Source: a virus. From it: a stretch of DNA of 61,327 nt. Each line of letters opens with the position of its first letter. Position 1 is the stretch's first letter. The stretch is from positions 1 through 61,327 of IMG/VR virus record IMGVR_UViG_3300009503_000003; one strand, given 5' to 3'. The translations under genes and the position numbers were made by a program. This document shows positions 1 to 61,327 of the stretch, in pieces. Under the pieces are notes generated by a model that searched no databases, was not told the DNA's origin, and was given only the letters and a program-made list of their open reading frames with translations.

Positions 1-97
1 ACGACTCGGCGACCCATCTTGAAGTGAAAACTTCAAGATGTTTTTAGCTCCATTTAAATCTGCGTTTAATCTTCTTCCACAAGTATTACATATTAAT
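1..97. repeat. Terminal direct repeat, copy 1 (circular overlap)
   Basis: Identical base for base to 61231-61327. It lies inside the tnpB frame and encodes its second zinc-binding CxxC and the RuvC-III aspartate. Joining the two copies restores an uninterrupted tnpB C-terminus. I read it as an assembly overlap of a circular molecule rather than a physical terminal repeat, because it begins and ends inside a transposon gene. Confidence 0.93.
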
Positions 98-1041
98 AGA
101 CTTTGTTTAGGTCTATTAGTATCTGGGGATCCACATTGATTACAAGTCTTACTAGTATTCCTTGGATTGATATATTTAACTTCTATCCCATTTAACTTAC
201 ACTTGTACTCTAGAAAACTTTGAAACATTTTATAGGGAAATACATTATTGATTAGATAATTTATATTTTTCCCTTTAGATGTTCCTTCTTTTCTAGAACT
301 TGACTTCCTGATATTAGTTAGGTTCTCTAATATAATTTGAGAACCTCCCATTTCTATTAGATACTTAACCAACTCAGAAGTCAACTTATGGAAGAAATCT
401 TTAGAGTATCTTATTATTTTATCTTTTTGTTTATGTTTTTGGTATTCTATTTTCTTATGTACATATTGCTTTAAATTGAATCTTTTATTATTTGAAAGGG
501 TTATATTTTTTATGTTGATATCTATACCTAACCTTTGATTTCCCTTAACATTATTATTTTCTTTTACTTCACAAATGAAGTATATTCTCCAATCTTTATT
601 TATCTTCTTTATTTGGATTTCTTTTATTGAAATAATTTCTTTTAATTTATTTATAGTTCTTAAACCTTCTAGGGGATAATTATTTTTACACAATCTTATC
701 CATGCATTATAATAACCTTCTTTAAATTCTATGTTAAAATTTTGATAATCAAAAATTAAAGGAAAATTTAATTTTTTGATTTTATACAACTTCTTAGCTT
801 TAACAGAACTTAGAACCTTATCCCTTATATGTTGTATTAATTTAGAATACAGAAATGGATACTTAGTTCTTATTTTTTCGTATGTAGCTTTATGTATTTC
901 TGATTTCCTATACTCTTTAGTTGACTTAATATACCAAAGGTAATATCTAGCTATTATTTGAACATATTTATATTGTTGTTCCAGAAACGCTAGTTTCTCT
1001 TTATTTCCTTTTAGGTTACAGTGGTAGGTTATTCTTATCAT
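1..1041 (-). CDS. tnpB: TnpB RNA-guided nuclease (continues at 61230-61171)
   Basis: The frame opens at the ATG at 1041-1039, runs through position 1 and continues at 61230 to a TAG at 61173-61171, giving about 366 aa, normal for the family. All three RuvC acidic residues are visible: D174 in GIDIN, E239 in LENL and D328 in ADLNGAKN. The zinc ribbon has C300-x2-C303 and C318-x2-C321. TnpB is an omega-RNA-guided DNA endonuclease that favours retention of IS200/IS605 elements. The intact triad suggests an active enzyme. The last codons (LGFSRG, then stop) lie in the right-end hairpin, as is common for tnpB. There is no strong Shine-Dalgarno. The region just upstream of the ATG carries one copy of the recurrent GACAATAAAGGGG motif. 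Confidence 0.93.
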   Translation of the reverse strand, partial: MIRITYHCNLKGNKEKLAFLEQQYKYVQIIARYYLWYIKSTKEYRKSEIHKATYEKIRTKYPFLYSKLIQHIRDKVLSSVKAKKLYKIKKLNFPLIFDYQNFNIEFKEGYYNAWIRLCKNNYPLEGLRTINKLKEIISIKEIQIKKINKDWRIYFICEVKENNNVKGNQRLGIDINIKNITLSNNKRFNLKQYVHKKIEYQKHKQKDKIIRYSKDFFHKLTSELVKYLIEMGGSQIILENLTNIRKSSSRKEGTSKGKNINYLINNVFPYKMFQSFLEYKCKLNGIEVKYINPRNTSKTCNQCGSPDTNRPKQSLLICNTCGRRLNADLNGAKNILKFSLQDGSPSR

Positions 1042-1045
1042 ACCT

Positions 1046-1070
1046 ATTATATAATCCCCTTTATTGTCAT
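1046..1070 (-). promoter_or_regulatory. Recurrent GACAATAAAGGGG / TATAATA motif, copy A
   Basis: On the minus strand the sequence is GACAATAAAGGGG, then ATTA, then TATAATAG, immediately 5' of the tnpB start. Three other copies are at 1287-1308 (+), 29196-29220 (-) and 58908-58932 (-). All run in the direction of local transcription, but they fall in different reading frames and have slightly different internal spacing. It looks like a promoter or operator, but the TTGACA-like and TATAAT-like parts are only 11-13 bp apart, too close for a standard sigma-70 promoter. Confidence 0.4.
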
Positions 1071-1140
1071 TTATTTTTTTGACTTGACAACTATTTTTTA
1101 ATAATGCTAATATTTGTATATGTTCTTTATCCTTCTGTAT

Positions 1141-1160
1141 CCCACGGTTAAAACCGTGGG
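1141..1160. repeat. IS left-end hairpin
   Basis: Perfect inverted repeat cccacggttaaaaccgtggg: 9-bp arms around AA. This is the type of subterminal hairpin recognised by IS200/IS605 Y1 transposases. It shares its stem pattern with hairpins at 4769-4788, 5032-5051 and 61174-61193. The 20-odd bases to its right (to about 1183) match those right of the 5032 hairpin with one indel, which identifies that side as the outer left end. Confidence 0.85.
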
Positions 1161-1223
1161 TTTTAGAAGGAGTTTAATTTATAATGATGATACCTGCGAA
1201 AAAAATAAAGGAGGAAAAAATAA

Positions 1224-1652
1224 ATGAATAACGTAAACAATGAAGGTAACCCTATCTACTTTGAAGTAGATACCCCAAACAAATCAGACAATAAAGGGGT
1301 ATATAATATAGGGGATATAGTTAAATTTAAAACCCGGGAGGGTAAAGAAAAAACCGGGCAGGTGGTTACTATAACCATCGTAAGAGGGCAACAGGAATAC
1401 TCCGTCAAATGCGACGGTAAAGTGTATGAATACCATTCTATCGAAGTGATCGGCACCGGGGATAAGAAGATATTTAAAAAACATGATAGATTAATTGTGG
1501 ATAGAAAAATCGCTATGCTAAAAGAAAACATACAAAATACTTTAAGAGAAATAGAAGCTCTAAAAGATAAAATAAAATTAGATAAATCTTTAATAAAATC
1601 TTGGAAAAAAGAAATTAATTTGCTCAAAAAGGAATATAAAATAAAAATTTAA
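1224..1652 (+). CDS. Hypothetical SH3-like / coiled-coil protein
   Basis: 142 aa, with Shine-Dalgarno aaaggagg about 9 bases before the ATG. Residues about 25-75 (GDIVKF, a glycine-containing turn, then QEYSVKCDGKVYEY) look like a small KOW/SH3-type beta barrel. Residues about 90-142 are a charged helix likely to form a coiled coil (ENIQNTLREIEALKDKIK). It is the first gene to the right of the tnpB element and reads away from it. The next gene begins 6 bases after its stop without its own ribosome site, so the two are probably translationally coupled. A copy of the recurrent GACAATAAAGGGG motif lies inside it at 1287. Function unknown. Confidence 0.8.
   Translation: MNNVNNEGNPIYFEVDTPNKSDNKGVYNIGDIVKFKTREGKEKTGQVVTITIVRGQQEYSVKCDGKVYEYHSIEVIGTGDKKIFKKHDRLIVDRKIAMLKENIQNTLREIEALKDKIKLDKSLIKSWKKEINLLKKEYKIKI
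1287..1308 (+). promoter_or_regulatory. Recurrent GACAATAAAGGGG / TATAATA motif, copy B
   Basis: GACAATAAAGGGG, then TATATAATA, inside the 142-aa gene, plus strand. Here it encodes DNKGVYNIG. In the other copies the same bases fall in a different frame, so conservation acts on DNA or RNA rather than protein. Confidence 0.35.
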
Positions 1653-1658
1653 AAAAAA

Positions 1659-2669
1659 ATGGAACCAGAAAATACCGACCCATTCCATAAAAACCTCACC
1701 GAAGACGACATCAAAGATGTCGCCTTCGGGAGAAAGAGAAAGGATTATTTAATTGAAGGTATCCCTATAAAAGTATATACCTCAATTAAAGAAGGGGATT
1801 TCGTTACCGTATTTAAATACGGCAGGGTCCGTATAAAAATATTAGACGATATTAATGTCGCTCGCCCACTCGCAAGATTAGGATATATAGAAACTATTAT
1901 CAACGAAAAATTTAATACCGCTATCCTACCTACCAGGGAACCAATGGTCAATTACCTCGCTATTAATAATATATTCGAGGATTTCGAAGAGGAAGAAGAA
2001 CCTTTGGGAATCCAGAAAAAGAAAACAATATATAATATGGTTCCTTATAAATATAGGTATACCATGTTCTGCAAACATGCGGCGTTCCTAATGTGCGAGG
2101 CGCTAGTTCTAGAAGAAGAAGGCTATCGCAAATTGTCATTCCTTTTGCATGAAATGCTTACACTACTAGCCCAACGCTACGGCCTGCGTGCTTACGGGTT
2201 CATTAAAGGAACTATGCGGGCATATAAAATGGCACTGAAATTATACGACCATACCGAATATTACCAAAAATTATTAACCGTAGGACTTAGATTGGCCCGC
2301 AGAATCGCTACCGCGGATATTATGAAGGATGTCGATAAAGTTAAAATGGTTAAAAAATTTGGATTGGATGTCAATTATAAAGAGAGTACCACCCAATACT
2401 CAAGATCAAACTTAATTAAAATGGGTACCCTGCATAGAGAAATTATGGCGGCAATAGGCGGAATGACTACTATGGCCAGCGAGGCGATTAATAATATCCA
2501 AAAGAATATTAAACTGCCTCAACAGTCAGTTAAAGAATTAAATAATTTGCTCCACTTTAATGAAATCCCTGAAGCAATATTCGAATCCACTATAGACCCT
2601 GTATTACCCCCACCACCTAAAATCATCGATTCATTAAATGATTCTAATATAGACAAAAAAAATACTTGA
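1659..2669 (+). CDS. Hypothetical protein, 336 aa
   Basis: Unrecognised. The N-terminal 100 residues look mixed alpha/beta, followed by an acidic stretch (FEDFEEEEEPLG, about residue 108). The rest is helix-rich with many basic residues (LRAYGFIKGTMRAYKMALKLY, GLRLARRIATADIM) and a proline tract near the C-terminus (VLPPPPK). There is no Shine-Dalgarno; the ATG follows the upstream stop by 6 A residues, suggesting reinitiation. GC is higher than in the late operon and similar to neighbouring early genes. A hairpin lies at 1699-1729 within its start region. No capsid, portal or terminase signature is visible. Confidence 0.8.
   Translation: MEPENTDPFHKNLTEDDIKDVAFGRKRKDYLIEGIPIKVYTSIKEGDFVTVFKYGRVRIKILDDINVARPLARLGYIETIINEKFNTAILPTREPMVNYLAINNIFEDFEEEEEPLGIQKKKTIYNMVPYKYRYTMFCKHAAFLMCEALVLEEEGYRKLSFLLHEMLTLLAQRYGLRAYGFIKGTMRAYKMALKLYDHTEYYQKLLTVGLRLARRIATADIMKDVDKVKMVKKFGLDVNYKESTTQYSRSNLIKMGTLHREIMAAIGGMTTMASEAINNIQKNIKLPQQSVKELNNLLHFNEIPEAIFESTIDPVLPPPPKIIDSLNDSNIDKKNT
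1699..1729. repeat. Intragenic hairpin
   Basis: Arms ccgaag + cgacatc pair with gatgtcg + cttcgg around an AAA loop, with one internal mismatch (A1705/C1723): 13 pairs in all. It lies in the first 25 codons of the 336-aa gene, where it could also affect translation. Confidence 0.6.
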
Positions 2670-2693
2670 CAAATGTTGCAAAAATTTTGTAAT
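2666..2693 (+). promoter_or_regulatory. Sigma-70-type promoter
   Basis: TTGACA at 2666-2671, a 16-bp spacer, then TGTAAT at 2688-2693 (5 of 6 to consensus). It overlaps the 3' end of the 336-aa gene and lies about 35 bp upstream of the 2726 start, with Shine-Dalgarno agggagg in between. It would serve the 2726 gene and probably the methyltransferase genes downstream. Confidence 0.75.
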
Positions 2694-2725
2694 ATTTTTT
2701 TAATATTAAATCCAGGGAGGAATTA

Positions 2726-3076
2726 ATGGCAGAAAAAAATACACAAACAACCAGAAAAATAGAAGTCTCTTTTAAAGATAATGAGATAATCATTTCTGAG
2801 AAAGATACAACTATAACCTTAACAAAAGAAGCCGCAAAGTTATTACTAGTGTGCAATCGGGCGATTGAGGAATTCGTTCATACTTCCTCACCACTAAAGT
2901 ATACTATAACGTATACTTTAGTGAATAAACCTAAGGTAACAACAATTGTGGCAGGATCTAAAAATACAACGAACGCTACCCCTCCTTCTGTTGTTGTCGC
3001 TAAAAGACAGCAAACAACAGAAGATGAAGATAATGTCACTGTAATAGAAGAAAGACATTCCACTGTAAAAAAATAA
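2726..3076 (+). CDS. Hypothetical small protein, 116 aa
   Basis: Good Shine-Dalgarno (agggagg) and its own promoter. Residues about 8-40 alternate beta strands (KIEVSFKDNEIIISEKDTTITL) before a helix (KEAAKLLLVCNRAIEEFV). The C-terminal third is low-complexity Thr/Val/Glu and likely disordered. Two intragenic hairpins occupy it, a perfect 13-bp one (2892-2923) and an 11-bp one with a 17-base loop (2985-3023). No family recognised. Confidence 0.75.
   Translation: MAEKNTQTTRKIEVSFKDNEIIISEKDTTITLTKEAAKLLLVCNRAIEEFVHTSSPLKYTITYTLVNKPKVTTIVAGSKNTTNATPPSVVVAKRQQTTEDEDNVTVIEERHSTVKK
2892..2923. repeat. Perfect 13-bp inverted repeat, intragenic
   Basis: Arms cactaaagtatac and gtatactttagtg around the loop tataac, inside the 116-aa gene. 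One of the set of unusually long coding-sequence hairpins in this genome. Confidence 0.9.
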
Positions 3077-3087
3077 TTGGAGTTCAT

Positions 3088-3327
3088 TTGCTCGCCATCT
3101 GCGAGGAATCTCGCAGGTGGCGAATTAAAATAATGCATATCTATAAGAAAACAAAATATAAATTAATATATAAATGCAAAGGCAAATGGATCCCATGTAA
3201 CCATTTGCATACTACCCACTACGGCGCTGAAAGATGCCTTGATGCTAATTTTGCTAAAAAGAATAAACTTAAATATAAAGTTATAGCTATTCCCAATCCT
3301 TTGAACGATAGGAAAATATTGTATTGA
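3088..3327 (+). CDS. Hypothetical protein, 79 aa (TTG start) or 65 aa (ATG)
   Basis: Basic protein with two cysteines and several histidines (KCKGKWIPCNHLHTTHYGAERC), which could bind a metal. Two starts are possible: a TTG at 3088 with ggag five bases upstream, or an ATG at 3133 (HIYKKTKYKL) without a clear ribosome site. If TTG is used, the 14-bp hairpin at 3092-3123 lies in the first codons and could gate translation; if ATG, the hairpin is in the leader. The stop is directly followed by the methyltransferase ATG. Function unknown. Confidence 0.6.
   Translation: MLAICEESRRWRIKIMHIYKKTKYKLIYKCKGKWIPCNHLHTTHYGAERCLDANFAKKNKLKYKVIAIPNPLNDRKILY
3092..3123. repeat. 14-bp GC-rich hairpin
   Basis: Arms tcgccatctgcgag and ctcgcaggtggcga around gaat, with one T-G wobble. 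It is followed by attaaaat rather than a T run, so it is not a classical terminator. Its position at the start of the 79-aa frame suggests a translational or attenuation role, or simply another member of the hairpin set. Confidence 0.8.
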
Positions 3328-3328
3328 T

Positions 3329-4138
3329 ATGCCTGAATTAAGAGATATATTGAACAAAATCCATAACGCAGATTGCGTCGATTTTCTCCAACAAATACCT
3401 GACAATTCCATAGACCTTGTAGTTACATCCCCACCCTATAATTTAGGTATAGAATACGATAGCTGGAATGACAATATGTCATGGGATGACTATTATAATT
3501 GGTGCCGGCAATGGATGAAAGAATTATACCGGGTATTAAAAGAAGATGGTAGATTTTGTCTAAATCATTACTTGAGCTTGGGAAAGGGAGCAGGTAAATC
3601 AAATAATACTATGTCCCGCCAATCACCACTAATGGACCTTAATTGGATAGCCGTAAAAGAAATAGGATTTAAACATCATAGTATTGCTATATGGACCGAT
3701 ATTACTTTATCTAAAAAAACAGCATTTGGATCCTGGCTATCCGCCTCCGCTCCATATATATCCTGCCCCTATGAAGGAATATTAATATTATACAAAACTC
3801 AATGGAAAAAATTAAATAAAGGTACTTCTACTATTGATAAAGAAAATTTTGTTAGTTTAACCAGAGGTATATGGAATATAGGTACAGTGCCAAAAGGTTT
3901 AACCCCAGCCAATTTCCCAAAGAAATTGGCGGCTAGTTGTATCAATTTGTTGTCCTATGTAGGAGATACTGTCTTGGATCCCTTCTCAGGGTCAGGAACC
4001 ACTTGCATTGTCGCTAAAGAACTAAAAAGAAATTTTATAGGTATAGAGATAAGTAAAAACTACTGGCAAATATCTAACGATGAATTTGCTACAGAAAAGT
4101 TTATTAAAGGAGGTAAAAAAGGATCCTATGAAATATAA
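3329..4138 (+). CDS. DNA methyltransferase (N4-cytosine/N6-adenine, beta class)
   Basis: 269 aa, starting two bases after the previous stop. The catalytic motif IV is TSPPYN (residues 33-38) and precedes the AdoMet-binding motif I DPFSGSGTT (from residue 217). This is the beta-class permutation, as in N4-cytosine enzymes and related N6-adenine enzymes. TSPPY more often accompanies m4C transfer, but the base cannot be settled from sequence. No restriction endonuclease partner is nearby, so it is probably a solitary phage enzyme protecting against host restriction or marking DNA. The following gene overlaps its last 11 bases. Confidence 0.93.
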   Translation: MPELRDILNKIHNADCVDFLQQIPDNSIDLVVTSPPYNLGIEYDSWNDNMSWDDYYNWCRQWMKELYRVLKEDGRFCLNHYLSLGKGAGKSNNTMSRQSPLMDLNWIAVKEIGFKHHSIAIWTDITLSKKTAFGSWLSASAPYISCPYEGILILYKTQWKKLNKGTSTIDKENFVSLTRGIWNIGTVPKGLTPANFPKKLAASCINLLSYVGDTVLDPFSGSGTTCIVAKELKRNFIGIEISKNYWQISNDEFATEKFIKGGKKGSYEI

Positions 4139-4745
4139 ATTTGTTAAATTTAAAGATGAGAATATAAACTGTGTTTTTTGGTTTTTAGAAATTAGCTCTA
4201 AAAAAGAATTATTTTATTGGTATAATAATTACTTAAAAAAGAATTTCCCTTTATTTATTAAAGATTTAAACTCTAACAAACATCCTACCACTACCATGAG
4301 ATATCTGTTGGAAGAAAAAACCAGTCTTGATTATTTAACTGGGAAGAACGATCCTAAATCCACTTCTAAAACTGTTTCATATGAAGGTCTTGAGAGTGTG
4401 CGTGTTAAATACTCAATAGGAGAGATTAAAGATTATTTCATGAATGTTATATTTAAACCTAAATTAGAAGTTTTAAATAAATATAAAAAAATCTATATAA
4501 ATGGAAATGGTGGATTTATTTTTAATCCAGACAAGTTTTTTACAAGAATTGATGAAAAAGTTTCAGATAAACTTAAATTTCCCTCTCCAACTATTATTAC
4601 TATTACTAAATGGGCTGGAGGTACTCACTACTATATTAATGACAGAAAGTTTAATAGTCTTCAGCAAGCCATAGATTTTGCTAAAGAATTAGAAATCTCT
4701 AATTATGAATTGAAGGAAGTCTATTGGAATAAACGCGATGAATGA
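4128..4745 (+). CDS. Hypothetical protein, 205 aa, downstream of methyltransferase
   Basis: I place the start at ATG 4128 (KYKFVKFKDENINCVFW), inside the methyltransferase tail, with a purine-rich aaaggagg 14 bases and an aaagga 4 bases upstream. Lys/Asn/Tyr-rich, mixed alpha/beta, no recognised motif. Tight coupling to the methyltransferase makes an accessory or target-recognition role possible, but nothing in the sequence proves it. A stray IS right-end hairpin follows 23 bases after the stop. Confidence 0.7.
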   Translation: MKYKFVKFKDENINCVFWFLEISSKKELFYWYNNYLKKNFPLFIKDLNSNKHPTTTMRYLLEEKTSLDYLTGKNDPKSTSKTVSYEGLESVRVKYSIGEIKDYFMNVIFKPKLEVLNKYKKIYINGNGGFIFNPDKFFTRIDEKVSDKLKFPSPTIITITKWAGGTHYYINDRKFNSLQQAIDFAKELEISNYELKEVYWNKRDE

Positions 4746-4768
4746 AGAAAAAATATATTTGTCCCTAA

Positions 4769-4796
4769 CCCACGGCTAAAGCCGTGGGTAGATGAC
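4769..4796 (+). repeat. Solitary IS right-end copy
   Basis: The hairpin cccacggctaaagccgtggg (4769-4788) is followed by tagatgac, as at the right end of the tnpB element (complement of 61166-61193). Divergence begins right after gatgac, which helps set the outer boundary. No tnpB accompanies it. Confidence 0.8.
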
Positions 4797-4820
4797 AGCT
4801 ACAGATAATAGAGGAATAAC

Positions 4821-5042
4821 ATGGAAGAAAATGATTTTATAAAAGATAATTGGGACGAGGACATTTTAAATACTATAGATGACCAAATTTCAGATGAAGA
4901 TATTAACTTGCTTCTGAAACAAGCCAATGAAATACTCCATTGGGTGCCGGGTAGAAATGATCCTTGCTGGTGCGGGAGTGGTAAGAAATTTAAAAAATGC
5001 TGCTTACCTGAATATGAAAGACTTAAATCTGCCCACGGCTAA
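4821..5042 (+). CDS. SEC-C motif zinc-binding protein
   Basis: 73 aa, with gagg 7 bases before the ATG. The N-terminal 45 residues are acidic and helical ([17 protein letters not shown]). Residues about 46-62 form a SEC-C motif, [19 protein letters not shown], the zinc site known from the SecA C-terminus and from many stand-alone proteins. The last residues (SAHG) and the stop codon come from an IS left-end hairpin (5032-5051), so the original C-terminus was probably replaced when that sequence arrived. The gene lies between a stray right end (4769) and a stray left end (5032). Role unknown. Confidence 0.85.
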
Positions 5043-5076
5043 AGCCGTGGGTTTTAGAAAGAAGTTTAATTTATAA
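5032..5076. repeat. Solitary IS left-end copy
   Basis: The hairpin cccacggctaaagccgtggg (5032-5051) is followed by ttttagaa...agtttaatttataa, matching 1161-1183 beside tnpB with one indel. It supplies the stop codon of the SEC-C gene and abuts the Shine-Dalgarno of the next gene. Confidence 0.8.
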
Positions 5077-5087
5077 AGGAGGAAAAA

Positions 5088-5252
5088 ATGAAAACAAATG
5101 AATTAAAAAAATTACTTCGCAAAAAATACAAAAAAGCCAAAAAAGAAAAAAACTATTTTGAAATGTTTAATTTGGCTCATGATATGCTCTATTTAGAATT
5201 TCAAAGATATGAAGATAAACTCTCTCTATCTATACTGAAAAATTGCAAATAG
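5088..5252 (+). CDS. Small basic helical protein, 54 aa
   Basis: Starts MKTNELKKLLRKKYKK with Shine-Dalgarno aaaggagg five bases upstream. Highly basic N-terminal half, then an amphipathic helix (YFEMFNLAHDMLYLEFQRYEDKL). The stop codon TAG is shared with the Shine-Dalgarno (aggagg) of the next gene. No family recognised. Confidence 0.7.
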   Translation: MKTNELKKLLRKKYKKAKKEKNYFEMFNLAHDMLYLEFQRYEDKLSLSILKNCK

Positions 5253-5260
5253 GAGGTAGT

Positions 5261-5455
5261 ATGAAAATAAAACATATCCCTACTCGGGGGATACCGAGAA
5301 TGTTAATTAAAGGAAAAGCAAACTTTAGCCACGCAAGGATCAACAAAACTCAATGCCCTAACTGTGGGGCCAAAAATGATGATATAATCCAATTGCGAAC
5401 TAAATTTTATTGCTGCAGGAAATGCAATCGCCATTGGGATTCCGAATTGGAATAG
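5261..5455 (+). CDS. Zinc-ribbon protein, 64 aa
   Basis: The start is the ATG at 5261, five bases after aggagg. It has a two-knuckle zinc ribbon, CPNCG (about residues 33-37) and CCRKC (about 51-55), ahead of a short acidic tail. Such small ribbons in phages often bind nucleic acid or act as transcription cofactors; that is inference from the fold only. Confidence 0.75.
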   Translation: MKIKHIPTRGIPRMLIKGKANFSHARINKTQCPNCGAKNDDIIQLRTKFYCCRKCNRHWDSELE

Positions 5456-5464
5456 GAGGATATC

Positions 5465-5572
5465 ATGTCTTTTAAAATACTTAAATTAAAACTTTTAAGC
5501 GCTTTTCTGGCTGTCTGTCTACTTCTATCGATCTTGTTAAATATATTCTTCCTTCTGCATTCTTGTCGTTAA
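5465..5572 (+). CDS. Single-span membrane peptide, 35 aa
   Basis: MSFKILKLKLLSAFLAVCLL begins a basic N-terminus followed by one hydrophobic helix of about 20 residues, ending in HSCR. The Shine-Dalgarno aggagg is adjacent to the stop of the zinc-ribbon gene. It precedes two membrane-protein genes, so it may join a membrane complex with them. Short length keeps confidence moderate. Confidence 0.6.
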   Translation: MSFKILKLKLLSAFLAVCLLLSILLNIFFLLHSCR

Positions 5573-5615
5573 AACTACCTTATTAATCAAAAAAATCACA
5601 CAAAAAGGAGGTGTT

Positions 5616-6497
5616 ATGCTTAGTCTACTTGCATCCTTTATTGCTAAATCTTTGCCCCTAAATTCTCATAAACCTGCAAGGTTTATGAGAATTGTTACAT
5701 ACTTATATATTATTGTAGGTATATATGTCGTAATCACTGTAGGAAAGTATTGGAGTGAACCGGGAATGGATACATTCGTGTTTACTCTAGTTAGAGATTG
5801 GGGTTACAAGTCAAGGGACCATGGTACGTTTTTTCTGGATTACTTCTTCTTCCTCCTTGGTATAACCTTCAACTCATTAGCATTAGGAGTAGTATTTGCA
5901 TGGATTAGTGGTATTGTAAACAAAATGCTAAAAGTCAAACCTAACAAAGACATAGTCTATATGAAAGCAAAGAGCATAGAAGATGTTAGAAACAGTATAA
6001 AGCCAAGATTCACCTACGAATTAATACGAGAGGGTCTTTATCTTTCTGATATCCCTGTGCTTGATTCAATGATAAGAGAGCGGGAAAAAGTGGAAGCGAG
6101 CATCAGAACCACAAGAATAGAGGCGCCATTATCTTACTCGCAACCAGAGATAAAACCGGTAATAATAGAGACCCTGCCTTCTTACTTGAATTCTTTGCCT
6201 GCCGAATATTCGGAAATGTCAAATAAATTAATGAGCCATCTCAATTCCGTATTGAAATACTACAATAATACAGGGACAGATATAAATAATCTAAACGGGA
6301 TATTGATAGCGCAGGCATATAGATTATTAGCACCTATGAATATCCCCGGCCCGATAATTAGTAAAATTATCGGGCTCATACCGACATGGTCCACCCAAAT
6401 ACGGGCTACTATCGAAACCCAGAAAGTTATGGATAAAATGAATGGCTATGTCGCATTCCTGAAAGAATATTCCGAAAAAGGAAAGGAGATGTTATGA
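5616..6497 (+). CDS. Membrane protein with cytoplasmic domain, 293 aa
   Basis: Shine-Dalgarno aaaggaggtgtt. Hydrophobic segments occur at about residues 25-45 (YLYIIVGIYVVITVG) and 75-105 (FFFLLGITFNSLALGVVFAWI), and possibly one at the N-terminus. The remaining 190 residues are soluble and helical. The stop overlaps the next start (ATGA), and the pair lies directly upstream of the RuvB-like ATPase. A membrane-anchored partner for that ATPase is possible but unproven. No family recognised. Confidence 0.75.
   Translation: MLSLLASFIAKSLPLNSHKPARFMRIVTYLYIIVGIYVVITVGKYWSEPGMDTFVFTLVRDWGYKSRDHGTFFLDYFFFLLGITFNSLALGVVFAWISGIVNKMLKVKPNKDIVYMKAKSIEDVRNSIKPRFTYELIREGLYLSDIPVLDSMIREREKVEASIRTTRIEAPLSYSQPEIKPVIIETLPSYLNSLPAEYSEMSNKLMSHLNSVLKYYNNTGTDINNLNGILIAQAYRLLAPMNIPGPIISKIIGLIPTWSTQIRATIETQKVMDKMNGYVAFLKEYSEKGKEML
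5661..5693. repeat. Perfect 14-bp inverted repeat, intragenic
   Basis: Arms aattctcataaacc and ggtttatgagaatt around the loop tgcaa, inside the start region of the 293-aa membrane protein gene. Confidence 0.9.
6349..6375. repeat. Perfect 11-bp inverted repeat, intragenic
   Basis: Arms gcccgataatt and aattatcgggc around agtaa, within the C-terminal part of the 293-aa membrane protein gene. Confidence 0.88.
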
Positions 6498-6979
6498 CAT
6501 TCATACTCGACCATATAATATACCCATTTCTCGCAGGGGCATACCTAACCCCAATAATGACAATGTTCTCTACCCAGTCTTTCAGTAATGACTGGAACTC
6601 TATACATATCTATGGCTTATTCTTCTTTGGGCTTTTTGGATTAATGTTGTCTTGTATGGGTGGCGCGGGGATAATGATGATCTGCTACTTTATAAAAATA
6701 GGTATGCCTTTAGGTGGGATTCTTACCGTTGTAATGTTCACCCTGCTTGCCGCCTGGTGGCAGTATATTTCAACTATGGCAATTGTAGGCTGCCAACATA
6801 GGGCATTAATATCCTTGAAGCTCCAGAGCAAAAACCCTGAAAATTCTATTATACATTGGACCTTCGTAGATAGTGGGTGGCTAGGGATGATTGAATTTGT
6901 AGTTATAGCATTGGCTTTGCTAATAGTCATCCTGGTTATTGGATTCCCATTTATTTTAACCGGGAAATGGATGAATTAG
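6494..6979 (+). CDS. Polytopic membrane protein, 161 aa
   Basis: Shine-Dalgarno aaaggag seven bases upstream, overlapping the end of the previous gene. Four hydrophobic segments: about residues 10-25, 38-65 (YGLFFFGLFGLMLSCMGGAG), 75-100 and 135-155 (FVVIALALLIVILVIG). Several Met and Cys residues lie in the spans. Co-transcribed with the preceding membrane protein and the following ATPase. Unknown function; the four spans and operon position resemble membrane partners of phage exclusion systems, but this is only an analogy. Confidence 0.75.
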   Translation: MTFILDHIIYPFLAGAYLTPIMTMFSTQSFSNDWNSIHIYGLFFFGLFGLMLSCMGGAGIMMICYFIKIGMPLGGILTVVMFTLLAAWWQYISTMAIVGCQHRALISLKLQSKNPENSIIHWTFVDSGWLGMIEFVVIALALLIVILVIGFPFILTGKWMN

Positions 6980-6987
6980 GAGGAGTT

Positions 6988-8421
6988 ATGACCAATACCT
7001 ATTCCGTAAATTCGTTATCTAATTATGTCTTGCCTTATGAATTAAATGAGAAGATAAATACTATAATGATATCTTCCAAAAAGAACAACACCATCCCGGG
7101 CCATATACTATTACATGGCCCGGCAGGGACAGGGAAAACAACACTGGCCAGAGTTATTGCCAATGAATTCCATATCCCATTAATAACTTTCGAAGGTGTT
7201 ACTTTGAATAGCTTGGATAAACTTAAGATATTAATCCCGATAACCGAACCCGGCGCAGTGCTATTTATAGACGAGATCCATAGCACAAACAAGAAAATCC
7301 TTGAGGCAATCTATTCCATTATGGAAGATAACTCTATGCTATTAGATAGCACTACCAAATTCTTGTTAGCCCCTATCTGCGTGATAGGCGCCACAACTGA
7401 GTTGTCTAAGATAGAAAAACCATTAATCGATAGGTTTGTGTATAAATTAAACTTCCCGGTATACTCCATACCCGAACTTGTAAAAATTGCTTACAAGATG
7501 GCTACTGTATTTAATTTAGATATAACTCCAAAGGCTTATAATACGCTGGCCGTAGTCGCAAGAGGAGTGCCAAGGGTGTTAAGAACATTTATCCAAGATC
7601 TTAAGAATTATTCAATAGTTAATAATATTCCACAAATAACTGAAAGCATTCTTTGTGAATATTTATCCAAAAATAAAATAGATCCACTTACTGGATTAAA
7701 TGAAGTGGATTTAAAAATTCTTAAGGTATTGGAAACCGGCCCTAAATCACCATCAACTATAGCCGCTAAGGCAGGTATTGACGAAGATACTTATCGTAAA
7801 AATCATGAGGTATTTTTAATTGGGAATGATTTTGTCGATATATCGCCAAGAGGAAGAGTATTAGCTACAAAGGGATCGGCAATGTTAAATGGCTATGTGA
7901 GAAGCGCGTCTATCCTATACACGGGAACCCATACCCCGGAGTATAAAATGTCTGAAGAAGATAACCGTTTAATTGAAAAAATATTTTTCGTTTGCGATAC
8001 TACGGTTAATCCGCCTGGGATGATAATGACGTATATCCAGTCTGACGCATTCAAAACTGAAGACGCCGGAAGATTAATAAGTATATTGCTGAAATTTAAG
8101 GATTCGCTTCGAGATCCAGATCATGAAAAAGTTACTAAATTGAAAATATACTTCTCCGAGTATATAAGCTTGTTGATTCAAGCGGCTATACCTATAGTAA
8201 TGCCTCGCATAGTTATAAATAACAGAAAAGAAATAACCCGCTTTTTTGTTAATAGATCTGCATTTAAGAAAGAAATACTCCAAGAAATTTATAGTTGGAT
8301 TACTACTGGTTTGTTTGATTTTGATAATACATTCAAAACTAATACCAACATAGATCGTAAAGAACTTGCGGAGTATTTAAAATCACTGCGAAAATCAATC
8401 GCCAAAGAGTTGGGTATATAA
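6988..8421 (+). CDS. RuvB-like AAA+ ATPase with C-terminal extension
   Basis: The start is the ATG at 6988 after aggagga. 477 aa. Walker A GPAGTGKT (44-51), Walker B FIDEIH (93-98), sensor 1 GATTE (134-138), DRF (148-150) and the sensor-2 region RGVPRVLR (192-199) follow RuvB closely. So does a winged helix (about 235-300) ending SPRGRVLA. RuvB drives Holliday-junction branch migration. Bacterial RuvB is about 335 aa, so this protein has an extra 140-170 residue C-terminal region of unknown role. No RuvA or RuvC is recognised nearby. It follows two membrane-protein genes and converges on the nuclease gene with a 27-bp overlap. A helicase loader or other clamp-loader-like ATPase is the main alternative. 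Confidence 0.87.
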   Translation: MTNTYSVNSLSNYVLPYELNEKINTIMISSKKNNTIPGHILLHGPAGTGKTTLARVIANEFHIPLITFEGVTLNSLDKLKILIPITEPGAVLFIDEIHSTNKKILEAIYSIMEDNSMLLDSTTKFLLAPICVIGATTELSKIEKPLIDRFVYKLNFPVYSIPELVKIAYKMATVFNLDITPKAYNTLAVVARGVPRVLRTFIQDLKNYSIVNNIPQITESILCEYLSKNKIDPLTGLNEVDLKILKVLETGPKSPSTIAAKAGIDEDTYRKNHEVFLIGNDFVDISPRGRVLATKGSAMLNGYVRSASILYTGTHTPEYKMSEEDNRLIEKIFFVCDTTVNPPGMIMTYIQSDAFKTEDAGRLISILLKFKDSLRDPDHEKVTKLKIYFSEYISLLIQAAIPIVMPRIVINNRKEITRFFVNRSAFKKEILQEIYSWITTGLFDFDNTFKTNTNIDRKELAEYLKSLRKSIAKELGI

Positions 8422-9171
8422 TTGGTAAGACTTAATCAATGATAGCCATAGTTCAATTGCTTTTTCCATATTTATCGCTTTAACTTCAAATTCACGATTG
8501 GTTTTGTCAAACCTAAATATATACCCTTCAGTAGGCAATATATTTAATGTTTCATGACAGGCTATAGCATACGCCGCTATTTGTAATTCATAGGTTGGAT
8601 ATATCCCATTCGACGTTTTCCAATCACAGATCGCTAGCGTATTATTTATATACGCTAGCGAATCCAACCTACCACCATAATTGAAATTATTAGAGGCCAC
8701 TGCAGTATCCGCCAACACAAAGGTAAGATTATACCTTTTTAACATCTTTAAAAAATTGTTGAATCCTACTTCTGTATCCACCGTAAGTGTAGGGTAATAC
8801 ATTTCATTTTTTAATGAATGTATAATATAAGCGTCAATTAACTCGTGAATCTTGGTCCCTACATCTCCAGCGGTTTTCATAATATTAGTTGGGGTAGTCC
8901 CAGCATTAGCGGCAATAGCCTCTATATCTTTAACAGATGCATATCCATCTTTAGATATCTTCTCAATTACTTTGTTTTTAAAATCTTCAACCGCTTGCTC
9001 AATCGCCCATTTCCGTAATTTCTTGGCTTTTGTACCTCCTATAAAATCTAATATTTTAGTAACAGATGGTAAATCTTCCTTAATTAATTTACCATCTAAA
9101 CTATAAATATCATAAAAATGCTTATAGTCTTTCTGCTTGAACTTTACGGAATAGTTGGGACTAATGTTCAT
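8395..9171 (-). CDS. PD-(D/E)XK nuclease (RecB/Cas4-like exonuclease family)
   Basis: 258 aa. The catalytic core is GRLDSL (about 168-173), then CDWKTSN (about 180-186), then a Q...AAYA motif about 14 residues on, giving the D...D-x-K...Q pattern of Cas4/RecB-type nucleases. Without the Cas4 iron-sulphur cysteine set it is more like a phage recombination exonuclease. It likely processes DNA ends for recombination with the helicase upstream. Its ATG shares an A with the previous stop (TAATG), and its 3' end overlaps the convergent RuvB-like gene by 27 bp. Confidence 0.83.
   Translation of the reverse strand: MNISPNYSVKFKQKDYKHFYDIYSLDGKLIKEDLPSVTKILDFIGGTKAKKLRKWAIEQAVEDFKNKVIEKISKDGYASVKDIEAIAANAGTTPTNIMKTAGDVGTKIHELIDAYIIHSLKNEMYYPTLTVDTEVGFNNFLKMLKRYNLTFVLADTAVASNNFNYGGRLDSLAYINNTLAICDWKTSNGIYPTYELQIAAYAIACHETLNILPTEGYIFRFDKTNREFEVKAINMEKAIELWLSLIKSYQLYTQLFGD
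8592..8670. repeat. Nested inverted repeats, intragenic
   Basis: An inner perfect 10-bp hairpin (cgctagcgta / tacgctagcg, 8632-8660) is enclosed by a second pair, aggttggat (8592-8600) and atccaacct (8662-8670). Both lie within the catalytic-core codons of the PD-(D/E)XK nuclease gene. Confidence 0.8.
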
Positions 9172-9533
9172 TACTTGTCTTCCTCTTTGATCTCTTCCTC
9201 AGGAATTGAAAGAATTTCTTTCAATTCCTCTGGAGGAGGTTCAACCGGAGTCTCTTCCGATTCGACAACCTTGGCAGTCTCTTCCTCTTTCTTTTCCTCT
9301 ACTGTCGGTTTAGGCGTAATAATTCTGCCATCCGGGGTCAGAATATTCTGTTTCATTAACGATTGCTTTATCTTTTCAACCGTCTCCCCAATCTTTTTCT
9401 GAATTTCAATTTCAGAAAAAGATTTCTTATCTATAAGTAACTCTATCAACGCCTGCTGCTGTACTGCTAAAGTATTAATATCATTAGCTAAAGCCATTAA
9501 TACTTTAGATATATCCATTTGCTTTTTCATCAT
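9171..9533 (-). CDS. Hypothetical acidic-tailed protein, 120 aa
   Basis: Shine-Dalgarno ggaggg six bases before the ATG. The N-terminal 65 residues form a helical segment with Gln-rich heptads (LAVQQQALIELLIDKK). Residues 80-120 are almost entirely acidic and proline-rich (VEEKKEEETAKVVESEETP). The acidic tail recalls partner-recruiting tails of single-strand binding and recombination proteins, but there is no OB fold here. Lies between helicase and nuclease genes. A 13-bp hairpin at 9201-9229 occupies its tail codons. Confidence 0.7.
   Translation of the reverse strand: MMKKQMDISKVLMALANDINTLAVQQQALIELLIDKKSFSEIEIQKKIGETVEKIKQSLMKQNILTPDGRIITPKPTVEEKKEEETAKVVESEETPVEPPPEELKEILSIPEEEIKEEDK
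9201..9229. repeat. Perfect 13-bp inverted repeat, intragenic
   Basis: Arms aggaattgaaaga and tctttcaattcct around a 3-base loop, in the 120-aa gene. Confidence 0.88.
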
Positions 9534-9924
9534 TTTTTCCCTCCTTCATTTTTTCTAGCATCTTTTTCATATTCCTGTTATATATACTCTGAACTTTTTC
9601 AGATGTATCCTTATACTTATATTCCCTTTTTATACTACCATATTGTGATCTTATATATAACATCAAAAATTTAAGGTCATGCAACGTTTCTGAATTTCTC
9701 AAGCAGGCAATAGCTTTTGGGATATCATGGTAAGCTTTTAATTCATTATACCCTTTTAACTTTATATGTTTTAAAAAAGTATTTATTAGTCTATAATCAA
9801 TTATTCTATCTTTTGGGATATACATTATTTTCTTATCTTGCAACCAACGAGTAATATATCTATACCAATTTATAGTCTTCCATGATTTTATATTCTCTAA
9901 TATTTCTAAATCATTATCGATCAT
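9505..9924 (-). CDS. Hypothetical protein, 139 aa
   Basis: I start at the ATG at 9924 (IDNDLEILENIKSW), because gggagg lies six bases upstream; a longer frame would begin within the helicase gene. Basic, tryptophan and tyrosine rich, all-helical in appearance. The 3' end overlaps the start of the 120-aa gene by 29 bases. It sits in the helicase-nuclease operon, so a recombination accessory role is plausible. No family recognised. Confidence 0.65.
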   Translation of the reverse strand: MIDNDLEILENIKSWKTINWYRYITRWLQDKKIMYIPKDRIIDYRLINTFLKHIKLKGYNELKAYHDIPKAIACLRNSETLHDLKFLMLYIRSQYGSIKREYKYKDTSEKVQSIYNRNMKKMLEKMKEGKNDEKANGYI

Positions 9925-9934
9925 GCCACCTCCC

Positions 9935-11476
9935 TCACCGTAGAATTCTAATCTTAACATTTTTTTCTACGTATTCCTCTATATTACCTGCAGGAACTTC
10001 TTGTATTGCAAAACCTTCCTCAAGTATATGTTGTTTTCTTTTTTTAGAATGAGAAGTAAGCCATTTAATATTATAGTCATAGATATCAAAATAATAACTA
10101 ATAGCCTTCCCTGGGTGTATGCGCATAGCCCGACCAATTAACTGAATTGTGGATATCTTCGCTTCTTCCGCCCGAACATTTATTATACATGCTAATGAAG
10201 GAATATCTACCCCTTCATTGATTACAGTAGATATTAAAATAGGTAAGGACCCATTTTTAAAATCATGCAAATATTTGTTTCGCATATCAGATTCTTCTGA
10301 TCCATTAAGAAAGATAACTTTATCCTCACCCATTACTTTTTTTAACCCCTCCAACAAAAAATCGCCATGGGCAATTCTTTGGACAGCAATTAAAACTTGA
10401 TACCCTTTTTCTACCATTTTTTTAGCTATTTTTATAGCTAAAAGATTCCGCTCTGGATTAGTAGAAACTTTATCAGTATAAAATAAATTATAATTAGATG
10501 CCCCTTTAGATCTGCCATGATTATAATGCACAAATATTATCTCTATAGGTATCAATAATCCTTGTTTTATAAGGTCATGAGGTGTAGCCGTATATATCAC
10601 GTCAGCTATCCCCGCCCGAATAAAACAATCCCTATTGTCTGCCCTGTATCCGTATGTAGTTGCACTAAAGCCATATCGCCAAAATGCGGAATTCATTTTC
10701 TGAATTAATTTGTAGGCCCCTCTTGCAGCTACATGATGACACTCATCAATTATAACCATTTTAGGTGTAAGTATCAAATCTTTAAATATTTTATCTCTAT
10801 TCTCTTTATTCTCTAATAATTTTAAAGATTTGGCGTCATCGGTATCATCGCTATCCTGTTTTATCTTTTCCTTTTTCATATCCCCATACGCAGCTAATAG
10901 ACTTTGGATCATCGCTACTGTTATATCTCCAGGTTCATATTTCCCATCGCCAAATATACCTACCTTCACGCCGGTATATTTTTCTATATACTCTCGCAAT
11001 TGATACAATAATTCGAGTTTTTGAGTTAATACCAATGTCTTGGTATTTATCATTCGACAAGTTAACGCAATTACATACGTCTTGCCACCTCCAGTCGCTA
11101 TTTGGATTAGCCCTCGATTATAGCCCATTATTTGTTTTATAGCCGCTAATTGGTGAGGCCATGGTTTGTAAGGTAATTTCTCCAAATCTGAAATATCCTG
11201 GAACGAAGTTGGTGGTAATGTAGGGTATTTTAATTCATACTCTATTTGGCTTCCCCGTAATATATTTATGACATCATTTAATAAGCCTGTAGGGAATTTT
11301 TGGGATTTATAAAATAAATGAACTTTGCCATCCCAGCCGCCATTTTGAAACATAGTAGTGAACCTAGCCCCATCACTATCATATGATAGGGCTAGGTCTA
11401 TTTTATTGAATATCTCAGGAGATAATGAAGGGTATACCTGAGAATAGGAGTTCCCTATTACAATGCTATATTTCAT
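9935..11476 (-). CDS. SF2 DEAD/DECH-box DNA helicase (UvsW-like)
   Basis: 513 aa. Motif I ATGGGKT (127-133), motif II DECH (about 243-246), motif III SATT, and motif VI QLIGRAMR (about 445) define a superfamily 2 helicase. The family includes phage UvsW and RecG/XPB-like enzymes, which unwind branched DNA and help switch to recombination-driven replication. An N-terminal region of about 100 residues precedes the helicase core (PWPHQLAAI). The start overlaps the upstream stop (ATGA), without its own ribosome site. Together with the nuclease, the SSB candidate and the RuvB-like ATPase it forms a recombination set. Confidence 0.92.
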   Translation of the reverse strand: MKYSIVIGNSYSQVYPSLSPEIFNKIDLALSYDSDGARFTTMFQNGGWDGKVHLFYKSQKFPTGLLNDVINILRGSQIEYELKYPTLPPTSFQDISDLEKLPYKPWPHQLAAIKQIMGYNRGLIQIATGGGKTYVIALTCRMINTKTLVLTQKLELLYQLREYIEKYTGVKVGIFGDGKYEPGDITVAMIQSLLAAYGDMKKEKIKQDSDDTDDAKSLKLLENKENRDKIFKDLILTPKMVIIDECHHVAARGAYKLIQKMNSAFWRYGFSATTYGYRADNRDCFIRAGIADVIYTATPHDLIKQGLLIPIEIIFVHYNHGRSKGASNYNLFYTDKVSTNPERNLLAIKIAKKMVEKGYQVLIAVQRIAHGDFLLEGLKKVMGEDKVIFLNGSEESDMRNKYLHDFKNGSLPILISTVINEGVDIPSLACIINVRAEEAKISTIQLIGRAMRIHPGKAISYYFDIYDYNIKWLTSHSKKRKQHILEEGFAIQEVPAGNIEEYVEKNVKIRILR

Positions 11477-12201
11477 TTTGTTGGTGTTATATGCCTATTT
11501 ATTAAAGACTGCAACTTCTTTTGTATCTCCTCATTGGTACCTATCGCCGCATTTTGCATATTGGAAAATGGTGCGCCTGGTACATTCGTTGTAGGATTAT
11601 AAATCGTTGTTGCAGGTCCCTCTAAAGGTATATCCTCTACTTGCTCATTGATTGGCTGATACACAGGCATACCTGATACATTTGTATTTGGTAAAAATGG
11701 CGTTGTCGTACTAGGTAATTGAGGTGTATTAGGAACAGTATTACTAGTAGAATTATCATTATTCCCCATAAATTTATTAACTACTTTGATAGTTATGTCA
11801 TATGCAACATCTACAAGTTGTTCCAAATCAGTTATAGTGGCGCCCTTACTCAAGGCAATCACCATATCCGCCACCGTTTTAAATGTAGATTGCATTAGAA
11901 TTTGCATATCCTTTCCCACACTTACGTAATTAAGATTTAAAGGATTTTTTGGCGTAACATTATAATTCGGGGCAATACCCCCCGCTTTCATATCAATGAT
12001 ATTATTAAAATAATATCCTTTATTACTTCTGGTTAATTCCAAGGTGTATGTATTCCCCACGGATAAGTTAGGTCCACTAAATTGGTATATATCTCCAATT
12101 GAAGAACTATATAACATAAAAGATTTATTGTTCTTCGAATTCATAGGACCTTTAACATCCATAATGGTTGCTTCCATTGTTACTGTGTTTTGGTTATTCA
12201 T
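11473..12201 (-). CDS. Possible single-strand DNA binding (OB-fold) protein
   Basis: I start at the ATG at 12201 (NNQNTVTMEATIMDVKG), five bases after ggaggag; 242 aa. Residues 5-70 read as consecutive beta strands with an OB-like pattern (MEATIMDVKG, FMLYSSSIGDIYQF, NTYTLELTRS). A helical segment (about 100-150) and a disordered Asn/Thr/Pro-rich tail follow. Its place at the head of the helicase operon and its own strong promoter support a replication or SSB role. There is no acidic SSB tail, so this is a fold-level guess. Confidence 0.5.
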   Translation of the reverse strand: MNNQNTVTMEATIMDVKGPMNSKNNKSFMLYSSSIGDIYQFSGPNLSVGNTYTLELTRSNKGYYFNNIIDMKAGGIAPNYNVTPKNPLNLNYVSVGKDMQILMQSTFKTVADMVIALSKGATITDLEQLVDVAYDITIKVVNKFMGNNDNSTSNTVPNTPQLPSTTTPFLPNTNVSGMPVYQPINEQVEDIPLEGPATTIYNPTTNVPGAPFSNMQNAAIGTNEEIQKKLQSLINRHITPTK

Positions 12202-12228
12202 TTCTCCTCCCATTCTCTAGTTTTAAAT

Positions 12229-12257
12229 ATAATAGCAAAAAATAAAACCTTTGTCAA
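12229..12257 (-). promoter_or_regulatory. Sigma-70-type promoter for the recombination operon
   Basis: On the minus strand: TTGACA (12257-12252), a 17-bp spacer, TATTAT (12234-12229). It lies between the 300-aa gene and the OB-fold gene, about 30 bp before the latter's start. Near-consensus and correctly spaced. Confidence 0.85.
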
Positions 12258-13160
12258 CTACTTATTAAAATTAATTTTGTACTTATTTCTTATATCCTTA
12301 AAAAATTGGTTATCCGCCACAACTTCCGGTAGGTACTTCATTATCTCACTTTGCTTGATGAATTTTAACATCTTCTGCCGCCTAAATTTCATAAACTGAA
12401 AAGCATACGTCTGTCTAATGGAATACCCATCAAATTTTTTTAATTGCTCTTCATCCATAATATTAAAAATATCCTGAATTCTGCGTAAAGTATTCTCCGA
12501 TATTTTTATATTTTGCTGTTCTAAATATTCTATAAATCGTATATTTTTTTTGTACTTATAAATCGCTTGCATAATCGCTTGACGAACATGCCTGCGGGCG
12601 ATACTCATTCTTAATGGTAACGTCAATTTTGGTATTGGTTTATACTCAGGATCTGGTTTGCTACTTTTATCTGTAGGTAATTTAAAATATTTTATAGACT
12701 TTAATGCCGACATATCCCCGTTTTTTAATCGTTCTAATTTCTGCGCATGCATTTCATTATATTTATTTTCACTTCTTTCTTTCTTTTTAAGTATTCTATC
12801 CTTCACTTTCTCAAGGTCCACCTTAGGCCCTTTGAATGTATAGAAATTAAAAAATTTACTACTCGCTTTCCAATACGATTTAACTTTTCTTATTCTTATA
12901 ACTTTTTTCTCTTTAAAACTCCATAAATTAATAAATTCCCTATACCGCAGGAATATACTACCTATCTTCAACATCTTGACTATGTACCCTTCATTAATAC
13001 ATTTTATTACTTCATCTTTAAATTTTTCGTATATCTCCCTAAATTTTCTCTGATCTTCTTTGGGATACCCTTTTAATATTTCTTTAACGATAGTTACATC
13101 TTGAATTGATTCTTGCTCAATGGCAGGATTATTTTTTTGGTATATGCGATCAATAGACAT
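12258..13160 (-). CDS. Hypothetical basic protein, 300 aa
   Basis: I place the start at the ATG at 13160 (SIDRIYQKNNPAIEQ). A longer frame to 13214 would be read out of the GC-rich structured block and has unrelated composition (SEPQADLFPFPFPRK). Very basic, helical, with repeated RK-rich segments (IARRHVRQAIMQAIYKYKK, RRIQDIFNIMDEEQL). Nucleic-acid binding is likely from charge. It directly follows the structured block at 13180-13383 in the same direction, so the block may be its leader. No family recognised. Confidence 0.7.
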   Translation of the reverse strand: MSIDRIYQKNNPAIEQESIQDVTIVKEILKGYPKEDQRKFREIYEKFKDEVIKCINEGYIVKMLKIGSIFLRYREFINLWSFKEKKVIRIRKVKSYWKASSKFFNFYTFKGPKVDLEKVKDRILKKKERSENKYNEMHAQKLERLKNGDMSALKSIKYFKLPTDKSSKPDPEYKPIPKLTLPLRMSIARRHVRQAIMQAIYKYKKNIRFIEYLEQQNIKISENTLRRIQDIFNIMDEEQLKKFDGYSIRQTYAFQFMKFRRQKMLKFIKQSEIMKYLPEVVADNQFFKDIRNKYKINFNK

Positions 13161-13179
13161 GATTTTTCTTGGAAAAGGG

Positions 13180-13383
13180 AACGGGAACAGGTCAGCCTGG
13201 GGCTCCGACGCCATGTCCAGGCGGCCCAGGCCGCCTGGGGGGCTGACCCTCCCGTTTTAAAGACCCGCCCGGTTGCGCATGCTTTCGCAGAGGCGTGGCG
13301 GGTATATTTTAAAATTGACCTGCCTGCATGGGGGTAGGTAAATATCGGTCGGATATTTACCTACGGCCAGAGGCCCGGCAGGT
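13180..13383. ncRNA. GC-rich multi-hairpin block, probable structured RNA
   Basis: About 200 bases of strikingly GC-rich sequence in an AT-rich genome, with no credible protein. Three domains fold locally. Domain 3: aacggga (13180-13186) with tcccgtt (13250-13256), then ggtcagcc (13190-13197) with ggctgacc (13241-13248), enclosing ccaggcgg/ccgcctgg (13217-13238). Domain 2: acccgcc (13263-13269) with ggcgggt (13297-13303), enclosing tgcg/cgca. Domain 1: acctgcc (13318-13324) with ggcaggt (13377-13383), enclosing a perfect 12-bp stem (13334-13345 with 13353-13364). On the minus strand it would be transcribed from the promoter at 13784-13813, after the 123-aa gene and before the 300-aa gene. I match it to no known RNA class. 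A repetitive palindromic element is the alternative. Confidence 0.6.
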
Positions 13384-13392
13384 ACCATTAAA

Positions 13393-13764
13393 TTACTTCT
13401 TTATTTTAATTATTTGCTGCTTTATTGTATTATATATTAAATCAATTATACTACCTATCAAAGCTTTTTTGCTCTTTTCAGGAAGTATTTTATATATGAA
13501 TCTACCTACACCACCTAATTTATTCTTCAAAATAGGGTCTATATAATCAAACAAAACTTCTACAGCTAATGCCTTTGCTTCTTCACCGGTAGTGTCTTTG
13601 AACTCAGCTTTGATATTATTAATTTCGGCTATGATAGATTTGATAACTAAAGCTATATTAGAAATAGCTTCTTTATCTAATGTTTTTATTTCCTTTAAAC
13701 TAACCACAGATTCCGCTAATTTCTTTAATTTACTTATTTCTTCTGTCAATTGTTCTTTCGTCAT
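13393..13764 (-). CDS. Hypothetical protein, 123 aa
   Basis: Strong Shine-Dalgarno (aggaggag) and a consensus promoter just upstream. The N-terminal 60 residues are helical and charged (EEISKLKKLAESVVSLKEIKTL). The C-terminal half has Gly and hydrophobic stretches (LGGVGRFIYKILPEKSKKALIGSI) that could be amphipathic. No transmembrane helix long enough to be sure of. The GC-rich structured block starts 10 bases after its stop, so the two are probably one transcript. Unknown function. Confidence 0.75.
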   Translation of the reverse strand: MTKEQLTEEISKLKKLAESVVSLKEIKTLDKEAISNIALVIKSIIAEINNIKAEFKDTTGEEAKALAVEVLFDYIDPILKNKLGGVGRFIYKILPEKSKKALIGSIIDLIYNTIKQQIIKIKK

Positions 13765-13783
13765 TTCTCCTCCTGTTAAAAAA

Positions 13784-13813
13784 ATTATACCATTTTTAAA
13801 ATCAAAATGTCAA
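13784..13813 (-). promoter_or_regulatory. Consensus sigma-70 promoter
   Basis: On the minus strand: TTGACA (13813-13808), an 18-bp spacer, TATAAT (13789-13784), both hexamers perfect. It directs transcription through the 123-aa gene, the GC-rich structured block and the 300-aa gene, and overlaps the stop of the 103-aa gene. Confidence 0.9.
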
Positions 13814-14121
13814 CTTAATTTTTTCCTGTATGAAATCACCAACTCATCCCCGGTATAAGGCGCTTGTGTAAATGTTATAGTTTTATTATCTATTTCTAAT
13901 GTATAATCAACTCCACTTTTCCTTAATAATCCTCTCAAGAAAACATGCTCTGACCCGGGGACACATTCGTAATTTAAAACAAAAGATACTTTTGAACCAT
14001 TGCATTCGGAGGTATGGTCTTCTTTGTCTATGTACAACTGACCACTTTCAAACACGGAATTATCAATTTCATCTAAAGTTACTGTTTTAGTCTTTATTTG
14101 TGTATTGCCACGTATTTGCAT
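13810..14121 (-). CDS. Small protein with tail-fibre beta-sandwich module
   Basis: 103 aa. The C-terminal 45 residues (VFLRGLLRKSGVDYTLE, ITFTQAPYTGDELVISY) match a module at the C-termini of the 440-aa and 319-aa fibre proteins and repeated three times in the 593-aa baseplate-region protein. It looks like a detached fibre tip, or a short fibre subunit. Shine-Dalgarno ggggg four bases upstream. Confidence 0.75.
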   Translation of the reverse strand: MQIRGNTQIKTKTVTLDEIDNSVFESGQLYIDKEDHTSECNGSKVSFVLNYECVPGSEHVFLRGLLRKSGVDYTLEIDNKTITFTQAPYTGDELVISYRKKLS

Positions 14122-14133
14122 CTATCCCCCTTT

Positions 14134-14991
14134 TTAAACATATTGCCCTTTAGCTATTAGTATTCTACCCCTCTCAATCTTATTTTCATACATAATAGTT
14201 AATTTTACTTGCTCACGAGTGGAATTGCCATATTCTTTTAATTCTGCATAGTCTGTAATACCATTAGTTTCTTTCTCGTTTTGGATATACCCGCCTCTAA
14301 AAGATCCAACGTTCAATATCCATATTAATTTATCATTTAATCTTAATTTTCTATCATCAAATTCATAAGTATAATATGAATTAATCATCGCATTGTGCGA
14401 ATGCCCTCGGATAAAACAATCAATGTTCCTTATTTTTTCCTGAAAATCTAAATTTCTATTTAATGTTCCACCTAATTTTGCGTTATATCCCCTGCCATGG
14501 CGGATATGCATATTATAAATAAATCCGTGGTATGCATCCCTAAAACTTAAACTAATAATAGCTTGCCCATCCCCTAAATAAGGAACACCTAATTTACTGC
14601 AAATATATTGCGTTGAGGTTAAACCATCAACATATAAACGATGATGGTCACCATCTATCATTCCTAGACAGTTATCTTTATTTAAAATTGATAAATATTT
14701 GGGAATAATATTATGATCTAAAAAATATTTATGCTGCTTATCCTCAGCATAATACGCTTCTGGTCGATCACCAAACATTAATTTTCGCTCTTTCCTGGTT
14801 GATGGGCGGTCCTCATCAATAATATCACCTAATATAATACACTTAGCATGTTTATCATTCTTAACTATATTACACCAATTATTATAAAGGTCTTCTATAA
14901 ACGCAGGACTATTAAAATGAATATCACCTATAGGATATATGTTCAATTCTTTGTGTTTTTTTAATGGGACATCTACTCTCAGTATTCTCAT
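14134..14991 (-). CDS. Calcineurin-like metallophosphoesterase
   Basis: 285 aa, Shine-Dalgarno aaaggag. Metal-binding motifs in order: GDIH (22-25), GDIID (55-59), GDHH (114-117, in place of the usual GNH), HIRHG (162-166) and GHSH (196-199). The family hydrolyses phosphodiesters and phosphomonoesters; phage members often resemble SbcD/Mre11 nucleases or protein phosphatases. The substrate cannot be told. It lies after a strong hairpin terminator, so its expression may depend on read-through or an unseen promoter. Confidence 0.88.
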   Translation of the reverse strand: MRILRVDVPLKKHKELNIYPIGDIHFNSPAFIEDLYNNWCNIVKNDKHAKCIILGDIIDEDRPSTRKERKLMFGDRPEAYYAEDKQHKYFLDHNIIPKYLSILNKDNCLGMIDGDHHRLYVDGLTSTQYICSKLGVPYLGDGQAIISLSFRDAYHGFIYNMHIRHGRGYNAKLGGTLNRNLDFQEKIRNIDCFIRGHSHNAMINSYYTYEFDDRKLRLNDKLIWILNVGSFRGGYIQNEKETNGITDYAELKEYGNSTREQVKLTIMYENKIERGRILIAKGQYV

Positions 14992-15009
14992 GGTTCATCT
15001 CCTTTAAAA

Positions 15010-15037
15010 GGGCAGAGGGTTTAAAAACCCTCTGCCC
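15010..15037 (-). terminator. Rho-independent terminator
   Basis: Arms gggcagagggttt and aaaccctctgccc (13 bp) followed on the minus strand by TTTTAAA, 14 bases after the stop of the 440-aa fibre gene. Ends the fibre transcript before the phosphoesterase gene. Confidence 0.88.
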
Positions 15038-15050
15038 TGGGTGAGGTAGT

Positions 15051-16373
15051 TTAATATCTGTAATTTACTAATATGACATCGCCTACAGAAGGAGCGGTAG
15101 CAAAAGTTATTGTATTCCCTGATATAGTATAATCATTGGAAACTCCTGCATTTTGGAGTATACCATTCAAAAATACACTTTCAGAGCCTGATATAGGCGT
15201 ATTTGCCAATGTAAATACTTTGTTAGAGCCATCTATAGTTCCCGAAGGAGTTTCTCTAGTAACTATAGTTCCTAAACTATTCAATTGCGCAGCTGTTGCA
15301 GTTATTGCTGTTCCTCCTAAATTCCAAGTAGCTCCAGATGCAATGGAAAATGTTGCGCCACTAGCAATAGTAAGCGTATTCCCGCTTGAAACAGAAGAAC
15401 TCGCAGTAGCCCTTAAGAAGTCTGTTGAATCTAACGAATCAAGTTTATCTGCGTTTACATTAAGTAATTGACTGCCATCTACAGCCGGTATTTTTGCTGC
15501 AGAATCTAATTTAAGTATTTTATTAGCTGTAGTACCTACATCGACCGATAAAACTCCTGAACTAAAAAGTAAACCTGAACCAGCCGCAGAACTATCTAAT
15601 CTGATATCAAACCCTACTTTTGTTAATCCAGTAGACGCTGTGGTAGATTCAAAATATTTATAGACCCAATTGGTACCATCCCACATATCTAATCTATCAT
15701 TTAGAGTATTAACCGATATAAATGTACCTGCACTTAGCGAAGAATGCAATGTAAATACCCATTGCGTTCCATCCCATTCAGCTATATCATTTTCATGCCC
15801 TGCCCAAGCTCCTGAAGCGGTAGCAGTAACTAAATACCTATCGCCTTGACTAGGACTTAACGGTGGAGTATTTGTAGCGTCTATAACAGCATTCAGCCAT
15901 GTAAATTTCTGTATTGTTGATTGAACTCCTGAAATAGCAGAATCTAATTGGGATTTTGTAATGGCATCTGAACTAAGTGAACCTGCCCCTAAGTTGCTAA
16001 TTTTATATCCTCCCATATCCAAAATACCTGTCATTGCTCTGGTGCCATCTAATTTCAAGAAGCTACTTAATTCAGTGCTTAATTCTGTTATTTTGCTTAT
16101 AGATAATGCACTTACTTCAGGATCCCCTACCACCCCTGTTTTTAATTGCCCCGTAGAATCAAAATCAGCTGAAGTAGTATTAAGTTTTGAGATAACAATA
16201 TCTCCATCTACAATACTCAATTTACTATAAACTATAGCTGCGTTTGTCGCTATTTTAGAATTATCTATACTTCCATCTTGTATCTTTTCATTTGTAATAG
16301 CCTGACTAGCTATCTTAGAAGTTGTCAAGCTCAAGTCTTTTGCTTGTCGACTTAAATCAATTTGTGTTGCCAT
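15051..16373 (-). CDS. Tail fibre protein, 440 aa
   Basis: Shine-Dalgarno aaaggagg. The N-terminus (QIDLSRQAKDLSLTTSKIASQAI) is shared with the 204-aa protein at 18597, suggesting a common attachment domain. The middle has repeats typical of fibre shafts (DGTRAMTGILDMGGYKISNLG) and a GDRYLV...GAWAGHEN..AEWDG block of the DUF2793 type. The C-terminus is the shared VFLNGILQNAGVSNDYTI beta-sandwich module. Probably a receptor-binding fibre at the distal end of the tail. Followed by a terminator. Confidence 0.85.
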   Translation of the reverse strand: MATQIDLSRQAKDLSLTTSKIASQAITNEKIQDGSIDNSKIATNAAIVYSKLSIVDGDIVISKLNTTSADFDSTGQLKTGVVGDPEVSALSISKITELSTELSSFLKLDGTRAMTGILDMGGYKISNLGAGSLSSDAITKSQLDSAISGVQSTIQKFTWLNAVIDATNTPPLSPSQGDRYLVTATASGAWAGHENDIAEWDGTQWVFTLHSSLSAGTFISVNTLNDRLDMWDGTNWVYKYFESTTASTGLTKVGFDIRLDSSAAGSGLLFSSGVLSVDVGTTANKILKLDSAAKIPAVDGSQLLNVNADKLDSLDSTDFLRATASSSVSSGNTLTIASGATFSIASGATWNLGGTAITATAAQLNSLGTIVTRETPSGTIDGSNKVFTLANTPISGSESVFLNGILQNAGVSNDYTISGNTITFATAPSVGDVILVNYRY

Positions 16374-16391
16374 TTTTATTCCTCCTTTTTT

Positions 16392-17351
16392 TTACTCTTG
16401 TTCAAACTCATAGCAAGCTTGTAGTATATCCCCTTCATAAGGGGGATATGAGAAATTTATCTGATTCCCATTCATATTGTAATCACTTCCCGGCATAAGT
16501 AATATCCCATTCAAATAAATCATTTCTGTATTTATTATAGGGGTATGCGCTAGTGAGAATACCAAATTCTGCTGATTCTTTTCCCCTTGAGGTATCTCAT
16601 GGCAGATTTTTATCTGCCCTTTAGTATAATATAATTTATTATCAGTTCCTATTACTAAATTTTTACCTTCCCCTTCCAATACATTCATTAATTTTAATGA
16701 AGCATACAAAGTAGCTTCATTATTCTTTTTATCAATTATAAAAGTATCCCCTATATTTATTGTATCATATATAGAATTTACCTGTGGATTTGCTCCAATT
16801 AAAATAGAATTATATGCTGTTTGCAAATTATACCCCGTCAAACTGCCTATAATAACTGAATTAGAACCTGTTATTAAATTATACCCCGCGTAATCCCCAA
16901 TAATTGTAGTATGCGTGTATGAAGAGGTATAAATACCTTTCCCAGCATAATAACCTATAATGGTATTATTCTCCCCTATTTTAGGATATAAATAAGCATA
17001 CGCCCCTAAAACCGCATTATTAATTCCTGAAGTATTATTGTATCCTGCTTTATATCCTATGAATGCATTATATTCCCCTGTATTGTTATATATCCCTGCA
17101 TTGCTACCTACAAAAATATTCCCTTTCCCGGTAGTTGTATAATACCCTGATAAAAACCCGACAAAAGTATTATCGGAACCTATAGATACCTTATTGCCAC
17201 TCCCTGCCCCTAACAAAGTATTATTGGATCCAGAAGTCAAATTAGCCCCGGCATCATATCCTAATTTGACATTAGCTAATGATGAAGGGTATACCTGACA
17301 TTTCGCAGATTGAACAAAAAGGAATATTAATATATATATTAAAAATTTCAT
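16392..17351 (-). CDS. YadA-head-like repeat fibre with N-terminal signal sequence
   Basis: 319 aa. Residues 1-20 (MKFLIYILIFLFVQSAKCQ) look like a secretory signal, unusual for a virion protein. Residues 30-200 are repeats of the N-T-x-hydrophobic-G-x-x-A-G type (NAFIGYKAGYNNTSG), the left-handed beta-roll of trimeric autotransporter heads. The C-terminus is the shared fibre module (YLNGILLMPGSDY). Starts by ATGA overlap with the 80-aa gene. It could be a fibre that lost or gained an export signal, or a protein displayed on the infected cell. Both are guesses. Confidence 0.78.
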   Translation of the reverse strand: MKFLIYILIFLFVQSAKCQVYPSSLANVKLGYDAGANLTSGSNNTLLGAGSGNKVSIGSDNTFVGFLSGYYTTTGKGNIFVGSNAGIYNNTGEYNAFIGYKAGYNNTSGINNAVLGAYAYLYPKIGENNTIIGYYAGKGIYTSSYTHTTIIGDYAGYNLITGSNSVIIGSLTGYNLQTAYNSILIGANPQVNSIYDTINIGDTFIIDKKNNEATLYASLKLMNVLEGEGKNLVIGTDNKLYYTKGQIKICHEIPQGEKNQQNLVFSLAHTPIINTEMIYLNGILLMPGSDYNMNGNQINFSYPPYEGDILQACYEFEQE

Positions 17352-17590
17352 TTTATTTCTACCTCAACCCCACAAAGTTTTGCAATATCTTCTAAAAATT
17401 CCTTACATTGTTTTTTATCCCCTTTAATAAAACACCATCTAGGAAAAATATCCTCTTTTACTTCTATCACATCATTTCCAATTGAAGTCATATAGACATT
17501 AATATTATATGAGAATCGAGCTTTTAATTGAAGTTGATTATTTGCTTCTTTTAATAAATCTTTTAATTCTTTATTTTCCATGTCAAGCAA
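17348..17590 (-). CDS. Hypothetical small protein, 80 aa (TTG start)
   Basis: aggag lies five bases before a TTG at 17590-17588, which overlaps the upstream TGA; an ATG three codons later is the alternative. A helix (ENKELKDLLKEANNQLQLK) is followed by mixed alpha/beta sequence with two cysteines. Possibly a fibre chaperone given its place between two fibre genes, but nothing proves it. Confidence 0.6.
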   Translation of the reverse strand: MLDMENKELKDLLKEANNQLQLKARFSYNINVYMTSIGNDVIEVKEDIFPRWCFIKGDKKQCKEFLEDIAKLCGVEVEIK

Positions 17591-18596
17591 CTTTTCTCCT
17601 AATTATATATTTATTATTAGTTCTATCGTCTATACATATTTCTCCAGTTTCTAATACTGAAGATAAGTTCCAATTAGTTCCAGCAGTAACTCCTGGTATT
17701 GTAATAGATCCCCAAGTTTCATTTATAAGATCTAAATAATATATATTTGTATTATTAGCAGTTGAATCCCATTTACCTACATATAATTTATTATCTAATA
17801 TTTTTGTTTCTCCGGCTCTCGTTACTATACCTAAATTAACAGGTGCATCTGGTAATGCAATAAAAGTTGCATCCGAAATTCTAAATTTATATCCTTGTTT
17901 CATATTCCAACCAAATAAATACAAGTATCCATTATAATAACTATATGGTCCAACTCCATAAATAGGAATACTATAAACAGCTACTACTGTATTTGTATTT
18001 ATATCTATTTTAACAAGTTTATTGTATTCACTATAATAATACCATACCCATAAATATCCTTCAGCATAATATCCCCATGTTGTTCCCCCAGAAGTGCTTA
18101 TAGTTGTATAAGTATTATCTGATTTCTTTATACAAACTATTGGAGAAATAGAACCTAACCCATAATGATAATTTAAAATATCTAAATTTACTGGTGCTTG
18201 TCTATTACTACCAGATGTGCTTATTGTAATGATATTTCCAGTAGATTTATTGATTCTGTAATGATTACCATTTTGAAAAACATTACAAAAAACTTCTGTA
18301 TTACTATGAGCTGCTAATGAAATCTGAGTTCCAGATAAAGTATAAGTTGCTACATCTGAACCACTGTAAATATCTTTTTTATATAAATATTGATAACCTT
18401 CTCTTACATACCATAAATGAGACTCATCTCCATCTAATTCTTGTCCCCTTGGATTAACTGATGAAAAAGAAACCCATTCATAAGTAACAGAAGGTTGTTT
18501 ATCAAATCCTTCAATTTTTCCAATAGCAGATAAAGCTATTCCATTTATCTTAGATAAACTTGAAATTGAAAATCCTTTAACTTTTGCTATTGCCAT
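17583..18596 (-). CDS. Beta-propeller-like tail protein, copy 2
   Basis: 337 aa. The N-terminal 40 residues (KVKGFSISSLSKINGIALSAIGKI) are repeats shared with the 346-aa paralogue at 20170. The rest shows Kelch/NHL-like blades (YYNGYLYLFGWN, ILDNKLYVGKWD, NIYYLDLINETW). Together with the gene upstream (18597) it repeats the 21210/20170 gene pair, so the region looks like a duplicated receptor-binding cassette. Probably binds a surface glycan or protein of the host. Confidence 0.78.
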   Translation of the reverse strand: MAIAKVKGFSISSLSKINGIALSAIGKIEGFDKQPSVTYEWVSFSSVNPRGQELDGDESHLWYVREGYQYLYKKDIYSGSDVATYTLSGTQISLAAHSNTEVFCNVFQNGNHYRINKSTGNIITISTSGSNRQAPVNLDILNYHYGLGSISPIVCIKKSDNTYTTISTSGGTTWGYYAEGYLWVWYYYSEYNKLVKIDINTNTVVAVYSIPIYGVGPYSYYNGYLYLFGWNMKQGYKFRISDATFIALPDAPVNLGIVTRAGETKILDNKLYVGKWDSTANNTNIYYLDLINETWGSITIPGVTAGTNWNLSSVLETGEICIDDRTNNKYIIRRKVA

Positions 18597-19211
18597 TTAT
18601 GCTAACTCCAATATAGATGGATCTACATTAAAATATATTGTAGTTGATGTCACAGCCACTCCCACCTTTTGAATCTGATTCCCACTAGTTGAAGGGGCTG
18701 TTTGCGTAATATCTCCACTTGTAGTGGCTAAATATACTGGATTTCCAACAGTCCAGACTTTTGTGTCATCTCGCCAATAACCTAGTATTAAAGCTCTCCC
18801 AGTCCCGTTTGTAGATATATCATCTACTGATAAAGCTATACAAGGCACTCCTGAAGAATTAGTAGCATTAGTCTTATAAAATTTCCCATCAGATGCAATT
18901 CTTAATGTATTCCCCTTTGATAGTGCTTCCCCCGCTGTTATACTTATATAAATTCCATTAAAAGTTAGAGAAGTAGAAGGTAATTGAAGTTTATATGCTA
19001 AAGGTAATATACTTCCATTAATTTGTAAATCTCCGGTAATTGGGCGAGATCCATCTGTTTTCACATAAGTTAATAAATCATCTGATAACCCTGTAATTTT
19101 ACTTATTGATAAAGAAGATACTTTAGAATCATCAATAGCATTATTAGCTATTTTCTGTGAAGTTAAACTACCATCTTTTGATTGCTTGCTTAAATCAATT
19201 TGTGTTGACAT
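18597..19211 (-). CDS. Short tail fibre, 204 aa
   Basis: The N-terminus (QIDLSKQSKDGSLTSQKIAN) matches the 440-aa fibre; the C-terminal 105 residues (GNTLRIASDGKFYKTNATNS to STTIYFNVDP) match the C-terminus of the large fibre at 21210. It is in effect a shortened fibre with two borrowed ends. Stop and next ATG are adjacent. Shine-Dalgarno ggag. Confidence 0.8.
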   Translation of the reverse strand: MSTQIDLSKQSKDGSLTSQKIANNAIDDSKVSSLSISKITGLSDDLLTYVKTDGSRPITGDLQINGSILPLAYKLQLPSTSLTFNGIYISITAGEALSKGNTLRIASDGKFYKTNATNSSGVPCIALSVDDISTNGTGRALILGYWRDDTKVWTVGNPVYLATTSGDITQTAPSTSGNQIQKVGVAVTSTTIYFNVDPSILELA

Positions 19212-19240
19212 TCTTTACTCCACAATTTTTATTTATTATT

Positions 19241-19696
19241 TTAAACAAATTCAATAAATAGTACTTCACAATATCTTGTTGAATCATTTATTATCACACT
19301 ATAAATTCCACTCCAATCAGAAGCCAAATCAATGCTTCCTACTCCATTTGTTACTGTTATACTGTAAGTTTTACTCTGCCCGCTTTGGTTTGAAAATATT
19401 AAACTAAATGTTCCATTTACAGAAGTATCTATAGTATCATCATTATTATAAAAAGTGGCAGTAATAGTATGATTTAATCCTGTTGAACAATCAGGAATAC
19501 CATTACCATTGGTATCCGTTTTATTTGTGGATAATGAGACATAATTTCTTTTTACCAAAGTTCCATTTATATATTGATATTTAGCTGGATTCTGAATTAA
19601 ATCCTCATTATCTGTAATTGATATGGAATCACTTACTGTCTCACTATCTCTTGCTACTACTAAAATATTTCCATTTGAATCAACTCTTATTTTCAT
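19241..19696 (-). CDS. Beta-rich fibre accessory protein, copy 2
   Basis: 151 aa, paralogue of the next gene upstream (19709). Both begin with MKIR, then a short beta stretch with NGNI, and share TDTNGNGIPDCS-type turns (calcium-like DxNxNG loops). The second half resembles an immunoglobulin-like fold. Probably an adhesin or fibre decoration. Start supported by aaagg. Confidence 0.72.
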   Translation of the reverse strand: MKIRVDSNGNILVVARDSETVSDSISITDNEDLIQNPAKYQYINGTLVKRNYVSLSTNKTDTNGNGIPDCSTGLNHTITATFYNNDDTIDTSVNGTFSLIFSNQSGQSKTYSITVTNGVGSIDLASDWSGIYSVIINDSTRYCEVLFIEFV

Positions 19697-19708
19697 AATA
19701 TTTTTCCT

Positions 19709-20173
19709 TTATATGAATTCTATATTTATAGACTCACAATAGTAATTAAAATCATAAATAAAACAACTATAAATACCACTATTGTTTTTTGTTAAAGAAT
19801 ATGTCCCTATTCCTCCATTAATTGAAATTGTATATTCGGTTTCTTCAATTGTTCTATCTAATTTTTGAGTAACTACTTTCAGTAAAAAATCGCCTGAGAT
19901 ATTTAAAATATTATTATCCTTATCTTTAAAAGTGAAAGTTAATAAATGAGAATTACCTATAGAAGTATCTGGAATTCCATTATTATTCGTATCAACTTTA
20001 TCAGTTGTAATTTCTATTTTATTTTTTAACTCTATATTTCCATTTATATATACATATTTATTAGAATTAAGTAATACATCTTGATTATCAGGAACACTAA
20101 TTGAATTATCTAAAGTGATAGAATCAATACAAACTGCAATTATATTTCCATTATTATCAATTCTTATTTTCAT
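19709..20173 (-). CDS. Beta-rich fibre accessory protein, copy 1
   Basis: 154 aa, paralogue of 19241. Contains TDKVDTNNNGIPDTS, a metal-binding-like loop, then an Ig-like beta region (HLLTFTFKDKDNNIL). Starts inside the stop of the propeller gene. The duplication of this gene between two fibre-propeller pairs suggests repeated unequal exchange. Confidence 0.72.
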   Translation of the reverse strand: MKIRIDNNGNIIAVCIDSITLDNSISVPDNQDVLLNSNKYVYINGNIELKNKIEITTDKVDTNNNGIPDTSIGNSHLLTFTFKDKDNNILNISGDFLLKVVTQKLDRTIEETEYTISINGGIGTYSLTKNNSGIYSCFIYDFNYYCESINIEFI

Positions 20174-21210
20174 AATATTTTTTTCCTTATATATACTTTT
20201 TGATTTGCCGTATCAAAAATAACCATTTCTCCAGTAGACGAAACTTTTTGTAACCTAAAATCTGTAGAAGAATAAGGAATCGTATCATAATTCCATTGAT
20301 TTAAATTTAAATCATAGTAATACAACTTACCATCATTTGAAGCTCCTGTTTTACCTACATACAGTTTATTATTATATATATTATTACATCCATAATATAT
20401 ATCAGTAAGAGTATTTACTGGACAACTTGGTAAAGTTTCAAAAGTTCCATTTGAAATTTTAAATCTCATAAAATTAGTTGTTCCTGAATTTAACAAATAT
20501 AAATAATCATTATAATAAACAAATGGTATTCCCGCATAGTTATTTGGGACATCATAAGTCGCTACTATCGTTTTAGTCGTAGCATCTATTTTAATAAGTG
20601 TAAGAGGATAACCACTATAAGTTCCACGAACTGTCCAAAAATAATTATTTGCCCCATCTCTTTGTGTAGTATAAGTAGCCCCTAAAATACTAATTTCACT
20701 ATAACTGTTATTTGATTTTAAAACCACACCAATATTAGTATCTTTTTCACATGAAGGTATAAAGAAATAAGTCCAATCATCTTCGTTTACTGTATTCTGT
20801 TTCCTTCCATTATAATCTAAGAATACCGTAGTAAGCTGACCCGTAGTTTTATTGAGCCTATAAAGATAACTTTGTTCCCAATATCCCCAATGAGTAGCTA
20901 CTACTTCTGTATAACCATTATCATTTAAACCACTATCAGCATTTGCATTTGTTGGATATGATATAGTCTGTAAAGTATAAATATCCGTTTTTCTTATATT
21001 TTGGGTATTATCCAACCACCATAAAGTCCTTCTATCTCTATCTATTACACCCATAAACCAACTATACCCTGATAATGGATTTATCCATTCAAAAATTTCT
21101 CCTGAAGGTTGTTTATCAACTCCACCAATTTTAGTAATATTTGATAATGGAACTCCAAACAATTTAGAAAGTGAACTTAAAGATACTCCACCTATTTTAG
21201 AGATAGCCAT
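20170..21210 (-). CDS. Beta-propeller-like tail protein, copy 1
   Basis: 346 aa, paralogue of the 337-aa protein at 17583. N-terminal SKIGGVSLSSLSKLFG-type repeats, then blades such as YYNDYLYLLNSG and NNKLYVGKTGASND, with many aromatic residues in the blade centres. Shine-Dalgarno ggaggt; its ATG shares an A with the stop of the large fibre gene. Likely the receptor-binding partner of that fibre. Confidence 0.78.
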   Translation of the reverse strand: MAISKIGGVSLSSLSKLFGVPLSNITKIGGVDKQPSGEIFEWINPLSGYSWFMGVIDRDRRTLWWLDNTQNIRKTDIYTLQTISYPTNANADSGLNDNGYTEVVATHWGYWEQSYLYRLNKTTGQLTTVFLDYNGRKQNTVNEDDWTYFFIPSCEKDTNIGVVLKSNNSYSEISILGATYTTQRDGANNYFWTVRGTYSGYPLTLIKIDATTKTIVATYDVPNNYAGIPFVYYNDYLYLLNSGTTNFMRFKISNGTFETLPSCPVNTLTDIYYGCNNIYNNKLYVGKTGASNDGKLYYYDLNLNQWNYDTIPYSSTDFRLQKVSSTGEMVIFDTANQKVYIRKKIL

Positions 21211-23285
21211 TATGCTACCTCCAATAGCATTAAGTTTGGATTAAAATAAATAGTATCTAAAGCAGTAGCATATCCTAATACTTGAATTTGATTTCCTGTA
21301 GCATTTGGGGCAGTCTGAGTAATACCACCTGCAGTTGTTGACATATAAATTAAACCACCTACCGTTAAAGATAATCCAGTGTTTTTCCAATACCCTTGAA
21401 TTAAAAATTTACCTGTAGTGTTAGCACTTATTGCTTGTGTAGCCATTACACAGGCGGGCATAGTTGAACTTGAAGTAGCATTCGCTTTCCAATATTTTCC
21501 ATCCGATTTAAGGTAACAAACATCGCCTGTACTTAAATTTTCACCCGCAGTGGCATTTATAATAGTTCCTGAAGCTGTTGTATTATTTGGTGTTGGATTA
21601 ATAATAACTGAAGAATTAGTTTTAATATTTCCTACAACATCCACTTTTTCACTTGGAGAAGTCGTCCCGATGCCGACGTTGCCCTGAATTGCTAATCCAT
21701 CCGTTGGTCCCGCTGATGTGGCATATCCTGAACCAATGACAGCGTTTCCACTGACAGCTAACTTTGACCCTGGAGACACTGTCCCGATGCCCAATCTTTT
21801 ATTGGTATTATCCCAAAAAAGATTGGTATTATCCTGACTAATGCTACCGCTAGATCCTGCAAATAAAATAGATCCTAAAGTTAAACTAGATAAATTTAAG
21901 GCTGAAAAAGTAGGAGTTGCCCCGGTATGTATATTCTGTGGAGTAGATAGAGTAATAGTAGAACCTACAGTAGATACATTTACTTGATTAGTCGTTCCTT
22001 GCAATGTTAAAGACCCTGTGGAAGAATTTAAAGATAAAACTCCTGTATTAGCTATAGTTGCATTAGTTGTACCTGTTATATTAATTCCAGAGCCTGCAGT
22101 AAGTAAAGAAGATATGTTTTTATATTCTAATGCAGTTGCTCCTGAATTAACCCCTAATAATTGATTAGCTATACCTAAAGAACTTAATCCCGTACCACCT
22201 CTACTAATAGCCAATGTCCCGGTCCAACCTAATGTTAAACTTACTGATTTTAATAAAGCCGCATTAGGAGTTCCTCCTAATGCTAGTGTTACATTAGTAT
22301 CATCTGTTTTAGTTAAAGAACCTGGCGTGGTACTGACAAATCTTGTACCATCTCCTACTAATATATTATTAACAGGGGCGGTATCCTCATATCTAATACC
22401 CCCTCCGTTAATAATAGATATATCTCCTGAAACAGTTAATCTTTGCCCTGGATTATAAGTACCAAGAGCTAAATTGCCAAATGAACTTAATTTTCCACTA
22501 GGAAAATATATATCACCTGTAAAAGTAGGGGAATCAGAAAATACAAGTTTACCGGTTCCTGTTTTATCAGTTATAGCTGCCGCTAAATTTGCGGAAGTAT
22601 CTGAAATACCATATCCCACAAATGTAGTTGGATTAGTTCCTGCAGTAACCCTTCCTTTAACATCTACAGTTACAGAACGATATGTCCCTGGGGTTACTCC
22701 TGTATTTGTTAATCGTAATTTCCCCGAAGTATCTAATGAAGATAATTCTAAACCACTATTAGTATCTAAGTCTATACCTATTTCATCTGTAGGTAATTCC
22801 GTTATCCCTGCCCCTAAATTAACATTTAAAGTATTTCCTATTTTAGACAATCCAGTACCAGCTGTAATCATTCCAGTACCGGTAAATTGTAGCCATTTAA
22901 AAGAATCCGCTGATTCAGGGTTATATGTCCAACCTTGATCATTAGTATTATCAAATAAAGCCCAATTAGCAGAGGGGCTATAATATACCCATTGTGAACC
23001 ATCCCATTCAACTATTTTATTTATATTAGTTCCTGAATTTAAAAGATAGCGATTCCCTATTGATGGGTTTGTAGGCAAAGAACTTTCTGCTATTACATTT
23101 ATAACACTCTTCTGCCAATTTAGACCCGCTAAATTATTGTCTACATATTGTTTATTAACTGCATCTTTATTATTAATAGGATCGGCTAAATTTGTAATTT
23201 TAAAATTATTAAAAGAAATATCTTTATCTATATCTATTTTATCTACTACTATTTCACCATTTTTAATATCTTCTTTCCTTATCAT
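21210..23285 (-). CDS. Large tail fibre, 691 aa
   Basis: I start at the ATG at 23285 (IRKEDIKNGEIVVDKIDI) with aagga seven bases upstream; a TTG at 23312 has no ribosome site. It has shaft repeats of G-x-G-T/S type, DGSQWVYY and GDRY-like blocks near the N-terminus, and GIGTVSPGSKLAVSGN / GIGTTSPSEKVDVVGN repeats near residue 550. The C-terminal 110 residues are shared with the 204-aa fibre. A classical modular long tail fibre without an intramolecular chaperone motif that I can see. Confidence 0.85.
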   Translation of the reverse strand: MIRKEDIKNGEIVVDKIDIDKDISFNNFKITNLADPINNKDAVNKQYVDNNLAGLNWQKSVINVIAESSLPTNPSIGNRYLLNSGTNINKIVEWDGSQWVYYSPSANWALFDNTNDQGWTYNPESADSFKWLQFTGTGMITAGTGLSKIGNTLNVNLGAGITELPTDEIGIDLDTNSGLELSSLDTSGKLRLTNTGVTPGTYRSVTVDVKGRVTAGTNPTTFVGYGISDTSANLAAAITDKTGTGKLVFSDSPTFTGDIYFPSGKLSSFGNLALGTYNPGQRLTVSGDISIINGGGIRYEDTAPVNNILVGDGTRFVSTTPGSLTKTDDTNVTLALGGTPNAALLKSVSLTLGWTGTLAISRGGTGLSSLGIANQLLGVNSGATALEYKNISSLLTAGSGINITGTTNATIANTGVLSLNSSTGSLTLQGTTNQVNVSTVGSTITLSTPQNIHTGATPTFSALNLSSLTLGSILFAGSSGSISQDNTNLFWDNTNKRLGIGTVSPGSKLAVSGNAVIGSGYATSAGPTDGLAIQGNVGIGTTSPSEKVDVVGNIKTNSSVIINPTPNNTTASGTIINATAGENLSTGDVCYLKSDGKYWKANATSSSTMPACVMATQAISANTTGKFLIQGYWKNTGLSLTVGGLIYMSTTAGGITQTAPNATGNQIQVLGYATALDTIYFNPNLMLLEVA

Positions 23286-23295
23286 GGTTTCATCC

Positions 23296-23682
23296 TTAGA
23301 AAATGTATTCAACTACATTAACTTTTATAGCAGAAGTAGAATATACATATACTTCCCCAGCATAACAAATATTTCCATTATCTAATGAAAATTTAGTATT
23401 AGCAGGTACATATATTCCATTTACATTTGTAACTGAACTATCTATTCCAATATAAAAAGGGCTAGCAGAAATAATAAAATGTCCTATCCTATCCATATTT
23501 TTATCTAATACTTTAGTAGCTGTATTCCCAGGTACATCCACTGAAGTCATAGATATAGTATCTAATTTAGCCCCTGATGCATAACATTTTCCAGTAATAT
23601 CTATTGTAGCAGGTATTTGTACCCAATGAAAATTACTATCTACTGGTATATATTTATTCATTAATAAACTTCTTAAATTCAT
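23296..23682 (-). CDS. Hypothetical beta-rich structural protein, 128 aa
   Basis: Shine-Dalgarno ggagg seven bases upstream. Beta-strand rich with a WVQIPATIDITGKCYASGAK start and a GEVYVYSTSAIKVNVVEY end; resembles small virion decoration or fibre-tip proteins in composition. Its last codons overlap the alternative TTG start of the large fibre. No family recognised. Confidence 0.65.
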   Translation of the reverse strand: MNLRSLLMNKYIPVDSNFHWVQIPATIDITGKCYASGAKLDTISMTSVDVPGNTATKVLDKNMDRIGHFIISASPFYIGIDSSVTNVNGIYVPANTKFSLDNGNICYAGEVYVYSTSAIKVNVVEYIF

Positions 23683-24215
23683 TTTAGGTCCTCCTCAAGA
23701 ATGGTTACCATTTTTAATGTTCTATATAAAAACTCAGGGGTTATTAATTTGATATTTCTAAATAATTTTATTCCTGCCGCTAATGCGCATACCCCATATA
23801 ATTCAGAACATACCATCTTCTGTCTATTATTAAATACTAAAAAAGGTAAATTAATTCCTACCTTCCTAAATAAAAAATAAGGTATATATGAAATAAATTG
23901 TGGTATATCATATGAATCATATATTAATGAATATGCTTTATTCTTCATTAATTCAACTTCTTCTACAGTTAAATTAGGAATTCTCCTTATGCATATTCTT
24001 TCTGCATGAACTAAGACATCTTGTATTCTGTTTCTTTCTACCCCGGCTAATGTAGCTTCTATTATATAATTCTTTCCTCCGCCTACATATAAAGTGGCAT
24101 GGCTATATTTTGAATCTGTGAACCATTTTATACCCCTGGATACCACTCCCTTCCCACCTAGAAGTACACAATCACCTGGCTGTAAATATTCTATGATTTC
24201 TTCTATGCTTTTCAT
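23679..24215 (-). CDS. Permuted NlpC/P60-like (YiiX-type) cysteine hydrolase
   Basis: 178 aa. PGDCVLLGG (13-21), YSHATLYVG (37-45; His39), IIEATLAGV (51-59) and a CSEL motif (Cys near residue 134) match the order H, E, C of permuted papain-like hydrolases. These cut amide bonds in peptidoglycan peptides or lipids. Next to the DUF5675 gene it probably belongs to lysis or to wall penetration by the tail. Confidence 0.82.
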   Translation of the reverse strand: MKSIEEIIEYLQPGDCVLLGGKGVVSRGIKWFTDSKYSHATLYVGGGKNYIIEATLAGVERNRIQDVLVHAERICIRRIPNLTVEEVELMKNKAYSLIYDSYDIPQFISYIPYFLFRKVGINLPFLVFNNRQKMVCSELYGVCALAAGIKLFRNIKLITPEFLYRTLKMVTILEEDLK

Positions 24216-24667
24216 GCCTTTCCCTCACTTAATGTATCTTTTATTGTCAAAAAAATTTTCTTTTCTTTATTCAATATAGGTACAATTATATTCATAAATT
24301 TATCAAATGTTATTTTACTTTGCATAATATACGGAGATTTTTTATCCCATATTCCTACAAGTATACAGCCTTCTGTATCTTTTGCAGTATTACCTGGATG
24401 TATTCTAATTCCTTTGAAATTTGCTAATTCAGAAAAATCAGGTTTTAATATATGTGGCATTTCTTTTTTAAATCTATTAGAGTAATCTATTATTACTATA
24501 TATTCCCCTGCAGGTATTGCAGTATTGCCATATATTTTTTCTGAAATTGGCCTTACAACATCCTCCAAAGTATTACAAAACAAATTAGAATTATTATTAT
24601 CTTCAAAATATAATTCCCCTATAGTACAATCAGGAAATTGTTTGATTCTCTGTATTACTATTTTCAT
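24212..24667 (-). CDS. DUF5675 family protein, probable wall-active enzyme
   Basis: 151 aa. Contains the family hallmarks TLEDVVRP, AIPAGEYIVIIDYSNRF and IRIHPGNT followed by EGCILVG, the pattern of DUF5675, common beside phage lysis genes. The His and Cys of the last motif resemble an L,D-transpeptidase-like or peptidase centre. The start lies 38 bases inside the kinase gene, so the two overlap. Confidence 0.8.
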   Translation of the reverse strand: MKIVIQRIKQFPDCTIGELYFEDNNNSNLFCNTLEDVVRPISEKIYGNTAIPAGEYIVIIDYSNRFKKEMPHILKPDFSELANFKGIRIHPGNTAKDTEGCILVGIWDKKSPYIMQSKITFDKFMNIIVPILNKEKKIFLTIKDTLSEGKA

Positions 24668-25835
24668 ATCCCTTACCTATATTTATTTTTATTAAATTCT
24701 CCACAAATTGCGTTTTAGGATCTAATTTATTCTCATTAATTTCCTTTTTAAACATATCCCAATTTAATTCATCATACTTAAGTATTCTGTTAGGATATAT
24801 CTTTGAATAATGTTCTATAGCATCTTGAGTAGAAGAAAACCCTATAGCATATTTTACTTCAGAAAATTTCCCTTTTTTATTATGATGATAAAATTTTATT
24901 ACTTTATTGCTATTCTCATTATCCCCAACTATAACATCTATTTCCATTAAATCTTCCCCTAATGTATTGGGAATGAATCCATATTCACATGGCATTACTA
25001 ATTTATTATCTCCAGCTACTCTTACTGAACCTTTTGGAAATTCCACAAAATAAACAATATCTTTAAATTTTCTAAACCCTTGTAATATTTTATATTCTCT
25101 TAAATATTCTAATATATCCCCATATATTGAAAAAATATCTTTTGAAGCGTCTATATAGTATATTTTATCTTTTAATTCATTAAAAATTAAATCATATAAA
25201 GAAAGCATTTCTTTTTGAAACATATAAAAATTTGCCAATGCATTTTCTGCTAATGAAACATCTTGTCCAGTTTCATAAAATTTTAAAGAATGATCTATAT
25301 CTATTACATCTGATAATGTCAATTCTTTAGATCTTTTAATTACTCTAGTCATAGATACGGAAGGATCTACTTTAAAATAGAATATAAAATCTGGTTTAGG
25401 AGCATATTTATATAAATTATAGATCCATCCTAAATTTAATCCTCTTACTGTCCCTCTTACCAAAGCGGTATAATAATATCTATCTAAAATAGCAATACCG
25501 CCTCTAGCAACGACCGGTAATATACAAGTACGCAATCTTTCATATAAATCGGCTGCTTCTAATAAAATCCAAGTTTGAGGCTTTAAATCTTTTTTATTTT
25601 TCAATTCTCTTATTATATCAGAAATTTTATTAGCTGAATTCCATTTAGATACTACTACTTCTTTTCCTATTTTTTCAAAAATAGAAGCTAACAATTTAAC
25701 TTGAGTAGATTTTCCACTTCCATCTAATCCTTCAAAAACAATAATTATCCCCTTTTCAGACGGCTGAACTTCTGCTATCTCTTGCTGAGCTTTGCGAATG
25801 AAACGATTTAAAATATAATCTAAATTTCTCATCAA
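24630..25835 (-). CDS. Thymidylate kinase fused to phage pyrophosphatase-like domain
   Basis: 401 aa in two parts. Residues about 28-240 are a dTMP-kinase fold: P-loop GLDGSGKST (36-44), DRYYYT (118-123), and a lid-like Arg/Lys region (RVIKRSKELTL). Residues about 253-350 (IVYFVEFPKGSVRVAG, PCEYGFIPNT, DVIVGDN, AIGFSSTQDAIEHY) match the pyrophosphatase-like domain found in phage and conjugative polyvalent proteins (InPase type). The kinase makes dTDP; the second domain may cleave pyrophosphate or a nucleotide. The fusion within a tail-fibre operon is unusual. The N-terminus has an extra basic helix (LNRFIRKAQQEI). Confidence 0.83.
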   Translation of the reverse strand: MMRNLDYILNRFIRKAQQEIAEVQPSEKGIIIVFEGLDGSGKSTQVKLLASIFEKIGKEVVVSKWNSANKISDIIRELKNKKDLKPQTWILLEAADLYERLRTCILPVVARGGIAILDRYYYTALVRGTVRGLNLGWIYNLYKYAPKPDFIFYFKVDPSVSMTRVIKRSKELTLSDVIDIDHSLKFYETGQDVSLAENALANFYMFQKEMLSLYDLIFNELKDKIYYIDASKDIFSIYGDILEYLREYKILQGFRKFKDIVYFVEFPKGSVRVAGDNKLVMPCEYGFIPNTLGEDLMEIDVIVGDNENSNKVIKFYHHNKKGKFSEVKYAIGFSSTQDAIEHYSKIYPNRILKYDELNWDMFKKEINENKLDPKTQFVENLIKINIGKGYENSNTENQTIS

Positions 25836-26470
25836 ACTATTACCTCAACATCCAAGTAAAATCTCCTGTAAGTTAAATCTGACCCTTTATCATATATTAA
25901 TTTAAGTATAAAAATTTGTGAAATTTGAGCAGTCCCTACTCCTTCATACCAGGGACCAGACCAGCCATCTCCACCTTCAAGATAGGTTTCTCCGAATTTT
26001 CGTAAAGGAGCATCAGTAGGCAACCCATATCCTTCCTTAGCCCAGACTTCAAAATGAACCTTATCTCCCTTTTTTGCTTGAACAGGTCTTGGTCTAACCC
26101 TTCTTAATTCTATATCCTTACCGTAAACTTCCGCTATATCTATTGATATAATTCCTTGCTGTTGGTTATCTAGAATTTCTAACAAAAAAGATTTAAAAAC
26201 GCTCTCACCTTCCACAGGACTAAAACTGATAGGTCTATTAGCAATAGGTTTATATTTACTTTCAAAGTCATTTAAATTATTTTGCTCTTGAACCCAATTA
26301 AAATTATCAATCTTTGGGTCTTGTTTATAAATACAAGTGTAATATTTTATTGGTCCATCATACGCAAATAGACAATACTGATTTTCTTTTTCAATATACT
26401 GTATTCTTGCCTTTTTCTTTGTTACTATGTCCGTAAACTGAGGGTAGTCTAAAGTTATTACATCAAACAT
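25832..26470 (-). CDS. Hypothetical structural protein, 212 aa
   Basis: I start at the ATG at 26470 (FDVITLDYPQF) because ggagg lies seven bases upstream, inside the end of the previous gene. Beta-rich with aromatic residues (GDGWSGPWYEGVGTAQIS). Ends 4 bases into the kinase gene. Its operon partners are fibre-like, so a virion role is likely. No family recognised. Confidence 0.65.
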   Translation of the reverse strand: MFDVITLDYPQFTDIVTKKKARIQYIEKENQYCLFAYDGPIKYYTCIYKQDPKIDNFNWVQEQNNLNDFESKYKPIANRPISFSPVEGESVFKSFLLEILDNQQQGIISIDIAEVYGKDIELRRVRPRPVQAKKGDKVHFEVWAKEGYGLPTDAPLRKFGETYLEGGDGWSGPWYEGVGTAQISQIFILKLIYDKGSDLTYRRFYLDVEVIV

Positions 26471-26471
26471 T

Positions 26472-27695
26472 CTATACCTCCACCCAATTAAGAGTAACAA
26501 AACACGGAGTTCCATTAGCAGTAGCGTTGCCTATTATAAGTAAATTTTCTCCTGTATTTAATCCGTATATTAAATTAAAATCTTCTTGCTTGCTACTTTC
26601 ATTTGAATTTAATGCCATAACACATAATAAATTTCCTGTGGCAGTTACCGCAGGAGCGGTATATAAAACTGCAGCTGAAGTTCCACCACTTATTGTGGAT
26701 AATGGAGTTACTGGTGTTCCTGAAGATACCGTAGCCCCTGATCTAATAGAAAAGAAAACTCCATTATTATTATCTTGATTTCTTGCTATACATATTCTTT
26801 TAATTAAAATCGTTTTTCCACTACCCACAGGATTTATTAGTGCCATAACATTCGTATCATTACCACCAATAGATACAGAATATCCATAATAAAACATCTG
26901 TTTATTAAAAGCATAATATTGATCTATTGTGGCACTTAAATTAGATATACTTCTATTACCTGTTATAGGTATTAAAACTGAATTTATAGGATCTCCATTA
27001 ACATCAAAAAGACCCCTTACTCGTGTATCTAATTGAGTTTTAATAGCATCAACCTTTGGACTTAATGCTATTACATTGGTATCTATATTTTGTAAAGTAG
27101 TTTCTGTTGCTCTGGTGGATAAAGAAACATCTATTTTATCTGTATTTGATTTAATTAAATCAAGATTCCCTCCTGCTTCTTTAGCCGCATTAGTAGGTAA
27201 TACTGAACTTGTAATCTTAACATCATTAGTATTTACTATAATAGTTTTTGTATCCAATGAATTTATTAAAGTTTTTATATCTGTAAGTAAAGTATTTAAT
27301 CCTTGAATACTTTCTAAAGTAGCAGGATTTATTTGCGTTCCTGAAGTATCTTTAATTCCTATTATATTATCAATAGTAACTGTTATCTGTTCTAGAGCAT
27401 TAGCTAAATCTTGTATAGATAAATTAAATTTATTATTTAAAAATGTTTGTAAATCGATAATTTTTTGTTCTAAAGTAGATATATCTTTATTATCTATTCC
27501 TTTAATTCCATTTAATAAATCTGATAAAGTTAAATTTAATTTAGTTACAATTTCACTAGATATTGTTTGTAAATTACCATCTTCCTTAGCAGGATTTATT
27601 ATAGTCCCTTGAGAATCCGCTAATTGATTATTAATATTAATAATAGCGGTGCTATTAACTTCCCCAGTTTGAGAATTCAATACTATTGAACCCAT
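26472..27695 (-). CDS. Fibre-like protein with coiled-coil shaft, 407 aa
   Basis: Shine-Dalgarno aaggag. Residues 30-225 are hydrophobic-heptad helix with Ile/Leu/Asn (LEQKIIDLQTFLNNKFNLS), as in trimeric fibre stalks. Residues 250-407 form a beta-sandwich-like head with GSGKTILIKRICIAR (the GSGKT here is not a P-loop in context; it lies in a strand-rich head). Probably a trimeric fibre or whisker. Followed at once by the 212-aa gene. Confidence 0.72.
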   Translation of the reverse strand: MGSIVLNSQTGEVNSTAIININNQLADSQGTIINPAKEDGNLQTISSEIVTKLNLTLSDLLNGIKGIDNKDISTLEQKIIDLQTFLNNKFNLSIQDLANALEQITVTIDNIIGIKDTSGTQINPATLESIQGLNTLLTDIKTLINSLDTKTIIVNTNDVKITSSVLPTNAAKEAGGNLDLIKSNTDKIDVSLSTRATETTLQNIDTNVIALSPKVDAIKTQLDTRVRGLFDVNGDPINSVLIPITGNRSISNLSATIDQYYAFNKQMFYYGYSVSIGGNDTNVMALINPVGSGKTILIKRICIARNQDNNNGVFFSIRSGATVSSGTPVTPLSTISGGTSAAVLYTAPAVTATGNLLCVMALNSNESSKQEDFNLIYGLNTGENLLIIGNATANGTPCFVTLNWVEV

Positions 27696-27704
27696 TTTTA
27701 CTCC

Positions 27705-28205
27705 TTAAAATCCATAGCCTACAGAATATAAAGTTGTAGGTTGCCCTACATTCTTAGATTTCGCTTCAAAACTAATAGCCATAATAGCTTTAGCTTCATC
27801 TAATAAAAATATTTCACTAGCATTCAAAGTAATATTAGACTGAGTTACAAAATAGAAAGTATTATCTAAAGTATATTTAACCGTTAAAAGTGCTGGTTTA
27901 TTATCTATATTAGCACATATAAATGTCTTATGTGCTAATAATTTAGTATCAAAATTACCATTTACAGGGCGAATATTAGTATAAGAATCTGTAGTAGTTA
28001 TTGTTTCCCCCGCAAAAATCCGCTCTTTTGGTTTAACAGATAAAGAACCATCATTATTAACTTGTAATAAATTTTGATTTAAGTCAGATATGAATGTAGG
28101 AGTTTCGTCTAAAGTAATGATTCTTGAAGTAGTGGTTCCACTGTCTGTTTGTATTACAGCTCCACCTTCTAAGGGTTTATTTTTTAAAAAATCTAGTATA
28201 CTCAT
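27705..28205 (-). CDS. Hypothetical structural protein, 166 aa
   Basis: I start at the ATG at 28205 (SILDFLKNKPLEGGA), with gagg about six bases upstream; an upstream alternative begins in the neighbour. Beta-rich after residue 60 (TVKYTLDNTFYFVTQSNIT). Looks like a cylinder or tip domain of a short fibre. No family recognised. Confidence 0.65.
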   Translation of the reverse strand: MSILDFLKNKPLEGGAVIQTDSGTTTSRIITLDETPTFISDLNQNLLQVNNDGSLSVKPKERIFAGETITTTDSYTNIRPVNGNFDTKLLAHKTFICANIDNKPALLTVKYTLDNTFYFVTQSNITLNASEIFLLDEAKAIMAISFEAKSKNVGQPTTLYSVGYGF

Positions 28206-28212
28206 ATTATCC

Positions 28213-28734
28213 TCACGCTGCGATTCCAGCAAATTTAACTATTGCGGTAGAACTCATATTAGTTACCGCATTGCGTACATCTACTGTCATAGAATAATAA
28301 TATTTATTATTGTATATAATAACTTTATTATTAGGAGTTAATAAAGTTTCTCCTAATAAAGATATATCCCATTCTTCGCCATCTAAAGATCCTGATATTC
28401 TTATTAAAATATCCTGAGTCCCTGCATTTTTTATAGTTATAGTTTTATTTAAACTTTTTTTAGTATCCAATATAACTGACTGCCAACCATTAGAAGTTGT
28501 TATTTGTGTCTTGCTTTTATCTATTACAGCATCTGAAGTAACTTGTAAATTCTGAGTTTGTAATAATCCTCCCACTATATTAACATTCATCGCTAAAGTG
28601 TCATTGTCAAATGGCACTGAACTAGCGGGAGCAAAAGCGTTCGCTATAGGGTCATATAAATATAATACTGAAACCTCTTTATAGTTTTCATCCAGCGGGA
28701 TTCTTAACAATCTTATTTTAGAAGCGTAATCCAT
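28213..28734 (-). CDS. Hypothetical structural protein, 173 aa
   Basis: Begins DYASKIRLLRIPLDENYK. Beta-rich with NKTITIKNAGTQDILIRISGS, a jelly-roll or Ig-like profile common in fibre-associated proteins. The start follows the 41-aa frame's stop by one base, and no strong Shine-Dalgarno is visible, so coupling is likely. Function unknown. Confidence 0.65.
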   Translation of the reverse strand: MDYASKIRLLRIPLDENYKEVSVLYLYDPIANAFAPASSVPFDNDTLAMNVNIVGGLLQTQNLQVTSDAVIDKSKTQITTSNGWQSVILDTKKSLNKTITIKNAGTQDILIRISGSLDGEEWDISLLGETLLTPNNKVIIYNNKYYYSMTVDVRNAVTNMSSTAIVKFAGIAA

Positions 28735-28735
28735 T

Positions 28736-28861
28736 TTAACCTACATGTCCCCCATTTAGTTTCTTTAAATTTGTTTTATACTTAGCAAAGATATATCTTT
28801 CTTTTTTCAAAATTTTCATATATTGTTGAAGTGTTTCAATTTTTACTTTCCTATTTCTCAT
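28736..28861 (-). CDS. Possible small basic protein, 41 aa
   Basis: MRNRKVKIETLQQYMKILKK begins a very basic helical frame. Its ATG lies one base after the stop of the holin-like gene and its stop lies one base before the next ATG, so it fits the operon by coupling even though it has no Shine-Dalgarno. It fills the only sizeable gap between these genes. Confidence 0.45.
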   Translation of the reverse strand: MRNRKVKIETLQQYMKILKKERYIFAKYKTNLKKLNGGHVG

Positions 28862-28862
28862 A

Positions 28863-29180
28863 TCAGAAAAGATTTACAAAAAATTTAAATACATGCTCTA
28901 ATAAATTTATAGGGTCTTTTACAGTTATTAACAGAATCGTCAATGCTCCAATATTTACCCATATTAAATATTTTATACTTTTATTAATTTTATGATGATT
29001 ATTTTCCAAATCTTTCTTGAATTTATCAGTATCTTCAATATGCCTTTTATTTAATTCTTTTAATTCATTTAAAATATCATTTAATTGAGATAATAACTTA
29101 TCCAAAGAATCTACCGCTTTTGTATGCTCTACGGTTAAGTCATGAATCATTTTAAAAAGCATATCATTATTTGGTGCCAT
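28863..29180 (-). CDS. Holin-like protein (coiled coil plus one membrane span)
   Basis: 105 aa. A long coiled coil (LDKLLSQLNDILNELKELNK) is followed by a single membrane segment near residues 75-95 (YLIWVNIGALTILLITV) and a hydrophobic C-terminus. This resembles XhlA-type lysis accessory proteins. Shine-Dalgarno gagagg. A copy of the recurrent GACAATAAAGGGG motif lies 16 bases upstream, possibly giving it separate expression. Confidence 0.68.
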   Translation of the reverse strand: MAPNNDMLFKMIHDLTVEHTKAVDSLDKLLSQLNDILNELKELNKRHIEDTDKFKKDLENNHHKINKSIKYLIWVNIGALTILLITVKDPINLLEHVFKFFVNLF

Positions 29181-29195
29181 TGGTTTGATCCTCTC

Positions 29196-29220
29196 TATTA
29201 TATATCCCCTTTATTGTCAT
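29196..29220 (-). promoter_or_regulatory. Recurrent GACAATAAAGGGG / TATAATA motif, copy C
   Basis: Intergenic, between the fibre-assembly gene and the holin-like gene, on the minus strand: ATGACAATAAAGGGG, then ATATATAATA. Only this copy and copy A lie directly before a start codon. Confidence 0.45.
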
Positions 29221-29228
29221 TTTTTTTC

Positions 29229-29828
29229 TCACTGTAGCCAACTTGGTTTTGCGGGATAAACAGGGTTAAATACATCTAAGTTTGGATTATCCGGCAAGTC
29301 TCTCAAGGCTTGTCTATAATTTAGAAGTTCTTGATATTGTCCTGATGTTAATGTAGTCGTAACCCCTCTTGCTATCTCATCTTGATGCCTTAAAACTAAC
29401 CAATCTGTTGAACTTAGTAATCTATTACGTTCTGCCCTTATCAACTCCATCCCCTTCTCCGGGTTATTGGCAATAAGCCAATAACCCTGCCATTTTAATT
29501 CTTCATACAATTTAGTCAATTTCGGCGGTTCTATTAATGTATTGGTACCTAAATCCTGCCCAAGTTCAAGCTTTATCTCTTGACCTATATTAGCCCCACT
29601 TGTGGAATAAACTTTAGCATTCCTATAATCAGGTTTTATATCCCATTGCTTAGTTGTTTCATTCCACACCGGTTTCTGAAATTGCCCCACCTGTGGCGGT
29701 GCAATTTCAGTGGTGTTGGGCGGTAACGCCCAAACACCTGGTTCGAGGGGGGATTCTTGGGCTAATGTTATGTTTATGAACTCTTTTGTGTTTGAATCGT
29801 ATTGATAAACTTGTTTAATATTTGCCAT
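29229..29828 (-). CDS. Tail fibre assembly-type protein, 199 aa
   Basis: Shine-Dalgarno aaaggag. The N-terminus (QVYQYDSNTKEFINITLAQE) and the PGVWALPPNTTEIAPP and WNETTKQW segments match phage tail-fibre assembly / virion chaperone proteins. Residues 120-190 are helical (RAERNRLLSSTDWLVLRHQD), also typical. It lies right after the collar protein. A perfect 11-bp hairpin at 29461-29487 is inside it. Confidence 0.82.
   Translation of the reverse strand: MANIKQVYQYDSNTKEFINITLAQESPLEPGVWALPPNTTEIAPPQVGQFQKPVWNETTKQWDIKPDYRNAKVYSTSGANIGQEIKLELGQDLGTNTLIEPPKLTKLYEELKWQGYWLIANNPEKGMELIRAERNRLLSSTDWLVLRHQDEIARGVTTTLTSGQYQELLNYRQALRDLPDNPNLDVFNPVYPAKPSWLQ
29461..29487. repeat. Perfect 11-bp inverted repeat, intragenic
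   Basis: Arms gggttattggc and gccaataaccc around aataa, in the tail fibre assembly gene. Confidence 0.88.
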
Positions 29829-29839
29829 TGAAATCTCCT

Positions 29840-30310
29840 TTAGTATTTAATGCAATATACTACTGCCATGTTTACAGGTCTTGTTTCTAACCCACCACCA
29901 ACTGTTATTGGAATAACCTGTGTATATGCGGTTGCACCTGATAAATAAAAAGCGTGAACAGCCGTTCCACCATCACCCTCTACACCTCTATAATAACCCA
30001 CAACTTGATGTTCGTGATTTTTAAATCCATCGGCTTGATATGTTCCTATTGCATCGCTATATCTATTAGGGTCAGCAGGATCTGTTCCATATCCCCTCAA
30101 AAATCTACCTCTAAAATCCGGCACATTAAAAGTGGTACTCCCATCCCCCGCCCCATAAGTTGTTCCTATTACAGCGAACAACTTATTGTATACAGTACGA
30201 CTATATGCCGCACCATTACACATTAACCACCCTTCTGGAACACTATTAATAGGAAACGCCATAACTGTACCAGGTTTTATATTACTATTTTTATTTTCAA
30301 TCACCGCCAT
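29840..30310 (-). CDS. Tail collar domain protein
   Basis: 156 aa, Shine-Dalgarno aaggag. It shows the phage tail collar signature: PEGWLMCNGAAYSR, IGTTYGAGDGSTTFNVPDFR and GRFLRGYG, then a short tip with His residues (KNHEHQV). Collar-domain proteins cap tail fibres and often carry metal or receptor sites. Located between the 704-aa fibre and its assembly protein. Confidence 0.92.
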   Translation of the reverse strand: MAVIENKNSNIKPGTVMAFPINSVPEGWLMCNGAAYSRTVYNKLFAVIGTTYGAGDGSTTFNVPDFRGRFLRGYGTDPADPNRYSDAIGTYQADGFKNHEHQVVGYYRGVEGDGGTAVHAFYLSGATAYTQVIPITVGGGLETRPVNMAVVYCIKY

Positions 30311-30320
30311 AAAATTCTCC

Positions 30321-32435
30321 TTACTTAGCTATACTTACTAGTAACCAAATATCCGCCACTCCAGCGGAAGCTCCATTCAAATTAGCGTTCGCTACAGCTT
30401 GCACATATATTTCAACAGTATTATCATGATCTTCACTTATATTATTAGTAGCTAAATAAAAATTTGTTGAAGATATTGCAGTACTAACATCAAATAACGA
30501 AGTATATTTAGTTAAATCTGAATATATCCCTACAGATAAATAATATGGTGATAAATTAAACGCCACAGAATGTTTTATCTTAACCATATGAATAACCGCC
30601 CCAGCAGGTAAGTCATAAATCTTATAACTTGTCTGGGTACCAGCTACGGAAAATTTACTATAATCAACATTAAACTTCAACCACCTAGGCATGGACCACA
30701 TATTGATATCTTCTTCTGAAGTACCATCATTAGAAATTCGCCAAGTACCCGTGCTATTGTTATATTTAATATATGGATTATTCCCTGCATACCTATATAT
30801 TACTGCATCATTGTTAGATGATTTTAAATATAATTCGCCATTAATTTGAGTAACCCCATTTATATTAAAATCTTTATCCCCTGTAATTCCTTTTACATAT
30901 AGTTTATCAAAACCAATATTCAAATTAGTACCAGTTAAATCAATATAATTAGTTTGAGGTTGTATAGTTAATTTATCGGAATATGTATTATTAAATACAG
31001 TGATACTCTTATTATTCAAAATTAAATTATGATCTAAATAGAATATATCTTTTGATGCTGTATTATGTATCAAAGTATTACCTATATATCCAAATTTTCT
31101 AATATCTATAGAATCTACCATGGTATCTGAAAAAGGATCTATTATTTGTGCAAAACTTCCATTTTGCCAATTCACTATATATACAGGTAATTCAGAACTT
31201 AAATCAATACCATGCCCCTCAGGATGTAATATTAAATCATAAACGGTTTGTTTATTTAAAGTACCTATATTAGTAGCTTGTATAGCCTTTACTGCAATAT
31301 AAACAACATTGTCTACAGTATACTCAAACAAAACGATATAATAAACACCATTAGCCCTACTAGTAGGAAAATCTACATAAAAAGTAGGTGACGTAATAGC
31401 AGACATCTGTAATATATTATTCAAAAATATTTCGGAATATACAATAGCCTCAATTGAATACAATTTTGTATTCAAAAGGATATATTGGTCATTTAAAAGA
31501 GGATTTAATGATACATAAGGTACCCCTCGAAGTCCTGATCCTAATATAATAGGTAACATCTGTTTATCTTTATCTATTAAGCCATTTTCATTGAACAATT
31601 CACCATGAGTAGAAAACATATTAAATCTATTAGCAAGATCTGGAATACTATTTATTGTTATCCCATGTGGATTATTTTTAGATATAGCTGTAATATCCCC
31701 TACTGAATTTATGTGATTTTCTATACTCACTAAATCCCCTGAATTATAATTGATAGTAGGATTAGCGGCAGGGACCTTCGTTTTTATATATGTAGCTGGT
31801 ATATATGCAAATGTTCTACCACTCATATCTATATATACATTTGCAATATCTGCGGTAACTTTACCTAAATAAATCTTATCTGTCCCTATTTGTAGAGTAT
31901 CAAATAATTCTATATTATATCCATTGACATAATGAATATAATTCAGATCCCCTGTTTCTGTATTTAAAGTGTACTCATCATTTGAATTTGGGTGTGGTTC
32001 AACATTACTAATTTTAGTAACTTTCAAATAAGATATATAAATATATTTAGTGGAACCCGCAGGAATAGGAATAGTTAAATGTCCTGATGATTGTGGAATA
32101 AGCCTCCCATCTTGATCAACTTTAGTAACATTAGCAGGGTCATATGTATTTGTATCATCTGTAGGAATGATTATTAATTCTCCATTTTTATTAATAGCAA
32201 CTCCAGGGCCGATATTTACATTTAATCCTGTAGCTGCAGTAATCTCAAAATCGCTAAATAATTGCCATTTATTATTACCTGTCAAATTATACATCTCTTT
32301 AGCAGGAATTATACCTTCCTGATGAATAAAATAATGTTGACCTATATCCTCAACCAAAGTGTCAATAGTATTGTTTAACACTTCAGGTGTTAATATTTGT
32401 TTTGCAAAAAATTTATATTTATTATCATTTCTCAT
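30321..32435 (-). CDS. Large tail fibre / baseplate-proximal fibre, 704 aa
   Basis: Shine-Dalgarno gagagg. The N-terminal 130 residues (FAKQILTPEVLNNTIDTLVEDIG) look like an attachment domain, and the long remainder is beta-rich with SAGVADIWLLVSIAK at the end. The order 593-aa baseplate protein, 704-aa fibre, collar, fibre assembly is the standard one for myovirus tail ends, so this is probably the main fibre or fibre network base. Confidence 0.78.
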   Translation of the reverse strand: MRNDNKYKFFAKQILTPEVLNNTIDTLVEDIGQHYFIHQEGIIPAKEMYNLTGNNKWQLFSDFEITAATGLNVNIGPGVAINKNGELIIIPTDDTNTYDPANVTKVDQDGRLIPQSSGHLTIPIPAGSTKYIYISYLKVTKISNVEPHPNSNDEYTLNTETGDLNYIHYVNGYNIELFDTLQIGTDKIYLGKVTADIANVYIDMSGRTFAYIPATYIKTKVPAANPTINYNSGDLVSIENHINSVGDITAISKNNPHGITINSIPDLANRFNMFSTHGELFNENGLIDKDKQMLPIILGSGLRGVPYVSLNPLLNDQYILLNTKLYSIEAIVYSEIFLNNILQMSAITSPTFYVDFPTSRANGVYYIVLFEYTVDNVVYIAVKAIQATNIGTLNKQTVYDLILHPEGHGIDLSSELPVYIVNWQNGSFAQIIDPFSDTMVDSIDIRKFGYIGNTLIHNTASKDIFYLDHNLILNNKSITVFNNTYSDKLTIQPQTNYIDLTGTNLNIGFDKLYVKGITGDKDFNINGVTQINGELYLKSSNNDAVIYRYAGNNPYIKYNNSTGTWRISNDGTSEEDINMWSMPRWLKFNVDYSKFSVAGTQTSYKIYDLPAGAVIHMVKIKHSVAFNLSPYYLSVGIYSDLTKYTSLFDVSTAISSTNFYLATNNISEDHDNTVEIYVQAVANANLNGASAGVADIWLLVSIAK

Positions 32436-32444
32436 TTTTACCTC

Positions 32445-34226
32445 TCACAAAATTATATCCCCACTTGGATTTTCTTGCCCATTCCAGAAATATGGGTTAT
32501 ATACTAATATTTGTGTCCCTTTTGTGTATAAATACTGCTGTTTAATCCTTATAGTTGCTGGAGTTACATATTTAAATAAATGTTCTAAAATCGTTTTAGG
32601 AAAATAATTATAACTTGCAAAATACACAGAATCATCTGCAGGTTTGTTTTGAGTTAACCATATCACCTGCCCTTTAGGATAATTTATAAGAAAATCAACA
32701 TCTTGATAATAAAATTGATTTCCTTGATAAATTTTAACATTATTACCATAAGGGATATCTTCAATATATTCTACATACAAACTATCCCCAGCCGTTACAC
32801 TTACATATAAAGTTATAATATTACTTGCTATATCCCAATCATACCCATTTCCTCTTAAATTAATTCCATTAAGATAAACCCATACATTTTTTAAATTTGC
32901 TGAAGTATTCAATGTATATTGTGAATTATTTAATATTGCATATTCTTGCTTATACCAGTTATTACCCTGAGAATGATATTCTAAAATCAACGTATCCCCT
33001 TGTTTAGTAGCAGTTAAAATAGTTACTTTTGTACCATCAAAGGTATAACTAACATTTCTTGCTAACATTAAACCATTTAAATATACCCTTAAAGTAGAAG
33101 GAATACAGGGATAAGAAAGCGTATATTCCACAGGATTATTATCAGGTATAGTATATACTTCTTCTCGTTTGGATAAACTATCATCAAATTTATACCCTGT
33201 AATCCACAAAGTATCCCCATTAGCCAATTCTAACGAATTGGCTAATGTAATGGAATTGTTGTTTAAAGTATATAATGTAGAGGGGATATATAATCCATTT
33301 AAGTATACACTTATATAATTTTGAGAATATTCACCTGTAAAAGTATATGTTCTATTATTAGGGTCAATATCAAAACTTTCTCCCCAAAAATCATACTCAT
33401 TGTATATCACAGGAGCATATATATTTATCCAATCATTATCTAATGTATCTATATTGGAATTTCTTGTTCTTTTTACAGGAACATCCTGCCTATCAAATCC
33501 TTGATGTTTTATTTTTACTACATATGTAAATCCTTTTTGAATTAAAGAATTCACAGGATTATCCACATTGGAATCCCCTACCACAAAATCTTCAGATTCT
33601 TGCAAAGGCAATAAATTATCAATATCTATATCATAATTGGTTACCACTTTTATTATCCCCTTCACCCCTTGCAAACTGCTAGCAGTTTGCAAGGATTGGT
33701 TGGCGGCTATGAGGACTTTATGATAGAAATCATAATCCCAATCCGGTGGTTTAGGGAAATCAAAATAGCTACCATAATTATCAGTTAAAGCCCCTTCCCT
33801 TATCTTTTGAGAATAATAATCGCCTTCCATTAAAAATGTATCATTAAATAATTTCAAAGATTCTATTTTAGAATCTTTGAATAGTTGACTGATAATATAA
33901 ACAAATTCGTGTGCATACTTAGATGAAAATTTATTAGAATAAACAAGATTATTCCCGTTTTTGATTTTCAATTCAAAATCGCCATAAGGAATATCTTCTG
34001 AGAAAAATAAATATCCTTCATCATCAACCGTTACTGAGTATAGAAAATTATCATTTATGTATATATCTAAAGGTCTGTTAATTTCTGAAGGCAAATAGAA
34101 AAAGAACAAAGAATCTTTTTTGTATGGAATTACAGAACTATCTTTTGGGTATAAAATATCACTAGGTAATGCAGTTACTAATTCTGCAAAATTATCATAA
34201 TGATTTGAATAAATTCCACTTAGCAT
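32445..34226 (-). CDS. Baseplate/tail protein with three beta-sandwich modules, 593 aa
   Basis: The N-terminal 220 residues resemble a P2 gpI-like baseplate-fibre adaptor by position. Residues 280-530 contain three copies of the module also found at fibre ends (ISVYLNGLYIPSTLYTL, LRVYLNGLMLARNVSYTF, VWVYLNGINLRGNGYDW). Its start shares bases with the FN3 gene stop (TAATG). Two strong hairpins and a 28-bp palindrome lie in the coding sequence. Probably links the baseplate to fibres. Confidence 0.75.
   Translation of the reverse strand: MLSGIYSNHYDNFAELVTALPSDILYPKDSSVIPYKKDSLFFFYLPSEINRPLDIYINDNFLYSVTVDDEGYLFFSEDIPYGDFELKIKNGNNLVYSNKFSSKYAHEFVYIISQLFKDSKIESLKLFNDTFLMEGDYYSQKIREGALTDNYGSYFDFPKPPDWDYDFYHKVLIAANQSLQTASSLQGVKGIIKVVTNYDIDIDNLLPLQESEDFVVGDSNVDNPVNSLIQKGFTYVVKIKHQGFDRQDVPVKRTRNSNIDTLDNDWINIYAPVIYNEYDFWGESFDIDPNNRTYTFTGEYSQNYISVYLNGLYIPSTLYTLNNNSITLANSLELANGDTLWITGYKFDDSLSKREEVYTIPDNNPVEYTLSYPCIPSTLRVYLNGLMLARNVSYTFDGTKVTILTATKQGDTLILEYHSQGNNWYKQEYAILNNSQYTLNTSANLKNVWVYLNGINLRGNGYDWDIASNIITLYVSVTAGDSLYVEYIEDIPYGNNVKIYQGNQFYYQDVDFLINYPKGQVIWLTQNKPADDSVYFASYNYFPKTILEHLFKYVTPATIRIKQQYLYTKGTQILVYNPYFWNGQENPSGDIIL
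33218..33247. repeat. Perfect 13-bp inverted repeat, intragenic
   Basis: Arms cattagccaattc and gaattggctaatg around taac, in the 593-aa gene, where the two arms encode adjacent LAN-type residues. Confidence 0.9.
33667..33694. repeat. 28-bp perfect palindrome, intragenic
   Basis: No loop at all: arms cctTGCAAACTGCT and AGCAGTTTGCAagg meet at 33680/33681. Inside the 593-aa gene. Such uninterrupted palindromes are normally unstable in bacteria. Confidence 0.93.
33853..33881. repeat. Perfect 12-bp inverted repeat, intragenic
   Basis: Arms ttcaaagattct and agaatctttgaa around atttt, in the 593-aa gene. Confidence 0.88.
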
Positions 34227-34465
34227 TAGATTTGTTCTTCTCCTATTAAAGTTTCACCATTATTACTGTCTATTGCTATTACTTTAAAAGTATATAATTT
34301 ATATTGATTTAAATTATCATATTTAAAATAATTTTTATAAGTGTAAAAGGCAAGGGTAAAATTATATCCATTGTCGGATAACATTATTTTGTATTCCACT
34401 GCCCCTTGCACTGGCTCCCAATAAGCTATTACTGATGCTTTGTCTTCATTGCGAGTTATTATCAT
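34226..34465 (-). CDS. Fibronectin type III domain protein, 79 aa
   Basis: A single FN3-like domain: ASVIAYWEPVQGAVEYKIML, then YKLYTFKVIAIDSNNGET. It overlaps both neighbours by stop/start bases. FN3 domains are common on phage tails, where they may bind carbohydrates or help assembly. Confidence 0.8.
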   Translation of the reverse strand: MIITRNEDKASVIAYWEPVQGAVEYKIMLSDNGYNFTLAFYTYKNYFKYDNLNQYKLYTFKVIAIDSNNGETLIGEEQI

Positions 34466-35946
34466 TGTATCAGAATCTCCCCGAGTACCAAATACTCAAA
34501 TTGAGTTATATCAATCCTATCCACTACTTCCGATTGGCCAGAAACATTAAATTTCAGTAATGGGATTTCTACGCTTTGAACCCCTGGCGTATTCTCTATA
34601 ATATTTATAATATCACTTTGAGTTATCCCTTCCCCAAATTTTAAATCATTTATATATCCGTTTACTCTACCAATAATATCATTTACCACGGTAGTTTTAC
34701 TATAACTTGATAATACATTAACCTTTGCATTTATATCTATTTTTACTTCTTCCCCCATCTTGACAGCCACGCTGTCTTTTACATTCCCCATTAAAGGTAA
34801 ATAATCATCTTGATATAATAAATCTTTTATTTGCTGCATGATATAATTGGTAACATAAGTAACAGTAAATTCTGTATTAGGATCTGGTGGGTTAATAAAT
34901 ACTATTTTATCCTTTGCTATGGTAGAATTTTTAGATATTGCATTAGTGTCAAACTGCAACACAAAATCAGTATTCTCTATAAAACTATATTGTACCCCAC
35001 CACGTATTCCTGATATTTGGATAATATCTAATACCGGTTGTTTGCTTAAAATATATGGTTCTGTGGTATTATATGTAAATGTTTCTGCTTCTAATGTAGG
35101 ACTATTTTCCTTTACATAGATATCTACTACCCCGCCTTTGCCTTCATTTCTAATCATTTCGGGGTCATTAGAAGTAATTACAATGATATCATTAACATAA
35201 ATATTATTTGTTATTAACGCCTTCAACCCGTTCTTTGTGGCTATATTAACCCCTGCATATGTCGTTTTTATCCTATCCGCAAAATCAGTATAACTTTCTA
35301 TATCCTTACCATTATTTATAGCCACTAAATTGATTACCCCTTCAAATCCATTAGGTGGGTTCTGCCCAAAAAATATCAATGCCCGCTCGGCAACATTATA
35401 ATTTGAACCGGAATTTACTGCCTGTATCGGCACTAAAACCGCATATTTCTGCAAAACAGGGTTATAATATTGGTTAATATTAGCTACCATTAAAACTGTA
35501 GTTTGCGTAACTTTATAAATCACTCCATAAGAAGTCTGAATTTCAGTATTAACAGGGACTGTTAAATCATTTGAAGGTACTCCAGATACATAAAAATAGG
35601 CAAAACCATTGGCGTAAGTAGCCGCTTTTCTGGTTAAATTCAAACTATTCCCTATCCTGTCTATGCTCTGCTGCAATAATGTTATTACATCCACAGGACT
35701 AATATTCAACGCTTCAGCTAATCTAGCAATTAAATCTGTATTATCCATGGCTTCTACAATCAATGAAACCGATTGGGAAATAGAAGTTAATTCCAGAAGC
35801 GCGGCGTTATACGATAATGCCGCTGCGGAAGGGTATACAAAAACATCCCGGGTAGTTGAACCTACAGAAACATCTAAGTTAGGATTGTATTTCTTTATTT
35901 CATTAACTAGTAAATCTATGTATTGCTGCTGTGTGAAAAATGCCAT
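34462..35946 (-). CDS. Baseplate J-like wedge protein
   Basis: 494 aa, started at the ATG at 35946 after ggagggg. The pattern (N-terminal DVSVGSTTRDVFVYPSAA, a central GSNYNVAERALIFFG, and C-terminal NGYINDLKFGEGITQSDIINIIENTPGVQSV) is that of baseplate J / T4 gp6-type proteins, which form the baseplate wedge. Located just after the gp25-like gene, as in other contractile systems. Confidence 0.9.
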   Translation of the reverse strand: MAFFTQQQYIDLLVNEIKKYNPNLDVSVGSTTRDVFVYPSAAALSYNAALLELTSISQSVSLIVEAMDNTDLIARLAEALNISPVDVITLLQQSIDRIGNSLNLTRKAATYANGFAYFYVSGVPSNDLTVPVNTEIQTSYGVIYKVTQTTVLMVANINQYYNPVLQKYAVLVPIQAVNSGSNYNVAERALIFFGQNPPNGFEGVINLVAINNGKDIESYTDFADRIKTTYAGVNIATKNGLKALITNNIYVNDIIVITSNDPEMIRNEGKGGVVDIYVKENSPTLEAETFTYNTTEPYILSKQPVLDIIQISGIRGGVQYSFIENTDFVLQFDTNAISKNSTIAKDKIVFINPPDPNTEFTVTYVTNYIMQQIKDLLYQDDYLPLMGNVKDSVAVKMGEEVKIDINAKVNVLSSYSKTTVVNDIIGRVNGYINDLKFGEGITQSDIINIIENTPGVQSVEIPLLKFNVSGQSEVVDRIDITQFEYLVLGEILIQ

Positions 35947-35947
35947 C

Positions 35948-36400
35948 TTATGCCCCTCCAATCATTACCGTGAAAGTATTTTTCCCAATGACTAAAGTCA
36001 TAGCCACTTCTAATGTGCTAGCCTTTTGCTCTATAGTAATATCTTTTATCTCGCTTATAGTATATATAGGAACTTCTGTAGCATCCAGGTGAGCTTTCAT
36101 ATATGTAGTTACTATATTTGTTTCATTATCTTTTATATAATCATTAACAAAATTCATAGCAGAATTAATAAATGAACGAATATATATGAGTAATTCATCA
36201 GAATATCTTTGATTAATTAAATCTAACATTCTAGTAGAATTACTCCCCCCATCAACAAGCGGTATTTGAAAAGGTTTTGTCACTAAACATCTTATGAACC
36301 TATCAACTAGAATTTTGGGATCAGTATAATCCGAAGTAGCTATGTCATTGTCGGATATCCCTATATCAAAAGATTCTGAATTGTAGGTTATGGTTTCCAT
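35948..36400 (-). CDS. gp25-like baseplate wedge protein
   Basis: 150 aa from the ATG at 36400 (ETITYNSESFDIGISDN). Length, central helix-rich region (LVDRFIRCLVTKPFQIPLVD) and C-terminal strands (IEQKASTLEVAMTLVIGKN) fit the gp25/gpW family, and it directly precedes baseplate J. The EPR motif typical of gp25 is not clearly present, so this rests on length and synteny. Confidence 0.65.
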   Translation of the reverse strand: METITYNSESFDIGISDNDIATSDYTDPKILVDRFIRCLVTKPFQIPLVDGGSNSTRMLDLINQRYSDELLIYIRSFINSAMNFVNDYIKDNETNIVTTYMKAHLDATEVPIYTISEIKDITIEQKASTLEVAMTLVIGKNTFTVMIGGA

Positions 36401-36402
36401 GT

Positions 36403-36804
36403 TCAAAGTTCCTGTATCACTTTATCAATATATTCTATGTTTTTGCTTAAATTATCAATTTCACGAGTGCAACGCATAAAGTCGCCCTCTATATATATAC
36501 CCGTTATATTGTAAAATTTTTTTATACTCTCATATGTTTGGGTATATTTACTTGCATTCAAAAATAATTGATCCGATTCAACAGAACTCTCTCCCCCTTT
36601 TTTTATGTAATTATTTGCATTTAAGATGTAAGGTTTCTTGTACTCCACCGGTTTATAGGCGCCTGTATACATCCCAAGCGGTACTTTAACCGCTGAAATA
36701 ATTACAGCTTGATTGACTAATCGGGTTTTATATACTGTCAATAATTGCCTTATTGATAGCAATAAATTTTTCAATGTTGCTTTTTCTGCATTAGATAAAT
36801 TCAT
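36403..36804 (-). CDS. Hypothetical baseplate-region protein, 133 aa
   Basis: Starts inside the previous stop. Helical N-terminus (AEKATLKNLLLSIRQLLTVYK) and C-terminus (REIDNLSKNIEYIDKVIQEL). Lies between the spike and the gp25-like gene, so likely a baseplate component. No family recognised. Confidence 0.7.
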   Translation of the reverse strand: MNLSNAEKATLKNLLLSIRQLLTVYKTRLVNQAVIISAVKVPLGMYTGAYKPVEYKKPYILNANNYIKKGGESSVESDQLFLNASKYTQTYESIKKFYNITGIYIEGDFMRCTREIDNLSKNIEYIDKVIQEL

Positions 36805-38102
36805 GTCAAACTCACCTTTATTTTAGGGGTAATCATCAGCTGTCCCCACAACGCCGGCCCACTGCCGGCAGTTGGGGCGACGACAACAAAATGGGTAGGA
36901 TTATCCCCAACCTCCACCATAGTAGTAGGTTTAATCTTAACCCCTGATTTATCTATAACTAATTTATTACCATCCACATCTATAGTTACTTCTTTAGCTT
37001 TTATATTAATTTTATCAGTATTTAAAGTAGCGTTAGATTCATCTAAACTTAAAGAAGTCTTATCCACCTCAATAGAATATTCAGATGTGGTTCCACTTAA
37101 TTTTACTTTATCTCCTATTTCAATAGAATAAATTAATTCTGATGTATCCTTACTTTTTGTAAGGATTAAGCTATATGAATCCTTGGATATATTTTCAGCT
37201 ATATTATCTATTACTTTAGTATAATAGTTTGCAGATATATCTATATTATTAGCAGTTACACTATAATTAGTATAATAAGTATTACTTTCCTCTATATTCT
37301 TATATTCTTCCACTGCTTGCACATTAACATTAGTAGAATTTAAATTTAGATCGGTTGTATTTACAGATAATTCCCCCTCTTTGCCTACTATAGTTCCATT
37401 AGGGAATTTAAGAATTAACTCATTATCTTTAGATAACTTTACATAGCAATCTTCACTTTGAATACTATTACCCCTAGAAAGTAAACAATCCCCATTTTCA
37501 GTTTCATACAAAGAAGAAGTTTTCCCTAAAATTTCATAAGTAGTACCATATAATTTTAAACTTCCATCGTGCAAAAGCCATACTATCGCGGAAGAATTGG
37601 TATTTGATAATATAGCATCCCCAAAATGTTTTAACAATAACCAGGAACCGTATTCCCTTTTAAATCTATTAGGAGTATCATTTATATCTACAAAGGGATC
37701 TTCTTTATATTTACCTAACGCTGTAAATAGTATATCCCCCGATTCTACTAATGATAATAAAGGGAAATTTCTAGATAGATTAACATTTAATCCTGTAGAC
37801 CCTAATATAGTTAAATCGTCATTTAACACACTAATTATAGCTACCTTATCTATATTAGGAAACCTTCCTAATAACACAAAAGAGCCTGTATTTATCAATC
37901 TTCCTTTTGTAGGCGCTTTTTCTGGCGGAGTATCTTCTAAAGGAGATTCTTTTATATAAGGTTCCAGAGGGCCTATAACAATAGATGAAGAAGTAACAAA
38001 CGGCACTTTTTGATATATAATCCCTATAGAATTCTGGACATCTGCAGCTAATTCGTCCGGGTAATATCTTATTACTTGCCCTATCTCAAAGACTAAATTC
38101 AT
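36801..38102 (-). CDS. Baseplate central spike protein (gp5/gpV-like)
   Basis: 433 aa. The N-terminal 150 residues are a beta-barrel with a GRLINTGSFVLLGRFPNIDKV-type stretch (OB-like). Residues 180-400 are short repeating strands (LSVNTTDLNLNSTNVNVQAV, KINIKAKEVTIDVDGNKL), as in the triple beta-helix of membrane-piercing spikes. Directly follows the hub gene and overlaps its end by 17 bases. No lysozyme domain is visible. Confidence 0.8.
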   Translation of the reverse strand: MNLVFEIGQVIRYYPDELAADVQNSIGIIYQKVPFVTSSSIVIGPLEPYIKESPLEDTPPEKAPTKGRLINTGSFVLLGRFPNIDKVAIISVLNDDLTILGSTGLNVNLSRNFPLLSLVESGDILFTALGKYKEDPFVDINDTPNRFKREYGSWLLLKHFGDAILSNTNSSAIVWLLHDGSLKLYGTTYEILGKTSSLYETENGDCLLSRGNSIQSEDCYVKLSKDNELILKFPNGTIVGKEGELSVNTTDLNLNSTNVNVQAVEEYKNIEESNTYYTNYSVTANNIDISANYYTKVIDNIAENISKDSYSLILTKSKDTSELIYSIEIGDKVKLSGTTSEYSIEVDKTSLSLDESNATLNTDKINIKAKEVTIDVDGNKLVIDKSGVKIKPTTMVEVGDNPTHFVVVAPTAGSGPALWGQLMITPKIKVSLT

Positions 38103-41100
38103 TTGTTCTTACCTCATTGAGATTTAATACCTTGCCAGAATATACATCAGCAAAATCTGTATTTTTACCTGTACCTGTTTCCCAAGTAGCATAATTAAAT
38201 GCATATAAATTTTTTACTTCTTTTTTAAAAATTTCAAATTCTTTATCTAAATATACAAAATTCCATACTAATAATAGACTATTATCATTATCTATTGAAT
38301 TAAATCTTCTCAACGAATAAAAATTTTGCATATTCTCTTCAAATTCTTTTAATGTATCTCCATACTTAGAATCCTCATATTCTATAAATCTCTCAATATT
38401 TGTAAACTTAATTTCATTAGGTGCTTTTTCATAAAGAAACCATCTTCCACTGTATGGAATATCAATATTTAATTTACTTACTTCTATCTGTGACTCTTCC
38501 ATTTGTATACCTTCAGCAGTAGTTCCCCTAAATTGGATTTCACTAGGAATAACAAATATTACTTTATAAAATTCAAATTCTGTGTCCATAGGTTTTATTA
38601 CACTATAAATGCTATAATCTTTATAATAGTTAGCAAAGTTATAATTGGCATGTATTGCATTTTTATTAGTATAAAGTACTCTTCGAGTTAACATATCTTG
38701 AATGTCATATCCCTTAACCTTATCTGAAGACGTTGTTCTAAATATAAATATATTATATAAAAAATCATCATTAGTTATTTCAATAGATTTTTGAAAATCA
38801 AATCCTTTTAAAATATATCCTTCTTCTTTAGAATTCCCTTCTTTCCATATGGCATAATAAGAAGGCTTAGGAAGTTTATTCAATGGATAACATGCTATAA
38901 ACCCAAAAGATCGTGCAATTCTATCAAAATTAGAATCTCCTGTATTACTTTTAACAGTAATCCAAAATACCTTGTTAGTCAAAACAGTTGCTGGTTTTAA
39001 TTTTATATTTGTTAGTTTAGTTATATTAACTTCAATAGTGGAAAAATCAATTGTTACTTCTTTAAGCCTTTTTTCTACCTCTGCTATTTTTAGTTTATTA
39101 GCATCTATATAATCTCTAATTACTGCTTTAACAAAATTCTCAATACTTGGTTTAAAAAATTTATTATATTTTTCAAATGCGATTTCATAAGAAGTCTCTA
39201 ATGTTAATTTATCTAATATAGTCAAATAAGAAAGAAAATATTTATTTTTAGGTGTATTATCAAAAGCTTCTACCGTGCTTTCAAATTTTCCCCGTACAGC
39301 AAAAGGGTATAAAAAATCTTCAATATTTTCTGATGATACACTTGAATTTTCTAATACTTCCCTTTTATAATTATATTTGTAAGATAATTCTCCATTAGGT
39401 ATTATATAAAACCCATTTTCACTAATTTCTGAAGTAGTTATAGAAGAAGCTTTTTCTTTCTCCGCTGGAGTTTGCTTTTCTACCATTCCTTGAGCTTTAT
39501 CTACATTAAATTTAAAAGCTAAATTTAAAATGGTTTCAGTATCTGGTAACTTTTTAAATTCTATATATTTTTGATAAGTTGGTTTTGTAACAAAATTTTC
39601 TCCTTTTACTTGTTTAGCAATTATATTTGCTTTTCTAACATAAGTAAATGTCAAAGTTGTAGTAAATCCTTTAAAAGGAGCATAGGAAGATTGTTTCTGT
39701 TCTAAATATCCTACATACCCATATATCCTTTTTTCCACCCCTTCAAGAGTAGTATTAATTTCAGAATTAATCAATGGTTCTTTATATGAAGAATCAGTAG
39801 GAATAAAATACAGATAGCCTAATTTATATGGCTTATTATTTATAACTTCAATCTGTATAATTCTAGCGTTTTTATTCTTATTTGCTAATACTAAAGGAGA
39901 TAACGCTTCTGCTATAGCCGGATTAATACTTAAAGGATTGTTCATTGGCTCTACCGGCCGCATACCATATTTAGCTAACAGATAAGGATCAGTATAATGT
40001 CCTGTGTAAGTAGGCAAAGGTTGTCCATTTAATGGGAAATAAAATTGCATATCGCTTCTGGTTACTATAGAAGGATCTTTTTGATCATATGAGTAAGAAA
40101 TAATATTCTCTGGGATTATAATATAATCCGAATTTACATCTGTTATATCTTTATCTAATGTTATTCTATTATCTGTTTTAATTTCGGAATTATTTTTTTC
40201 TAAAAAATCATAAAATAAATCTATTTGGTTATATTTTGGGGTGCGCAATATAAGCACCCCTTGATCATTTTCAAAAAATTCACAAAAAGTGTTAATAACT
40301 ACTTCTCTTAGTATATCTAAAGGTGTTTTTAACACAGGGTAAAATAATCTGAACGCCTCTTGAATAGCTAATTCGTAAGGTGGAATATCTATACCGTCAT
40401 GGTATGCGGATATAAAAGAAAGATCTAATTTGCTAGTGGTATCTCTAGTTTCTATAAATTTTACTAAAATATATAATAAAGGAATATAAGTTATAAATTG
40501 AAAATTAACTTTATCTATATCTTGTTTTAATGGTATATCATAAGAAAAAGCATTACTCGCTGTAGGTATTTTAATTTTTAAAGTAGATTCTTTTTCTAAT
40601 AATTCATTAATATTTTCATTTGAACCATTTAAAAATATGGAGGATAATATATCTTCAAATATTGCTTTAGCTGACATTCTAGTAAATTTATTTTGAAAAA
40701 TATTTACATTCACATCTTGTAATTCTGTATTTTTTTCAAAAAGCTGAGATTGCCCTAAAGCAGTAGTATATATAGCTTTTTGCAATTCTAATATTTTATA
40801 TATTCCTTCGCATTGCAAGGATAAAGACATATATTCTAAAGCACTTTTTGATATTTTTAATTCAGAAATAAACCCAATAAACATTCTGTAATACCCATCA
40901 TCATCATAATATTCGCCAGGAAAAGGATCATATATTTTTGGATATTTTACTCTGATTTCTACAATATCATTTTCACTTATTAAAAGTTCATTAGTATCTT
41001 TATCATATAATTCATTTTTAATTTGTTCATATATGGAAGATCTTCTATCTATATTTATATTTATAGTGGCTTTATTAGAAGGTTGTTCTACTGAATTGGA

Positions 41101-41574
41101 ATGATTTATAGATAATACAAATTTAGTAATATCCTTTTTCTCTATTGTTATTTTTCCATTACTAATATTATCTATATTTTTTGTAAAATCTTCAATTAAA
41201 TTGTCTTTTAATGTATTTAAAAACTTCTTAATATATTCTTTTTTCTCCGCAGATTTATCTAACACACTTAAAAGCCATGGGAATGATTTATAATTTTCCT
41301 CAATATAAGAAGATAGCAAAGAATAATAATTTTTCACTGGATTATCTATATTATCTTTTAATTTTATTATTTTACTATCTTGACTAATTTCAACCTGTGA
41401 TTGGATACTAAATAAAGTAGAGAATAAAGGAATTACAGAATCGTTTTGGAATTTATATTTATCTATGTTTGTAAAAACTAATGATTCTAAGCTATACGCT
41501 TTTAATAGATTATACACATCTTTAAAATGATAAACATACACTTTGAAATTTAATTTAAATTCCTCTCTAATCAC
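38086..41574 (-). CDS. Baseplate hub-like protein, 1162 aa (GTG start)
   Basis: The start is GTG at 41574, overlapping the previous stop. Very large for a hub. Residues 150-290 (INIDRRSSIYEQ, DIVEIRVKYP, YYRMFIGFISELKIS, YMSLSLQCEGIYKILEL) show the gp27/gpD-type beta-barrel. Residues 395-470 (PLDILREVVINTFCEFFENDQGVL) also fit hub proteins. The C-terminal 600 residues are not recognised. Lies between tape-measure-side genes and the spike, the canonical hub place. Confidence 0.75.
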   Translation of the reverse strand: MIREEFKLNFKVYVYHFKDVYNLLKAYSLESLVFTNIDKYKFQNDSVIPLFSTLFSIQSQVEISQDSKIIKLKDNIDNPVKNYYSLLSSYIEENYKSFPWLLSVLDKSAEKKEYIKKFLNTLKDNLIEDFTKNIDNISNGKITIEKKDITKFVLSINHSNSVEQPSNKATININIDRRSSIYEQIKNELYDKDTNELLISENDIVEIRVKYPKIYDPFPGEYYDDDGYYRMFIGFISELKISKSALEYMSLSLQCEGIYKILELQKAIYTTALGQSQLFEKNTELQDVNVNIFQNKFTRMSAKAIFEDILSSIFLNGSNENINELLEKESTLKIKIPTASNAFSYDIPLKQDIDKVNFQFITYIPLLYILVKFIETRDTTSKLDLSFISAYHDGIDIPPYELAIQEAFRLFYPVLKTPLDILREVVINTFCEFFENDQGVLILRTPKYNQIDLFYDFLEKNNSEIKTDNRITLDKDITDVNSDYIIIPENIISYSYDQKDPSIVTRSDMQFYFPLNGQPLPTYTGHYTDPYLLAKYGMRPVEPMNNPLSINPAIAEALSPLVLANKNKNARIIQIEVINNKPYKLGYLYFIPTDSSYKEPLINSEINTTLEGVEKRIYGYVGYLEQKQSSYAPFKGFTTTLTFTYVRKANIIAKQVKGENFVTKPTYQKYIEFKKLPDTETILNLAFKFNVDKAQGMVEKQTPAEKEKASSITTSEISENGFYIIPNGELSYKYNYKREVLENSSVSSENIEDFLYPFAVRGKFESTVEAFDNTPKNKYFLSYLTILDKLTLETSYEIAFEKYNKFFKPSIENFVKAVIRDYIDANKLKIAEVEKRLKEVTIDFSTIEVNITKLTNIKLKPATVLTNKVFWITVKSNTGDSNFDRIARSFGFIACYPLNKLPKPSYYAIWKEGNSKEEGYILKGFDFQKSIEITNDDFLYNIFIFRTTSSDKVKGYDIQDMLTRRVLYTNKNAIHANYNFANYYKDYSIYSVIKPMDTEFEFYKVIFVIPSEIQFRGTTAEGIQMEESQIEVSKLNIDIPYSGRWFLYEKAPNEIKFTNIERFIEYEDSKYGDTLKEFEENMQNFYSLRRFNSIDNDNSLLLVWNFVYLDKEFEIFKKEVKNLYAFNYATWETGTGKNTDFADVYSGKVLNLNEVRTNEFSL

Positions 41575-42208
41575 CTAGGTACCCCCACAAATCAATCCCT
41601 ACAAATTCAACAGTATATGTAAAAGTAAATTGACTTTCAGTAGATTCTTCTATATCAAATCGTTTTATTATTCCTACTAATGCTATACTATTAGCTTCTG
41701 TAATTCTCCCTACAGTTATTAAAGATTTATGTTTATCTGTTGTATTTATTTTCTTATCTGTATCAAATAAATCTTCTTTAATCTTATTATATACTAAATC
41801 ACTATCTAAAATATCAACTTCTGAAATTATTCCTCCAAAATAATATGTACCTGTTATAACCAGCGTATTCGCTTTCACATACCAAGGCACTAATTCAAAT
41901 CCGTATAATCCATAAATTTCGCTGACATCTCTATTCATTCTGAAATCCACTTTATTTACATTAGGAAATTCTATTTTTTTAAGTTTATTCACTCCTTTAA
42001 ATGGATTAGCATCATAATCATAATACCTTTTTACAAATTTTGTTAAAGGTTCTTTTAATTTACTAAAATTAAACGTAGATATTTTGAATAATTCTGTTTT
42101 CAATTTTTCTTTCCCTAACTTTTCTTCTATTGCTGCAAAACTCTCTGCGGGATAATATAATACTCTCCGATCTTTTAATTCAGGAATTAAATATTGTGTT
42201 ATTCCCAT
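41567..42208 (-). CDS. Tail/baseplate protein after tape measure, 213 aa
   Basis: Shine-Dalgarno aggag. Mixed alpha/beta; residues 105-213 are strand-rich (NTLVITGTYYFGGIISEVDI, SQFTFTYTVEFVGIDLWGY). By position (between tape measure and hub) it is probably a tail-end initiator or hub accessory comparable to LysM-type baseplate proteins, but I see no LysM motif. Confidence 0.7.
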   Translation of the reverse strand: MGITQYLIPELKDRRVLYYPAESFAAIEEKLGKEKLKTELFKISTFNFSKLKEPLTKFVKRYYDYDANPFKGVNKLKKIEFPNVNKVDFRMNRDVSEIYGLYGFELVPWYVKANTLVITGTYYFGGIISEVDILDSDLVYNKIKEDLFDTDKKINTTDKHKSLITVGRITEANSIALVGIIKRFDIEESTESQFTFTYTVEFVGIDLWGYLGD

Positions 42209-42224
42209 CTATTACTCCTATTTA

Positions 42225-44057
42225 TTATACCGCTTTCATTGCAATTCTAACTAGCCAAGAACCTTTAGATTCCAACCAATAAACGATCTGCTCTAAATAT
42301 CTAACCATTAAACTTAAAGGATCTAATTGACTTTGTGCCAATCTAACCAATTCTTGATTAATAGTTAACCCTTTTATTGTCTCCCCTCGCCCAAGTGCTT
42401 GTAAATTTTTTGTAAATGTATCAGTATTCTCTCTAGCATTTTCCCATATTTCGCTGAATATTTTAGCCATAGCATCACTTTTACTGTATGTATATGTCAT
42501 AAAAGTATTTATATCTTTACCTAATAAATTAAACATAGTACTTGCCTGTAAAGAAAATTTCTGCATAGTAGACATAGGGTTTTTTACTAAATCCATAACA
42601 TTAGAAAAAACATTAGTAGGTCCTACTCCAGCTATCATACGATAGCCTACTAAAGTCATACCGGTTAATTTATCTCCTTCACTAGCTATTAATTTCATAG
42701 TGCTTAACATTCCTTCAGAGCTTTTCAAAAATAATGAAAAAGCATCTTTTCCTTTCTCTCTAATCTCGCCTAATATTTTCCCTAAATACCCAAATCCTTT
42801 AGAGAAATCACTTATACTTAATCCTAATTTTTGATATGCCGGATATGATTCTTTAACAAAATTTAAAGCACTTGCAGTATTAATTCCAAAATTTCTTAAT
42901 TCATTTATAAAACCCAAAAGACTTTGTATCGATTTAGAAACGCCTGTTGTTAATCTATTAGTAAATTCAACTATCCCTTTTTCAGCTAAATTTTCTACAT
43001 TTGATAGTGCATCGCTTGCTGAAAAACCTAATGTTACAAAACCTCTAGCTAAGTATTGTATATTCGAAGTTACCACAGCCCCAACATTATTTATTACATC
43101 TCCTGTTAATGGTATAGCAGTTATAACTTTTTTTAATGTAGTGGTTAAATTATTTATTCCAAACGTAGTGGTATCCATTACTCCTATTGAACCACGTAAT
43201 TGTTCTGTTAATGCTGCAGATGTATCAGTTAACCCTTTAGTAGTAAGACTAGTAGTTTGTGCTAGAGAAGAAATAAATTGAAGATTTCGTTGAACTGCTT
43301 GAAATGCGGCTAAAAGGGCGGCCCCTATAGAAGAACCTAATCGCATAAATATACTTGTAACTGGGCCTATTGTTTCTGTTAATTTTGCTATGTTTTCTGC
43401 TATTCCTTTAAAACTTGTTAATCCAAAAAATTTGAAAGCCGCAGAAAGAGAATAAATTGATTGCCCTAAATTTTTAATTATAGGGGTATCCCCTGCTCCT
43501 TTTTTAAGTGCATCTATATATGTGGTATACCCTGCTATAGAAGCTTTTCTTAAATCTTGAGCCTTTTTTTCCAACTCAGCATCTTTTTTTGCTTGCTCTT
43601 TTGCTTGCTCTCGTAAAACTACAGACTTCCGAACCGCTTCTTCTAATGACTTTTCTGCTTGTAAATATGCTTCTGTAGCTGCTTTTATTCCAGCCAATCC
43701 ATTTTCATATTGCTTTTGAGCTTCTATTTGTTCAATTATAGCTTCTTTATATTTGTCAGTAACCATTACAAAATCATTTCCAGTTGCTATTGTTGCTTGT
43801 TCTACTTTTTTCTGCGCTTCTCCAAATTGTCTTGCATATACTTCTGTTTCTTTAGTAAGTGCTGCAAGTTGTTTTCCTGCTTCTGTACCAAATCCTTTTA
43901 ATAAGTCTATTAATTGAGCTTCATAAGTTTTATGCAATGCAATTTTTAAAGCATTAGAATCTGCCGATACTTTATCTATTTCCTTAAATGTTTCTTGAGC
44001 AGCTTTTAACATTTTACTAAACTCTTCTTGAGCTGCAGATATATTTTCACCAGGCAT
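42225..44057 (-). CDS. Tail tape measure protein, 610 aa
   Basis: Shine-Dalgarno aagagg. N-terminal 170 residues are coiled coil (EEFSKMLKAAQETFKEIDKV, EKKAQDLRKASIAGY); the centre has hydrophobic, Gly-containing stretches (SIFMRLGSSIGAALLAAFQ) and the whole is helical. At roughly 1.5 angstrom per residue this predicts a tail near 90 nm. It directly follows the frameshifted chaperone frame. Confidence 0.88.
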   Translation of the reverse strand: MPGENISAAQEEFSKMLKAAQETFKEIDKVSADSNALKIALHKTYEAQLIDLLKGFGTEAGKQLAALTKETEVYARQFGEAQKKVEQATIATGNDFVMVTDKYKEAIIEQIEAQKQYENGLAGIKAATEAYLQAEKSLEEAVRKSVVLREQAKEQAKKDAELEKKAQDLRKASIAGYTTYIDALKKGAGDTPIIKNLGQSIYSLSAAFKFFGLTSFKGIAENIAKLTETIGPVTSIFMRLGSSIGAALLAAFQAVQRNLQFISSLAQTTSLTTKGLTDTSAALTEQLRGSIGVMDTTTFGINNLTTTLKKVITAIPLTGDVINNVGAVVTSNIQYLARGFVTLGFSASDALSNVENLAEKGIVEFTNRLTTGVSKSIQSLLGFINELRNFGINTASALNFVKESYPAYQKLGLSISDFSKGFGYLGKILGEIREKGKDAFSLFLKSSEGMLSTMKLIASEGDKLTGMTLVGYRMIAGVGPTNVFSNVMDLVKNPMSTMQKFSLQASTMFNLLGKDINTFMTYTYSKSDAMAKIFSEIWENARENTDTFTKNLQALGRGETIKGLTINQELVRLAQSQLDPLSLMVRYLEQIVYWLESKGSWLVRIAMKAV

Positions 44058-44059
44058 TT

Positions 44060-44301
44060 TTACCTCTTGAATACATTCAAGAACTCTTCTAATGAACCAT
44101 CTCTACTAGAAAAAGTCTTACTATTACTTGATTTAATAGAATTTAAAGCTTTATTATGCTCCTCATTCTCTTGAATTATATTTGATATTATCCAATACAT
44201 TTGCACAGCAGTAAGATTACGAAACAAAGGATCATTGGGCAATATTTTAAAATAACTACAAATCGCCCAATATATTTTGGAAATAGGAAAATATTCGCTA
44301 A
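44060..44301 (-). CDS. Tail chaperone frameshift extension (-1 frame)
   Basis: An open frame with no good start of its own that continues from the A-tract at 44318-44310 in the -1 frame. From the slip site it reads NSIISEYFPISKIYWAICSY and on through PNDPLFRNLTAVQMYWI to FKR and a stop at 44060, without interruption. This gives a longer chaperone product (gpGT-like) in addition to the short one. The arrangement just before the tape measure is the classic one for tail chaperones. Confidence 0.85.
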
Positions 44302-44721
44302 TTATTGAGTTTTTTTTTCATCAGTGGCAAACATATTCATAACATTAGCAGTTAATTGCATATATTCCATGAACAATTTATCCAATACAGCTACAGGTAT
44401 TTTTGACAAAATATTTCCTATTTTTTCTTTATCTGTTATTATTCCTTTCTGAGTGGATATTTTTTTTACTACCCTTTTAATTAAAGGCAATTTTATTATA
44501 TCAATCAATTTCATATCTGTTGATATTTCCGCTAATGAATGACCGGTTTCTTTAGCAAAATCAGAAGATTCTTCCGCAGTAAGCAAAGAAATATCATATT
44601 TAACATTATTTATTACTACTTCTTTTTCCGCTACCCCTTCACAGATCAGTTTTATTATATCAGCTTCATTAGCTGTTTCAGTCTGTGGAGGTACTCCTAT
44701 TTTTATGTTTGTGTTTGTCAT
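44302..44721 (-). CDS. Tail assembly chaperone (short form)
   Basis: 139 aa from the ATG at 44721 (TNTNIKIGVPPQTE), eight bases after ggag; an ATG two codons earlier is nearer the ggag. Helical C-terminal half (GNILSKIPVAVLDKLFMEY). It ends in TDEKKTQ just after a run of nine A residues where -1 slippage would add the frame at 44301-44060. It sits between the tube and tape-measure genes. Chaperones of this type coat the tape measure during tail assembly. Confidence 0.85.
   Translation of the reverse strand: MTNTNIKIGVPPQTETANEADIIKLICEGVAEKEVVINNVKYDISLLTAEESSDFAKETGHSLAEISTDMKLIDIIKLPLIKRVVKKISTQKGIITDKEKIGNILSKIPVAVLDKLFMEYMQLTANVMNMFATDEKKTQ
44310..44318 (-). other. Programmed -1 frameshift slippery site
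   Basis: Nine consecutive A residues on the minus strand, read GAA AAA AAA ACT in the zero frame, six bases before the zero-frame TAA. Slippage by one base gives AAA AAA AAC and joins the chaperone to the downstream open frame. No obvious strong 3' stem-loop is seen. Confidence 0.8.
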
Positions 44722-44723
44722 TT

Positions 44724-45389
44724 TCATTTCTCCGTTATTTTATGTACATTAAGTCGTCCCCCTCCCTTAGGGAAACTATTTAATGTTAGCATTTTTCCTA
44801 TTGTGAAGTCAACATCTTCAGTAGTGTAAAATTTATCACTTCCGGTATAATCCCATTTCCAATCAATTTTAGTAAACCAACAATCAAGATATATTAGCAT
44901 ATTCTCTACATCCCAATCCCAATCATCTGTAGTGGGCTTAACTGGGGGACTATACAATCTTTGCACAATTATAAAAGGAGCTAATTGATTCTTAATCCCC
45001 GGAGCAAAACCCAAGTTTTGCTCGAAAGTGGCCGCTGTTTTAGGTGACGGTCGTGTATTAGGTTCGTATACCCATACTCTTTTAGCCTTCCCTGTATATG
45101 TTACATTTTGAGGGATATTAACACTAGGTTCATATTCCCCTAATTTATATACAGATTTGACCGTTCTGGTTTGGATAATACTGAAATCCTGTAAAAACCC
45201 TAAGTAAGATAATTCAATATTAGCTAACAATATTGTTGCTATATCTTTTGCAGCTGTAGATGGTATAAATGCATTTTGTAGCTTATCTATAAGTAAACTT
45301 CTAAAATCAACATTCCCCAACGACGACGCAAGGATTACGCAAGATTGCGGAATCCTTGCTAGCGTCCGGGGTAGTTTTACTTTAGCCAT
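44724..45389 (-). CDS. Tail tube-type protein 2, 221 aa
   Basis: I start at the ATG at 45389 (AKVKLPRTLARIPQS), five bases after aaggtgg; a GTG three codons upstream is the alternative. Beta-rich C-terminus (DCWFTKIDWKWDYTGSDKF) ending in a conserved HKITEK. Shares the N-terminal PRTLAR motif with the upstream tube protein. Two tube-like proteins in tandem suggest a tube plus a distal or initiator tube protein. A hairpin (45328-45359) lies in its first codons. Confidence 0.75.
   Translation of the reverse strand: MAKVKLPRTLARIPQSCVILASSLGNVDFRSLLIDKLQNAFIPSTAAKDIATILLANIELSYLGFLQDFSIIQTRTVKSVYKLGEYEPSVNIPQNVTYTGKAKRVWVYEPNTRPSPKTAATFEQNLGFAPGIKNQLAPFIIVQRLYSPPVKPTTDDWDWDVENMLIYLDCWFTKIDWKWDYTGSDKFYTTEDVDFTIGKMLTLNSFPKGGGRLNVHKITEK
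45328..45359. repeat. Hairpin in the tube gene start region
   Basis: Arms gcaaggatt and aatccttgc (9 bp), one A/G mismatch, then cgca/tgcg. The locally high GC and place near the start codon suggest an effect on translation. Confidence 0.6.
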
Positions 45390-45449
45390 CTGTGCCACCT
45401 TAACTTACTTTGCAAAGCAAAATGAACAAAATTAAAATATATTACAAAT

Positions 45450-46079
45450 CTACTTTTTTGTTTTTATGCTCCCAGTACCTTCTACCTTAACCAAAGCCAC
45501 ACTACACTCTATTTCCTGTATCATTAACATATCCCTACCTTCTGCAGCTACAGAAAATCTCAACGGAAAATTTTTAAACCAACAATTGTAAAAATACATG
45601 GACATAGAAGGTAAAGTAATGGTACTGTCTCCTGAAGTAGGAGCATATGCATTAAGTTTAATAGCTATAGGTTTATACTGTGCAAGTATATCAAACCCAT
45701 TGTTATATCCTGCTTCTAATTGAGCTTCAAGAGAAAAGCTATCAGGATAAAATGTATCACTTATTTTTTTTGCATACAATAATATTTTAGACATTTTTAA
45801 AGAATATGACGGTATTCCTGGCACATTCTCTACTCCTACCCAACTAAGATTAGTTGTAGGATCTCCAGCGGCTGCTCTCCATAATTGGGTTTCTCTTGAT
45901 TCTGTTATATCTACTTCTTGCACTGTTCCCACTGGGTTGTAGGTTACAGAATCTCCTGTTGAACTATCCGGGATTACAGGTTCAGGAGTAGTAAAGTCAT
46001 ACTTAGGGCTATAACTTCCTATTTCTAATGAAAAATAAGGTCTTAACCTTGCTAATGTTCGTGGTATCATAAAAGCCAT
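45450..46079 (-). CDS. Tail tube-type protein 1, 209 aa
   Basis: Shine-Dalgarno aggagg. Begins FMIPRTLARLRPYFS. Strand-rich middle (SYSLKMSKILLYAKKI) and TITLPSMSMYFYNCWFKNFP near the end, consistent with a tube-forming beta-barrel. Lies directly after the sheath, as expected for the main tube protein. Confidence 0.8.
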   Translation of the reverse strand: MAFMIPRTLARLRPYFSLEIGSYSPKYDFTTPEPVIPDSSTGDSVTYNPVGTVQEVDITESRETQLWRAAAGDPTTNLSWVGVENVPGIPSYSLKMSKILLYAKKISDTFYPDSFSLEAQLEAGYNNGFDILAQYKPIAIKLNAYAPTSGDSTITLPSMSMYFYNCWFKNFPLRFSVAAEGRDMLMIQEIECSVALVKVEGTGSIKTKK

Positions 46080-46091
46080 TTTATCCTCCTA

Positions 46092-47303
46092 TTACAAAGA
46101 TACATTAAGTTGAACGTAAATCCAAGTTACATCAGGTACCGGCCTAATACCTATTACTATATTTATTTGTCTTATATCCGCCGGATCAGGAGCAACACTA
46201 ACTATGGTATAATCTAATATAATCTGATTACTTGCCATAGTTTGGAGTAAAGTTCTCAATGATACAGTAATTGCATTTAATGTAACCGCTCCTAAATACT
46301 TGGTATTTATATACAACGATTTTAATGAAGTCCTTAATACTTTCCCCACATAATCAGCTACTTTTATAAATTTTATTTGTGAGATAACGATCTGTGATTG
46401 ATCAGTAGTAAGGTCCATTAAGATTCTATTATTATCCGATGCATCCACTATCAGCACACCACTTTCTGCCATAGTTTTTTTGGTAGAAAGTGGGAAGGGG
46501 TCTACTATAGTATTAAATCCTCTTACAGTTTTTCCTGAAATAGGCATAGCAGGGTCTTCTGTAGGATTACAAGCATTAGCCCCCACTGCGGATGCTATAA
46601 ATTCACCCCCAATATTTTCCATATTGGAACCTATAGCATAAGTTGCTGTTGAAGGGGATACATATGCTATAAAGGGACTCTTTATATATGTAGCTGTATC
46701 TATATATTGCTGATAAGCATTGGCACCGGTATCTGAGCCTGTTTTATTCCCAATTATAGCTATTCTAGGCTTCTGCTCTTCTATACTCCTAGTAAATTCT
46801 ATATGTCCCATTAATGCATCTAAACTTAGTTTATTAAATGTTTTACTCATGGGAAATAATGGGATTATACAATATAAAGGTGAAGCATCCCCAAAAAGCA
46901 ATAATTTATTTAATGCTTGTTCAAATGAAGTTTTTAATCCTGATTCTGTAGTTAAATCTAACGGCTGATTTGTAACTTCATCAGTAGGATTAAGCGCTAA
47001 TGCATAATATTCAGTAATACCATTAGATTTTAATATAGATTCTGCTAGTGAAATACTATTTTTAATTTTAGAACCATTTACTACATCTCCACTTTCTACA
47101 GAATAAGTACCATATATAGCGGCAGCATTATTATTTGCATCTATCGCGCTTAATTGTTTTACTTGGTATATCCCTTCTCCTGTTTTTTCAGTATGCCCTA
47201 TCACTATTGGCATAAAGTATCCGGGCAATCCCGTAGCCTGACTTTCAAATATCTCCTTTACATAAACTCCTGGTTTTACAAAACCTCCTGTGAATGTTGC
47301 CAT
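46092..47303 (-). CDS. Contractile tail sheath protein
   Basis: 403 aa, Shine-Dalgarno aaaggagg. The N-terminus FVKPGVYVKEI...GLPGYFMPIVIGHTEKTGEG is the classic sheath opening. It is followed by variable middle domains and a C-terminal IVIGIRPVPDVTWIYVQLNV strand set that joins neighbouring subunits. This identifies the tail as contractile. Adjacent to the tail terminator and tube genes. Confidence 0.94.
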   Translation of the reverse strand: MATFTGGFVKPGVYVKEIFESQATGLPGYFMPIVIGHTEKTGEGIYQVKQLSAIDANNNAAAIYGTYSVESGDVVNGSKIKNSISLAESILKSNGITEYYALALNPTDEVTNQPLDLTTESGLKTSFEQALNKLLLFGDASPLYCIIPLFPMSKTFNKLSLDALMGHIEFTRSIEEQKPRIAIIGNKTGSDTGANAYQQYIDTATYIKSPFIAYVSPSTATYAIGSNMENIGGEFIASAVGANACNPTEDPAMPISGKTVRGFNTIVDPFPLSTKKTMAESGVLIVDASDNNRILMDLTTDQSQIVISQIKFIKVADYVGKVLRTSLKSLYINTKYLGAVTLNAITVSLRTLLQTMASNQIILDYTIVSVAPDPADIRQINIVIGIRPVPDVTWIYVQLNVSL

Positions 47304-47315
47304 CTTTTTCCTCCT

Positions 47316-47909
47316 TTAAATATAACTTTGCAATGTCAAATTCAATTTTTCGATATAAATTAACGGATCTATTCTATTGTATTGAACTTCTGTGTACACC
47401 TTCATTTGTACACTATTAGCAAAAATTCTCTTACCGGACCAATCTTTTTCAGTTTCACCGGTAATGCTTGCACTATTAAATCCTATTCCATATTTAAATA
47501 AAACATCTGGGAATATGTATCTAATATAAAAAGCAGTTAAATCAGTTAAAGCATTACGATCCTCATCAGTGAAAGTATTAATATCTATGTATAATGTACT
47601 TTCAATGAACCCAAACGCATACTTTTTTGTAACCGCCTCACCATCTACTATATCTATTTTCTCGTCAAATCCACCCTGAATATCACTAATTGCTCTATGA
47701 TATGTAGAACTCTGACTCCTCACCACCAGCAACGGTAACGCCATGGCTGTTGGGGGATAGTAGCCATATATCAATATGTTAGTCGCAGAAGTATCGTCGT
47801 TGTATTTGTATATAGGGAACTCTTCCTGCATTGCGTATATTTGACGCAATGCAGCGACGGTTACCTTTTTAATATAATTTGAACCATGAATGATATACTT
47901 ATTAACCAT
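47316..47909 (-). CDS. Tail terminator / tail completion protein
   Basis: 197 aa. Position directly upstream of the sheath, plus an IDINTFTDEDRNALTDLTAFY helix and VQMKVYTEVQYNRIDPLIYIEKLNL strands, fits tail terminator proteins of contractile phages. An 11-bp hairpin (47826-47854) lies in its N-terminal codons. Confidence 0.7.
   Translation of the reverse strand: MVNKYIIHGSNYIKKVTVAALRQIYAMQEEFPIYKYNDDTSATNILIYGYYPPTAMALPLLVVRSQSSTYHRAISDIQGGFDEKIDIVDGEAVTKKYAFGFIESTLYIDINTFTDEDRNALTDLTAFYIRYIFPDVLFKYGIGFNSASITGETEKDWSGKRIFANSVQMKVYTEVQYNRIDPLIYIEKLNLTLQSYI
47826..47854. repeat. Perfect 11-bp inverted repeat, intragenic
   Basis: Arms ctgcattgcgt and acgcaatgcag around a 7-base loop, in the tail terminator gene. 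Confidence 0.88.
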
Positions 47910-48942
47910 TAGCTGAAACCCCTATATCAATATTACTATCTGTCAGCAAATATCTTACATCTTTTCTTGGAATAGCTTTAGACGTAGCTTCTTGATGCAA
48001 TGGTACTGCGCGCCAAGTCCCATATTTTGGGTCTGTTACCTCAAAATATTCCCCTGTTGCTGGTCTATACAAAACATCATGTTCATGCCATCTTGGACTC
48101 CATAGGGTCCAAGTATTGAATGAAGTTTGGAATTCTATACCTACCGCCCCAAACAATCTAACTCTAGTCGGTAAATTGCCATATCTAGCGATTAAAGGGA
48201 TCCCATGATAATATCCACCTGCTATTCCAGTTCCAAAACATAGATTGCATTGTGAATACCCCTCGTACGTTGGATTAGCATTAGTATCCACTGGGGTTAT
48301 TTTAACCCCTTTATCAGGATCTTCTGTATTAAAACCATAGTAATCATCGCCATCTAAAGAGGTTTTGCTATAATCTTGGATACATTTACACTTCTTCCCT
48401 TCCCAACGGTGAGTATACAATATGAAAGGTTCACCATCGTTTTGGAGCATAGTTACTTCTCTTCTTCTAATCTCCTGAAGAATAAATCGTATATAATTGT
48501 TATCTATAGTTAAATTAGCATATCCCTGTTCCAAAGGGCTATAATTTACATCGAAAGTATTATACGCGGTATCTAATGAAGCAGGATCTTGATTTATCAA
48601 ACTAGAACTGCCATTAGAATCTACCCATTCTACCCAAACATATGGGAAAGCATCATTTGGCAATACTGCAGCTCGGGTATACTCCACTGATGTAGTTGTG
48701 ATTTCAATGTGATCTACTGCCTGAGATAAAATAGGGCAGAATCCAACATGAATTTTGTAAGAGACCGCAGAAGGCACAGAATTCCAAGAAATTAAAAAAG
48801 TATTAATTTTTCCTGGTACCACTTCTATTTTGACCAAAGAAGGTACCCACTCCGCAGTAGGAAACAAAGAACGGATATATTTGAATTCCTCGTCTGCGTT
48901 TAGAGGTTGCCCATACGGATTTGGTCGTATCGTGTATCCCAT
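47902..48942 (-). CDS. Neck-type protein with FN3-like domain and zinc knuckle
   Basis: 346 aa. Residues 35-115 look like an FN3/Ig domain (VVPGKINTFLISWNSVPSAV). Residues 175-240 have CKC and CNLC pairs about 50 residues apart, a probable structural zinc site. The C-terminus (YRPATGEYFEVTDPKYGTW) recalls head-tail connector/neck proteins. It overlaps the tail terminator gene. No clear Shine-Dalgarno. Confidence 0.65.
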   Translation of the reverse strand: MGYTIRPNPYGQPLNADEEFKYIRSLFPTAEWVPSLVKIEVVPGKINTFLISWNSVPSAVSYKIHVGFCPILSQAVDHIEITTTSVEYTRAAVLPNDAFPYVWVEWVDSNGSSSLINQDPASLDTAYNTFDVNYSPLEQGYANLTIDNNYIRFILQEIRRREVTMLQNDGEPFILYTHRWEGKKCKCIQDYSKTSLDGDDYYGFNTEDPDKGVKITPVDTNANPTYEGYSQCNLCFGTGIAGGYYHGIPLIARYGNLPTRVRLFGAVGIEFQTSFNTWTLWSPRWHEHDVLYRPATGEYFEVTDPKYGTWRAVPLHQEATSKAIPRKDVRYLLTDSNIDIGVSANG

Positions 48943-48943
48943 T

Positions 48944-49681
48944 TTAATTTGGATTTTTATACTCCACTATTGGAAGCAATTCCTGACCCCAACAAGATTC
49001 CTGAATTCCTTCCCAATCTACAACATATTGATTATTAACTCTGCTAATTATAATTCCCTCTTTCAAAGAACTAAATTTTCTTACTTTTGTGCCTATCTCT
49101 AATTCCTCGGAATAATCTATAACATAGGGGTCATACTCCTCTTTTTTAGCTTCTTTTTTAGGAATATAATCTTTTATGTCCATGCCATTCAAAATCTTTT
49201 TTAATACTGAGGTAGCTTCTATCCTTTCTTTAGGAAGCTCTTGTTTATACTCAGAAATATTCTCATACGGGCATTTGGTATTGCTATCTTTAAAAACTAC
49301 AAAACCGCAATGTTTGCATAATTCAATATCTTTAGTAACTTCTTTTTTTGATAAATTTAAAGAAGCTATTTTTAAAGTGTATATTACCGGGTTATGATAA
49401 TATTTAACATCTATATACCCTAATTCTTTATTAGTCGCATTTACAACCTTCGCAGGAATATTTTCAACGTCTATAATGTCCTCTTCATTTATATCAGTTG
49501 TCATTATAGGCGTTATGTCATTTATACCTGCCGAAATGACATTAGTCATTTCGTGGGTATTGACATCATTTAAAGGGATCATATATAACTCATCCGCTTT
49601 ATTATCATTCCAACCTATAATAATCATTGCTCGGTTATCGTTAGGTATCGATACCACTTGCCCAACTTTAAAATTTATCAT
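48944..49681 (-). CDS. Hypothetical protein with KOW-like ends and zinc cysteines, 245 aa
   Basis: Shine-Dalgarno ggaggcgg. The N-terminal (FKVGQVVSIPNDNRAMIII) and C-terminal (LEIGTKVRKFSSLKEGIIIS) segments are both small SH3/KOW-type barrels. The middle has CKHCG plus a later CP, a possible zinc knuckle. Probably a virion structural or neck-associated protein by location. Function unknown. Confidence 0.65.
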   Translation of the reverse strand: MINFKVGQVVSIPNDNRAMIIIGWNDNKADELYMIPLNDVNTHEMTNVISAGINDITPIMTTDINEEDIIDVENIPAKVVNATNKELGYIDVKYYHNPVIYTLKIASLNLSKKEVTKDIELCKHCGFVVFKDSNTKCPYENISEYKQELPKERIEATSVLKKILNGMDIKDYIPKKEAKKEEYDPYVIDYSEELEIGTKVRKFSSLKEGIIISRVNNQYVVDWEGIQESCWGQELLPIVEYKNPN

Positions 49682-51069
49682 AATTCCGCCTCCAATAGTA
49701 ATTTAGAAATGTTTTTTTCGTACTCTTCCAATATATTTATCCCTCTATGCTTAGGTTTACCTAAATAAGTAGGACCTGCAGGTGGGGTATATATAGCTTC
49801 TAATTCTTTTTGTTCTAATCCTTGTATAACTTTATAATCAGTTTTATATTTCTCTACTTTATTTTTAAAATCTTCTAATACATTTTTAGCTTCTTCTGGC
49901 GTTTTTGCAGCATAAAAATTTTCTCGTGTTTCATACATTAAATCTGAAATCCAAGTAATAAATAATGCCCTAACTCTACCTAACTTTTCAGGGGCATCTT
50001 CCTTTATTGGGATAGACATTAGTCTTGCTACTTCTTTTTGTTGTGTTTTATCCACAAAAACTTGCTCTAATCTAGCAAATTCTTCCTTTTTATTCTCCAC
50101 TATCTGTTCCTTAGTTCTATCCCTTGTAGTTCCTGGGGCGTATAAAACAGAAATAGCGGTATACATACTAGCTAATCCCGCTGTTGTAGTGAAAAGACTT
50201 TCATAATATTCTAATGATCTTTTCACTACCGGTAATCTTTTTATAAATGTAGGATCCCCTATTTTTGATTTTAAATTACCGTATATATACAAAGCTATTA
50301 ATTGATGTATGCTATATGCCTCTTGCGCATTTTTAGCTACAAGTATATCAGTATCTTGAATATTATTCTTTAACATATTTACAACTATCGGTTGCTTATC
50401 TATAAAATAACTTTTTACACTATTAGGATCGGAAAAATTTAACCCTCTAAAAGTTTCATCCTTATAATCCTCTAAAGTTTTAATTAAAGGTTGCAATATT
50501 TCTCTGGAATTTTGAATTATTTCTATTATGGTATTTTGAATCTCATCATGATAATATGTCAACATTATAGTAGAATATATCTTATTTAAAATACTTCTAA
50601 TATTTGGAACTTTATTAGGGATTAATCTACTTATTCTATGTGAAATATCTTCTTTTAAAGTATTTTTATATCCTTCTAAATTATTTTCTTTCTTCTTCCC
50701 TATTTGTTTAACCCCTTCAGCAATCCAGTCATATACTATCAATTCTTTTGCTTTATCATAATAATCTTTCTTTTTCTCTATCATCTTTTTACTAAAATCT
50801 TCCGAGATAATTTCTTTTACCGTAGGCTCTACCAGGTCTTCTTTTATTCGATTATTAATATTCTCTTGCAATACTGTAGATTCTTGCGGTGTAATTTTTG
50901 GGAAACTGGTGGATAACTTCATAATGTCTATATCAAAATAATGCTGGCTAACCAAATAAGTATATTTTAAAAAAGTATCGTACGTTATTCTTGCAATGAC
51001 ATCTTCTTTTCCGGTACCAGGATACGCACTTTTAACTACAGTCTCTATATATGCATCAAATTCTGCCAT
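49678..51069 (-). CDS. Hypothetical all-helical protein, 463 aa
   Basis: Overlaps the preceding gene by 4 bases. Long helices throughout (DFSKKMIEKKKDYYDKAKEL, FKNKVEKYKTDYKVIQGLEQ). It has neither the mixed fold of a major capsid protein nor the portal clip/stem pattern. It could be a scaffold-like or internal virion protein. No family recognised. Confidence 0.68.
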   Translation of the reverse strand: MAEFDAYIETVVKSAYPGTGKEDVIARITYDTFLKYTYLVSQHYFDIDIMKLSTSFPKITPQESTVLQENINNRIKEDLVEPTVKEIISEDFSKKMIEKKKDYYDKAKELIVYDWIAEGVKQIGKKKENNLEGYKNTLKEDISHRISRLIPNKVPNIRSILNKIYSTIMLTYYHDEIQNTIIEIIQNSREILQPLIKTLEDYKDETFRGLNFSDPNSVKSYFIDKQPIVVNMLKNNIQDTDILVAKNAQEAYSIHQLIALYIYGNLKSKIGDPTFIKRLPVVKRSLEYYESLFTTTAGLASMYTAISVLYAPGTTRDRTKEQIVENKKEEFARLEQVFVDKTQQKEVARLMSIPIKEDAPEKLGRVRALFITWISDLMYETRENFYAAKTPEEAKNVLEDFKNKVEKYKTDYKVIQGLEQKELEAIYTPPAGPTYLGKPKHRGINILEEYEKNISKLLLEAEL

Positions 51070-51075
51070 GTTTTT

Positions 51076-51501
51076 TTAACCCCTGTGCATTAAAAATCCA
51101 TTTTTAAATTTTATTAAAGTATATTTTCCTTCCATATCCTCCTCCAAAATTTCAAATGAAATTTTGGAGGAGGAGAATTCATTAAGTTTAAAAGAATACT
51201 CTCCTTTTTTAGTCACTTTCCCCGCTCCATATGTACCCTCAGGTATTTCCCCCTCGAAGGAGGCATAAGCTAATGGATGATCCTCTGTAGGAATTGCTAA
51301 TATCTTTTCTCCCTTTTTAGGTAATTTTTTAGTTACAAAAGACTTTAATACCCCTTTATACGGGATTCTCCAATCGTAATGGTTCCCCGCCCTTTTGGCT
51401 TCATGTTGCTGGATAACTAATTTAGAGACTTTAGATCCATCTCCCTTTGGTTCAGGAGTTTTGGTCCAATCTCGTTTTTCTTTATATTCCTCTAATTCCA
51501 T
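51076..51501 (-). CDS. Stand-alone LigD-type 3'-phosphoesterase
   Basis: 141 aa, Shine-Dalgarno aagggg. It covers the LigD PE domain: LVIQQHEAKRAGNHYDWR (H33, H41, D43, R45), VLKSF, EDHPLAYASFEG (H75, Y79) and IPEGTYGAG. In bacterial NHEJ ligases this domain removes 3'-phosphates and 3'-terminal ribonucleotides; free-standing versions exist in some bacteria and archaea. All catalytic residues appear present; relative to LigD there is a two-residue insertion between the first two histidines. No ligase domain or Ku gene is seen. Its C-terminal codons hold the longest hairpin in the window. Confidence 0.92.
   Translation of the reverse strand: MELEEYKEKRDWTKTPEPKGDGSKVSKLVIQQHEAKRAGNHYDWRIPYKGVLKSFVTKKLPKKGEKILAIPTEDHPLAYASFEGEIPEGTYGAGKVTKKGEYSFKLNEFSSSKISFEILEEDMEGKYTLIKFKNGFLMHRG
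51137..51174. repeat. Perfect 18-bp inverted repeat, intragenic
   Basis: Arms at 51137-51154 and 51157-51174 (tcctcctccaaaatttca and its complement) around a 2-base loop, within the LigD-type phosphoesterase gene. The longest perfect hairpin found here. Confidence 0.95.
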
Positions 51502-52805
51502 TATTCCCCTTCAATTGTCGCAATAGGGTAATTATAGTCTTCCAGTGACACTTTTTTATTAATTAATCCCGTATTAACATCTATCGAATCTATAGCTGGA
51601 ACCACTTTAATATTATCGTCTATATCCATATGTTTAAAATCTTTCAATACTTCTTTTAAATTCGATAATAGTTCTTCATTAACTTGTTTATCAAATAGTA
51701 AATATAATATAACCCCTTTATCCCCCTCTATACTTAACTTAAAATCTATTACATATGGAGATAATGCGCATATCAAATCTGCTAATGAATTTTTAAACTC
51801 TCCAAAAAATCTAGGCCCCCTCCTAATTCTCAATGGTTGATAGCATCTATTATTTGGTATTATATTGTATACCCCTCTTAATCTATCCATATTTATATCA
51901 TTAATATCTTCTATTGCCATACGATATAAAGAACCATACACATCAAAAACTCCGATAATTTTAGGATCTTCAAAATAAGAATATATCATGGGAAAATTAT
52001 CTTTATAATATTTAGATATCTTTTCTATAGATAATCCATTCGGATAATATTTATTAACTAGTTTAGAAGGGCCTTTGCAGGCTTTTTTAAATATATATGG
52101 GAAATATTTAAGCTTATTCATATAATCTTCAAATCTCAAAAATTTATTATTGCTATCGCATATAATCTCTGCTTCGCTATCTTTTATGCTATACACTGTG
52201 CCTAATTCCCCTAAATATTTACCATGCAATATTAAAACGCTATCCCCTTCTTGAATATAATTAGCTGATAATTTATTAGCTAATCTCAATATCTTTGAAT
52301 CCCAAAGATATTGGGAATTATATTTTTCAAATTCCTCATAAGTTACATTTATCCCATATAAATTTTTTAATCTATTAATTATTGCTATATAATCTGATTC
52401 ATTTAAATATGGAGTATCCAACATTTTAATATGCTCTTCAATGCCAGGTAAAATAGTAGTTATCGGAGTTTTTATTACAGATACAGGAATATCATTTTTT
52501 AATCTATCATATACTTTATTCCAATCATTAAACTCTATAGCTCTATCATCAATATAAAATCTGGCAAATGGTTTCTCCATAATAGGAATATTTAATCCCC
52601 TTGAATTTAACCAAACTTCCATATTCATTTTTTCTTTAGGATCTGCAGCGCGGTGTGAATGAATATATATTTTCCACCCTTCTTCAGTTAATTTTTTAAT
52701 AGTTTCACAGGCATAAGGAATTTCTTCGCCTATTTTACCATTTTCTTCCTCTTTGGCAATAACATTATCAAAATCAATAGCTATTATTTTTTCTGCATCA
52801 TTCAT
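51501..52805 (-). CDS. HAD-superfamily phosphatase fused to a large unknown region
   Basis: 434 aa from the ATG at 52805 (NDAEKIIAIDFDNVIAKEE), six bases after ggag. HAD motif 1 is DFDNV (D11, D13), motif 2 lies at IHSHRA (about 49-54), and the DD of motif 4 at FYIDDRAIEF. This small HAD is of the phosphatase type; related phage enzymes include DNA 3'-phosphatases. The other 300 residues, including a KOW-like EGDSVLILHGKYLGELGTVY stretch, are unrecognised. Stop and next ATG share bases with the phosphoesterase gene, hinting at joint action. Confidence 0.78.
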   Translation of the reverse strand: MNDAEKIIAIDFDNVIAKEEENGKIGEEIPYACETIKKLTEEGWKIYIHSHRAADPKEKMNMEVWLNSRGLNIPIMEKPFARFYIDDRAIEFNDWNKVYDRLKNDIPVSVIKTPITTILPGIEEHIKMLDTPYLNESDYIAIINRLKNLYGINVTYEEFEKYNSQYLWDSKILRLANKLSANYIQEGDSVLILHGKYLGELGTVYSIKDSEAEIICDSNNKFLRFEDYMNKLKYFPYIFKKACKGPSKLVNKYYPNGLSIEKISKYYKDNFPMIYSYFEDPKIIGVFDVYGSLYRMAIEDINDINMDRLRGVYNIIPNNRCYQPLRIRRGPRFFGEFKNSLADLICALSPYVIDFKLSIEGDKGVILYLLFDKQVNEELLSNLKEVLKDFKHMDIDDNIKVVPAIDSIDVNTGLINKKVSLEDYNYPIATIEGE

Positions 52806-54465
52806 TCTTTTCTCCGATTTTAGAATACTCTTTTCCTGCATCATCTGTTATTTTCTCAGGAGGTTCTTCGCCCTCCCCTAATTCAATAACTTTAGTTGCA
52901 TTATCAGAAGAAACATACACCACTTTTTTAGCATTTAATTTTGTCAACCCTGGCGTAATATTAACTAAATTAGTACCTATCAAAAAAGTTTCTAAACTAT
53001 CGAATAAAGTATAATCTTTTATATCCTTCGCCCATTCTCTAAATTCAGCATATTTTACAGGTAATTCCCTAAAAGTTTGCAAGAAAGAGCTTAAATACCA
53101 ATTAAAAGGATTCTTTTGTATTGTAAGCATACTAACTTTTTGCTGCTCCTTTTCATTAACTTTCTTCATCTCTTCAAAAGTAGGTTCTCCTGTAATTATT
53201 AAATCATTTTCATTAACAAAATCTAATGAATCGTCTGATAACCAATATACATATATCCTGGCCTCGCTAGGGGTATCCTCTATAACATTTAATATAACCC
53301 CTTCTTTTAAAGGATTTTTTATATGCTTTACTTTTAAATACGGGCGCATATCCGACGCTATTAGTAATCTAGGAGAAAATTTAAACTTTATATATTGTTT
53401 AATTTCTTTTTTTATATTATTATCAGAATAAATCTCCTTTTCAAATTCTTTATATGCTTCTTTTTTAATTGTAGATTTATTATATCCCTTAGCATATAAG
53501 GCATCAACTAAATTAATAATACTTTTATTACTATTATTAATATTAATAATATTATCCACTGGCTCAAATAAAATATTTAAATAAGCATCCAATAACCTGT
53601 AGTATGCACTATTCTTTACAAAAAAAGGAAGATATTTATATATAGTTGCATTTCTTGTCAATTCTCTGTTAATCTTAAACAGTTTGCATAATTTCATAAA
53701 CTTAAATAACTCATCTTTATCTATCCAAGAAAATTTGCTTTCTGTAGCCCAATCTGGCCGTAAATCTCCTTCCTTAGCTTTTGAATAATTGCTATCGCTA
53801 TAATCGGAAGGTGGTTCTGAAGAACCTCTCATGTCTGAGTACCACCCTGTGGAAGGATAAGGATATTTATTTTTTTCTCTTACAGGCATGCTACTTTCAC
53901 CATCCGGTTTTGGTTTATCTAAAGATTGGCCTAATTTGTCATAATAATCCTCAGTATCTGTTCTCTTATCTTTATAATTGAAATCAGATTGGTCTACCGG
54001 AATTTGATCTTCTATATAACTTTTTATTGCTAAATCTTTAAAATTAACTATATAATCCACAATTATATCTTTCAATTCCGGCTCAGGAATTTCTTCTGCA
54101 TTTTCAATTTCAAAAGACATATCAGGATACTCTTTAAACGTAATGTAATATTTTATAACAGAGTTTTCATTAGTAGTATCAACTTCTTGAGTAATATCTA
54201 TATCGTAAATTTTGTCATTCACAGTAATTTGATACGCCTGTGCTTTCTTATTTAAAGTAGAGAAAACTTCTTTTAATTTTGTATAATAATTAGGATGCTC
54301 TTCTAAATGGTCTAATGCTATTTCCTTAGCTATTTCTGGATCATCGGTATGTTCCATTTCTTCTTTAATACCCATTTCTAACTCGTGAGGGTCGACAGTT
54401 TCTTCTCTATTTAAATTTTTGTCTAGGTATTCGCTTATTTTTTTAAACAAAAATTTTAAATTCAT
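52798..54465 (-). CDS. Large protein with DUF5661-like N-terminus, 555 aa
   Basis: Shine-Dalgarno ggaggggg. Residues 23-62 (DPHELEMGIKEEMEHTDDPE, ending in HPNYYTKLKEV) match the DUF5661 motif seen in phage-encoded proteins. A disordered segment (about 175-250, Pro/Ser/Asp rich) follows, then a helical region and a KOW-like piece (NPLKEGVILNVIEDTPSEAR). Probably an internal or head-tail virion protein; function unknown. Confidence 0.72.
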   Translation of the reverse strand: MNLKFLFKKISEYLDKNLNREETVDPHELEMGIKEEMEHTDDPEIAKEIALDHLEEHPNYYTKLKEVFSTLNKKAQAYQITVNDKIYDIDITQEVDTTNENSVIKYYITFKEYPDMSFEIENAEEIPEPELKDIIVDYIVNFKDLAIKSYIEDQIPVDQSDFNYKDKRTDTEDYYDKLGQSLDKPKPDGESSMPVREKNKYPYPSTGWYSDMRGSSEPPSDYSDSNYSKAKEGDLRPDWATESKFSWIDKDELFKFMKLCKLFKINRELTRNATIYKYLPFFVKNSAYYRLLDAYLNILFEPVDNIININNSNKSIINLVDALYAKGYNKSTIKKEAYKEFEKEIYSDNNIKKEIKQYIKFKFSPRLLIASDMRPYLKVKHIKNPLKEGVILNVIEDTPSEARIYVYWLSDDSLDFVNENDLIITGEPTFEEMKKVNEKEQQKVSMLTIQKNPFNWYLSSFLQTFRELPVKYAEFREWAKDIKDYTLFDSLETFLIGTNLVNITPGLTKLNAKKVVYVSSDNATKVIELGEGEEPPEKITDDAGKEYSKIGEKNE

Positions 54466-55901
54466 TGACCCCCTCCTAATCCTTCTATCTTTTTCTGCAA
54501 ATTATCTATATCTGAATAGATTATATTTTTCAGATTATACTCTTTATCTAATGGTTTACCTAACTGCTCAAAAAATAATTCTAATCCTGCCAAATTGTCT
54601 TCTACTTCTTTTTTTATATCGTTCATTTTTTCTAAGTAATATTGCCTATGATATTGTAAAACTTCTTTTTTAGCTTTTGATATTGCAGATTCTATTGTAT
54701 TCAAAGAAGTAATATTATCGCTTATACTTTGTAAAATAGTAAATAACTTAAATAATGTATCACTCTTCTCTGTATAAGGTTTTATCTTATCTATTAAATC
54801 ATAAATTGAACCACTACTAGTTATATTTTTAATTAGAGAATAGCTACTATTTATAAATTCACTTTCAAATGTTGTAAATTGTTCTTTTTCTTTCTTTTCT
54901 TTTTCTTCTTCTTTAAATTTTTCTGCCTTTTCTTTCTCTTCTTTTTCTTTTTGTTTTTTTAGTTCTTCCCCTTTTTCTGCCTTCTCCTTCTCTTTTATTA
55001 CTTTTTCCTGCTCTTCCCTTTTTTTTGTTTGAACTTCTTTTAAATCTTTTTTATATTCTTTTATGTTATTATAAAAATTAACAAAATCTTCAAAAGTTGT
55101 AATAGTTGTTGGCCACCCTTCTAAAGGTACTAAATTAACTTCCAATGATATATCTATTTCCCCATTATTTACTAAAGATATTATATCCTTTATTTTCTGT
55201 ATACTATTAAAAAAATGACGTATATTTTTTGGAGTAATATCCAATATTTTTATAGTTACATCTATCCCTTGCTCAGATAATTCTGTAGATATTATTTTTA
55301 TAAAAGAAGTAGCTATAATTTTATTTATTCTTGCCCATATCCCCGGGATAGAAATAATCGTGCCATATAATTTTTCAGGAGACATTTTTAAATAACTTAT
55401 TCCTACAGGGGCCGTATTAAACCAACTAGCTACCTCTTTTATATCTATTGTGATATTAAATTCCTTTTCAATCCCATCTATTACTTGAAATACCATATCT
55501 TCTTTTTTCAAAATATTCTGCATCTGAGTTAAATAATTATTTATAAACCCTGTATCTTCTAATAAAAGAGATACCACGTCTTGTAAATTGGTTATTTCTT
55601 CCAGACTCCTAGCCCCTATTTTGAATTTCTCATTTAACATTCCCAATAATATTGTTTCTATGCTCACAGATTCAGGACGTATCCCGAATTGTTTTTCTAT
55701 CGCAGATTTTGTGGCATCTAATACTTTTTTTATATTATTTAATTGGGTATTTCCTTTAAATTTTTGCAGTACAACTTCAGCATTCATATTAGGAATTGTA
55801 ATTAAACCTTCATCTACACCTAATAACTGTGCAAACTCAGTACGCTTAGTTAAAAAAAGGTCATATAAATCTGATATATTTTGACTTTCTTTTAAAAACA
55901 T
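54462..55901 (-). CDS. Coiled-coil protein with Lys/Glu-rich centre, 479 aa
   Basis: Shine-Dalgarno gaggg. Residues about 285-345 are a highly charged single helix (VIKEKEKAEKGEELKKQKEK), with helical domains on both sides. Such rods occur in scaffold, tape-like and internal virion proteins. Preceded by a GC-rich hairpin at 55915-55940. No family recognised. Confidence 0.7.
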   Translation of the reverse strand: MFLKESQNISDLYDLFLTKRTEFAQLLGVDEGLITIPNMNAEVVLQKFKGNTQLNNIKKVLDATKSAIEKQFGIRPESVSIETILLGMLNEKFKIGARSLEEITNLQDVVSLLLEDTGFINNYLTQMQNILKKEDMVFQVIDGIEKEFNITIDIKEVASWFNTAPVGISYLKMSPEKLYGTIISIPGIWARINKIIATSFIKIISTELSEQGIDVTIKILDITPKNIRHFFNSIQKIKDIISLVNNGEIDISLEVNLVPLEGWPTTITTFEDFVNFYNNIKEYKKDLKEVQTKKREEQEKVIKEKEKAEKGEELKKQKEKEEKEKAEKFKEEEKEKKEKEQFTTFESEFINSSYSLIKNITSSGSIYDLIDKIKPYTEKSDTLFKLFTILQSISDNITSLNTIESAISKAKKEVLQYHRQYYLEKMNDIKKEVEDNLAGLELFFEQLGKPLDKEYNLKNIIYSDIDNLQKKIEGLGGGQ

Positions 55902-55914
55902 TTGGAACCCTCTT

Positions 55915-55940
55915 CCCCGCCCCGGTTATCCGGGGCGGGG
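55915..55940 (-). terminator. GC-rich hairpin, possible terminator or processing site
   Basis: Arms ccccgccccgg and ccggggcgggg (11 bp) with loop ttat, in the gap between two operon genes. No T run follows on the minus strand, so it may slow transcription or guide RNA processing rather than end the transcript. Confidence 0.6.
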
Positions 55941-55949
55941 GGAAATTAA

Positions 55950-57386
55950 TTAAGAAAAAAGGAATCTACTAATCTTTTCCAAAATATTTTTATCTTCTGG
56001 TTCTTCTTCTGAACCTTTCTCTTTGCCAAATGGAAATTCACCTTTTTCTTTACCTTTGCCAAAAGGAAATCCGCCCTTCTCTTTCTTCTCATCACCAGCT
56101 CCAAAAGGGCCTTTAGATTCCCCTTTTTCACCTGGTTCTTTTTTGGAACCTGATTCTTCTTTAAAATCATACTGTTCCATCCAATCAGCAAATTTATCCG
56201 TTAATCCTTTCAATGCCCCTTTAAATTCACCTTTAAACTTCTCTTTATCAAACCCCTTCTCAGTCATATATTTATCTTTTAATTCTTTTAACAATGTAAA
56301 TATAGTTTTTTTGCTATCTGCAGCAGTAACTATAAGGGTATTAACATCTCTTGCAAGTATCAATCCTGCATATATAGGGGCTATTGGGGTATCAAATATA
56401 TTTTTCCCTAAGGCCAAAGCTATCGTTTCCATATTCTTTATAGAAGAATCTATTGCGCCTACCATAGCCTCTTTATACATATAAGGATCTTGCTTTTTAT
56501 AAAACTTTATATTAAATTGCTTCATCATTTTTGGGACCTGTTCATAATCTGAGAACGGTTTATCTGCATCTTTAAGTTTATCGGCAGATACTCCCGGTTC
56601 AGGATTTATCTTTTTAAATGCCCCTTTATCCCCTTCTTCTTTAAATTCATTACCACTCTCTGTAGAGACCTTCAATTCAGCAGAAGGAAATGAAGCTTGA
56701 GATTTTTCAATATTTATTTTCTCCTCTGGACCTTTTGATATTGTAGGCTTATCTGTCTTAAGATAAGGTTGTTTAACACTAGGGTCATGTTTATCCTGCG
56801 AGGTAGGAAAATCCAATTTCCCTTTTTCACCTTCTTGAATATTATCTATTTTAGCCATCTTAACACCTGCCTCCTTTTTCTCTGGGACATCATATCCTTT
56901 TTCTCTGGCTTGACTGTAAGCAATAGCTGCCGCCTGCTCCTGATCATATCCCTCTTCTATTAAAAGTTTAATTTTGTTGGATATAAATTCTTGGGCTTCA
57001 TCTGTTAATTTTGCAGCTTTTTTCTCAGGTATATCATATCCTCTAGCTTTAACTTCTGAAAGCGCTTTTTCCATAGCTTGTTCTTTTGAATAACCTTCTT
57101 TAACTAATTTATCCACCATAGCTGAAACATATTCTTTAACTTTATCTTCCCCTCTGCTAGCGGAATGAAACATTTCATCGGTATTGGCTTTGGGAAATTT
57201 TAATTCTCCTTTTTCTCCTTTTGTGATGTTTTCTTCTCCTATTTTATCTACAGGAAGACTTTCTTTTATAGAATAATCCTTCTGCACATTATCAAGCTTT
57301 TCAGTAACTCCTTTTGATATATACTTCTCTTTATTTATTTTTTCTTTATAGCCTAAAAAAGCTTTTCTATCAAATATTATTTCCAT
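55950..57386 (-). CDS. Lys/Glu-rich protein with duplicated helical motif, 478 aa
   Basis: Shine-Dalgarno aaaggagg. Two copies of a 35-residue unit lie near residues 85-125 and 130-170 (LVKEGYSKEQAMEKALSEVK / LIEEGYDQEQAAAIAYSQAR, each ending GYD-IPEKK or GYD-VPEKK). The phrase GEKG-x-L-x-FP also recurs (about 57, 182). This EGY-x-x-EQA motif is widespread in phage proteins. The C-terminus is low complexity (GEFPFGKEKGSEEEPEDK). Possibly a scaffold or internal protein. Confidence 0.7.
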   Translation of the reverse strand: MEIIFDRKAFLGYKEKINKEKYISKGVTEKLDNVQKDYSIKESLPVDKIGEENITKGEKGELKFPKANTDEMFHSASRGEDKVKEYVSAMVDKLVKEGYSKEQAMEKALSEVKARGYDIPEKKAAKLTDEAQEFISNKIKLLIEEGYDQEQAAAIAYSQAREKGYDVPEKKEAGVKMAKIDNIQEGEKGKLDFPTSQDKHDPSVKQPYLKTDKPTISKGPEEKINIEKSQASFPSAELKVSTESGNEFKEEGDKGAFKKINPEPGVSADKLKDADKPFSDYEQVPKMMKQFNIKFYKKQDPYMYKEAMVGAIDSSIKNMETIALALGKNIFDTPIAPIYAGLILARDVNTLIVTAADSKKTIFTLLKELKDKYMTEKGFDKEKFKGEFKGALKGLTDKFADWMEQYDFKEESGSKKEPGEKGESKGPFGAGDEKKEKGGFPFGKGKEKGEFPFGKEKGSEEEPEDKNILEKISRFLFS

Positions 57387-57398
57387 TTTATTCCTCCT

Positions 57399-57818
57399 TT
57401 AAACTCTAGGGCCTTCAACATTCCGCCCGTTTATAACTGCATTAGTATCTATTCCACCGGTCATGTATTCCCAATCAATTTCTCTTAAAGAATTCCTTTG
57501 TACTTTATCAAATTTCTTTTCAACTACTTGAATTTTACCTAATCTTCTAATTATAGGTTCGGAAACAGTAGGTATTGGCTGATATTGTAACGCTTTTGCA
57601 GGTATTATTCCTGTTGGAAATATCTCTTTTAAAAACTTCAATAATCTATGAAGTTGATATTTAGTGGAAAATCCTGCCTTGATTTCGTTGATGTAAGTTA
57701 TATAATGCCTTGGAGGCATTCCGGCATAGCTTAAATAATGGTCATACAAACCTTCGTCAAATGTAACCACTAAATTATCTATGGGAACTTGCTCCGTATT
57801 TGTGGATATCTTTGCCAT
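57399..57818 (-). CDS. Hypothetical neck-type protein, 139 aa
   Basis: Short basic protein with a helical core (YQLHRLLKFLKEIFPTG) and an extended C-terminus (GIDTNAVINGRNVEGPRV). Between two structural-type genes; likely a virion component. No family recognised. Confidence 0.68.
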   Translation of the reverse strand: MAKISTNTEQVPIDNLVVTFDEGLYDHYLSYAGMPPRHYITYINEIKAGFSTKYQLHRLLKFLKEIFPTGIIPAKALQYQPIPTVSEPIIRRLGKIQVVEKKFDKVQRNSLREIDWEYMTGGIDTNAVINGRNVEGPRV

Positions 57819-57820
57819 TA

Positions 57821-58585
57821 TTATCTACCTAATGCGCCTATCAAATCAAAAACATTCATTATTGATCTTCCTAAGTTATTACCTATACCTATAGGTAATG
57901 GTACCGAGCCTACACCTGCTCCAGTATACGCATAATCTAATTTAGACACTTCAATAATCTCTTTATACTTAGTATTAATTTTATCTATCAATTGATTTAT
58001 CTTTTCTCCTCTATTTAATGTTAATGATATCCCATTATCATTAATTGATACATCTCCAAACGATATTTTAAGCATATTTGTATATGCCCCAAATACAGCC
58101 CCTCCTAGCAAAATTACCGGCTCTAAAGAAGCTGGTAATGAGAATAGGGTAAAATCTGTGGCTGGAGGTATTATATTATACGCTTTTAACCCTTGCTCTA
58201 AATACTGCCTTAATTCTTCATCTGTTAAAGTGTTGCTAATGAAAGAGGAAAGGATATTGGCCAAATTAAAAGTCAACTTCCTTTCTCTTGGAGTTAATTC
58301 TTTATACGTTAATATGTAATCAGTTGAAGTATCCAAAGAAGTGCTATAATACGATACCACATAAAATAAATTATCTTTCATGGTAATAGAATGAAATTGG
58401 TCAGTATATGAAGTTACAGGAGTATTATTACCATCTTTTGAATCAATTGTAGTTAATAAAGTATAATTCTGCCCTTCATTAGAAGAATAATAAATATTTA
58501 TTTTATCATAAACAGATAAATCTAATCCTTGTGGCATTACCCATTTTATTACTGGAAACAAAAAAATATTTTGTTCTATTGGCAT
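57821..58585 (-). CDS. Hypothetical structural protein, 254 aa
   Basis: The first 95 residues are FN3-like (VIKWVMPQGLDLSVYDKI, YYVS-type strands). The remainder begins KELTPRERKLTFNLANILSS and runs through GGAVFGAYTNMLKISFGDVS. It resembles neck or connector proteins in composition, not in any motif I can name. Stop/start junction with the primase gene is one base. Confidence 0.65.
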   Translation of the reverse strand: MPIEQNIFLFPVIKWVMPQGLDLSVYDKINIYYSSNEGQNYTLLTTIDSKDGNNTPVTSYTDQFHSITMKDNLFYVVSYYSTSLDTSTDYILTYKELTPRERKLTFNLANILSSFISNTLTDEELRQYLEQGLKAYNIIPPATDFTLFSLPASLEPVILLGGAVFGAYTNMLKISFGDVSINDNGISLTLNRGEKINQLIDKINTKYKEIIEVSKLDYAYTGAGVGSVPLPIGIGNNLGRSIMNVFDLIGALGR

Positions 58586-61150
58586 TTACGCTTTTCCTAT
58601 ATTTACAAACTGTTGTTTCAAAAAATTTCTAAATTTTTCAATTAATCTAGATACCGTAATTCTCTCATATTTTGAAAAAGTATCAATTTTATTTCTTATT
58701 TTTGAAATCGTTTCCTCATAAGGTAAATATCCTTCAGTAGTTATCCAAAGATTAAAAGCCGCTTCATTTCTTTCTTTAGTATCTTCAATATTTTTTACCA
58801 TATCCATGTACTTGCTAACTGTATCTTTGTTTAAATGTTCCCTGGCTATATCATACGCCTCTTTTGCCACAAAAGCTAAGGAGTATAAAGGATAAATCTT
58901 ATACCCCTTATTATATATCCCCCTTATTGTCAATTGTTTTTTATTTGAATTTACCCACATGGACTTCTTTTCTACTGGTTCTTCTTCCCTATTTTCATTT
59001 TTTATTTCATATTCTTCTGGTAATGGCAAATTATATTGTCGTAATAAATCAAAATATTTTTCTTTATATTCTTTATCCCTTAAAATACTTTGTATTATAC
59101 CCTCATGAATTTCCTTAACATCTTTTCCTTGTTCTATTAAGAATTTAGCAAAATAATAAGAATCATCCGAACTTTGGGCTACTCCTTGTAGTATAATTTC
59201 AGGTATTTCTTTTATATCTTTCCCTTGATCTATTAATAAGTCAGCAAAATAATAAGAATTCCTTGAACTTTGGGCTATTCCTTGTATTATAATTTCAGGT
59301 ATTTCTTTTATATCTTTCCCTTGATCTATTAAGAACTCAGCAAAATAATAAGAATATACTGAATCTTGTGCTATTCCTTGTAGTATAATTTCAGGTATTT
59401 CTTTTATATCTTTTCCTTTTTCTATTAATAATTTAGCAAAATCATAAGAACTTATCGAATTTTGAGCTATTCCTTGTATTATTATTTCAGGTATTTCTTT
59501 TATATCTTTTCTTTTTTCTATTAATAATTTAGCATATTCAAAAGAATTTCCTGAATTTTTTGCTATTTCTTCTATTAATGTATTCTTATCTAAACTAACC
59601 CCTAAATTTATTAATTCATCTGCTACTTTAATAGCATACAAAGGAAATTTTAAAAATATCTGTTCTATAGCTTTTTTTTCATCATCAGTTAATTTTTCTC
59701 CACTTCTATTTAATAATTTTATAAAAGATATAGTATCTTCTAAATCATCCTCATCTATATCCCTACCAGTTCTTTTATTCTTTTCTAACACAACAGTTAC
59801 CCAATCTTTTCTATACTCTTGATATTCTGGTCTATATCCCTTAGCTACAGATAACAAATAATCTAATGATGCTGATGAGCTTTCTCCTATCTTATTTTGT
59901 ATTTTTTGTATTAATTCTTTTGATAAATTTGTTTTTTCATATGGTCTTCTTATTAAAAATTTAGCTATCAATGTTAAAAATTCAGGTTTATCTATTCGTT
60001 CTCTATCTCCTCTTTCAATTGCATACTTCATTTTTATTACTTTTTCTAATAATGATTGCATGTTTATATTATCTTTAAATTTATCAGAATAAGTAAATAT
60101 TAATTCCCAATCTTTACTATTAGGAATTCTTCCTGAATTAATTGTTGATATTATATTATTTATACGTGATTTCATCTCTTCTTTCCATTCTTGTGTATAC
60201 ACCTTTTTTATTTCTTCTTTACTTTTACCTTCTAATCCTTTTATAAATGAAGACATTACATATAATGTATCTATAATTCTATTTATATATTCAGGATCTT
60301 TATTTAAAGTATTTATTTCCCCAATTATCTGAGGTAATAATGTAGCCTGTAGAATCCAAAGATTGAATGTGAAACTCTTTTTAAAAAAATTAATATTATA
60401 ATCTTCTTTATCTAAACTTTTTAATTCTTTTGATACTAATCCTGTAGTAGCATTTAAAGAATATGGAGATCTTATAGATCCTAACTTATGTAATGTGGAT
60501 AAATCTATACGCATATTATCAGATTCTTTTGTAAATCCTAATGTTGTTTTAGGATATTCAGGTATAATATTAGATTCTATTAATTCTTTTAAAGTATTTT
60601 TTATCTTATTAACATCTTGTTCCTTATTTAAAAATCCTATAACATACATTCCTCTTCCCCCAGTATAATTAATAACAACATCAGAAGTATTTGATATATT
60701 TTTTAAACATAAATTTTTAATTTTTTCAGCAATTTCATACACAGTTTCAAAAGGAAACTTTTCTTTAGGATCTAAATCTATCCAATAAATACGAGAATAT
60801 TGAGTTGGTAATACTATATGAAATTCTACTGTTCTACCATTATTTATAACATTCCATGATTTTAATAATTCTTCGTTTTTCAATCTTTTTACTATTAAAG
60901 TATTATCTATCTTTATTTTCAAAAGGCAATCCAATTTATATTCTTCATATAATTTTAATAAGTTATCTTTTACCCTTTCATAATAATCATAAATATCTTG
61001 CTCCGTTAATCCTTTAGTATAATATTCATTAGGAGATATTATTACAGTACCTGGATGTTTTAATGTTTTAATCGATTCTTTTACCCACATGGACTTCTTT
61101 TCTACTGGTTCTTCTTCCATATTTTCATCTTTTGTATTATCCCCCCACAT
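58586..61150 (-). CDS. Archaeo-eukaryotic-type primase/polymerase with tandem repeats, 854 aa
   Basis: Residues 100-260 carry the AEP signature: IDLDP (D125, D127), TGGRGMYV (163-170), and MRIDLSTL (D216) followed by RSPYSLNATTGLV. The nearest relatives in pattern are archaeal PriS and LigD PolDom. The usual motif-II histidine is tyrosine (Y169). Residues about 535-690 are five 32-residue repeats (FAKLLIEKGKDIKEIPEIIL), probably an alpha-solenoid. The segment EEEPVEKKSMWV appears near the N-terminus and again near residue 720, from 38-bp direct repeats. There is no Shine-Dalgarno: the IS right end lies 15 bases upstream and may have displaced it. It could prime replication or act in end joining. 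Confidence 0.8.
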   Translation of the reverse strand: MWGDNTKDENMEEEPVEKKSMWVKESIKTLKHPGTVIISPNEYYTKGLTEQDIYDYYERVKDNLLKLYEEYKLDCLLKIKIDNTLIVKRLKNEELLKSWNVINNGRTVEFHIVLPTQYSRIYWIDLDPKEKFPFETVYEIAEKIKNLCLKNISNTSDVVINYTGGRGMYVIGFLNKEQDVNKIKNTLKELIESNIIPEYPKTTLGFTKESDNMRIDLSTLHKLGSIRSPYSLNATTGLVSKELKSLDKEDYNINFFKKSFTFNLWILQATLLPQIIGEINTLNKDPEYINRIIDTLYVMSSFIKGLEGKSKEEIKKVYTQEWKEEMKSRINNIISTINSGRIPNSKDWELIFTYSDKFKDNINMQSLLEKVIKMKYAIERGDRERIDKPEFLTLIAKFLIRRPYEKTNLSKELIQKIQNKIGESSSASLDYLLSVAKGYRPEYQEYRKDWVTVVLEKNKRTGRDIDEDDLEDTISFIKLLNRSGEKLTDDEKKAIEQIFLKFPLYAIKVADELINLGVSLDKNTLIEEIAKNSGNSFEYAKLLIEKRKDIKEIPEIIIQGIAQNSISSYDFAKLLIEKGKDIKEIPEIILQGIAQDSVYSYYFAEFLIDQGKDIKEIPEIIIQGIAQSSRNSYYFADLLIDQGKDIKEIPEIILQGVAQSSDDSYYFAKFLIEQGKDVKEIHEGIIQSILRDKEYKEKYFDLLRQYNLPLPEEYEIKNENREEEPVEKKSMWVNSNKKQLTIRGIYNKGYKIYPLYSLAFVAKEAYDIAREHLNKDTVSKYMDMVKNIEDTKERNEAAFNLWITTEGYLPYEETISKIRNKIDTFSKYERITVSRLIEKFRNFLKQQFVNIGKA
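58908..58932 (-). promoter_or_regulatory. Recurrent TTGACAATAA / TATATAATA motif, copy D
   Basis: Inside the C-terminal part of the primase gene, 18 bases past the internal direct repeat. On the minus strand: TTGACAATAAGGGGG, then ATATATAATA. The reading frame (LTIRGIYN) differs from copies A and B. Confidence 0.4.
58951..58988. repeat. 38-bp direct repeat, distal copy
   Basis: Identical to 61081-61118 over 38 bases, continuing about 10 more with one mismatch. Both copies encode EEEPVEKKSMWV in the same frame. The distance between copies is 2130 bp, exactly 710 codons, so recombination between them would leave an in-frame short gene. Confidence 0.93.
61081..61118. repeat. 38-bp direct repeat, proximal copy
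   Basis: Partner of 58951-58988, near the N-terminus of the primase gene. Flanks the primase and solenoid segments together with the distal copy. Confidence 0.93.
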
Positions 61151-61165
61151 TGATTTATGCTTAAA

Positions 61166-61230
61166 GTCATCTACCCACGGCTAAAGCCGAGGGCTTGTCT
61201 GTTTTGTTTAAGGAGTTCAGACGGGTCGGA
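61166..61230 (-). ncRNA. Putative omega RNA (3' part) of the tnpB element
   Basis: By analogy with characterised TnpB systems, the guide RNA overlaps the 3' end of tnpB and ends at the right end, with the guide copied from the flank. The scaffold would include the hairpin at positions 15-40 (catcttgaag / cttcaagatg) and that at 61174-61193. The guide would then be the roughly 16-20 bases from 61165 down, which reach the primase start codon. No direct evidence of transcription. Confidence 0.45.
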
Positions 61231-61327
61231 ACGACTCGGCGACCCATCTTGAAGTGAAAACTTCAAGATGTTTTTAGCTCCATTTAAATCTGCGTTTAAT
61301 CTTCTTCCACAAGTATTACATATTAAT
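61171..61327 (-). CDS. tnpB: TnpB C-terminal fragment (joins 1-1041)
   Basis: The 3' end of tnpB, truncated at the window edge. It repeats the 97 overlapping bases and adds the last 19 codons (SDPSELLKQNRQALGFSRG) and the TAG stop. See the main entry for domains. The frame joins without shift at 61231/1. Confidence 0.92.
   Translation of the reverse strand, partial: LICNTCGRRLNADLNGAKNILKFSLQDGSPSRSDPSELLKQNRQALGFSRG
61231..61327. repeat. Terminal direct repeat, copy 2 (circular overlap)
   Basis: Identical to 1-97. See copy 1. Confidence 0.93.

What the first reader, a model, noticed from the sequence alone, without database searches (positions are those of the whole stretch)
47316..61327. 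Complete contractile tail but no recognisable head genes
Sheath, tubes, chaperone, tape measure, hub, spike, wedge, fibres and lysis-type genes are all present in canonical order. Yet no terminase large subunit (Walker A plus nuclease), portal, major capsid protein, prohead protease or DNA polymerase is visible. Head genes normally lie just upstream of the neck genes, which here is precisely the tnpB element and contig joint. Options: a tail-only mobile element, which would be a new kind of satellite or injection-system plasmid that also carries replication genes; loss of the head block by an IS event; a hidden second contig; or extremely divergent head proteins.
Basis: partly seen in the sequence, partly recalled or inferred. 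Interest (0 to 1): 0.88.

Follow-up and report, generated by a model that had tools for sequence, protein, structure and literature searches.

The report
Phage fragment falsely closed into circle
The virus looked as if it had a tail but no head because the assembly closed a 61-kb piece of a larger phage genome into a circle at a repeated transposon gene; an 89.8-kb contig of the same phage carries the usual head genes just beyond that joint, so this is ordinary.

Summary
The cause is the contig, not the phage. The window has a 97-nt direct terminal repeat lying in tnpB. All 61,327 nt match a gap-free internal stretch (27,205-88,531; 3 mismatches) of an 89,780-nt IMG/VR contig, 3300005573_000075. 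That contig has three tnpB copies. Copies 2 and 3 are in direct orientation and share 149 identical nt that cover the 97-nt repeat, so the window was closed across two different tnpB copies. Immediately upstream of copy 2 the longer contig encodes, on the tail-gene strand, TerL, portal (split by a mini-intein), prohead protease and major capsid protein. Two relatives (TerL, portal and MCP about 38-44% identical) carry the same head genes followed by homologues of the window's neck genes, with no tnpB between; one continues into sheath, tube and baseplate. Tail-only satellite, injection-system plasmid and divergent-head readings are rejected. A real 61-kb circle from recombination between the tnpB copies is not excluded without reads, but is unlikely. 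Ordinary, incompletely assembled myophage.

The parts
1..97 (.). Left copy of the 97-nt direct terminal repeat, inside the 3' part of tnpB (derives from tnpB copy 3 of the longer contig)
61231..61327 (.). Right copy of the 97-nt direct terminal repeat (derives from tnpB copy 2 of the longer contig)
1..1041 (-). tnpB (IS605-type OrfB / TnpB), 5' part from copy 3; when the ends are joined it becomes a copy 3/copy 2 chimera
   Evidence: PF07282 8.9e-22
58586..61150 (-). LigD-like primase-polymerase domain protein with 96-nt repeats; first gene downstream of the joint
   Evidence: (PF21686 1.8e-8)
57821..58585 (-). Structural/neck-side protein; homologue lies shortly downstream of the capsid genes in two relatives
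   Evidence: 37%, 1e-42
57399..57818 (-). Neck-side protein conserved at the same place in two relatives
47902..48942 (-). Neck-side protein conserved in two relatives
47316..47909 (-). Neck/tail-terminator-like protein, directly before the sheath; homologue in G003
   Evidence: role inferred from position
46092..47303 (-). Tail sheath protein
45450..46079 (-). Tail tube-like protein (homologues follow the sheath in G003)
   Evidence: no profile hit
38086..41574 (-). Large tail/baseplate hub-like protein
   Evidence: G003, 3e-32; no profile hit
34462..35961 (-). Baseplate wedge, Baseplate_J
29840..30310 (-). Tail collar-domain protein

Best explanation
The window is a 61-kb internal fragment of a larger, ordinary contractile-tailed phage genome of at least 89.8 kb. 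The phage carries three tnpB copies. Two of them, in direct orientation on either side of this fragment, share 149 identical nt. A short-read assembler could not carry its path through that stretch and closed the fragment on itself, leaving a 97-nt terminal repeat that looks like a complete circular genome. TerL, portal, prohead protease and major capsid protein sit immediately upstream of tnpB copy 2, on the same strand as the tail genes. Shown: the containment, the tnpB copies, the shared 149 nt, the head genes and the head-to-tail continuity in relatives. Inferred: that the closure happened in the assembler rather than in a molecule, and that 97 reflects the assembler's k-mer length.
For: 97-nt direct terminal repeat at 1-97 / 61231-61327. 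The whole window aligns without gaps to 27205-88531 of IMGVR_UViG_3300005573_000075 with 3 mismatches. Three tnpB copies there (5506-6606, 26264-27361, 87491-88591, all + strand); copies 2 and 3 share 149 exact nt covering the terminal repeat. Head genes upstream of copy 2, all + like the tail genes: TerL (PHROG 5.9e-8; 86% aligned to Thermus phage TMA TerL at 5e-31; Walker A WGKGSGKD), portal (PHROG 1e-32; phage G portal 6e-26), head maturation protease (4e-23), major head protein (3e-30; PF25209). In G002 and G003, homologues run TerL, portal, protease, MCP, then the window's neck-side proteins on the same strand with no tnpB in the 0.7-1.1 kb gap; G003 goes on to sheath, tube, hub and baseplate J. 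CheckV's authors report false-positive terminal-repeat genomes and terminal repeats equal to assembler k-mer lengths (PMC8116208).
Against: No reads are available, so the joint cannot be tested by read pairs in the window's own sample. The longer contig is itself an assembly, and 149 shared nt could in principle have been mis-joined there; the relatives' synteny argues against that. The two relatives are close to each other (their portals are nearly identical), so they count as little more than one independent witness.
Confidence: 0.94

Rival explanations
1. A real 61.2-kb circle exists in part of the population, made by homologous recombination between tnpB copies 2 and 3, leaving the head block behind.
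For: Copies 2 and 3 are direct repeats about 92% identical over 1.1 kb with 149 identical nt, and the window's joined tnpB is a copy 3/copy 2 chimera. A recombinant would look the same in sequence.
Confidence: 0.05
2. A tail-only mobile element, satellite or injection-system plasmid.
For: The absence of head genes within the window and its terminal repeat.
Against: A 99.995% identical contig continues into a full head block; relatives have head and tail as one block.
Confidence: 0.01
3. Extremely divergent head proteins hidden among the window's unassigned proteins.
For: Many proteins at 47-61 kb have no profile match.
Against: The head proteins are elsewhere and are detectable by ordinary profiles.
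Confidence: 0.005

Closest known systems
IMGVR_UViG_3300005573_000075 (89,780 nt)
   Same: Same phage: contains the whole window at 99.995% identity.
   Different: Longer; crosses tnpB copies 2 and 3 and includes the head block; itself probably incomplete.
IMGVR_UViG_3300001531_000060 (G002) and 3300032007_000095 (G003)
   Same: Same order of TerL, portal, protease, MCP and neck genes; G003 also sheath, tube and baseplate.
   Different: About 27-50% protein identity; no tnpB and no DNA ligase or primase gene found at the head-neck boundary; no intein in the portal.
Bacillus phage G; Thermus phages phiYS40 and TMA
   Same: Closest deposited phages by portal and sheath (phage G) and by TerL (Thermus phages); large tailed phages.
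   Different: Only 24-29% identity, so distant relatives by these proteins.
False-positive terminal-repeat viral contigs (CheckV paper, PMC8116208)
   Same: A terminal repeat taken as proof of a closed genome while the contig is a fragment.

Membership tests
Contractile-tailed phage (Caudoviricetes, myovirus morphology) | Tail sheath and baseplate wedge | tested here: met
   Sheath and Baseplate_J
Contractile-tailed phage (Caudoviricetes, myovirus morphology) | TerL, portal, major capsid protein, prohead protease | tested here: met
   Not in the window, but in the longer contig of the same phage at 11.2-23.5 kb; capsid fold itself not modelled
Tail-only element / phage satellite / contractile injection system plasmid | No head or packaging genes on the replicon | tested here: not met
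   Head block adjacent on the same strand
Complete circular genome (terminal-repeat contig) | Terminal repeat found only at the closing point, and no longer assembly that continues past it | tested here: not met
   The 97 nt occur at two separate places in the longer contig (27205 and 88435), and sequence continues on both sides
IS605-type tnpB element | TnpB/OrfB domain with zinc-binding C-terminus | tested here: met
   PF07282 8.9e-22; mobility not tested, no tnpA noticed among the ORFs read

The most novel reading that the evidence does not exclude
tnpB copies act as recombination points in this phage, so that a minority of genomes really split into a tail-and-replication circle and a head-block remainder, a kind of segmented phage.
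Probability: 0.02. Interest if true: 0.7.

Novelty: not a real feature. Interest (0 to 1): 0.08.

Why it matters
It removes an apparently headless phage from consideration. It also gives a clean example of how a repeated tnpB gene can make a viral fragment pass as a closed genome, in a way that a count of the repeat within the contig cannot reveal. Gene-absence claims from terminal-repeat contigs whose joint lies in a transposon gene need a second assembly.

Tried and rejected
Searched the unassigned proteins of 47-61 kb and 1-8 kb for head families with PHROGs and Pfam at loose thresholds: only chance-level hits. Sought capsid relatives in bacterial and archaeal genomes to find a host: none. 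Rfam on the window: nothing. Structure prediction was not used, because the head genes were found by sequence.

Full report
Observation. The window carries a long block of genes on the minus strand (8.4-61.2 kb) and a short divergent block (1.2-8.4 kb). A tail sheath, a Baseplate_J wedge protein and a tail-collar protein are recognised by profiles. Tube, tape measure, hub and spike are not recognised by profiles; for the tube and the large hub-like protein, homologues in matching positions in a relative support the assignment. No TerL, portal, capsid or prohead protease was found among the proteins scanned at 47.3-61.2 kb and 1.2-8.4 kb. So the absence within the window is real as far as sequence profiles can tell.

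The ends. Positions 1-97 and 61231-61327 are identical, the signature normally taken to mean a closed circle. The repeat lies in tnpB (PF07282). The window is an IMG/VR virus record.

The longer contig. The sheath is found at 100% identity in IMGVR_UViG_3300005573_000075, 89,780 nt. Aligned in full, the whole window corresponds without gaps to 27205-88531 of that contig, reversed, with three mismatches. The 97-nt sequence occurs there twice, at 27205 and 88435, in two different tnpB copies; a third copy lies at 5506-6606. Copies 2 and 3 are direct repeats, about 92% identical, with one exact stretch of 149 nt that contains the 97. Joining the window's ends gives a tnpB whose 5' part is copy 3 and whose end is copy 2.

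The head genes. Upstream of tnpB copy 2, on the same strand as the tail genes, the longer contig encodes TerL (11197-12936), portal (16571-18814), head maturation protease (19206-20468), a coiled-coil-like protein that may be a scaffold (20476-21735, role inferred), a small protein that may be a capsid decoration protein (21756-22301, role inferred), the major capsid protein (22460-23488) and a DNA ligase (25026-26108). TerL aligns over 86% of its length to the TerL of Thermus phage TMA; the portal and sheath have phage G as their best deposited match.

Independent check on continuity. Because the longer contig also has to cross the 149-nt repeat, its order alone is not proof. Two relatives, with capsid proteins 43-44% identical, were read in full. 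In both, homologues of TerL, portal, protease, capsid and the window's neck-side proteins (57821-58585, 57399-57818, 47902-48942) follow one another on one strand with no tnpB between head and neck genes; G003 continues into sheath, tube, the hub-like protein and baseplate J. The two relatives are close to each other, so they are little more than one independent witness. Head and tail are nevertheless one block in this phage group, and tnpB copy 2 sits at its head-neck boundary in the present phage.

Interpretation. The simplest account is false closure by a short-read assembler at the tnpB repeat. [quoted passage not shown] the present repeat would escape such a filter because the window holds what looks like a single tnpB. 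That 97 is the k-mer length here is inference. A real deletion circle made by recombination between tnpB copies would give the same sequence and is not excluded, but nothing requires it.

Limits. No reads were available. The 89.8-kb contig shows no DNA polymerase among the proteins examined and is probably incomplete. Host unknown: no capsid relative in the genome collection.

Noticed in passing
L004:16571-18814 (longer contig): The portal gene holds a mini-intein of about 174 aa (starting at a Cys and ending His-Asn before Ser), absent from the portals of two relatives; Pfam Hint/intein hits are weak.
   Followed up: partly
window 58586-61150, 51076-51501; L005:5026-6108: The three domains of LigD (primase-polymerase PF21686, 3'-phosphoesterase PF13298, ATP-dependent ligase PF01068) occur as three separate genes of one phage, spread through the head-neck region.
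   Followed up: no
window 4764-5054: Two tnpB-end hairpins (CCCACGGCTAAAGCCGTGGG) without tnpB flank a 73-aa SEC-C motif ORF (4821-5042): a small element or a passenger between stray ends.
   Followed up: no
window 59066-59577: 96-nt in-frame tandem repeats, about 5 copies, inside the primase-like protein.
   Followed up: no
L004:3618-4994; L004:2842-3375: The longer contig also encodes a divergent Cpn60-like protein (PF00118 1.9e-9) and a Macro-domain protein.
   Followed up: no
window 24630-25835: Thymidylate kinase fused to an inorganic pyrophosphatase domain (PF02223 and PF18823).
   Followed up: no
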